From the IMG/VR virus record IMGVR_UViG_3300025655_000243, positions 1-26,422 of that record: a stretch of DNA of 26,422 bases, one strand, 5' to 3'. Positions 1 through 26,422 of this stretch are shown one piece after another. Below the pieces are notes generated by a model that did no database searches, was not told the origin of the DNA, and saw only the letters and a program-made list of their open reading frames with translations. Source of the stretch: a virus. The translations under genes and the position numbers were made by a program. How positions within the stretch are numbered: the first letter of the stretch is position 1; each line of letters starts with the position of its first letter.

Positions 1-534
1 GAAAAACTATCTTACCCTACATCATACATACCAACACTAACAGGTAGTACAGTTACAAGAGCAGCAGAAACACTAACAGGTAGTGGTAATAGTACATTAA
101 TAAACTCAACAGAGGGTGTGTTATATGTAGAAGCACTTATGCAAGATACGGGTGCTTTCAAAACTGCTGCTCGTATAACTGCAACTGATACAAGTACTAC
201 TGATGGTATGTGGATATATTTTAAAAGTGATAATAAAATACAAAGTGTTTTAAGGGTTGGAGGTGTGGACCAAACAGGTATTCAATCAGGTGTTAAAACT
301 ACAAACCAATATTATAAAGTGGCTTTTAAATTTAAACAAAATGATTTTGCTTTGTGGATTGACGGAATAGAAGTGGCTACTGACACAAGTGGTAATACTT
401 TTTCAGCAAATACTTTGTCTAAAGTAGGTTTTGTATTAGGCACAGATACAAATCCTTTCTACGGTAAAGTCAAAGCACTAGCAGTATTTGATAGAGCATT
501 AACAGACCAGCAATTAACAGATTTAACTTCATAA
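1..534 (+). CDS. Tail-fibre/adhesin C-terminal part with LamG (concanavalin-like) domain, 5' partial
   Basis: The reading frame is open from the first base, so the gene starts outside the window; the internal GTG at 118 is unlikely to be the true start. The visible 177 residues begin with SYPTSYIPTL, then STVTRAAE, a pattern common just before or within LamG-like jelly-roll domains at the ends of phage fibres. A run of beta strands follows (GVLYVEAL, DGMWIYFK, YYKVAFKFKQNDFALWIDG) and the closing motif KALAVFDRALTDQQLTDLTS, typical of the last strands of a concanavalin/LamG fold. The likely role is glycan or surface recognition at the tip of a tail fibre or spike. The stop overlaps the next start by one base, so the two genes are translated together. 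The domain type is fairly clear; the exact virion position is inferred. Confidence 0.75.
   Translation, partial: EKLSYPTSYIPTLTGSTVTRAAETLTGSGNSTLINSTEGVLYVEALMQDTGAFKTAARITATDTSTTDGMWIYFKSDNKIQSVLRVGGVDQTGIQSGVKTTNQYYKVAFKFKQNDFALWIDGIEVATDTSGNTFSANTLSKVGFVLGTDTNPFYGKVKALAVFDRALTDQQLTDLTS
33..84 (+). repeat. 16-base perfect direct repeat inside the fibre gene
   Basis: AACACTAACAGGTAGT occurs at 33-48 and again at 69-84. The copies start 36 bases apart, exactly 12 codons, so both encode TLTGS-type residues in the same frame. It could be a small in-frame duplication or a recombination footprint at the edge of the receptor-binding domain. Confidence 0.75.
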
Positions 535-866
535 TGAAAAAGATAGGTAAATACGAGTTTACTAATAAAACTACGGCTCAAAGCAAGATTAATGCTTTTG
601 CAGAGTCTAATCATATATTCATTGAGCTTGGTAATATTGTAATTATACCAGGTGATTATGATGAAGAAGGTGATGAGATTACAGCTCCGGTTTTATCTGA
701 ATTGTATCATGTTGACGTATTATGGAAAGGTTTAGAGCCTATTGATCCAGAAGCTGAAACATTACAATATACTCATCCAGATGGATGGGCTGATTACGCT
801 GCTGATGTAAACGATAATGGAGTACATAGCTTCATGGGTTTAGATTATCAGTTATATAAATTTTAA
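534..866 (+). CDS. Small tail-fibre-associated protein of unknown function
   Basis: This 110-residue protein starts within the stop codon of the fibre gene (TAATG junction), which implies translational coupling. It is acidic, with no signal peptide or membrane segment. The central part has the pattern YHVDVLWKGLEPI, and the C-terminal third has HPDGWADYAADVNDNGVHSF followed by MGLDYQL. From memory, proteins ending in a similar His/Trp/Gly-rich segment are found next to fibre genes in marine and flavobacterial phages. No enzymatic motif is visible. It may be a fibre accessory or assembly protein, but this rests on position only. Confidence 0.6.
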   Translation: MKKIGKYEFTNKTTAQSKINAFAESNHIFIELGNIVIIPGDYDEEGDEITAPVLSELYHVDVLWKGLEPIDPEAETLQYTHPDGWADYAADVNDNGVHSFMGLDYQLYKF

Positions 867-890
867 TAAACAATTAAATTAAATTAAATT

Positions 891-1175
891 ATGGCAAAAG
901 TAAAAACTCCGAAGGTAGAGAAGCCTTCAAAATTAACTCACGTAGAGCTTCACAACGCTCAAAATCTAGTAGGTTCCTTAACTGAAATGCAGATGCAATT
1001 AGGTAGAATAGAAACTGAAAAACACGTGTTACTTCACAGAATTGAAAATGTACAAGAAATGATTGGTAAACTTCAAGAAAAGTTTATTAAGGAATACGGC
1101 ACGTCTGACGTTAATCTGAAAACTGGTGAAATAAACTATAAACCAATTAGTAAAGATGATAACAAAGTTGATTAG
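891..1175 (+). CDS. Small coiled-coil protein, unknown function
   Basis: This 94-residue protein has a basic start (MAKVKTPKVEKPSK) followed by a long amphipathic helix at about residues 17-70, with hydrophobic residues at heptad-like spacing (LVGSLTEMQMQLGRIETEKH, then LLHRIENVQEMIGKLQEKFI). This predicts a coiled coil. The C-terminal tail is polar. The ATG follows a leader made only of A and T with repeated ATTAA units and no Shine-Dalgarno sequence. The end overlaps the next gene by 20 bases. Small coiled-coil proteins occur in many phage structural clusters as chaperones or linkers; no specific function can be assigned. Confidence 0.6.
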   Translation: MAKVKTPKVEKPSKLTHVELHNAQNLVGSLTEMQMQLGRIETEKHVLLHRIENVQEMIGKLQEKFIKEYGTSDVNLKTGEINYKPISKDDNKVD

Positions 1176-1380
1176 AAAAATAAGCGTAGGTAAAGACTAC
1201 AAAAGTGATTCTATGCACTATTCTGTCGGTCAAGAAGTTTACGGTGGGCATACAATTCATAGTATACTAGAAGAGAAAGATAGATATAGTGTTTATATTT
1301 CTAAAGGAAATACTATTGTTCCTTGGAAAGACTTCAATAAAAATATGGCTATATCTGTTGAGTATAATCTAGAATACTAA
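1156..1380 (+). CDS. Small hypothetical protein
   Basis: This 74-residue basic protein begins MITKLIRKISVGKDYKSDSM and continues with a beta-rich body (VGQEVYGGHTIHSI, DRYSVYISKG, ISVEYNLEY). It overlaps the upstream gene by 20 bases in another frame and its stop overlaps the next ATG by one base (TAATG), so it sits inside a tightly coupled operon. ATG at 1156 is taken as the start; a TTG at 1168 would remove four residues. No known domain is recognised. Its conservation next to the GroES-like gene would be the most useful clue to its role. Confidence 0.55.
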   Translation: MITKLIRKISVGKDYKSDSMHYSVGQEVYGGHTIHSILEEKDRYSVYISKGNTIVPWKDFNKNMAISVEYNLEY

Positions 1381-2009
1381 TGAAAAGTCCATACGATTAT
1401 ATAGTTAAACCTTATGGAAATAGATATAACAACTCTATAAGTATTGGTGATAAAAGTCTAATAACTAACACAGAAGCTTCAGACCATAGGCATATCAATA
1501 GAATAGCTGAAGTAATTCAGACACCTATACACAATGTTCTTCCAATAAAAAATGGTGACAAAATAATACTTCACCATAACGTGTTTAGAAGAATGTTAAC
1601 TATAAAAGGCAAAGAAGTTAATGCTAGATCATTTTTAAATGAAGACGAGTTTATAATAAGACCAGATCAAGTCTTTATGTATAAGCGATCGGAGAAATGG
1701 AGTAGATTTAAAGAATCTAAATGGCAGTGTGTAAAAGGTTACACATTCATTCAACCAGTAAAAAACAAAGATATATTTTCTTTAGACAAAGAAGAACCAA
1801 TGAAAGGCATCATAAGATATATTGATGAAACAGCTTTAGACATGGGTTTAAATATTGGTGATTTAGTTGGATTTCAACCATACTCAGACTATGAGTTTAT
1901 TGTTGACGGCGTTAGATTGTATAGAGTTTATTCAGAAGATATTACAATAAGTTATGAGTATAAAGGAGACGAAGAAGCGTATAATCCAAGCTGGGCGGAA
2001 GGCAGTTGA
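1380..2009 (+). CDS. Tandem GroES-like (co-chaperonin-fold) protein
   Basis: The 209 residues read as two GroES-type domains. Domain 1 (about 5-105) has YDYIVKP, a loop, NRIAEVIQTP, then IKNGDKIILHHNVF and EDEFIIRPDQVFMY. These match the GroES order of first strand, mobile loop, 'G-V/E-V' strand, 'VKVGDxVxF' and final 'ESDILAI' strand. Domain 2 (about 117-197) has GYTFIQPV, KGIIRYIDE, LNIGDLVGF, YEFIVDGVRLYRV and YSEDITISY, an even closer match. Phage co-chaperonins such as T4 Gp31 let host GroEL fold the capsid protein, and this gene lies in the capsid/packaging operon. A tandem layout is known in chloroplast Cpn20. The family call rests on pattern alignment by eye. The 3' end overlaps the next gene by 56 bases. 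Confidence 0.6.
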   Translation: MKSPYDYIVKPYGNRYNNSISIGDKSLITNTEASDHRHINRIAEVIQTPIHNVLPIKNGDKIILHHNVFRRMLTIKGKEVNARSFLNEDEFIIRPDQVFMYKRSEKWSRFKESKWQCVKGYTFIQPVKNKDIFSLDKEEPMKGIIRYIDETALDMGLNIGDLVGFQPYSDYEFIVDGVRLYRVYSEDITISYEYKGDEEAYNPSWAEGS

Positions 2010-2232
2010 TGAATTAATAAAAGTTGCTGAAGAGCAAATTATTACTAATACAGATGAAGACGTATCTGCAGATAGGCTTAAAAACGCTGCTGCGACTAAA
2101 AAGCTAGCTATATTTGATGCGTTTGAAATATTAAATAGAATACAAGAAGAAGAAAATATACTTGAAGGCAAAGAACCTGAAGAAAAACAAGAAAGAGTTT
2201 TTAAAGGATTTGCGGAAGGTAGATCAAAATAA
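1954..2232 (+). CDS. Probable small terminase subunit (TerS candidate)
   Basis: This 92-residue, mostly helical, highly charged protein lies directly upstream of the large terminase, and its TAA overlaps that gene's ATG by one base. The N-terminus (MSIKETKKRIIQAGRKAVDE) is a basic amphipathic helix. The middle (ADRLKNAAATKKLAIFDAFE, then ILNRIQEEE) is a second helix suited to oligomerisation, and the tail is acidic then basic, ending GFAEGRSK. Size and position fit a small terminase that recognises viral DNA and regulates TerL. No diagnostic helix-turn-helix is clear, so the name rests mainly on context. The start lies 56 bases inside the preceding gene in the +1 frame, with no Shine-Dalgarno sequence. 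Confidence 0.5.
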   Translation: MSIKETKKRIIQAGRKAVDELIKVAEEQIITNTDEDVSADRLKNAAATKKLAIFDAFEILNRIQEEENILEGKEPEEKQERVFKGFAEGRSK

Positions 2233-4448
2233 TGTACGAGCAAGCTTTATATAAAATAATTGAACCAGTAAAGTTAACCACTATAAATAGATTAAATAAA
2301 TCTAAAAAGTGGGAGTATGGTTATGACAAGGAATACGATATAGTTGTTATATCTAAATCTGGTCAAATAGGGGAAATATATGATATCCAAGGGCTTCACG
2401 TGGCGTTACCAAAACAACCCAAAGAAATTTATTCTAACGAAGAGAAAAAGTGGAAAAAGTTTGATTATCCAAAAGAACTTTCTAAACTAAAAACTATATT
2501 TGACTGGAGAGATTATCCAGAGGAATCAAAAGAGCAATGGTATGACTATATAGATGAAGAGTTTACTCGTCGTGAAAATGGATTTTGGTTTAACAATGGC
2601 GGTGATCCGATATACATAACGGGTAGTCATTATATGTACTTGCAATGGACTAAAATTGATGTTGGATCTCCAGACTTTCGTGAAGCAAATAGATTATTCT
2701 TTATATTTTGGGAGGCATGCAAAGCTGACAAACGCTCCTATGGTATGTGCTATCTTAAAAATAGACGTAGTGGTTTTTCTTTTATGTCTTCAGCTGAAAC
2801 AGTTCATCAAGCAACATTATCAAGTGACGCTAGATATGGTATATTATCAAAAACAGGTGGTGATGCAAAGAAAATGTTTACAGATAAAGTTGTACCTATA
2901 TCGATTAATTATCCTTTTTTCTTCAAACCTATCCAAGATGGTATGGATAGACCCAAATCAGAGTTGGCTTATAGGGTTCCAGCTAGTAAACTTACTCGTA
3001 AAAAAATTACTTCAAAAGAAAAAATTGAAGAACTTGTTGGTCTTGATACGACGATAGACTGGAAGAATACCGGTGATAATAGTTATGATGGTGAAAAACT
3101 AGATATGCTAGTTCACGATGAAAGTGGCAAATGGGAAAAGCCAGATAATATATTAAATAACTGGCGAGTAACAAAAACTTGCTTGCGATTAGGTAGTAGA
3201 ATCATTGGTAAATGTATGATGGGTTCAACGTCTAACGCTTTAGATAAAGGTGGTGAAAACTTCAAGAAATTGTTTAACGATTCGGATGTAACTAAAAGAA
3301 ATAGAAATGGTCAAACACGCTCTGGTTTATATGCTTTGTTTATCCCAATGGAATGGAACTATGAAGGCTTCATTGACGAATTTGGAAGACCTGTATTTTT
3401 ATCTCCCGGACGAGACACTCGTGGACCCGACGGTGAATTAATAGATATAGGTGTTATAGAGCATTGGGAGAATGAAGTTGAAGGATTAAAAGGAGATCAA
3501 GACGGGTTAAACGAGTTTTACCGTCAATTTCCAAGAACAAAAGAGCATGCTTTTAGAGATGAAACAAAAAGTAGTATATTTAATTTAACAAAAATATACG
3601 AGCAAATAGACTACAACGAAGGTATAAGAAGTTCTGCTGCTGTAACAAAAGGAAACTTTCAATGGGAGCATGGGATCAAAGATACGAGAGTTGTTTTTAC
3701 GCCAGATCCAAACGGTAGATTTAATATTAGCTGGGTACCACAACTTCACTTACAGAATAAACATGTGATTAAGAATGGAGTAAGGCATCCTGGAAACGAG
3801 CATGTAGGAGCATTTGGATGTGACTCGTATGATATATCTGGAACAGTTGATGGGAAAGGTTCAAAAGGCGCTTTGCACGGTTTAACAAAATTCTCTATGG
3901 AAGACGCTCCTTCTAATCATTTTTTCCTAGAGTATTTAGCTAGACCACAAACGGCGGAAATGTTCTTTGAAGATGTACTTATGGCATTAGTATTTTACGG
4001 TATGCCTCTATTAGCGGAAAATAATAAACCTCGGCTTTTATACTATTTAAAGCGTAGAGGTTATAGAGCGTATTCAATGAACAGGCCAGATAAAGTTTGG
4101 AATAAACTATCTATAGCTGAAAAAGAAGTTGGAGGTATACCAAACTCAAGTGAAGATATTAAGCAAGCTCACGCAGCTGCTATTGAAATGTATATTAACG
4201 ATCACGTTGGCCAAATGGAAAATGGCAATTATGGTAATATATATTTCAATCAAACATTAAATGATTGGGCAAAGTTCGATATAAATAATAGAACTAAATT
4301 TGACGCCTCGATAAGTTCTGGATTAGCCATTATGGCTTGCAACAGACATTTATATACACCAGTGATAAAAACCCAAAGAAAACAACTAAATATATCGATA
4401 GCTCGATATACAAACAACGGAAATACATCAAAGATAATTAAAAATTAA
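2232..4448 (+). CDS. terL: Terminase large subunit (DNA-packaging ATPase/nuclease)
   Basis: This 738-residue protein would power DNA translocation and cut concatemers at the portal. The ATPase half has a deviant Walker A, CYLKNRRSGFSF (about residues 173-184), and a Walker B ending LVHDE with D296 and the likely catalytic E297. The motif GSTSNALDKGGENF that follows fits the coupling motif III. The C-terminal nuclease half has GAFGCDSYDISG (D531), an acidic residue near E596 (LLAENNKPRLLYYL) and TKFDASISSG (D691), consistent with an RNase H-like acidic triad. It lies between the TerS candidate and the portal, with a one-base start/stop overlap upstream. The family call is firm; the individual nuclease ligands are assigned by eye. 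Confidence 0.9.
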   Translation: MYEQALYKIIEPVKLTTINRLNKSKKWEYGYDKEYDIVVISKSGQIGEIYDIQGLHVALPKQPKEIYSNEEKKWKKFDYPKELSKLKTIFDWRDYPEESKEQWYDYIDEEFTRRENGFWFNNGGDPIYITGSHYMYLQWTKIDVGSPDFREANRLFFIFWEACKADKRSYGMCYLKNRRSGFSFMSSAETVHQATLSSDARYGILSKTGGDAKKMFTDKVVPISINYPFFFKPIQDGMDRPKSELAYRVPASKLTRKKITSKEKIEELVGLDTTIDWKNTGDNSYDGEKLDMLVHDESGKWEKPDNILNNWRVTKTCLRLGSRIIGKCMMGSTSNALDKGGENFKKLFNDSDVTKRNRNGQTRSGLYALFIPMEWNYEGFIDEFGRPVFLSPGRDTRGPDGELIDIGVIEHWENEVEGLKGDQDGLNEFYRQFPRTKEHAFRDETKSSIFNLTKIYEQIDYNEGIRSSAAVTKGNFQWEHGIKDTRVVFTPDPNGRFNISWVPQLHLQNKHVIKNGVRHPGNEHVGAFGCDSYDISGTVDGKGSKGALHGLTKFSMEDAPSNHFFLEYLARPQTAEMFFEDVLMALVFYGMPLLAENNKPRLLYYLKRRGYRAYSMNRPDKVWNKLSIAEKEVGGIPNSSEDIKQAHAAAIEMYINDHVGQMENGNYGNIYFNQTLNDWAKFDINNRTKFDASISSGLAIMACNRHLYTPVIKTQRKQLNISIARYTNNGNTSKIIKN

Positions 4449-4450
4449 AT

Positions 4451-6853
4451 ATGGCAGAGTCTGTTATAGGTAATTATTTTCCAAGTCAAGCGGTTAGTGA
4501 CCTTGAGAAGATAACCTACAATTACGGTTTAAAGGTAGCTAAAGCTATTGAAAGAGAATGGATAAACGATACTAGAGATAGCAAAGCTGTTGGAGGCATG
4601 TACTCTGACAATCAAACAAAGTATCATAATTTAAGATTGTACGCTCGAGGAGAGCAGTCAATACAAAAATATAAAGATGAATTATCAATTAACGGTGATT
4701 TATCTTATTTAAACTTAGACTGGAAACCAGTTCCTATTATTCCAAAATTTGTAGATATTGTAGTAAATGGTATAGCTGAAAGAACTTACGACATTAAAGC
4801 TTATTCTCAAGATCCATATGGTGTTGAAAAACGTACTGCTTATATGGAGTCTGTTTTAGCTGATATGGCTACTAGAGAAATTAGTGATTATTCAATGAAT
4901 AAATTTGGTATTAATTTATACCAAAACGATCCTCAAACTTTACCTGGTTCTGAAGAAGAATTAATGCTTCACATGCAGCTAACATATAAGCAATCTGTTG
5001 AGTTAGCCGAAGAGCAAGCTATTAAAGTCTTAATGGAAGGAAATAAATATGAATTAATAAAGAAAAGATTTTATTATGACCTTACTGTATTAGGTATAGG
5101 CGCTGTAAAAACATCTTTTAATACTTCTGAAGGCGTTACAATTGATTATGTCGATCCGGCAAACTTGGTATATTCATATACAACTTCTCCATACTTTGAT
5201 GATATATATTATGTAGGTGAAGTTAAAAATGTACCTATTAATGAGTTAATGAAACAATTTCCTCAAATAACAGAATCTGAAGCAGAGGAAATATTAGCTT
5301 TTAATAGTAAGAAGTCTCCTAAGCACGCTACCTCTAAAGAATTAGATAACAATCAAGTTCAAGTGTTATACTTTGAGTATAAAACATATATGAACGAAGT
5401 TTATAAAGTTAAAGAAACAGGAACTGGAGCTGAAAAGGTTATAGAAAAAGACGATACGTTTAATCCTCCGGCTGACTTAGAAGGAAACTTTGCTAAATTA
5501 GAAAGAGCTGTTGAAGTATTATATGAAGGCGCTTATATTATTGGCGCTCAAAAACTTCTTAAGTGGGATATGTCTAAAAATATGATGCGACCAAAAAGTG
5601 ATTACAATAAAGTTCGCATGAACTATTCTATTGTAGCGCCAAGAATGTATAAAGGCCGCGTTGAGAGTTTAGTTAGTCGTATCACTAGTTTTGCTGATAT
5701 GATTCAATTAACCCACTTAAAGATTCAGCAAATTATGTCAAGAATGGTTCCAGATGGAGTTTATCTTGACGCTGATGGTCTAGCTGAAATAGATTTAGGT
5801 AATGGAACAAATTATAATCCACAAGAAGCATTAAACATGTTCTTCCAAACTGGTTCGGTTATCGGTAGATCAATGACTTCAGATGGTGATGTAAACCCTG
5901 GTTCTGTTCCAATTAGAGAAATACAAAGTGGTAGCGGTGGTGCTAAGCTCCAAAGCTTAATAGCAAACTATAACTACTATTTGCAAATGATGCGTGATGT
6001 TACTGGTTTAAATGAAGCTAGAGACGGTTCAACACCGGATAAAAACGCTTTGGTTGGTGTTCAAAAATTAGCCGCAGCAAATTCAAACACAGCAACAAGA
6101 CACATATTACAATCTGGTTTATATTTAACAGCTCAAACAGCTGAAGCTTTATCTTTACGTATATCTGATATAATAGAATATTCTCCAACTAAAGATGCGT
6201 TTATTCAAGCTATTGGAGCTCACAATGTTGCTACGCTTGAAGAAATGTCTAATCTACATCTTTATGATTTCGGTATATTTATTGAATTATCTCCAGATGA
6301 AGAAGAAAAAGCTTTATTAGAAAATAATATTCAAGTTGCATTAGCTCAACAATCAATAGAATTAGAAGATGCTATTGATCTTAGAGAAATAAACAATATC
6401 AAACTTGCGAATCAATTATTAAAGATTAGAAGAATTAAGAAGCAAGAAAGAGACATGGCTAGAATGCAACAACAATCTCAAGCACAAGCTCAAGCAAATG
6501 CTTTTGCTACTCAATCAGCTGCTCAAGCTGAAGTTGCAAAACAACAGCAATTAACAATGATGGAAGCAGAACTTGAAAAATTAAAATCTCAATTGAAACT
6601 TCAAGAAATTCAAGCCCAAGGCGATATTGATAAAGAAATCGCTAGAGCTAAAACTGAAACTAGCATACTTACAAGACAGATGGAAATGAAAGGTATGTTG
6701 GACAGAGAAAAAGAAAAAGAAGATCGTAAAGATGAGAGAACTAGAATACAAGCTTCACAACAAAGTGAACTTATAGACCAACGTAAAAAAGAGACACCAC
6801 CTAAAAAATTCGAATCATCAAGTGATGATATATTCGGAGATTTACTAAAATAG
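4451..6853 (+). CDS. Portal protein
   Basis: This 800-residue protein starts three bases after the terminase gene. It would form the dodecameric ring through which DNA enters and leaves the capsid. The N-terminal region has patterns seen in large podovirus-type portals (HNLRLYARGEQS, IIPKFVDIVVNGIAERTYDI). The central part includes ARDGSTPDKNALVGVQKLAA, in the long-helix/stem region. Residues about 660-770 are a Gln/Ala/Lys-rich coiled coil (RMQQQSQAQAQANAFATQSA), matching the long C-terminal helical 'barrel' of P22- and T7-type portals. The end is polar (SSSDDIFGDLLK). Position between terminase and scaffold strongly supports the call. Confidence 0.88.
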   Translation: MAESVIGNYFPSQAVSDLEKITYNYGLKVAKAIEREWINDTRDSKAVGGMYSDNQTKYHNLRLYARGEQSIQKYKDELSINGDLSYLNLDWKPVPIIPKFVDIVVNGIAERTYDIKAYSQDPYGVEKRTAYMESVLADMATREISDYSMNKFGINLYQNDPQTLPGSEEELMLHMQLTYKQSVELAEEQAIKVLMEGNKYELIKKRFYYDLTVLGIGAVKTSFNTSEGVTIDYVDPANLVYSYTTSPYFDDIYYVGEVKNVPINELMKQFPQITESEAEEILAFNSKKSPKHATSKELDNNQVQVLYFEYKTYMNEVYKVKETGTGAEKVIEKDDTFNPPADLEGNFAKLERAVEVLYEGAYIIGAQKLLKWDMSKNMMRPKSDYNKVRMNYSIVAPRMYKGRVESLVSRITSFADMIQLTHLKIQQIMSRMVPDGVYLDADGLAEIDLGNGTNYNPQEALNMFFQTGSVIGRSMTSDGDVNPGSVPIREIQSGSGGAKLQSLIANYNYYLQMMRDVTGLNEARDGSTPDKNALVGVQKLAAANSNTATRHILQSGLYLTAQTAEALSLRISDIIEYSPTKDAFIQAIGAHNVATLEEMSNLHLYDFGIFIELSPDEEEKALLENNIQVALAQQSIELEDAIDLREINNIKLANQLLKIRRIKKQERDMARMQQQSQAQAQANAFATQSAAQAEVAKQQQLTMMEAELEKLKSQLKLQEIQAQGDIDKEIARAKTETSILTRQMEMKGMLDREKEKEDRKDERTRIQASQQSELIDQRKKETPPKKFESSSDDIFGDLLK

Positions 6854-6878
6854 TAACTAATTTTTATAATATTATATT

Positions 6879-8066
6879 ATGGCAAACACAGAAAGAGATG
6901 GAGATACCATCAAAGTTGATCTTTCTAATGAACCAACTATAACAGCTGATAATGTTGTTAAAGTTGATTTTAGAGAAGATCCTAACAATGAAAATAAAGA
7001 AGATGCCGTTCAAGAGCAAAGCACAAATGAGGTTCCTGTACGCGACAAATCCGAAGTTAGCGAAGAAGTACGCGGAGGAAACGAGCAAGAAACAGTTGAA
7101 GAGATTACCGGAGAAACTGAGCAAGAAGAACAGCAAGAAGAAAGTTTCCAAGCGTTAGAAGAAATAACTGACGAGGAGGAAACAGTAGAAGAAGTAAAAG
7201 AAGTTTCGAACGAGAAACCTCAAGAAACTCCAAAAGTAGAATTACCAGAAGGAATTCAAAAGTTGATGGAGTTTATAGAAGACACTGGTGGATCTATTGA
7301 AGATTATGTAAATCTAAATTTAGATCTAAATTCTTTTGATAACTTAGCGTTATTAAGAGAGTATTATAAAAAAACAAAACCACATCTAGATGCTGATGAG
7401 GTTGATTTTCTTCTTGATGATCAATTTTCTTATGATGAAGAAGTTGATGACGAAGGAGATATTAGAAGAAAAAAGCTAGCGTTAAAAGAGCAAGTCGCAA
7501 ACGCTAAGCAATATTTAGAAACTCAAAAGTCTAAATATTATCAAGAGCTCAAAAGTGGATCTAAGCTAACTGAACAGCAAAGAGAAGCTATTGATTTTTA
7601 TACCAAATACACCAGCGAGACTAAAGAGTTACAAGCCACTCAAGAAAAACAGGCCGCTGTTTTTAAAGAGAAAACCGATATTGTCTTCAACGATAAGTTC
7701 AAAGGTTTTGATTTTACCGTTGGTGACAAAAAGTATAGGTTTAATATTAAAAACACGCAAGAAGTTAAAAACACCCAAAGCGACATTAACAATTTGTTCA
7801 AAAAGTTTTTGACAGAAGATAATGTGTTAGGTGACGCTAAAGGTTATCACAAATCACTTTTTGCTGCTATGAATGCTGATGCTATTGCTTCGCATTTTTA
7901 TGAGCAAGGTAAATCTGACGCGCTTAAGCAGAGTATTGCTAAAAGCAAAAACGTTAGCATGAATCCTAGACAGGAGCATGACCTTACAAATAATACGAGC
8001 GGGCCTAAATTCAGAGTTTTAAGTGGAAGTAATTCTAATAGTTTTAAATTTAAAATTAAAAAATAA
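6879..8066 (+). CDS. Capsid scaffolding protein
   Basis: This 395-residue protein lies between the portal and the major capsid genes, the usual place for a scaffold that directs procapsid assembly and then leaves the shell. Its first 110 residues are extremely acidic and Glu/Gln-rich (VEEITGETEQEEQQEES), as in many phage scaffolds. The middle is predicted helical (DEVDFLLDDQFSYDE; EQVANAKQYLETQKSKYYQE). The C-terminal tail is basic (FRVLSGS, then FKFKIKK), fitting the scaffold end that binds the capsid protein. No protease motif is visible, so removal by exit or by host enzymes cannot be told. The ATG follows an A/T-only leader. Confidence 0.75.
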   Translation: MANTERDGDTIKVDLSNEPTITADNVVKVDFREDPNNENKEDAVQEQSTNEVPVRDKSEVSEEVRGGNEQETVEEITGETEQEEQQEESFQALEEITDEEETVEEVKEVSNEKPQETPKVELPEGIQKLMEFIEDTGGSIEDYVNLNLDLNSFDNLALLREYYKKTKPHLDADEVDFLLDDQFSYDEEVDDEGDIRRKKLALKEQVANAKQYLETQKSKYYQELKSGSKLTEQQREAIDFYTKYTSETKELQATQEKQAAVFKEKTDIVFNDKFKGFDFTVGDKKYRFNIKNTQEVKNTQSDINNLFKKFLTEDNVLGDAKGYHKSLFAAMNADAIASHFYEQGKSDALKQSIAKSKNVSMNPRQEHDLTNNTSGPKFRVLSGSNSNSFKFKIKK

Positions 8067-8092
8067 ATTAACAACTTAAAAAATTTTTAGAT

Positions 8093-9583
8093 ATGGCAAT
8101 AATAAATGGCTCTAACCTTAACAGTGTTGGAGCACCAACAAAAGCCACCCTTAATTCAAACTTCTTAGATTTAAGAACTACTGGGTGGACACAACAGTAC
8201 TTACCTGAGCTAATCGCTGAGGAAGCTGCTGTATTTGGCAACAGAAGTGTTGCTGGATTTTTAGAATTAGTAGGAGCTGAAGAGCCGATGGCTGCTGATG
8301 AAGTTATATGGTCTGAGCAAGGTCGTTTGCATTTAGCTTATACTGTTGATCACACTGCTACTGATGGTACGTTTATAGTTACTGGAACAGTAGATGCTCC
8401 TGGCTCTGCTGGTGTTGGCGTACTTAACGGTATTAGAAAAGGTGATACTATCATGGTAACTGACGCTGACGGTACAGTAAAAGCTTATGTAACATCTACA
8501 TTTGCTGAAGATGGTACTGACGGTGTAGCTATGACTGGTGTTGGTACTTTTAAAGCTGCTCCTTATACTCAAGCTACTTTCGCTACAGCTGGCGGTAACG
8601 CTATTGCTGTTAGCCAAACAGGTTTAAGAGCTTTTGTATATGGATCTGAGTACAAAAAGGGTACTAATGGTCGTGGTTATGGCCTTGATCCAGATTTCAA
8701 ATCTTTCTCTAACCGTCCAATCATATTAAAAGATAAATTTGAAGTTTCAGGTTCTGATGCTTCTGCTATCGGTTGGGTTGAAGTTACTGGTGAAGATGGT
8801 CAAACTGGTTACATGTGGTACTTAAAAGCTGAAGGTGATACTAGAAAGCGTTTTGCAGATCAATGTGAAATGGCTATGGTTGAAGCGGTTAAATTTAATA
8901 GCGGTGGTACTGGTGTTCCTCAAGGAACTGAAGGACTTTTTGCTGCTATTGAAGATAGAGGTTTAGTTGCTTCTGGAATGGTTAATAATGGTACTCAAGC
9001 TGACTTAGCTGACTTTGACACTATTTTAAAAGAACTTGATAAGCAAGGTGCTATTGAAGAGAATATGCTTTACGTTAATAGAGATATGTCATTAAACATT
9101 GATGATATGTTAGCTACTATTAATGGTTATAGCGCTTCTGGTGCTTCAAATGCTGCTTCTTTTGGTGCTTTTGAAAACGATGTTGATATGGCTTTAAACT
9201 TAGGTTTCTCTGGATTCAGAAGAGGTTCTTATGACTTCTATAAATCTGACTGGAAATACTTAAATGATGGAGCTACTATTGGCGAATCTCTTGATACTAC
9301 TGTAGGTGGTGGTTCTCTTGTTAATGACGGTGCTGTACAAGGTGTTCTTATACCAGCCGGTGCTACTAACGTGTATGATCAGTCTTTAGGACGTAGAATG
9401 AATCGACCATTCTTACACTTACGTTATAGAGCTTCTCAAACTGAAGATAGAAAAATGAAAACTTGGATCACTGGATCTGTAGGTGCTGCTACCTCTGATC
9501 TTGATGCAATGGAAGTAAACTATCTTTCTGAGAGATGTTTAGTAACTCAAGGTGCTAATAACTTCGTATTATTCAGAAAATAA
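8093..9583 (+). CDS. Major capsid protein
   Basis: This 496-residue protein follows the scaffold and is followed by a strong intrinsic terminator, the usual context of the most highly expressed virion gene. It begins MAIINGSNLNSVGAP and continues with an extended arm and helix (TTGWTQQYLPELIAEEAAVF). The body is Gly/Ala/Asp-rich with alternating strands, and the C-terminus is RPFLHLRYRASQTEDRKM followed by LSERCLVTQGANNFVLF. This is consistent with an HK97-fold capsid protein, with a probable inserted domain around residues 95-180. Codon use is more uniform (GCT, GGT, ACT) than in the neighbours, as expected for a highly expressed gene. The call rests on position and general sequence character. 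Confidence 0.87.
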   Translation: MAIINGSNLNSVGAPTKATLNSNFLDLRTTGWTQQYLPELIAEEAAVFGNRSVAGFLELVGAEEPMAADEVIWSEQGRLHLAYTVDHTATDGTFIVTGTVDAPGSAGVGVLNGIRKGDTIMVTDADGTVKAYVTSTFAEDGTDGVAMTGVGTFKAAPYTQATFATAGGNAIAVSQTGLRAFVYGSEYKKGTNGRGYGLDPDFKSFSNRPIILKDKFEVSGSDASAIGWVEVTGEDGQTGYMWYLKAEGDTRKRFADQCEMAMVEAVKFNSGGTGVPQGTEGLFAAIEDRGLVASGMVNNGTQADLADFDTILKELDKQGAIEENMLYVNRDMSLNIDDMLATINGYSASGASNAASFGAFENDVDMALNLGFSGFRRGSYDFYKSDWKYLNDGATIGESLDTTVGGGSLVNDGAVQGVLIPAGATNVYDQSLGRRMNRPFLHLRYRASQTEDRKMKTWITGSVGAATSDLDAMEVNYLSERCLVTQGANNFVLFRK

Positions 9584-9598
9584 TCGAAACTTTATTTT

Positions 9599-9631
9599 AG
9601 AGGGGAGGTTAATTCCTCCTCTCTTTTTTTT
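9599..9631 (+). terminator. Rho-independent terminator after the major capsid gene
   Basis: A 10-base-pair stem (9599-9608 with 9615-9624, one G-U wobble) closes a six-base loop TTAATT. The last stem base begins a run of eight T on the coding strand. The stem is G+C-rich in an otherwise A/T-rich context. It lies 15 bases after the capsid stop and would end or attenuate transcripts so that capsid mRNA exceeds that of downstream genes. Confidence 0.92.
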
Positions 9632-9652
9632 AATTTTTTATTTTATATTATT

Positions 9653-10459
9653 ATGGCAAACAAAAAAACAACAAAGAAAATAATGGTTGAAGATAGCTTT
9701 GATGAAGCAATCAATACTCAACCAACCCAATCAACTCCAGTTTGGGAAATGAAAGATAGATTTTACTATTTATCTGGAAATAAATCTCCATTAGTATTTA
9801 TGCTTAAGTCTTCAGGACTATACTGGTTTGATGAAGAAAAAGGATATGAACGAGAGATTATGAATACTCGAAATCAAAAAACGGTATTTGTTGATGAATT
9901 TAAAGGAGAGGTAGTAAAACAACATGTTATATTTAGAGATGGCGTTTTAGCTGTACCTAAAAGATTTCAAACCCTTCAGAAGTTTTTATCATTATATCAC
10001 CCCGGTAAAGGAAGAATATATTTAGAAAAAGATGAAGTTAAAGAAGCTATTTCAGAATTAGATTATATAACGTTAGAATTAGAAGCATTAAATGCAGCTA
10101 ATAACATGGACATAGATACGGCCGAAGCTATACTAAGAGTTGAGGTTGGATCTAGAGTTTCTAAGATGAGTTCTAAGGAAGTTAAAAGAGATCTTTTAAT
10201 TATGGCTAGAAACAATCCTTCTATGTTCTTAGACTTAGCTAATGATGAAAATGTGGGATTAAGAAATATAGCGGTAAAAAGTGTTGAGCAAGGTATTATT
10301 TCGCTATCTCAAGATCAAAGACATTTCTCTTGGGTTAGCACTGGAAGAAAGCTTATGACAATTCCATTTGATGAAAATCCTTATTCAGCTTTAGCACATT
10401 GGTTTAAAACTGATGAAGGCGTAGAGGTTTTCTCTACAATTGAAAAACGATTGAAATAA
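9653..10459 (+). CDS. MCP-linked virion-region protein of unknown function
   Basis: This 268-residue protein lies directly downstream of the capsid terminator. After a Lys-rich start it has a strand-rich N-terminal half (RFYYLSGNKSPLVFMLKSSG; YWFDEEKGYEREI; RNQKTVFVDEFKGE; VIFRDGVLAVPKRFQTLQKF). A helical C-terminal half follows (AEAILRVEVGSRVSKMSSKE; KRDLLIMARNNPSMFLDLAN) and the gene ends PYSALAHWFKTDEGVEVF. I recall similar proteins placed next to capsid genes in other marine and crAss-like phages, but know no proven function. There is no signal peptide, membrane segment or catalytic motif. It could be a minor capsid, cement or head-completion protein. Confidence 0.6.
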   Translation: MANKKTTKKIMVEDSFDEAINTQPTQSTPVWEMKDRFYYLSGNKSPLVFMLKSSGLYWFDEEKGYEREIMNTRNQKTVFVDEFKGEVVKQHVIFRDGVLAVPKRFQTLQKFLSLYHPGKGRIYLEKDEVKEAISELDYITLELEALNAANNMDIDTAEAILRVEVGSRVSKMSSKEVKRDLLIMARNNPSMFLDLANDENVGLRNIAVKSVEQGIISLSQDQRHFSWVSTGRKLMTIPFDENPYSALAHWFKTDEGVEVFSTIEKRLK

Positions 10460-10466
10460 ATCACCC

Positions 10467-10508
10467 TATAGTAGAGCGGCCACTCTTCGGGGTGGTTGCT
10501 TAACTATA
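10467..10508 (+). promoter_or_regulatory. Strong UUCG-capped hairpin between two virion genes, without a U-run
   Basis: Bases 10474-10485 pair with 10490-10501 (12 pairs including wobbles) around a UUCG tetraloop closed by C-G. After one A-A mismatch, 10467-10472 pairs with 10503-10508. The total is about 18 pairs in a 61-base gap. No T-run follows (the downstream bases are A-rich and lead straight into the next ATG), so it is not a standard terminator. It may be an RNA-processing site or an mRNA-stability element. Bases 10459-10466 can alternatively pair with 10490-10497. Confidence 0.65.
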
Positions 10509-10520
10509 AAAACAAATATA

Positions 10521-11243
10521 ATGGCAGTAAATATTGATACGGTTTATCAAAGAGTATTAGCTATTGCTAACAAAGAACAAAGAGGTTATATAACGCCTCA
10601 AGAATTTAACTTACTAGCCAATCAAGCTCAAATGCAAATTTTTGAGCAATACTTCTACGATATAACTCAATTTGAAAGAATACCTGGAAACGCGGAGTCA
10701 TTTGCTGACCCAATTGAAATTCTAGAGGAAAAAATAGCTTTATTTGAATATCAAAATGTTACTGTTGTCGGCGGAACAACTTTATCGGCAGATTTATATA
10801 GGTTAAACAACGTTTTGTACAATGGAATTGAAGCTGATTATGTTTCAATTAAAGACTGGATGAGAATTAAAAATCACCCATTACTTAGACCTCACGATAA
10901 TAGACCTATATATACAAGAAAAGGTACTGGTATAGAAGTTTTTGGCCATGATGCTACTGACTTATCGTACGAGCAAAAAACATCAAACGTTACTTGCGAT
11001 TACATAAAAATACCAACAAAAGTAGAGTGGGCTTATACTGTTGTTCCTTTTGCCGGTAGTTCAAACAATGAATATCCATTATATAATAGTGCTAATGCGG
11101 TAAACTTCGAACTACATCGTTCTGAAGAAACATCTTTAATATTTAGAATATTAGAGTTGGCTGGAGTTATGATTAAAGATCCAGATTTATATCAAGCTGG
11201 ATCGTCAATGAAAACACAAGAAATACAACAAGAAAAACAATAA
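10521..11243 (+). CDS. Probable neck/head-completion protein
   Basis: This 240-residue protein lies between the capsid-linked gene and the tail-nozzle gene, where connector proteins are expected. The N-terminus is helical and reads VYQRVLAIANKEQRGYITPQ followed by EFNLLANQAQMQIFEQYF, a pattern I recall from neck-region proteins of marine podoviruses. The middle is beta-rich (ALFEYQNVTVVGGTTL, KGTGIEVFGHDA) and the C-terminus is helical and Gln-rich (KTQEIQQEKQ). No enzymatic motif is seen. The likely role is an adaptor between portal and tail. The name is contextual; the alternative is a minor capsid protein. It ends four bases before the next gene. Confidence 0.5.
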   Translation: MAVNIDTVYQRVLAIANKEQRGYITPQEFNLLANQAQMQIFEQYFYDITQFERIPGNAESFADPIEILEEKIALFEYQNVTVVGGTTLSADLYRLNNVLYNGIEADYVSIKDWMRIKNHPLLRPHDNRPIYTRKGTGIEVFGHDATDLSYEQKTSNVTCDYIKIPTKVEWAYTVVPFAGSSNNEYPLYNSANAVNFELHRSEETSLIFRILELAGVMIKDPDLYQAGSSMKTQEIQQEKQ

Positions 11244-11247
11244 ATAG

Positions 11248-12120
11248 ATGGCTATACTATCAGATACTCAAAATAGTTATTATTCAGGATCAGGTGATAG
11301 TTTTGGAAGCTATCAGTTTGTTTCTTTAACAGATATAATTAATGCTTTTATTTTTACTTATACTGGTGAAAATAAAATATTCCCAAAAGTTCAGCGAACA
11401 GAAGTTGCATTTCATGCTCAAAGAGCTTTACAAGAGCTAAGCTTTGATACATTAAAATCTTTTAAATCACAAGAAATTGAAGTCCCACCCTCGTTGCAAA
11501 TGATTTTACCACAGGATTACGTTAGTTATATTAAGTTTTCGTATATAGACACTTCAGGTATTAAAAATATTATATATCCAACCAGAATAACACAAAACTT
11601 TACAGCTATATCACAAGATTCAAATGGAAATTATCAGTTTACTGGAGATAACCTAACGTTACAATCTGAGTCTGACGCTTGGACTAATTTTAAAAATATT
11701 GAAGCTAACGTGGATCTCGATGATTATGATGATGATACTTACACTGATTTACTAGGTAGTAGATACGGAGTTGATCCAGAACACGCTCATACGAACGGCT
11801 CTTTTTATATTGACGAAAATGCTGGTAAAGTTCATTTTAGCTCTCATTTTAGTGGCAAGACTATTGCAATAGAATACATTAGCGATGGATTAGGAACAGA
11901 AGATGAAATGAAAGTTCATAAATACGCTGAAGAAGCTATGTACAAGCATATTGCTTATGCAGTATCTTGCACATATAAAAATATACCAGAATATGTAGTT
12001 GGTAGATTTAAAAAAGAAAAAAGAGCTGCTACAAGACAAGCTAAACTTCGTTTGTCTAAATTTAACTTAGAAGAGTTAACGCAGGTGTTAAGAGGTAAGT
12101 CTAAAATAATCAAACACTAA
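11248..12120 (+). CDS. Probable head-to-tail adaptor (tail tubular protein A-like role)
   Basis: This 290-residue protein lies immediately upstream of the nozzle-like protein, the position of T7 gp11 (tail tubular protein A). It contains a helical segment (RTEVAFHAQRALQELSFDTL) followed by VPPSLQMILPQDYVSYIKFS, a proline-bracketed strand pattern I associate with phage neck proteins. An acidic stretch follows (DLDDYDDDTYTD), and a basic helical C-terminus (KKEKRAATRQAKLRLSKFNL) could contact DNA or the portal. No membrane segment or signal is present. The call rests on order and overall architecture, not on a diagnostic motif. Confidence 0.5.
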   Translation: MAILSDTQNSYYSGSGDSFGSYQFVSLTDIINAFIFTYTGENKIFPKVQRTEVAFHAQRALQELSFDTLKSFKSQEIEVPPSLQMILPQDYVSYIKFSYIDTSGIKNIIYPTRITQNFTAISQDSNGNYQFTGDNLTLQSESDAWTNFKNIEANVDLDDYDDDTYTDLLGSRYGVDPEHAHTNGSFYIDENAGKVHFSSHFSGKTIAIEYISDGLGTEDEMKVHKYAEEAMYKHIAYAVSCTYKNIPEYVVGRFKKEKRAATRQAKLRLSKFNLEELTQVLRGKSKIIKH

Positions 12121-12124
12121 TTTA

Positions 12125-15100
12125 ATGGCTGAGATTAAGAATAACTTTTTAAAAGGTCGAATGAATAAAGACCTTGATGAAAGACTAGTTTCTAAAGGTG
12201 AGTATCGCGACGCGTTGAATGTAGAAGTATCTTCTTCTGATGGCAGTAATATTGGTACAGCTCAAAACATAAAAGGTAATAGCTTAATCGCTTCTCCAAT
12301 TTCAAGCAATTACACGTTTACCAACGCGGTGGATGCTGAAGTCGTTGGAGTTATAGCAGACAAGCCAAATGATAAGATGTATTACTTTGTTAAAAATGCT
12401 AACAATGTAGATGACGAAACATATAATGGCAACCTAGTAACATTAGGCTTGGCTTCTGATGCTATAATAGAATATGATTCTACTACAGATGAAACCGACT
12501 ATATATTTGTAGATGTCCATACTACAATAGTTAAAGTTAATGCTTTTGCGGGCACCACGGTGACGCTAACATCAGTAAACGACACAGCTGGAATAGAACC
12601 AGGTATGAAAGTTGAGGCTATTAAATATGATGGGCTTGACATTTTTATTGATGATGATGTTAGGGTTGTTAGTGTAAACGATTTAGTTGGAACTCTTGTA
12701 ATATCTAGCTCGCAAGCCATTTCTCAAGCGAACATTGATAACAACTCGGTGGTATTGAGATTAACAAAAGCGAAATTGTTAAATTTTAGTGAGCTCAATA
12801 ATAGAAATATAACTGGAATAAATATTATAGATGGTAATATTTTATTTACAGATGGAATTAGTGAGCCAAAGAAAATAAATATTAATAGATCGCGCTTAGG
12901 AACCAACAACCAATACAATACAACGCACATTGTAATAGAAGATCCAACTGAAGTTGGTGGATATAGTATAAGCTCAAGACAGGCTTGCGTATTAGAAAAT
13001 ATAACTCTTATTAAACAAAATCCTCAAGAGCCTCCTAGAATAAAAATTTATAATACTCATAGAGAGGCCGATACTACAGCTTCAATAAACACTATAAATC
13101 TTGATTCATACAGTATTGGAGACTCTGTAGAGCTAGTTGCTTCCGCTGTTCCGGAATATTATGTTGGTGATACATTAAACTTAGACGACGGATTAGGCGG
13201 TACGGCTACGGTTGTAATAACGGATATAAATAGTGGTGTTAATTTAACTTGTATAATAATCAATATAAGCGCTAGTAACGGCGCTCAGACTTGGACAGCT
13301 GAGCTAGCTAGAGCTAATACAATGTATGAAAATTCGTTTATTAGATTTGCTTATAGATATATATACCAAGAAAACGAATACTCTGGTTATTCTCCATTTT
13401 CTAACGCTGGCTTTAGTGACGCTAGAAAACCACAAGATGATGACTTTGGCGTAAATTTTACTAAACTTCTTATAGTTCAAAACTGGGTTCCACCTTATAT
13501 ACCCGAAGATGTTAAAGCTATAGAAATAGTAGCTAAACTAGATTCAGCCCCACAGATATATTCTATAAAAAAGTTTGATAGATATTCTGATGAGTTTGAG
13601 GTAGATGCCGATGGTAGTTATAATGGCAGGTTTGTAATTAGATCAGAAGTATTTTTATCTACAATAGAAGATAATCAAATATTAAGACCGTGGGATGCTG
13701 TACCAAAGTTTGCGTTAGCGCAAGAGATAACAGGCAATAGAGTGTTATTTGGAAACTACACTCAAGGTTACGATTTAATTGATTCGAGTTTTCTACCTAT
13801 AAATTTAGACATGGATGTTTCTATACGCCCATATAACGATTCTTCAAATGAATATCATTTTAATTATGCTAGAGAATCAGTTAAATCTGGTAGATCTTAT
13901 CAAGTTGGCGTAGTCTATAGAGATGATCTTGGAAGAGAAACACCAGTATTAGTATCTGAGAGCTCTGTTATAAAAGCTGATAGATTACTTTCCTACTACA
14001 ACAATAGGATAGTTGCTAAAATCAAAAGTCCAGCGCCCTATTGGGCTACTTCTTATAAATTCTTTGTGAAAGATACAACTCCGGTATCATATAATGTTGT
14101 AATACAAAATGTTTATGAAGTAGAGGATTATTGGTGGATCGAATTTGATTCAAAAGACAAAGATAAAATAAAAGAGGGTGACACTTTAATATTAAAAAGA
14201 TTCAATGGATATGCTACTGAAACTCAAGCAGCGTCAATAGTTGTTGAGAATGTCTCAAACCCAACCGCTGAGTACGAGGTGTTAAGTAGGAGTAACGAAG
14301 CTCCTTTAGCAATAGATCCTGACGTTGCAAATGGTAAATTTTGGGTTAAAATAAAAAATGACAGTTTAGCAGTTTTAAATATAAGTAACTGGGGACTAGG
14401 ACCAGAGAATAATAAAGGTGTATTTGAAGTAAAGCCAATAACATTAGCTGATACAGATATATATTTTGAAGCAAGTCAAGCTTATCCCATTAGAATGAAC
14501 AGAGAGACGTGCCAGCAGTATATTAAAGTTGGATCTTATGTTACTGGTGTTAGTATCGACTCTTCTGGAGTTCCAACGTCATTAGATGGTACTTTACCGC
14601 CGAATACGCAGCCATTTGCAGACGACGGTGAAGTTTATGTTACGAACGTAGTTAGTACTAGTGATTCTGTAACTGAAACTATTGCAATAACACTTGACAC
14701 GTCAATTACCTTGACAATACCAGCTGATGGTAAAATATTGCTTCGTTTTGCGCTACCGCCAACTACAACTCAAACTGGAGTTTTTGAAAGTGGTGATTGT
14801 TTTGTTACGGCGGAATTAGCAGCAGATGTAGCTGCTTCAAACACTTTATATTTAAAGAAACTAACACATCCAATAGCTACTGATTTAACACCGTCAAACA
14901 GTATAATGTTACCTTGGTATAATTGTTATTCTTACGGTAACGGCGTTGAGTTGATGAGTATTCAAGATTCAATATTATACCCTCAACTATCAAAAGGCGT
15001 GAAAGTATCTTCTATTATAGAAGATTATCAAGAAGAAAATATATCAAATGGTTTAATATTCTCTGGAATATATAATAAAAAAAGCTCTACAAATAGACTT

Positions 15101-16810
15101 AACCAATTTATTGCGGCAGAAAGCATAACTAAAGATTTAAGCCCAGAATACGGTAGCATTCAAAAACTACATTCAAGAGATACTGACGTTATTGCTTTGT
15201 GTGAAGATAAAGTTTTACGCGTATTAGCTAATAAAGACGCTCTATATAATGCTGACGGAAACATAAACGTAACATCTAACGAAAATGTATTAGGTCAAGC
15301 AATACCATACGCTGGAAATTATGGTATATCCAAAAATCCAGAATCATTTGCTGACTACGGCTATAGAGTTTACTTTGCTGATAGAGCAAGAGGTTCAGTG
15401 TTAAGATTATCTAGAGATGGCCTAACGGTTATATCAGATATCGGCATGAAAGATTGGTTTTTTGACAACTTAAAGTCGGCTTGGAAAGTATTAGGAACCT
15501 TTGACGATCGAAAAAACCATTATAATATAACCGTATACGCTGGTGGCGACAACTCAAGATTTCTAGGTATAGACGCAGACAATAATACTATTTCATTTAA
15601 TGAATCAAGTAACGGTTGGGAAAGTTTTAAATCTTTTTTACCAGAATCTGGCATAAGTTTAAACGCTCAGTATTATACATTTAAAAATGGAAAACTTTGG
15701 TTACACAGAAGTAGTGAAACAAGAGGTAATTTTTATGGTAGTCAATATGACGCTACAATTACAACTGTATTTAATTCATCTCCAGATGTTATTAAAAGTT
15801 TTAAAACACTTAACTACGAAGGTAGTCAAACTAGAGTTATCCAAGATCTAACAGATCAACAATATTATAATAACACAGCATTCGCTGGTTGGTGGGCGGA
15901 CTCACTAACAACAGATTTTGAGAGCGGTGTTGTAAGAGAATTTATAAATAAAGAAAATAAATGGTTTAACTATATTCACGGAGCAAATACTGAATGGACT
16001 AACGATGAAGGTTTAGGAGCGTCTGGTAACATAGACACTCAAGCATTTTCTTTACAAGGTGTAGGTGCTTTATCTATTGATTCTACTGGAGATGCTCCAG
16101 CTGTAACATATTCTTTATATGTCAATCCAGCTCCCGCGGCTGCTGTTAGCGAATTTGTTTCTAATAACAATGTTACTATATCTGGATTATCTGGTAGCGT
16201 AACGCCCGGAGATCAAGTATTCACAATAACGCCTCTACCTGGGTATTCTATTCAAGCTACTAGTGTATCTGTGTTTGGAGCTTTACCATCACAAATAAGT
16301 GGTGTTACGTTCACTCAATCTGGAAGTAATGTTATAGGAACTATAACGTTTAATAACTTTACTGCAAGTAGCAATCAAACTATAACTTTTCAATATACTT
16401 TTACTAAGAAAATAAAAGAAGCTGATGTAGAGGTATCTATAGGTCATAAAAAAGATACTAATGAAGTTGTAGATATAATTGTTTCTGGTAACTACGCTAA
16501 AGGCACTGGACAGAGTAGTGTGCAAAAACTAGTGTACCCTGTGATTGGTACACCAGAAAAAAGTGTATTTGAAAAAGTATGTACCGCAGACTTTACAGCT
16601 GACTCTGGATATTATTATCCTGTAGCGCCAAGAGTAGAAATAAAATCAAAGAATTTGCAGAACTATCGAGTTATTTACGGCAAGCCAACTTTAGATGGAA
16701 GTAACAGAATAATAGCTCAACAAGTATTTATAGAGTTCTTAGCGGAAGTTGATAAATATTTTTACGAAGGAGATTTAGTATATTTTAACCAAGAAACACA
16801 AGCTATATAA
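12125..16810 (+). CDS. Very large tail-nozzle/DNA-stabilisation-type protein (tail tubular protein B-like)
   Basis: This 1561-residue protein begins with FLKGRMNKDLDERLVSKGEY and RDALNVEVSSS, a start typical of beta-propeller nozzle proteins that plug the tail exit (T7 gp12 and P22 gp10 role). Repeated strand-turn units fit propeller blades, for example NILFTDGISEPKKININR, NRVLFGNYTQGYDL, and YGISKNPESFADYGYRVYFA at about residues 1066-1085 with the following ARGSVLRLSRDG. Residues about 1202-1237 contain FYGSQYD and SFKTLNYEG. A Ser/Thr/Val-rich segment at about 1320-1430 looks Ig-like. The protein is roughly twice T7 gp12 and three times P22 gp10, so extra domains are inserted. Its stop overlaps the next start by one base. 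Confidence 0.65.
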   Translation: MAEIKNNFLKGRMNKDLDERLVSKGEYRDALNVEVSSSDGSNIGTAQNIKGNSLIASPISSNYTFTNAVDAEVVGVIADKPNDKMYYFVKNANNVDDETYNGNLVTLGLASDAIIEYDSTTDETDYIFVDVHTTIVKVNAFAGTTVTLTSVNDTAGIEPGMKVEAIKYDGLDIFIDDDVRVVSVNDLVGTLVISSSQAISQANIDNNSVVLRLTKAKLLNFSELNNRNITGINIIDGNILFTDGISEPKKININRSRLGTNNQYNTTHIVIEDPTEVGGYSISSRQACVLENITLIKQNPQEPPRIKIYNTHREADTTASINTINLDSYSIGDSVELVASAVPEYYVGDTLNLDDGLGGTATVVITDINSGVNLTCIIINISASNGAQTWTAELARANTMYENSFIRFAYRYIYQENEYSGYSPFSNAGFSDARKPQDDDFGVNFTKLLIVQNWVPPYIPEDVKAIEIVAKLDSAPQIYSIKKFDRYSDEFEVDADGSYNGRFVIRSEVFLSTIEDNQILRPWDAVPKFALAQEITGNRVLFGNYTQGYDLIDSSFLPINLDMDVSIRPYNDSSNEYHFNYARESVKSGRSYQVGVVYRDDLGRETPVLVSESSVIKADRLLSYYNNRIVAKIKSPAPYWATSYKFFVKDTTPVSYNVVIQNVYEVEDYWWIEFDSKDKDKIKEGDTLILKRFNGYATETQAASIVVENVSNPTAEYEVLSRSNEAPLAIDPDVANGKFWVKIKNDSLAVLNISNWGLGPENNKGVFEVKPITLADTDIYFEASQAYPIRMNRETCQQYIKVGSYVTGVSIDSSGVPTSLDGTLPPNTQPFADDGEVYVTNVVSTSDSVTETIAITLDTSITLTIPADGKILLRFALPPTTTQTGVFESGDCFVTAELAADVAASNTLYLKKLTHPIATDLTPSNSIMLPWYNCYSYGNGVELMSIQDSILYPQLSKGVKVSSIIEDYQEENISNGLIFSGIYNKKSSTNRLNQFIAAESITKDLSPEYGSIQKLHSRDTDVIALCEDKVLRVLANKDALYNADGNINVTSNENVLGQAIPYAGNYGISKNPESFADYGYRVYFADRARGSVLRLSRDGLTVISDIGMKDWFFDNLKSAWKVLGTFDDRKNHYNITVYAGGDNSRFLGIDADNNTISFNESSNGWESFKSFLPESGISLNAQYYTFKNGKLWLHRSSETRGNFYGSQYDATITTVFNSSPDVIKSFKTLNYEGSQTRVIQDLTDQQYYNNTAFAGWWADSLTTDFESGVVREFINKENKWFNYIHGANTEWTNDEGLGASGNIDTQAFSLQGVGALSIDSTGDAPAVTYSLYVNPAPAAAVSEFVSNNNVTISGLSGSVTPGDQVFTITPLPGYSIQATSVSVFGALPSQISGVTFTQSGSNVIGTITFNNFTASSNQTITFQYTFTKKIKEADVEVSIGHKKDTNEVVDIIVSGNYAKGTGQSSVQKLVYPVIGTPEKSVFEKVCTADFTADSGYYYPVAPRVEIKSKNLQNYRVIYGKPTLDGSNRIIAQQVFIEFLAEVDKYFYEGDLVYFNQETQAI

Positions 16811-17163
16811 TGGCATCAGTAACATTAACATTCGCAGATCCGATTAACGTATCTCTACAGTATGGAGATGGAGTTTATTACGCTACAACATCTTCAGTTG
16901 GTGGTATTAATACGGTGACTAGTATAGATAACATAGTTTATATGGGTACAGTTGACTCTTTCACTGATACTACTATAGTTGTAGATTGGACTGCTAATGC
17001 TGAAATGCCATTGCAAAACTACTTTATATTCTTTAGTAAAAACGCTATAGCAAATACAGCTTCATTAGTCGGCTATTACATGGAGGTTAAAATGAGAAAC
17101 AATTCAACAGATCAAGCAGAGCTGTTTGCGGTTAGTACAGAACTAGCTAAAAGCAGTAAATAG
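16810..17163 (+). CDS. Small beta-rich virion protein coupled to the nozzle gene
   Basis: This 117-residue protein starts within the stop codon of the nozzle-like gene (TAATG), so the two are coupled and probably act together. It is almost entirely strands and turns: ASVTLTFADPINVSLQYGDG, DNIVYMGTVDSF, YFIFFSKNAIANTASLVGYY and MEVKMRNNSTDQAELFAVST. From memory the last part resembles the end of small structural proteins found beside nozzle genes in other marine phages. It may decorate the nozzle or connect it to the fibres. There is no membrane segment and no enzymatic motif. Confidence 0.6.
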   Translation: MASVTLTFADPINVSLQYGDGVYYATTSSVGGINTVTSIDNIVYMGTVDSFTDTTIVVDWTANAEMPLQNYFIFFSKNAIANTASLVGYYMEVKMRNNSTDQAELFAVSTELAKSSK

Positions 17164-17205
17164 CTGCTCTAGGTTGTAATAATAAAAAAGTAATAAATTA
17201 AATAT

Positions 17206-17985
17206 ATGGCAAAAGGAGAAACAAAAAGTCCATTAAAAGCGACATGGCAAGATAGAACGCTAGGCGGTAAAATATTAAGCGTCATAGCACCTGTCCCAGC
17301 TTTAGCTTATCAAGGTATAGACACTAAACGTCAAAAATTAAAAGATGAAATAGCAGCGTCTGAAGAGCAAAGAATGGCTCAACAGCAAGCTTACGAAGGT
17401 TTTGACTTTGTTAATCCTTATGCTAACCTAGAGAATCCGTTTGAGGATTTAACTATAAATCAACAAGCCGCTGACTTCATGGCTAAGCAACAAGCTCAAT
17501 CACAAGCTAATACTTTAGCCGCATTAAGAGCTTCAGCTGGCGGTTCTGGTATAGCTGGTTTAGCTCAAGTGTTACAACAGCAGAATCAAGCAAATCTTCA
17601 AGCTGCTCAAGCTGATATAGCCGCACAAGAAAGCAACATACAGCAAATGAAAGCTCAAGGCGAAATGCAACTAAGCAAATTAGCTGCAGCTGGAGAACAA
17701 CAAGTTCAACAGCAACAGTTTGGTAGAATTGAAAACTTGCTTGAAATGTCTATGGGTAGAGAAGCTGGAGCTAGACAAGCTGCTTCCGCGTTTGACCAAC
17801 AACTAGTTAATATTGGAACATCAATGTTATCTACAGCTGGTCAAGTTGCTGGCGCTAGCATAGGTAATCCCGCAGCTTTTGGTGGTAGCATAAGTCCAAG
17901 TGGAATTAATACTGGTGGTTTACCTACTGGTTACGGAGGTGCTCAAACTCAAGCTGGATATGATTATTTTAATAATAATAATTAA
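17206..17985 (+). CDS. Internal virion protein (T7 gp14-like role)
   Basis: This 259-residue protein opens the block of three putative ejected proteins. It has a basic N-terminus with a hydrophobic stretch (GGKILSVIAPVPALAYQGI), then a Gln/Ala-rich helical region (MAKQQAQSQANTLAALRASA; GGSGIAGLAQVLQQQNQANL) and a long amphipathic helix to about residue 195. The tail is Gly/Ser/Asn-rich. The sequence EGFDFVNPYANLENPFEDLT is a pattern I recall from internal proteins of marine podoviruses. T7 gp14 (196 residues) is the outer-membrane part of the ejection channel, and an Ala/Gln/Gly-rich amphipathic protein in the same order fits this role. Homology to gp14 is not claimed. Confidence 0.6.
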   Translation: MAKGETKSPLKATWQDRTLGGKILSVIAPVPALAYQGIDTKRQKLKDEIAASEEQRMAQQQAYEGFDFVNPYANLENPFEDLTINQQAADFMAKQQAQSQANTLAALRASAGGSGIAGLAQVLQQQNQANLQAAQADIAAQESNIQQMKAQGEMQLSKLAAAGEQQVQQQQFGRIENLLEMSMGREAGARQAASAFDQQLVNIGTSMLSTAGQVAGASIGNPAAFGGSISPSGINTGGLPTGYGGAQTQAGYDYFNNNN

Positions 17986-17991
17986 TAAATC

Positions 17992-19350
17992 ATGGCAAGT
18001 AATTTAGCAAAATTAGCATACGAAATATCATTAGCAAAAGGCGCTACTCCAAACTTTACTGGATTAGCTAAAGCCGTTACTGATGGAGCTATGAATATAG
18101 TCGACGCCAATATGGAAGCGGCTAAAATGTATGAGTCGCAAAGAGAAGCATTAGATACTACTGGATTATCTGAAGAAGCTATAAGTGCGCTAAACCCTAA
18201 ACTACAAGGTTTAAAGTCTGAGTATTTTCAAGCTTCTAAAGATGCTAGAAACTTATTCTTAAGCTCTGATCAACGACAAGCAGCTGTTGATAAGATGAAT
18301 AACATAAACTTTCAAATAAAAGGATTAGGAGATTATACGGATCAAATAAAAGATTTAAAAACAAGAGCTAAGCAGTTGTCTGAAAACTACTCCGCATCTA
18401 CAACGGCTCCTCAGTCTGGATTAACATCAGATTTAGTATCTGGAGAGTTTTGGAAAGACGTCGTTATTGAAAACGGTAGAATGATGTACAAACCTACTGG
18501 TGAAGAAGGTGTAGATGTGATGGATTTAAAATTAGGTCCTGAGTCTAGTGAAAGAATACCGACAGCTATAACCGATCTTCAAGTGGCCGTCCAAGATCAC
18601 GTGAGTAAAGGCGGTAAATATGAAGGCGCTTATAAAAATCAAGTTGAAAACAAATTAGCAGAATTATTCTCTGATTTACAAGAATCAACAGCATTTGCCT
18701 ATGATGGATTTAGATTTCAAGGTGAAGATATGAAGTTTATAAACAACTACATTGACATGATAAATGATGGAAAGCAAGTTGATCCTAAAAACCGCGAACT
18801 TCAAAAAGAAGCTTATAAGACAGCTGATCTTAGAAATCCTTTATTTTCATACTACAAAGATACGTTTAAAACTATCGGCGCTAACGCTGAAGACGCTTAC
18901 GATAGAAAATTAAGAGAAGAAGATCAAAGAAAAGTAAATTTATATCAAAAACAAGTTGATATAAGAACAGCTGCTACAGCAAAACCTATACAGCCAACCA
19001 TGTCTCCTCAAGACATAGCTGAAGCAATACAACGTAGAGACACTGTCCCAGCTGGCGATGGTTTTACATATAGATACTCTCCAGCAGATAAAGTTTATTC
19101 GCTATATAATAAATCCGGGGTACAAATAAAAGAGGGTGAAGAAGGTGAATATAGAGTTGCGTTAACTCCTAGTGAACTTGCGGGATCTTTAAAGGATGTT
19201 GGTAGTATTTATGAATCATTAATTCAACAACAACAAGTTAAGAATATTATGAATTCTACTGGTTATTCTGAAGATAAAGCAAAGCAACTTTTAGGCTACA
19301 TGGGTTCATTGGGTGGACCAACAGATCTTCCAGTAATGCCTAAAAAATAA
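17992..19350 (+). CDS. Internal virion protein (T7 gp15-like position)
   Basis: This 452-residue protein is the middle member of the ejection-protein trio, six bases after the first and 13 before the giant one. It is mainly helical and charged. The N-terminus is ASNLAKLAYEISLAKGATPN, followed by long helices rich in Gln/Lys/Asp (NLFLSSDQRQAAVDKMNNIN). A central segment reads FQGEDMKFINNYIDMINDG. A small beta-type piece (GFTYRYSPADKVYSLYNKSG) precedes a final helix and a Gly/Pro tail. There is no signal peptide and no enzymatic motif. T7 gp15 (about 750 residues) forms the periplasmic tube. Size and order suggest a shorter functional counterpart, inferred from context only. Confidence 0.55.
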   Translation: MASNLAKLAYEISLAKGATPNFTGLAKAVTDGAMNIVDANMEAAKMYESQREALDTTGLSEEAISALNPKLQGLKSEYFQASKDARNLFLSSDQRQAAVDKMNNINFQIKGLGDYTDQIKDLKTRAKQLSENYSASTTAPQSGLTSDLVSGEFWKDVVIENGRMMYKPTGEEGVDVMDLKLGPESSERIPTAITDLQVAVQDHVSKGGKYEGAYKNQVENKLAELFSDLQESTAFAYDGFRFQGEDMKFINNYIDMINDGKQVDPKNRELQKEAYKTADLRNPLFSYYKDTFKTIGANAEDAYDRKLREEDQRKVNLYQKQVDIRTAATAKPIQPTMSPQDIAEAIQRRDTVPAGDGFTYRYSPADKVYSLYNKSGVQIKEGEEGEYRVALTPSELAGSLKDVGSIYESLIQQQQVKNIMNSTGYSEDKAKQLLGYMGSLGGPTDLPVMPKK

Positions 19351-19363
19351 ATTAAAGATTAAT

Positions 19364-22300
19364 ATGTTTGAATATAATGGAAAAGAGTATTCGCTTGACC
19401 AAATTCAAAGCGAAGCTAACGCACAGGGCGTAGACTTTAATGAGTATTTAGATTTTTTAAAAACTCAAGGCCTTGTGGAAAAGACACAAGACTCTCAGAT
19501 AACGAGTGCACCTGCGGAGTCGGAAACTGCTGCACTCGATACGGTATCTCCTTCGGAAGACACTTTTTTGGTTTCACCTCAAGACGAAGAAGAAGCTGAT
19601 TTCTTAGATAAATTAGGGAATATATTTGAAAATCAAATACCAACAGTTAAGAACGCATGGGAAAGCACTAAAGCAAATTTAGTCGACTATGTTAAATTTA
19701 TGGGCGGCAAAGATGCTGCTGATTTTTTTGTTGGTGAAAGTGATGGTGGTATAGCTTTTAAAGACGAAAGTACCGGAGAGACTATAACATTTAAAAATAA
19801 TCCTGAAGTTTGGAAGCAAATAGCTAATGATCCAAATAGAGATTCTTATTCTAATATAAAAACAATATATAAAGACACTGGCAAAGAAGTTGGCGAAGCA
19901 ACCGACGAATTTCTTATTGATACTTTTAAACAAATAGAGAAGAACAAGCTAGAATATAAGGACACTGGAAAAGGTATAGTTGGTGGCTTTAAAGAAGGAA
20001 ATATTGGTGATGTTGTTCTTGGGGCTGTGAATGGCCTAACCAGTGTTGTTACTACGGCTGGTCCAGCTATGATGACTGGTGGCCTTACTTTAATACCTCA
20101 AGTTGTAGCCCCAATGTATACAGAGTATAACATGGAGAAAGCAAAAGCTAAATATGGCGAAGATGATCCTAATGCTTTTGAAAAACTTGTTGAAAACAAC
20201 GAAACAGAATTAGGCGCCCCAGCTGTACTTGGAGCAATGGCTTATGCCTTAGAGAAAATAGGTATAAAAGGTATAGGGAAATACATAGCATCAAAATCTT
20301 TCGCTGGAAAACAAGCTGTAAAACTAGCGTTAACTGGAAATAAAGAAGGTTTAACTGAATATTTTCAAGGTGGTGTAGAGCAAATAAACAAAGGTTTGGC
20401 TCAAGGACAAGATTACGAAAAAGTAATTGAAGACACTTGGGATTGGATGCAAAGCGAAGAAGCTTTAGAAAATTACGCTCAAGGTTTTGTAGGTTCTACT
20501 GGTATGTCTAGTAGTGGTAGAGCTATATCAAACGCTATGAAAAGTAGCGAGCAAGCAAAGCAAGATATATATAGACAAATAAATGTTATTTCTAGTTTAA
20601 ATCAAGCTATAAGAGAAACTAATAGTAACGAATTAAAAGAAAGCTATCAAGAAGACCTAGCTATAGCTGAGCAGAATTTAAGAGAAATAGTAGAAGAAAA
20701 TAATAGAAAAGCAGAGTTATTAAGTAAAGAGCAAAAAGATAACGTCATTAGTAATATTAATCAAAGAAAAGCTCTTAGAGATAAAGCTAATAAATTAATA
20801 AAACAAAAAGATCAAGGCGTAATAACTCAACAAGAGTTTGACGCTGCTGCAGAACTTATTAACAAGCAGAATAAACAAATTGATGATAATATTGAAGTAA
20901 TTAGAAAAAGCGCTTCTGATAAGCTCGTTCAAGAAAACATCAACAACGTAAAGAAAGCTGCTAAAAACACTTATGGAGACGACGTTCAAATTAAAGAACT
21001 TAGCGCTGAAGAAGTAAAACAATACGTTAGAGATAATTTTAAAAACTTAGACAAGGATCAGCAAGAATCTTTAACAGAAGAAGCCGCTGCTAGTCAAGGG
21101 TTTTTTGAAGGCGCAGTTATTGATGGAAAGCAAGACGTAATTATAAATAAAGATGTAACGCAAGAAACATCTGGTATTAACGTAGCTTCCCACGAATTTT
21201 TACACAAAGTATTATCTAAATCTCTTGATGATAAATCTAGAATTGAAGTTGGTTCAGCTTTAATTAATCAACTAGCTAAAATGGATTTACCACAATTAGA
21301 GGGTAGTAAATTTGCTAAAAGATTACAACTATATAAAGACAAACCTGAATCAGTTCAAGCTGAAGAAATACTAACATTGTTATCCGATGCAATTAGATCT
21401 GGAGATTTAGACTTTAAAGAAGGTGTGTTTGCTAGACTAGGAAACACTATTAGAAGAGGATTACAAAATGCTGGTATAAGAAAAATTAAATTTGATAGTG
21501 GTAGAGACATTTATAATTTTATTAAAGATTATAATAAATCTATTGAGAAAGGTATATTAAAAGGAGCTGTAAAAGAAGCGGCTGTAGAAGGTATAACTGG
21601 TAAGTTAATCGAACAACCAGTAGTAAACATTAAAGATGATGTAGCTAAGTTTTCAAAAGAAATAGCTTCTCAAGAAGTTCAAAATATATACGAGCAACAA
21701 GGTGAAGCCGGTATGTTTGATATATTCCAAAAATTCAAACCTATCACAACACGTATTGCTAGAAGATTTAGAGAAGTACCAGGTTATGATGAACAGTTAA
21801 TCATTGATGAAATAGAAACTGGCGAAAGAGGTATCTTAGATCTTATTAGATCATATAAACCTGAGTCTGGAGTACCTTTAGCCGCTTATATAAATAAGTT
21901 CCTTCCAGCACGCTCTATTGAAGCCGGTAATAGAATACTTAAAACAGAGTTTGAGTCAGATGTAACTGAAGAAAAAGGCGTAGCCGCTACAGAAACAGCT
22001 GAAGACGTAGTTGAAACAACTACTAGAGAAGAAGGTAGAAAAACTAAAGCTAAAGTTATAGCTGATGAATTAAACATAGCTGATAAGGTTGCATCAGAGG
22101 TCGCGGAAGCTAATATAGATCCTAACGTATTAACTAACTTTAAAAGTGTCCCTAACGCCGCTATAAACACCGTAGGTGAGATGTTAGGAATATCTCCAGC
22201 TAAAATAAAAAGCAAAGCCAATTTAACAGCGGAAGAAGTTGCTAGTGCTCAACGTTGGTTTAATAAAAACGCTCAATTAGTTATCGATGCTTTACCACAA

Positions 22301-25300
22301 GGATTTGATGTTGAAGGTCAAGCGACAGGTGTGCCTAAAACTGTTTTAGCAGCTTTGTATACTCAAAAAGAGTCAAGAGCTAAGACTAAAGCTGGTTTAA
22401 AAGGTCAAGTTAAAAGAACAAATATAAAAAATTCAGAGCTTTTAGAGTTGGTAGATATTATAGACGGCAAACCAACTCGTAATAGAAATACATCGGCTAG
22501 AGTTATAGCATTAGCTGACTTACTAGGCAAAACAATTACTAATCAAGAAATTAGAAGAACCACTCCAGGTACAGAAAGAATACGAAGTGGTATGTCTAAG
22601 GTTATGTTTAGTTTTGCAGAAGATATAATAAACATTAAATCTTTATTCGAGCTAGAGACTAAAGGTATAGACAAGCTTCTTGAAGCTTACGACTTGAATT
22701 TGACTTTTGATTTAAAAACAGAAAAAGGCATAGAACAAGCTGTTGAAACAATAAAAACGAAACTATTGCCATTATTACCTAGAGATTTCTGGTTTGGCAC
22801 TCCAAATAAAAAAGGTGAATTTGGAACTGTATTTACGCCAAGTTACTACGTCGTTGGAACTAGCAAAAACGCAGAGGTTAAACAAAAGTATAAAAACTTG
22901 TATAAAAAGTTTGAAACTGAAATAAAAAAACTAAGAGATGATAAAGATGTTACTTTTGGCGAGGATATTTTAGATTCAAATGGAAAACCTATAGATTTTT
23001 CAGTATCTTCTTATAGCACTATATTTAAAGACGCTAATACTATAAAGAAAAATAAAAAGAAAATAGAAGCTTGGAATAAAAAAGTCGCGCTAATACATAG
23101 AGAAATGTGGAAGCGATTTAATAAAGCTATACAAGACGATAAAAACAATGCTAGCATAATTGGCAATTACTTAAAAATGGTTGGTAGCGATACCGGGCAT
23201 TGGCATAAGCTAGGAGCTCAATTTGTTGGTTATTCAGACAAAATAACTGGAAAAAGATTTGAGTACGAACATGCTATGCCGGCTACATCTGCGTATTTAT
23301 ATCTCATGGACGCTGCTTTATCTGAGTCTAACTTTGACGCTTCTTACGATTTAGTTATAGACAACTACAAGTTAATAGCGTTAGACAAAGCTATGGATAA
23401 GAAACTAACTGCCGTTGGACTTCAAAGACGTATGCCTGAAGGCTGGGACTTAATAGAAAATAACTGGTGGGATAGATATTTTAATGAGTTAGTCGGCAAT
23501 GTAGATGGAGGTATAAATCCTAATTCTATTGTAGGTTTAGATGGAAAAGGTCTTGGCGAAACATTAAACGTCAATACTGAAGGTAATGTAATGTTTTCTA
23601 AACCTATTGGTAAAAATATTAATGTTAGCGAAGCTATGCTTAATGCTAGACCAGCATTACAATATAGTAAAGAATCAAGAGGTATGTCTACTTTTGATTT
23701 TGATGAAACACTAATTATTGATGGTGAAAACTTTGTCACAGCTACTAAAGGTGATGACGTCGTTAAAATACCTTCTGATAAATGGCCTATTGATGGTCCA
23801 GCTTATGCTGATCAAGGATATGAATTTGACTTTTCTGATTTTGTTAATGTAAGAGGTGGTAAAGAAGGTCCGCTGTTACAAAAAATGAAAAATCAAATCA
23901 AAAAGTATGGACCTGAAAATGTATATGTGCTTACGGCAAGAATGCAAGAAGCTGCTACACCAATATACGAATGGTTAAAAAGTCAAGGTATTAATATACC
24001 TATAGAAAATATAACTGGATTAGGAAACAGCAAAGGTGAAGCTAAAGCTTTGTGGATGCTAGATAAGTTTGCAGAAGGATATAACGATATGTACTTTGTA
24101 GACGACGCTTTGCCAAATGTTGAAGCTGTTAAAGATGTTCTTGACCAGTTAGATATTAAATCTAAAGTTGTTCAAGCTAAAATTCAATTCAGCAAAGGCT
24201 TAAGCAGTGAGTTTAACAAAATATTAGAAGATACTAAAGGAATATCTGCTCAAGAAAAAATATCAAAAGCTGCAGCTAAAGCTTACGGTAGAGATATAGG
24301 TAGATACGAGTTCTTTATTCCTCCAAGCGCTGATGATTTCGCTGGTTTGATCTATAGATTTCTTGGCAAAGGAAAACAAGGTGAGGCTCATAAAGAGTTT
24401 TTCAAAAAAGCTTTGTTTGATCCATTTGCTAGAGCTGATCGTGAAATGGACTTAGCTAAAACAAATATAAGAGAAGATTATAAAAATCTTAAAAAGAATT
24501 TCCCTGAAGTTGTTAGAAAGCTTAATAAAAAGATAACAGGTAAACCCTATACTTACGACACGGCTATAAGAGTTTATTTATTTGACAAAGCTGGATATAA
24601 ATTATCAGACATGTCAGATAAAGAAATTGCTGAGTTAAGAGATTTTGTTAAAGCTGATGATTTTTTAAGAACATTTGCTGATACATTAGGCCTAATAACA
24701 AAGGTAAAAGAAGGTTATATAAAACCCGGAGAAAGTTGGTTAGGCGGGAATATAAACTCAGATCTTCAAGATGCTGTAGACAAAGTTGGTAGAAAGAAAT
24801 TCTTAGCTGAATGGATGGAAAATAAAAAAGCAATATTTAGTGAAGCAAACCTAAATAAAATTGAAGCTACCTACGGATCAGCATTTAGATCTGCCTTAGA
24901 GGATATTTTATTCCGAATGGAAAATGGCATAAACAGACCTTCAGGAAGCAATGCTATAGTTAATAGATGGAATAATTGGGTTAACAATTCTGTTGGTGCA
25001 ATTATGTTCTTAAATATGAGATCCGCTGTTCTTCAGACCTTGTCTACAGTTAACTTTATTAACTTTGAAGATAATAATATATTTAACGCCGCTAAAGCAT
25101 TTGCTAATCAAAAACAATATTGGGAGGACTTCTCTACATTGTTTAACTCTCCTTTCTTGAAACAAAGAAGATCAGGTTTGCAAACAGATATTAATCAAGC
25201 TGAACTTGCTAGCGCTGTGGCTGGAGCTAAAAATAAAGCTAGAGCTGCGTTTCAGTTCATGATTAAAGTTGGTTTTGCTCCAACGCAAATAGCGGATTCT

Positions 25301-26260
25301 TTTGCTATAGCTACTGGTGGAGCTACTTTTTATAGAAATAGAATTAAAAAATATTTAAACGAAGGGTTAGACCAAAAGCAAGCTGAGACTAAAGCTTTTC
25401 AAGATTTCCAAGAAATATCTGAAGAAACGCAACAGTCTGCTAGACCAGACCGTATATCTCAACAACAAGCTTCTGTTCTTGGTCGTTTAGTATTAGCTTT
25501 CCAAAATACTCCAATGCAATATGCTCGTCTTATTAAAAAAGCGTCTTTAGACTTAGTTAATAAAAGAGGTGATTGGAGAAGTAATGTATCTAAAATAATA
25601 TACTACGGAGCTATACAGAATATAATATTTTCAGCTATGCAGAACGCTGTGTTTGCTATTATGTTTGATGACGAAGAAGATAAAGAAATGCTAGATGAAA
25701 AAACACTTCGTATTGGTAATAGTATGCTAGATTCTATACTTAGAGGTTCTGGTTTAGCTGGAGGAGTTGTTTCTACAATTAAAAATATAATCATTAAATT
25801 TTTAGATGAAGAAGAAAAAGGCTATAAAGCTGACATGGGTAATGTTGTTGTTGAAGCCGCTAACATCTCGCCTCCAATTGGATCTAAACTTAGAAAACTG
25901 TATTCAGGTTTAAAAACATGGAAGTTTAAAAAAGATCAAATAAAAGAAACAAGCCCGTATGATATAAATAATCCTGCGTGGTTAGCTTCTGGAAACGTTA
26001 TATCAGCAGCAACAAATGTGCCTGTAGATAGATTTGTTAAGAAATTATCAAATATTCAGCAAGCATTTAATCAAGACAATGCTACATGGCAAAGAATAGC
26101 TGTGGGTTTAGGTTGGGATCAATGGGGATTAGGTATAACGCCTCAAGCTAAAGAAAAAGATAAAAGATCTATGGATGTTAGAGAAGTTAGAGAGAAAAGA
26201 TCTAAGGATATTAAAAAGGCTAGAGAGGAAAGAAGAAAAAGACTACAAAGACTAAAATAA
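19364..26260 (+). CDS. Giant multi-domain ejected virion ('polyvalent') protein
   Basis: This 2298-residue protein is last in the ejection trio (T7 gp16 position). In order: N-terminal YNGKEYSLDQIQSEANAQG motif as in packaged virion proteins (1-35); hydrophobic, possibly membrane-active stretch (214-255); coiled coils (390-540); zincin motif HEFLH (610-614) with Glu667/668 as possible third ligand; sigma-70 region-2-like segment (790-870); EYEHAMPATSAY segment (1300-1311) resembling His-Me-finger nucleases; HAD phosphatase with D1445/D1447/T1449, LTAR (1523-1526), K1557 or K1561 and D1580/D1581; long C-terminal region (1865-2110) with hydrophobic helices (NSVGAIMFLNMRSAVLQTL; KIIYYGAIQNIIFSAMQNAV); Lys/Arg-rich tail (2263-2298). 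No lytic transglycosylase motif was seen. HAD is firm, zincin good, sigma and nuclease resemblances tentative. Confidence 0.75.
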   Translation: MFEYNGKEYSLDQIQSEANAQGVDFNEYLDFLKTQGLVEKTQDSQITSAPAESETAALDTVSPSEDTFLVSPQDEEEADFLDKLGNIFENQIPTVKNAWESTKANLVDYVKFMGGKDAADFFVGESDGGIAFKDESTGETITFKNNPEVWKQIANDPNRDSYSNIKTIYKDTGKEVGEATDEFLIDTFKQIEKNKLEYKDTGKGIVGGFKEGNIGDVVLGAVNGLTSVVTTAGPAMMTGGLTLIPQVVAPMYTEYNMEKAKAKYGEDDPNAFEKLVENNETELGAPAVLGAMAYALEKIGIKGIGKYIASKSFAGKQAVKLALTGNKEGLTEYFQGGVEQINKGLAQGQDYEKVIEDTWDWMQSEEALENYAQGFVGSTGMSSSGRAISNAMKSSEQAKQDIYRQINVISSLNQAIRETNSNELKESYQEDLAIAEQNLREIVEENNRKAELLSKEQKDNVISNINQRKALRDKANKLIKQKDQGVITQQEFDAAAELINKQNKQIDDNIEVIRKSASDKLVQENINNVKKAAKNTYGDDVQIKELSAEEVKQYVRDNFKNLDKDQQESLTEEAAASQGFFEGAVIDGKQDVIINKDVTQETSGINVASHEFLHKVLSKSLDDKSRIEVGSALINQLAKMDLPQLEGSKFAKRLQLYKDKPESVQAEEILTLLSDAIRSGDLDFKEGVFARLGNTIRRGLQNAGIRKIKFDSGRDIYNFIKDYNKSIEKGILKGAVKEAAVEGITGKLIEQPVVNIKDDVAKFSKEIASQEVQNIYEQQGEAGMFDIFQKFKPITTRIARRFREVPGYDEQLIIDEIETGERGILDLIRSYKPESGVPLAAYINKFLPARSIEAGNRILKTEFESDVTEEKGVAATETAEDVVETTTREEGRKTKAKVIADELNIADKVASEVAEANIDPNVLTNFKSVPNAAINTVGEMLGISPAKIKSKANLTAEEVASAQRWFNKNAQLVIDALPQGFDVEGQATGVPKTVLAALYTQKESRAKTKAGLKGQVKRTNIKNSELLELVDIIDGKPTRNRNTSARVIALADLLGKTITNQEIRRTTPGTERIRSGMSKVMFSFAEDIINIKSLFELETKGIDKLLEAYDLNLTFDLKTEKGIEQAVETIKTKLLPLLPRDFWFGTPNKKGEFGTVFTPSYYVVGTSKNAEVKQKYKNLYKKFETEIKKLRDDKDVTFGEDILDSNGKPIDFSVSSYSTIFKDANTIKKNKKKIEAWNKKVALIHREMWKRFNKAIQDDKNNASIIGNYLKMVGSDTGHWHKLGAQFVGYSDKITGKRFEYEHAMPATSAYLYLMDAALSESNFDASYDLVIDNYKLIALDKAMDKKLTAVGLQRRMPEGWDLIENNWWDRYFNELVGNVDGGINPNSIVGLDGKGLGETLNVNTEGNVMFSKPIGKNINVSEAMLNARPALQYSKESRGMSTFDFDETLIIDGENFVTATKGDDVVKIPSDKWPIDGPAYADQGYEFDFSDFVNVRGGKEGPLLQKMKNQIKKYGPENVYVLTARMQEAATPIYEWLKSQGINIPIENITGLGNSKGEAKALWMLDKFAEGYNDMYFVDDALPNVEAVKDVLDQLDIKSKVVQAKIQFSKGLSSEFNKILEDTKGISAQEKISKAAAKAYGRDIGRYEFFIPPSADDFAGLIYRFLGKGKQGEAHKEFFKKALFDPFARADREMDLAKTNIREDYKNLKKNFPEVVRKLNKKITGKPYTYDTAIRVYLFDKAGYKLSDMSDKEIAELRDFVKADDFLRTFADTLGLITKVKEGYIKPGESWLGGNINSDLQDAVDKVGRKKFLAEWMENKKAIFSEANLNKIEATYGSAFRSALEDILFRMENGINRPSGSNAIVNRWNNWVNNSVGAIMFLNMRSAVLQTLSTVNFINFEDNNIFNAAKAFANQKQYWEDFSTLFNSPFLKQRRSGLQTDINQAELASAVAGAKNKARAAFQFMIKVGFAPTQIADSFAIATGGATFYRNRIKKYLNEGLDQKQAETKAFQDFQEISEETQQSARPDRISQQQASVLGRLVLAFQNTPMQYARLIKKASLDLVNKRGDWRSNVSKIIYYGAIQNIIFSAMQNAVFAIMFDDEEDKEMLDEKTLRIGNSMLDSILRGSGLAGGVVSTIKNIIIKFLDEEEKGYKADMGNVVVEAANISPPIGSKLRKLYSGLKTWKFKKDQIKETSPYDINNPAWLASGNVISAATNVPVDRFVKKLSNIQQAFNQDNATWQRIAVGLGWDQWGLGITPQAKEKDKRSMDVREVREKRSKDIKKAREERRKRLQRLK

Positions 26261-26280
26261 TTGTGTAATAATAAAAAGTA

Positions 26281-26422
26281 ATGGCGCCGGTAGACAAAGA
26301 AATAGCTTTAATGCAACAGAGAATGGATCAACTAGACAACAAACTTGATAAGTTAGATGAAAAGTTAGATATGTTAACTAAGCAATTACTAGATCCTGAT
26401 AGAGGTATTGCTGCTAGAGTTA
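26281..26422 (+). CDS. Small coiled-coil protein, 3' partial
   Basis: An ATG 20 bases after the giant gene opens a frame that continues to the window edge (47 complete codons). It begins MAPVDKEIALMQQRMDQLDN and continues KLDKLDEKLDMLTKQLLD, a clean heptad pattern predicting a parallel coiled coil, then DPDRGIAARV. A short coiled coil at this position could be the start of an XhlA/holin-type membrane-anchored lysis protein or a small structural linker. A transmembrane helix further on would favour the former but lies outside the window. The ATG is preceded by an A/T-rich leader similar to that at 17174-17194. Confidence 0.6.
   Translation, partial: MAPVDKEIALMQQRMDQLDNKLDKLDEKLDMLTKQLLDPDRGIAARV

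Follow-up and report, generated by a model that had tools for sequence, protein, structure and literature searches.

A giant gene at the end of a phage fragment encodes what is probably a large ejection-type (internal virion) protein of the phage polyvalent class, in which a zincin-like metallopeptidase, a domain predicted to have the fold of sigma-70 region 2 and a HAD phosphatase are joined in one chain and would act by the steps proposed below. The window, i.e., the whole stretch of DNA analysed, is a virus record of 26,422 bases and, because of this length, the genome is probably incomplete. The giant gene occupies 26% of the window and is the last gene of the fragment apart from a partial ORF (26281-26422), which starts with MAPVDKEIALMQQRMDQLDNKLDKLDEKL..., is coiled-coil-like and is broken by the contig end. 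The features of the gene and of the two genes upstream are as follows:

17206..17985, + strand: virion-type protein encoded upstream, similar in sequence to phi38:1 gp99 (E 4.7e-12) and to elemo gp20 (E 1.6e-4), and possibly a gp14-like partner
17992..19350, + strand: upstream 452-aa protein, possible gp15-like partner by the position of phi38:1 gp100 only
19364..26260, + strand: putative giant polyvalent ejection-type protein, an intact ORF of 2298 aa with ATG start and TAA stop
19364..19486, + strand: N-terminal alpha/beta motif of about 41 aa (residues 1-41), a confident beta-hairpin and two helices
20003..20266, + strand: hydrophobic Gly/Ala-rich stretch (residues 214-301), Kyte-Doolittle peaks 1.0-1.35, model partly of low confidence
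20546..20983, + strand: long-helix/coiled-coil region (residues 395-540), helices 396-418, 422-451, 455-483 and 489-540, pLDDT 80-96
20984..21598, + strand: zincin-like metallopeptidase domain (residues 541-745), core pLDDT about 90
21653..21943, + strand: sigma-70 region-2-like domain (residues 764-860), pLDDT mostly >90, predicted from fold and profile matches
22058..22561, + strand: compact domain (residues 899-1066), core pLDDT about 95
22616..23563, + strand: 'EH' domain (residues 1085-1400), pLDDT about 90, with E1302, H1303, D1345 and R1371 nearly invariant
23669..24148, + strand: HAD phosphatase domain (residues 1436-1595), nucleophile D1445, assigned by fold and motifs
24149..26143, + strand: long all-helical C-terminal domain (residues 1596-2260), from the AlphaFold model and its likeness to phage polyvalent proteins
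26129..26260, + strand: basic C-terminal tail including the stop codon, with 18 K/R among the final 43 residues

With the whole giant protein, tblastn against GenBank phages found no match, and the Pfam, PHROG, NCBIfam and PADLOC scans returned nothing significant. A promoter scan showed no excess above shuffles. The domain assignment was based on two template-free AlphaFold models, whose input alignments contained the window and locus sequences only, covering residues 1-1095 (mean pLDDT 73) and 1075-2274 (mean pLDDT 81). Counting from the N-terminus, the models predict the zincin domain, the sigma-70 region-2 fold, the domain 899-1066, the 'EH' domain, the HAD domain and a helical C-terminus. 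An earlier note on this DNA had placed several putative enzymes in one chain and had named helical repeats devoid of enzyme folds as the case against its reading; both the zincin and the HAD folds are predicted in the models. The coiled coils that it had listed correspond to the confidently modelled long-helix region, and the basic C-terminus is likewise borne out.

Relatives were sought in IMG/VR, where the whole protein retrieved 13 and the C-terminal alignment more than 557; the family set, taken from the retrieved loci, comprises 92 giant proteins and that of the window. As most relatives were retrieved via the C-terminal part, the conservation of this part is by selection; retrieval placed no such condition on the other modules. 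Module counts refer to 81 non-duplicate relatives with an intact N-terminus (2229-3861 aa). In 74 of the 81, a module aligns with the sigma-like region, and the modules follow one fixed order (zincin, sigma-like, HAD, core) in all 69 relatives that could be scored. The giant gene is interrupted in two relatives, by one in-frame TGA near 8377 in L081 and by a frameshift within 9850-10250 in L090; a natural gene split was rejected in view of the nature of these lesions, which may represent an assembly error, recoding or decay.

It could be supposed that the giant is a purely structural, tape-measure-like internal core or tail protein whose enzyme folds are relics, since the chain is largely helical, the neighbouring genes are virion genes and some viral Foldseek matches of the N-terminal half, albeit weak, are tape measure proteins. 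We consider this quite improbable: the zincin module is present in 80/81 N-intact relatives, with HExxH kept in all 80, and HAD motif I in 78/81, despite N-terminal halves that are mostly just 13-45% identical among members; in addition, the gene set is of the podovirus type and loss of the HAD domain is rare.

The genes preceding the giant gene encode TerL, portal, a protein in the scaffold position, a major-capsid-type protein (MCP), and connector-type and large tail proteins. The order TerL-portal-w6879-MCP-...-w17206 is the same as in Cellulophaga phage phi38:1, Flavobacterium phage elemo and MW202828, with most of the genes matching at E 1e-12 to 0, and clear homologues of portal, TerL and MCP are shared with the Pervagoviridae phage phi38:1. 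The closing gene of this series encodes a protein of 1691 aa in phi38:1, 3694 aa in elemo and 3859 aa in MW202828, and a large structural protein gene lies within the corresponding set of Tenacibaculum phage Gundel and Cellulophaga phage phi46:3 (Pachyviridae). A giant final virion gene is thus a trait of the group, with variable content. For the cultured flavobacterial podoviruses, record annotations describe the product of the gene at this position as a 'structural protein' (phi38:1, elemo, Gundel) or a 'virion structural protein' (phi46:3). The zincin module also occurs in elemo gp18 and the MW202828 giant, and the C-terminal core2 profile, searched against seven proteins, matches Gundel gp74 at E 1.5e-10; for the 452-aa protein encoded upstream (17992..19350), in the position of phi38:1 gp100, no sequence match was detectable. 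These data support the late position that the earlier note had compared with that of T7 gp16. The window phage is uncultivated; it is probably a podovirus with affinities to Pervagoviridae/Pachyviridae and Elemovirus, and its host is probably among the Bacteroidota. Six relative loci sit in metagenome bins, five of which are labelled as Bacteroidetes groups, binning being weak host evidence. Ahead of TerL, the window encodes a PHROG 'co-chaperonin GroES' protein (1380-2009), and GroEL/GroES genes are also present in several relatives.

The N-terminal motif was recognised in 20/93 relatives. The hydrophobic stretch at residues 214-301 is a possible membrane or conduit part of the protein. Membrane-active-looking stretches had been noted at both ends of the chain, and hydrophobic windows do exist at 214-301 and 1878-2147, but their hydrophobicity is moderate only (Kyte-Doolittle <=1.41). 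The zincin domain carries the previously noted HExxH motif as HEFLH at residues 610-614 (21191-21205; H610/E611/H614), for which the chance expectation is 0.0017 in a protein of such composition, and E668 (21365-21367), kept in 85/86 relatives, is the likely candidate for the third zinc ligand. In structure comparison, residues 517-748 matched Certhrax and anthrax lethal factor in their zincin-like domains (Z 7.0), and the zincin of polyvalent proteins has been linked to lethal factor as well (PMC5512222). A search of PDB sequences with the zincin profile found nothing convincing.

The HAD domain contains the full motif set that had been read from the sequence before, namely D1445/D1447 (89/96), T1524 within LTAR (90/96), K1561 (90/96) and D1580/D1581, and the four motifs sit on a Rossmann-like core. 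Its best match in the PDB is the 3'-phosphatase of T4 Pnkp (5uj0; Z 11.3, rmsd 2.4, 120 aligned), and the PHROG profile most often matched by the HAD members is the polynucleotide kinase phrog_415 (27/42); Pfam DUF2608 is matched by 40/42 members, with the window slightly below its cut-off. The HAD profile gave chance matches only against PDB sequences, though fold and PHROG agree, and the Pfam and PHROG scans of the giant protein did not find a kinase domain. In L008 the domain is degenerate and in L009 and L010 it is absent, with the remaining protein kept; hence, it is dispensable. Four relatives (L061, L062, L073 and L079) carry inserts, about 65 to 200 residues long, right after HAD motif I, in the cap position, suggesting an exchange of substrate-specificity caps.

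Residues 764-860 are predicted to have the fold of sigma-70 region 2, as indicated by the model, profile-profile comparison and PDB profile search. The segment that the earlier note had related to DNA or RNA polymerases thus exists, but it resembles sigma-70 region 2 and not a polymerase. The best structural match is sigma70 (6ca0_F; Z 8.7, rmsd 2.8, 90 aligned) and, among the matches listed, all those confined to residues 764-860 belong to the sigma-70 family (sigma70, sigmaS, sigma32, sigmaA and others; Z 6.7-8.7, rmsd 2.5-4.0, 79-96 residues). These Z-scores are middling for a small helical domain and could reflect a common arrangement, so the resemblance might be no more than one helical bundle looking like another by chance; independent sequence tests were run, because middling Z-scores can mislead for helical domains. 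A search of PDB sequences with a profile of 33 family members had a sigma factor as its top match (E 0.0038) and also brought RpoS and sigmaK, all aligned to region 2. Comparison by hhalign with six sigma factors, four from E. coli and two from phages, gave a score of 28.6 (P 2.2e-5), whereas the controls reached <=6.5 for 40 column shuffles, 9.9 for the reversed profile and <=5.4 for other modules of the giant protein; with eight phage sigma factors, P was 7.5e-6. The part aligned is identical in the sequence and structure comparisons, and these results make a chance likeness very unlikely. When the profiles were split by clade, the similarity persisted in the clade of the window (P 1.7e-4), was weak in a second clade (P 0.006) and was not reached by six further clade profiles; outside those two clades, the sigma-like assignment is by iterative alignment and position. 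Pfam Sigma70_r2 has no match in this module of the giants and matches the separate sigma genes only.

The alignment pairs IDEIETGERGILDLIRSY of the window with LDLIQEGNIGLMKAVDKF of RpoD. At the positions that we take, from sigma70 mutants, to be core contacts (L402, D403, Q406, E407, N409 and M413), the window has I, D, E, T, E and L, three of the six being kept or conservative (I, D and L). The promoter-reading and melting aromatics of regions 2.3/2.4 are mostly replaced (Y425 by V, F427 by L, W433 by K and W434 by F; Y430 is kept), and domain 886-1072 showed no similarity to sigma region 4 by hhalign, nor did Pfam match it in the whole protein. The domain is not classed as a sigma factor, since most promoter-reading residues are missing and no likeness to region 4 was found in the next domain. 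The same two observations, together with a divergence of the module so fast that other clades are no longer sigma-like by profile, would also suit an ejected polyvalent protein in which a sigma-derived helical element serves as scaffold or for packaging and makes no contact with RNA polymerase (RNAP). We regard this as possible but less likely than not; it is at odds with the specificity of the fold, with the same place of the module in so many relatives, and with a phage group in which sigma is encoded separately and no RNAP is recognised.

The latter statement relies on 18 long relative contigs (62-71 kb). Neither a T7-type RNAP (T7 control found) nor a multisubunit beta' (controls found 14/14) was detected in them, and PF00940 was not found in the window record or the 18 relatives, its control being of the T7 type, with the divergent N4 virion type not among the controls. 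A reading of the giant itself as a polymerase was rejected, as neither a T7-type nor a multisubunit RNAP was recognised. A separate sigma-70-family gene, whose product of about 255 aa contains both region 2 and region 4, was found in 16/18 long relatives. The separate sigma proteins, found also in L117-L122, L006 and L102, often end in a conserved SQVxDxL and are encoded apart from the giant gene. Phages phi38:1, elemo, MW202828 and Gundel have giants without the sigma-like module, as judged by profile search, and genomes without a separate sigma gene; this association of module and gene is suggestive only, because contigs may be incomplete and it holds at the group level.

With no recognisable RNAP and a separate sigma gene in most long relatives, it is plausible that a virion-delivered sigma-like piece docks on the host polymerase, where it could either recruit that polymerase or block the host sigma. 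One version of the latter would make the domain a decoy that keeps the host sigma off core polymerase and shuts off the host, phage transcription being driven by the separate phage sigma. A region 2 with no detectable region 4 could indeed occupy the core and not read promoters, and a full separate sigma is available; however, the binding is conjecture and the stoichiometry of an injected protein is perhaps too low to compete, and we find this version rather doubtful.

The domain 899-1066 has the motif LPxG..G.ATGvp...fYt...Q.K, and its C-terminal part was recognised in 27/93 relatives. In the 'EH' domain, H1303 of the EHxxP motif is kept in 62/62, and this histidine, with the conserved Asp and Arg, looks like an active site; its profile had no convincing match among PDB sequences. 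Foldseek of the C-terminal half against BFVD (prob 1.00) gave many matches annotated as large polyvalent, PolyVal-ART (ADP-ribosyltransferase) or MuF-C proteins, and also the Gundel_1 structural protein, supporting the polyvalent class mentioned in the earlier note. Against the PDB it gave no match at E <= 0.001, and the Pfam LPD38 HMM, in a search without a positive control, had no match in the giant protein.

The preferred reading, that of an ejected polyvalent protein, can be put as a series of steps. Synthesis of the protein would fall late in infection, and it would be packaged together with the products of the two genes directly upstream, as the gene position and the annotation of the counterparts suggest. 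It would then enter the host with the DNA, perhaps aided by the hydrophobic segments that lie close to the N-terminus and within the helical C-terminal domain. The zincin, whose motif is observed, may cleave its own chain, or host proteins, and free the working units. The predicted sigma-like domain may dock on the clamp of host RNAP and divert or restrain the polymerase at the onset of infection. The Pnkp-like HAD domain, to judge from its predicted fold and observed motifs, may strip 3'-phosphates off damaged DNA or RNA ends or nucleotides. It is also conceivable, though less likely than not, that an injected sigma fragment, joined in one chain to a releasing protease and an end-healing phosphatase, seizes the host RNAP before any phage gene is expressed.

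The T7 protein gp16 is, with gp14 and gp15, a late-gene ejection protein that has a lytic transglycosylase and is much shorter than the window giant. Similarly, the window gene closes a run of three adjacent late genes, of which it is the largest, and an ejection role is proposed for its product; unlike in gp16, no lytic transglycosylase was detected, and the zincin, sigma-like and HAD domains are present instead. The giants phi38:1 gp101, elemo gp18, Gundel gp74 and that of MW202828 share the gene position or the gene set but lack HAD motif I. The HAD domain is linked to T4 polynucleotide kinase-phosphatase by its best PDB match and by the PHROG profile, and differs from this enzyme in that no kinase domain was found in the giant.

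Polyvalent proteins were surveyed by Iyer et al. (2017), who reported the zincin as their commonest domain, thought to process polyvalent proteins, and genes located near late genes (PMC5512222). The window giant is likewise a multidomain chain of unlike activities beside late virion genes; it has a zincin HExxH with a Glu on a later helix (common, not required) and a helical C-terminus that matches models annotated as polyvalent, but no curated Pfam polyvalent domain reaches its cut-off. In the text of the compendium (PMC5512222), a term search found neither sigma domains nor a phosphatase, whereas the window giant has both as predicted folds; a virion-borne sigma domain was not found in the open-access literature, within its incomplete coverage. 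The class of polyvalent ejection proteins is therefore already known, and the sigma-like and phosphatase content is new to it so far as the literature was searched; sigma region 2 and a Pnkp-like phosphatase would thereby extend the repertoire known for injected polyvalent proteins.

The virion RNAP of phage N4 is a packaged giant with an MPTase (zincin) domain (PMC5512222). The window protein would resemble it as a giant with a zincin, presumably injected, for which early transcription could be the aim; it differs in that no RNAP domain was found and the host polymerase would be the target of the sigma-like piece. For transcription start in podoviruses of marine Bacteroidota that have no recognisable polymerase, the sigma-like domain is a concrete, testable candidate, with a fixed place in a giant protein encoded throughout a large group of uncultivated phages. 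Phage N4 injects a polymerase and phage T4 injects Alt, a polymerase-modifying enzyme; if the present reading is true, an injected sigma fragment would be a third route to early transcription beside these two.

What the first reader, a model, noticed from the sequence alone, without database searches (positions are those of the whole stretch)
21731..21976. Sigma-70 region-2-like segment inside a virion protein
Residues about 790-870 read FKPITTRIARRFREVPGYDE, then LIIDEIETGERGILDLIRSY and KPESGVPLAAYINKFLPARS. This matches the order of the sigma core: a first helix with an Ala-Arg-Arg-aromatic pattern, 'DLxxEGxxGLxxAVxxF-PExG--F-tYaxxxIR'. A stretch around residue 938 (TVGEMLGISPAKIKSK) has a helix-turn-helix look and could be a region-4 remnant. 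If real, the phage may inject a sigma-like factor that redirects host RNA polymerase at once. The resemblance is by eye.
Basis: inference. Interest (0 to 1): 0.72.

Follow-up and report, generated by a model that had tools for sequence, protein, structure and literature searches.

The report
Sigma-like domain in giant phage protein
A giant protein that this uncultured phage of the Bacteroidota probably packs in its particle and ejects into the cell contains a diverged copy of the part of bacterial sigma factors that docks on RNA polymerase, so the phage may grip the host's transcription machine the moment it enters.

Summary
The 2298-aa ORF at 19364-26260 contains, at aa 772-870 (nt 21677-21973), a diverged sigma-70 region-2 domain. 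Support comes from several largely independent lines. Sliding profile comparison over the whole protein puts sigma region 2 only here (25 against at most 14 elsewhere). A 75-member profile scores 29.2 against sigma region 2 (column-shuffled maximum 17.2). Pfam Sigma70_r2 and PHROG sigma families hit relatives (best 5e-5 and 2e-4). Two AlphaFold models from separate subfamilies match almost only sigma factors. The domain is an island of conservation (dN/dS 0.06-0.12 against three close relatives) and has been swapped between relatives.

The 'region 4' at aa 936-951 is not supported. The -10 readers of sigma (W433/W434, Q437/T440) are absent, so this is a sigma-2-like domain, not a sigma factor.

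Context: the gene lies last in the virion block of a muzzle-bearing, crassvirus-like phage, where phi14:2 and crAss001 encode ejected cargo and virion RNA polymerase. Relatives show no virion RNA polymerase but carry a separate complete sigma. Best explanation: an ejected, zincin-containing polyvalent protein whose sigma-2 domain docks on host RNA polymerase at once. Homology is well supported; ejection and docking are inferred.

The parts
19364..26260 (+). Giant ORF, 2298 aa (P0001), last gene of the virion block on this contig; proposed ejected cargo / polyvalent protein
   Evidence: follows TerL, portal, capsid and muzzle genes; same position as MS-detected virion proteins of phi14:2
21041..21523 (+). 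Zincin-like metallopeptidase region, HEFLH at aa 610-614 (nt 21191-21205)
   Evidence: H, E, H and a downstream E invariant in 18 aligned sequences; no PDB profile hit, so assigned by motif only
21677..21973 (+). Sigma-70 region-2-like domain, aa 772-870
21806..21928 (+). Stretch aligned without gaps to E. coli RpoD 403-443 (regions 2.2-2.4), aa 815-855
   Evidence: alignment; residue counts
22001..22543 (+).
   Evidence: sigma region 4 not supported; 75-89% identical in close relatives even where the sigma-2 domain differs
23681..24163 (+). HAD-type phosphatase / polynucleotide-kinase-like domain, FDFDETL motif at aa 1444-1450
   Evidence: motif located; relative L012 hits phrog_415 polynucleotide kinase E 4.4e-4; not confirmed by PDB profile
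24881..25783 (+). C-terminal module aa 1840-2140, the family's most conserved part
   Evidence: 69% mean column identity; found in at least 547 viral stretches; weak profile match to phi14:2 g067
12125..16810 (+). Crassvirus-type muzzle protein gene (context)
   Evidence: Pfam crAss_MUZ_C 4.2e-9

Best explanation
The ORF encodes a giant multidomain cargo protein that is packed in the virion of a crassvirus-like podovirus of Bacteroidota and ejected with the DNA. In its middle, after a zincin-like metallopeptidase region, sits a domain homologous to sigma-70 region 2. Most likely this domain docks on the clamp (beta-prime coiled coil) of host RNA polymerase right after entry. It would keep the host sigma off the polymerase or tether the polymerase to incoming phage DNA, until the phage's own complete sigma factor, encoded elsewhere in relatives, is made. 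Shown by computation: the homology, the conservation, the swapping, the gene position, and the lack of a detectable virion RNA polymerase in near-complete relatives. Inferred: packaging, ejection, peptidase processing, docking and its effect.
For: Sequence: sliding profile scan of the whole protein; family profile against sigma with shuffled null; Pfam Sigma70_r2 in relatives E 2.2e-4 and 5.1e-5; PHROG sigma families phrog_1025 in six members and phrog_1740; PDB profile search with a sigma factor first, E 0.0038; a generic sigma-2 HMM run on 104 giants plus reversed decoys puts 9 of its 10 best hits inside this domain. Fold: two AlphaFold models from subfamilies about 15% identical, both matching sigma factors. 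Function under selection: dN/dS 0.06-0.12 against L016, L015 and L018, while the zincin and linker stretches of the same pairs are at 0.46-0.97. Modularity: L034 shares the stretch after aa 900 at 55-95% but has a very different version of the domain, about 26% identical. Context: muzzle followed by mid-size genes and the giant, as in phi14:2 where those genes are MS-detected; relatives have a complete sigma (10 of 11), no Rpb1-type RNAP, and no BLAST match to the phi14:2 or crAss001 virion RNAP in four relatives although phi14:2 g066 finds crAss001 gp50 at 1.8e-49.
Against: Single-sequence Pfam scores stay below or near the curated cut-off (21.4 against 24 bits), and Foldseek E-values are weak (0.08 and 0.33). 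W433/W434 and the -12 readers are absent and the RNA polymerase contacts are only loosely kept, so the fold may have been reused for something else. No region 4. No direct evidence that this protein is in the particle or is ejected. Cultured or named phages with a giant in the same place (elemoA, phi13:2, phi38:1, ctfjg026) lack the domain.
Confidence: 0.55

Rival explanations
1. The domain is homologous to sigma region 2 but no longer touches RNA polymerase; the helical bundle has been reused inside the ejected protein for DNA binding or as a structural spacer.
For: Promoter-reading and melting residues are lost and the beta-prime contacts drift; no region 4; several divergent versions are exchanged, which would also fit a structural part.
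Against: Strong purifying selection (dN/dS 0.06-0.12) and an aromatic residue at the sigma-70 Y430 position in 98% of 48 non-redundant members plus R/K at 438 in 93%, more than a spacer would need.
Confidence: 0.25
2. The domain is a true promoter-specific sigma module: together with core RNA polymerase it opens phage early promoters from a -10-like element alone.
For: Fold and the ungapped alignment over regions 2.2-2.4; near-universal aromatic at the -11-capture position; jump-starting transcription is a known theme of injected polyvalent proteins (PMC5512222).
Against: W433/W434, Q437 and T440 equivalents absent; no region 4 for a -35 element; relatives already encode a complete sigma.
Confidence: 0.12
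3. Convergent four-helix arrangement without common ancestry with sigma factors.
For: Helical bundles give middling matches easily; the VIA note warns that Z under 13 may mean only a common arrangement; unrelated helical PDB and Pfam entries appear at similar weak E-values.
Against: Foldseek hits are mostly sigma for two separate subfamilies; profile scores far above column-shuffled nulls; same register in all comparisons.
Confidence: 0.08

Closest known systems
Sigma-70 region 2 (Pfam PF04542; RpoS, RpoH, FliA, SigE, T4 gp55)
   Same: Helix pattern and order, ungapped alignment over regions 2.2-2.4, universal or near-universal aromatics at sigma-70 positions 419 and 430
   Different: No -10 readers W433/W434, Q437, T440; no supported region 4; embedded in a 2298-aa protein
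Polyvalent proteins of phages and conjugative elements (Iyer et al. 2017, PMC5512222)
   Same: Multidomain, encoded among late virion genes, zincin-like motif, jump-start transcription proposed as a theme, N4 virion RNAP fused to a metallopeptidase
   Different: No occurrence of the word sigma in the main text of that survey; no known polyvalent-associated Pfam domain found here
Crassvirus cargo proteins: crAss001 gp45-gp50; phi14:2 g065-g069 with virion RNA polymerase g066
   Same: Position after the muzzle; large ejected proteins delivering transcription functions (PMC10172136)
   Different: No detectable RNA polymerase subunits in relatives; sigma-like domain instead; sequence similarity to g067 only weak (E 1.3e-4 in a six-protein search)
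Elemovirus gp21 (Flavobacterium phage elemoA, 3694 aa, annotated structural protein)
   Same: Same place in the genome, similar TerL, HExxH motif; relative L016 aligns with it over 627 aa at 6.8e-18 in the N-terminal part
   Different: No sigma-2-like domain or matching C-terminal module

Membership tests
Sigma-70 factor | Region-2 four-helix fold | tested here: met
   Two AlphaFold models match sigma region 2; predicted only, pLDDT mostly 80-90 over the domain
Sigma-70 factor | Score above Pfam PF04542 cut-off (24 bits) | tested here: not met
   Window protein: no hit; relative L037 21.4 bits; best E over 57 members 5.1e-5, bits not shown
Sigma-70 factor | -10 melting and reading residues W433/W434, Q437, T440 | tested here: not met
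   0-2% of 48 non-redundant members; Y430 position aromatic in 98%
Sigma-70 factor | RNA polymerase contact residues in region 2.2 | tested here: inconclusive
   D403 kept in 52%, others drift
Sigma-70 factor | Region 4 helix-turn-helix | tested here: not met
   Scores within the shuffled null; no hit above reversed decoys in 104 relatives
Sigma-70 factor | Binds core RNA polymerase and directs initiation | not testable with these tools
   needs biochemistry
Polyvalent protein (Iyer et al. 2017) | Several unrelated domains in one polypeptide | tested here: met
   Zincin motif, sigma-2-like domain, HAD-like motif, conserved C-terminal module; zincin and HAD by motif or one relative's weak hit
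Polyvalent protein (Iyer et al. 2017) | Encoded among late virion genes | tested here: met
Polyvalent protein (Iyer et al. 2017) | Known polyvalent-associated domains | tested here: inconclusive
   No meaningful Pfam hit up to E 1; zincin seen by motif only
Crassvirus cargo protein | Present in the virion and ejected | not testable with these tools
   inferred from synteny with MS-detected phi14:2 proteins
Crassvirus cargo protein | Sequence homology to gp47/g067 | tested here: inconclusive
   A3 profile against g067 E 1.3e-4 in a six-protein search; no BLAST match

The most novel reading that the evidence does not exclude
A lineage of crassvirus-like phages replaced the ejected virion RNA polymerase by an ejected protein with a sigma-2-type clamp-binding domain that seizes host RNA polymerase before any phage gene is expressed, with exchangeable versions of the domain tuned to different hosts.
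Probability: 0.35. Interest if true: 0.82.

Novelty: new variant of a known kind. Interest (0 to 1): 0.62.

Why it matters
Phages are known to eject RNA polymerases (N4, crassviruses) and RNA-polymerase-modifying enzymes (T4 Alt), and to make sigma factors after infection. A virion protein that carries a sigma-type polymerase-docking domain would be another route to immediate control of host transcription, in a family with at least 547 matching stretches in public viral contigs. It gives a short, expressible domain with which to test how muzzle-bearing phages of Bacteroidota that lack a detectable virion polymerase start transcription.

Tried and rejected
Region-4 remnant at aa 936-951: profile score within the shuffled null and no hit above reversed decoys in relatives. 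Sigma-2 domain in syntenic giants of named phages (elemoA gp21, ctfjg026, phi13:2 gp127, phi38:1 gp101): none found. Sigma-2 domain in crAss001 gp44-gp50 or in phi14:2 g065-g069: nothing above noise. Close relatives of the giant in the phage collection: no tblastn match; the one hit of L012 (LR756500) lies at the polynucleotide-kinase-like part, not at the domain. Relatives in bacterial genomes: none. T7-type RNA polymerase (PF00940) in relatives: no hit, but no control rang either, so no conclusion. Zincin, HAD-like and C-terminal modules against PDB sequences: no meaningful hit. A literature search for a packaged or injected sigma factor returned only unrelated (mostly reovirus) papers; most subscription papers are not in that library. 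The 29 of 104 giants without a detected domain include several truncated fragments.

Full report
What the window is. The 26,422-base window is a whole virus record (IMG/VR contig). Reading left to right it holds the late block of a podovirus: large terminase 2232-4448, portal 4451-6853, virion structural genes 8093-9583 and 11248-12120, and a muzzle gene 12125-16810 with the crassvirus muzzle C-terminal domain at E 4.2e-9. Then come genes of 117, 259 and 452 aa, and the ORF in question, 19364-26260, 2298 aa. The terminase is closest to an uncultured podovirus from a Florida spring (MW202828, 64%) and to phages of Flavobacterium (Elemovirus), Maribacter, Cellulophaga and Tenacibaculum, so the host is most likely a member of the Bacteroidota. 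It is crassvirus-like by its muzzle; several of its nearest named relatives belong to Pachyviridae and Pervagoviridae.

The observation. The protein itself has no Pfam or PHROG hit, so relatives were needed. After removing duplicates, 104 giants remained, and an iterated profile found the segment in 75 of them, in the middle of the protein.

Is it sigma region 2? Six tests agree. First, 110-aa windows along the whole protein family were compared with a sigma region-2 profile (E. coli RpoD, RpoS, RpoH, FliA, RpoE, FecI, further RpoD sequences and a phage sigma): the three windows over aa 751-920 score 22-25, all others at most 14.4. Second, the 75-domain profile scores 29.2 (E 2.5e-5, probability 75%) where 200 column-shuffled versions reach at most 17.2; the divergent subfamily alone scores 23.9 (null maximum 16.5) and the window-like subfamily alone 31.1 (null maximum 18.9), in the same register. 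Third, library searches: Pfam Sigma70_r2 matches L037 at E 2.2e-4, 21.4 bits, under the 24-bit cut-off, and the best of 57 members at 5.1e-5; PHROG sigma families phrog_1025 (six members, best 5.7e-4) and phrog_1740 (2.3e-4) match. Fourth, the profile against PDB sequences finds the SigE N-terminal domain first (E 0.0038), with six further sigma entries among 21 hits. Fifth, AlphaFold with 27 sequences gives helices at aa 769-800, 810-819, 824-830 and 839-859; Foldseek's best ranks are sigma factors (best E 0.08), and the VIA rows shown are sigma factors or models of sigma with RNA polymerase partners (Z 9.0 for sigma-70, 3.4 A over 91 residues). A second model from a subfamily about 15% identical, folded with 14 sequences of its own, again gives sigma factors for Foldseek ranks 1-27 and Z up to 8.4 in VIA. 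Sixth, a sigma-2 HMM searched through 104 giants and their reversed copies has 9 of its 10 best hits inside this domain, which is about 4% of the length. Each E-value is modest, and the VIA tool warns that Z below 13 can be a common arrangement for helical bundles; the agreement of separate tests is what convinces. The iterated family search used a lenient inclusion threshold (E 0.01 in 104 sequences), so the most divergent members are less certain than the window-like ones.

What is kept and what is lost. Aligned without gaps to RpoD 403-443, the family keeps an aromatic residue at 419 (all members), an aromatic at 430 (98%), and R/K at 438 (93%). It lacks W433 and W434, Q437 and T440, with which sigma-70 melts and reads the -10 element (roles from general knowledge), and keeps D403 in about half. 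So the domain is sigma-2-like, and the protein should not be called a sigma factor.

Selection and swapping. Across 21 relatives, aa 801-850 averages 59% identity to the window; aa 1-800 lies between 10% and 41%. Against L016, L015 and L018 the domain has dN/dS of 0.06-0.12, against 0.46-0.97 in the zincin and linker stretches of the same pairs (synonymous sites are close to saturation, so these are rough). L034 shares the stretch after aa 900 at 55-95% but has a different version of the domain at about 26%, with a sharp boundary at about aa 900; L019 is at 62% in the domain against 89% just after it. Exchange of whole versions is what one sees in parts that meet a variable host partner; that reading is inference.

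Context of the protein. Upstream of the domain all 18 aligned sequences keep HExxH and a later Glu, a zincin motif; downstream lies a DFDET motif of HAD phosphatases, and relative L012 matches polynucleotide kinase in that part. No PDB profile hit confirms these two. The gene order muzzle, mid-size genes, giant parallels phi14:2, where the genes after the muzzle are annotated as virion proteins from MS/MS and one is the virion RNA polymerase, and crAss001, whose cargo proteins gp45-gp50 were found in the particle and are proposed to be ejected (PMC10172136). Relative L016 aligns with the Elemovirus structural protein gp21 over 627 aa at 6.8e-18. Two long relatives look nearly complete: G007 has a 5-kb overlap of its ends at 77-91% identity (read as a noisy assembly), G003 a 318-base terminal repeat. 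In G003, G007, G011 and G015 no ORF resembles the virion RNA polymerase of phi14:2 or crAss001 by BLAST, although the same search links those two phages at 1.8e-49, and Rpb1 is not found in 11 relatives. Ten of 11 encode a separate sigma of about 255 aa. These phages therefore probably depend on the host polymerase and re-program it with their own sigma once that is made; the ejected protein would act before.

Mechanism. Shown by computation: homology, constraint, swapping, place in the virion block, no detectable virion polymerase in relatives. Inferred: packaging and ejection (about 0.8), docking of the domain on the beta-prime clamp (about 0.6 given homology), and its effect. Since the reading residues are gone and region 4 is missing, I prefer blocking or tethering of RNA polymerase to promoter-specific initiation; release by the zincin, as proposed for polyvalent proteins (PMC5512222), is possible.

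Novelty. Giant injected multidomain proteins are known as polyvalent proteins; their survey has no occurrence of 'sigma' in its main text. A literature search for packaged or injected sigma factors found only unrelated papers. I class it as a new variant of a known kind.

Noticed in passing
L042:16043-18802 (G007, minus strand): A 920-aa phage protein with a signal-peptide-like start, repeated YGCTDPxAxNYxxxAxxDDGSC-type motifs and a C-terminus resembling a type IX secretion sorting domain (YPNPTSDYIYV...LAPGVYNITI), which would be unusual for a phage gene; by eye only.
   Followed up: no
L042:3695-4444 and matches in 10 of 11 relatives: Free-standing phage sigma factor (phrog_351, E down to 1e-26) in the relatives; possible partner or successor of the sigma-2-like domain.
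   Followed up: partly
window 12125-16810: Crassvirus muzzle C-terminal domain in a phage whose terminase is closest to Elemovirus, Pachyviridae and Pervagoviridae phages.
   Followed up: no
L034:7833-8732 versus window 21641-22543: Sharp recombination-like boundary at about aa 900: domain replaced while the following stretch stays 55-95% identical.
   Followed up: yes
window 23681-24163; L012: HAD-type DFDET motif and polynucleotide-kinase-like stretch in the same giant protein.
   Followed up: partly
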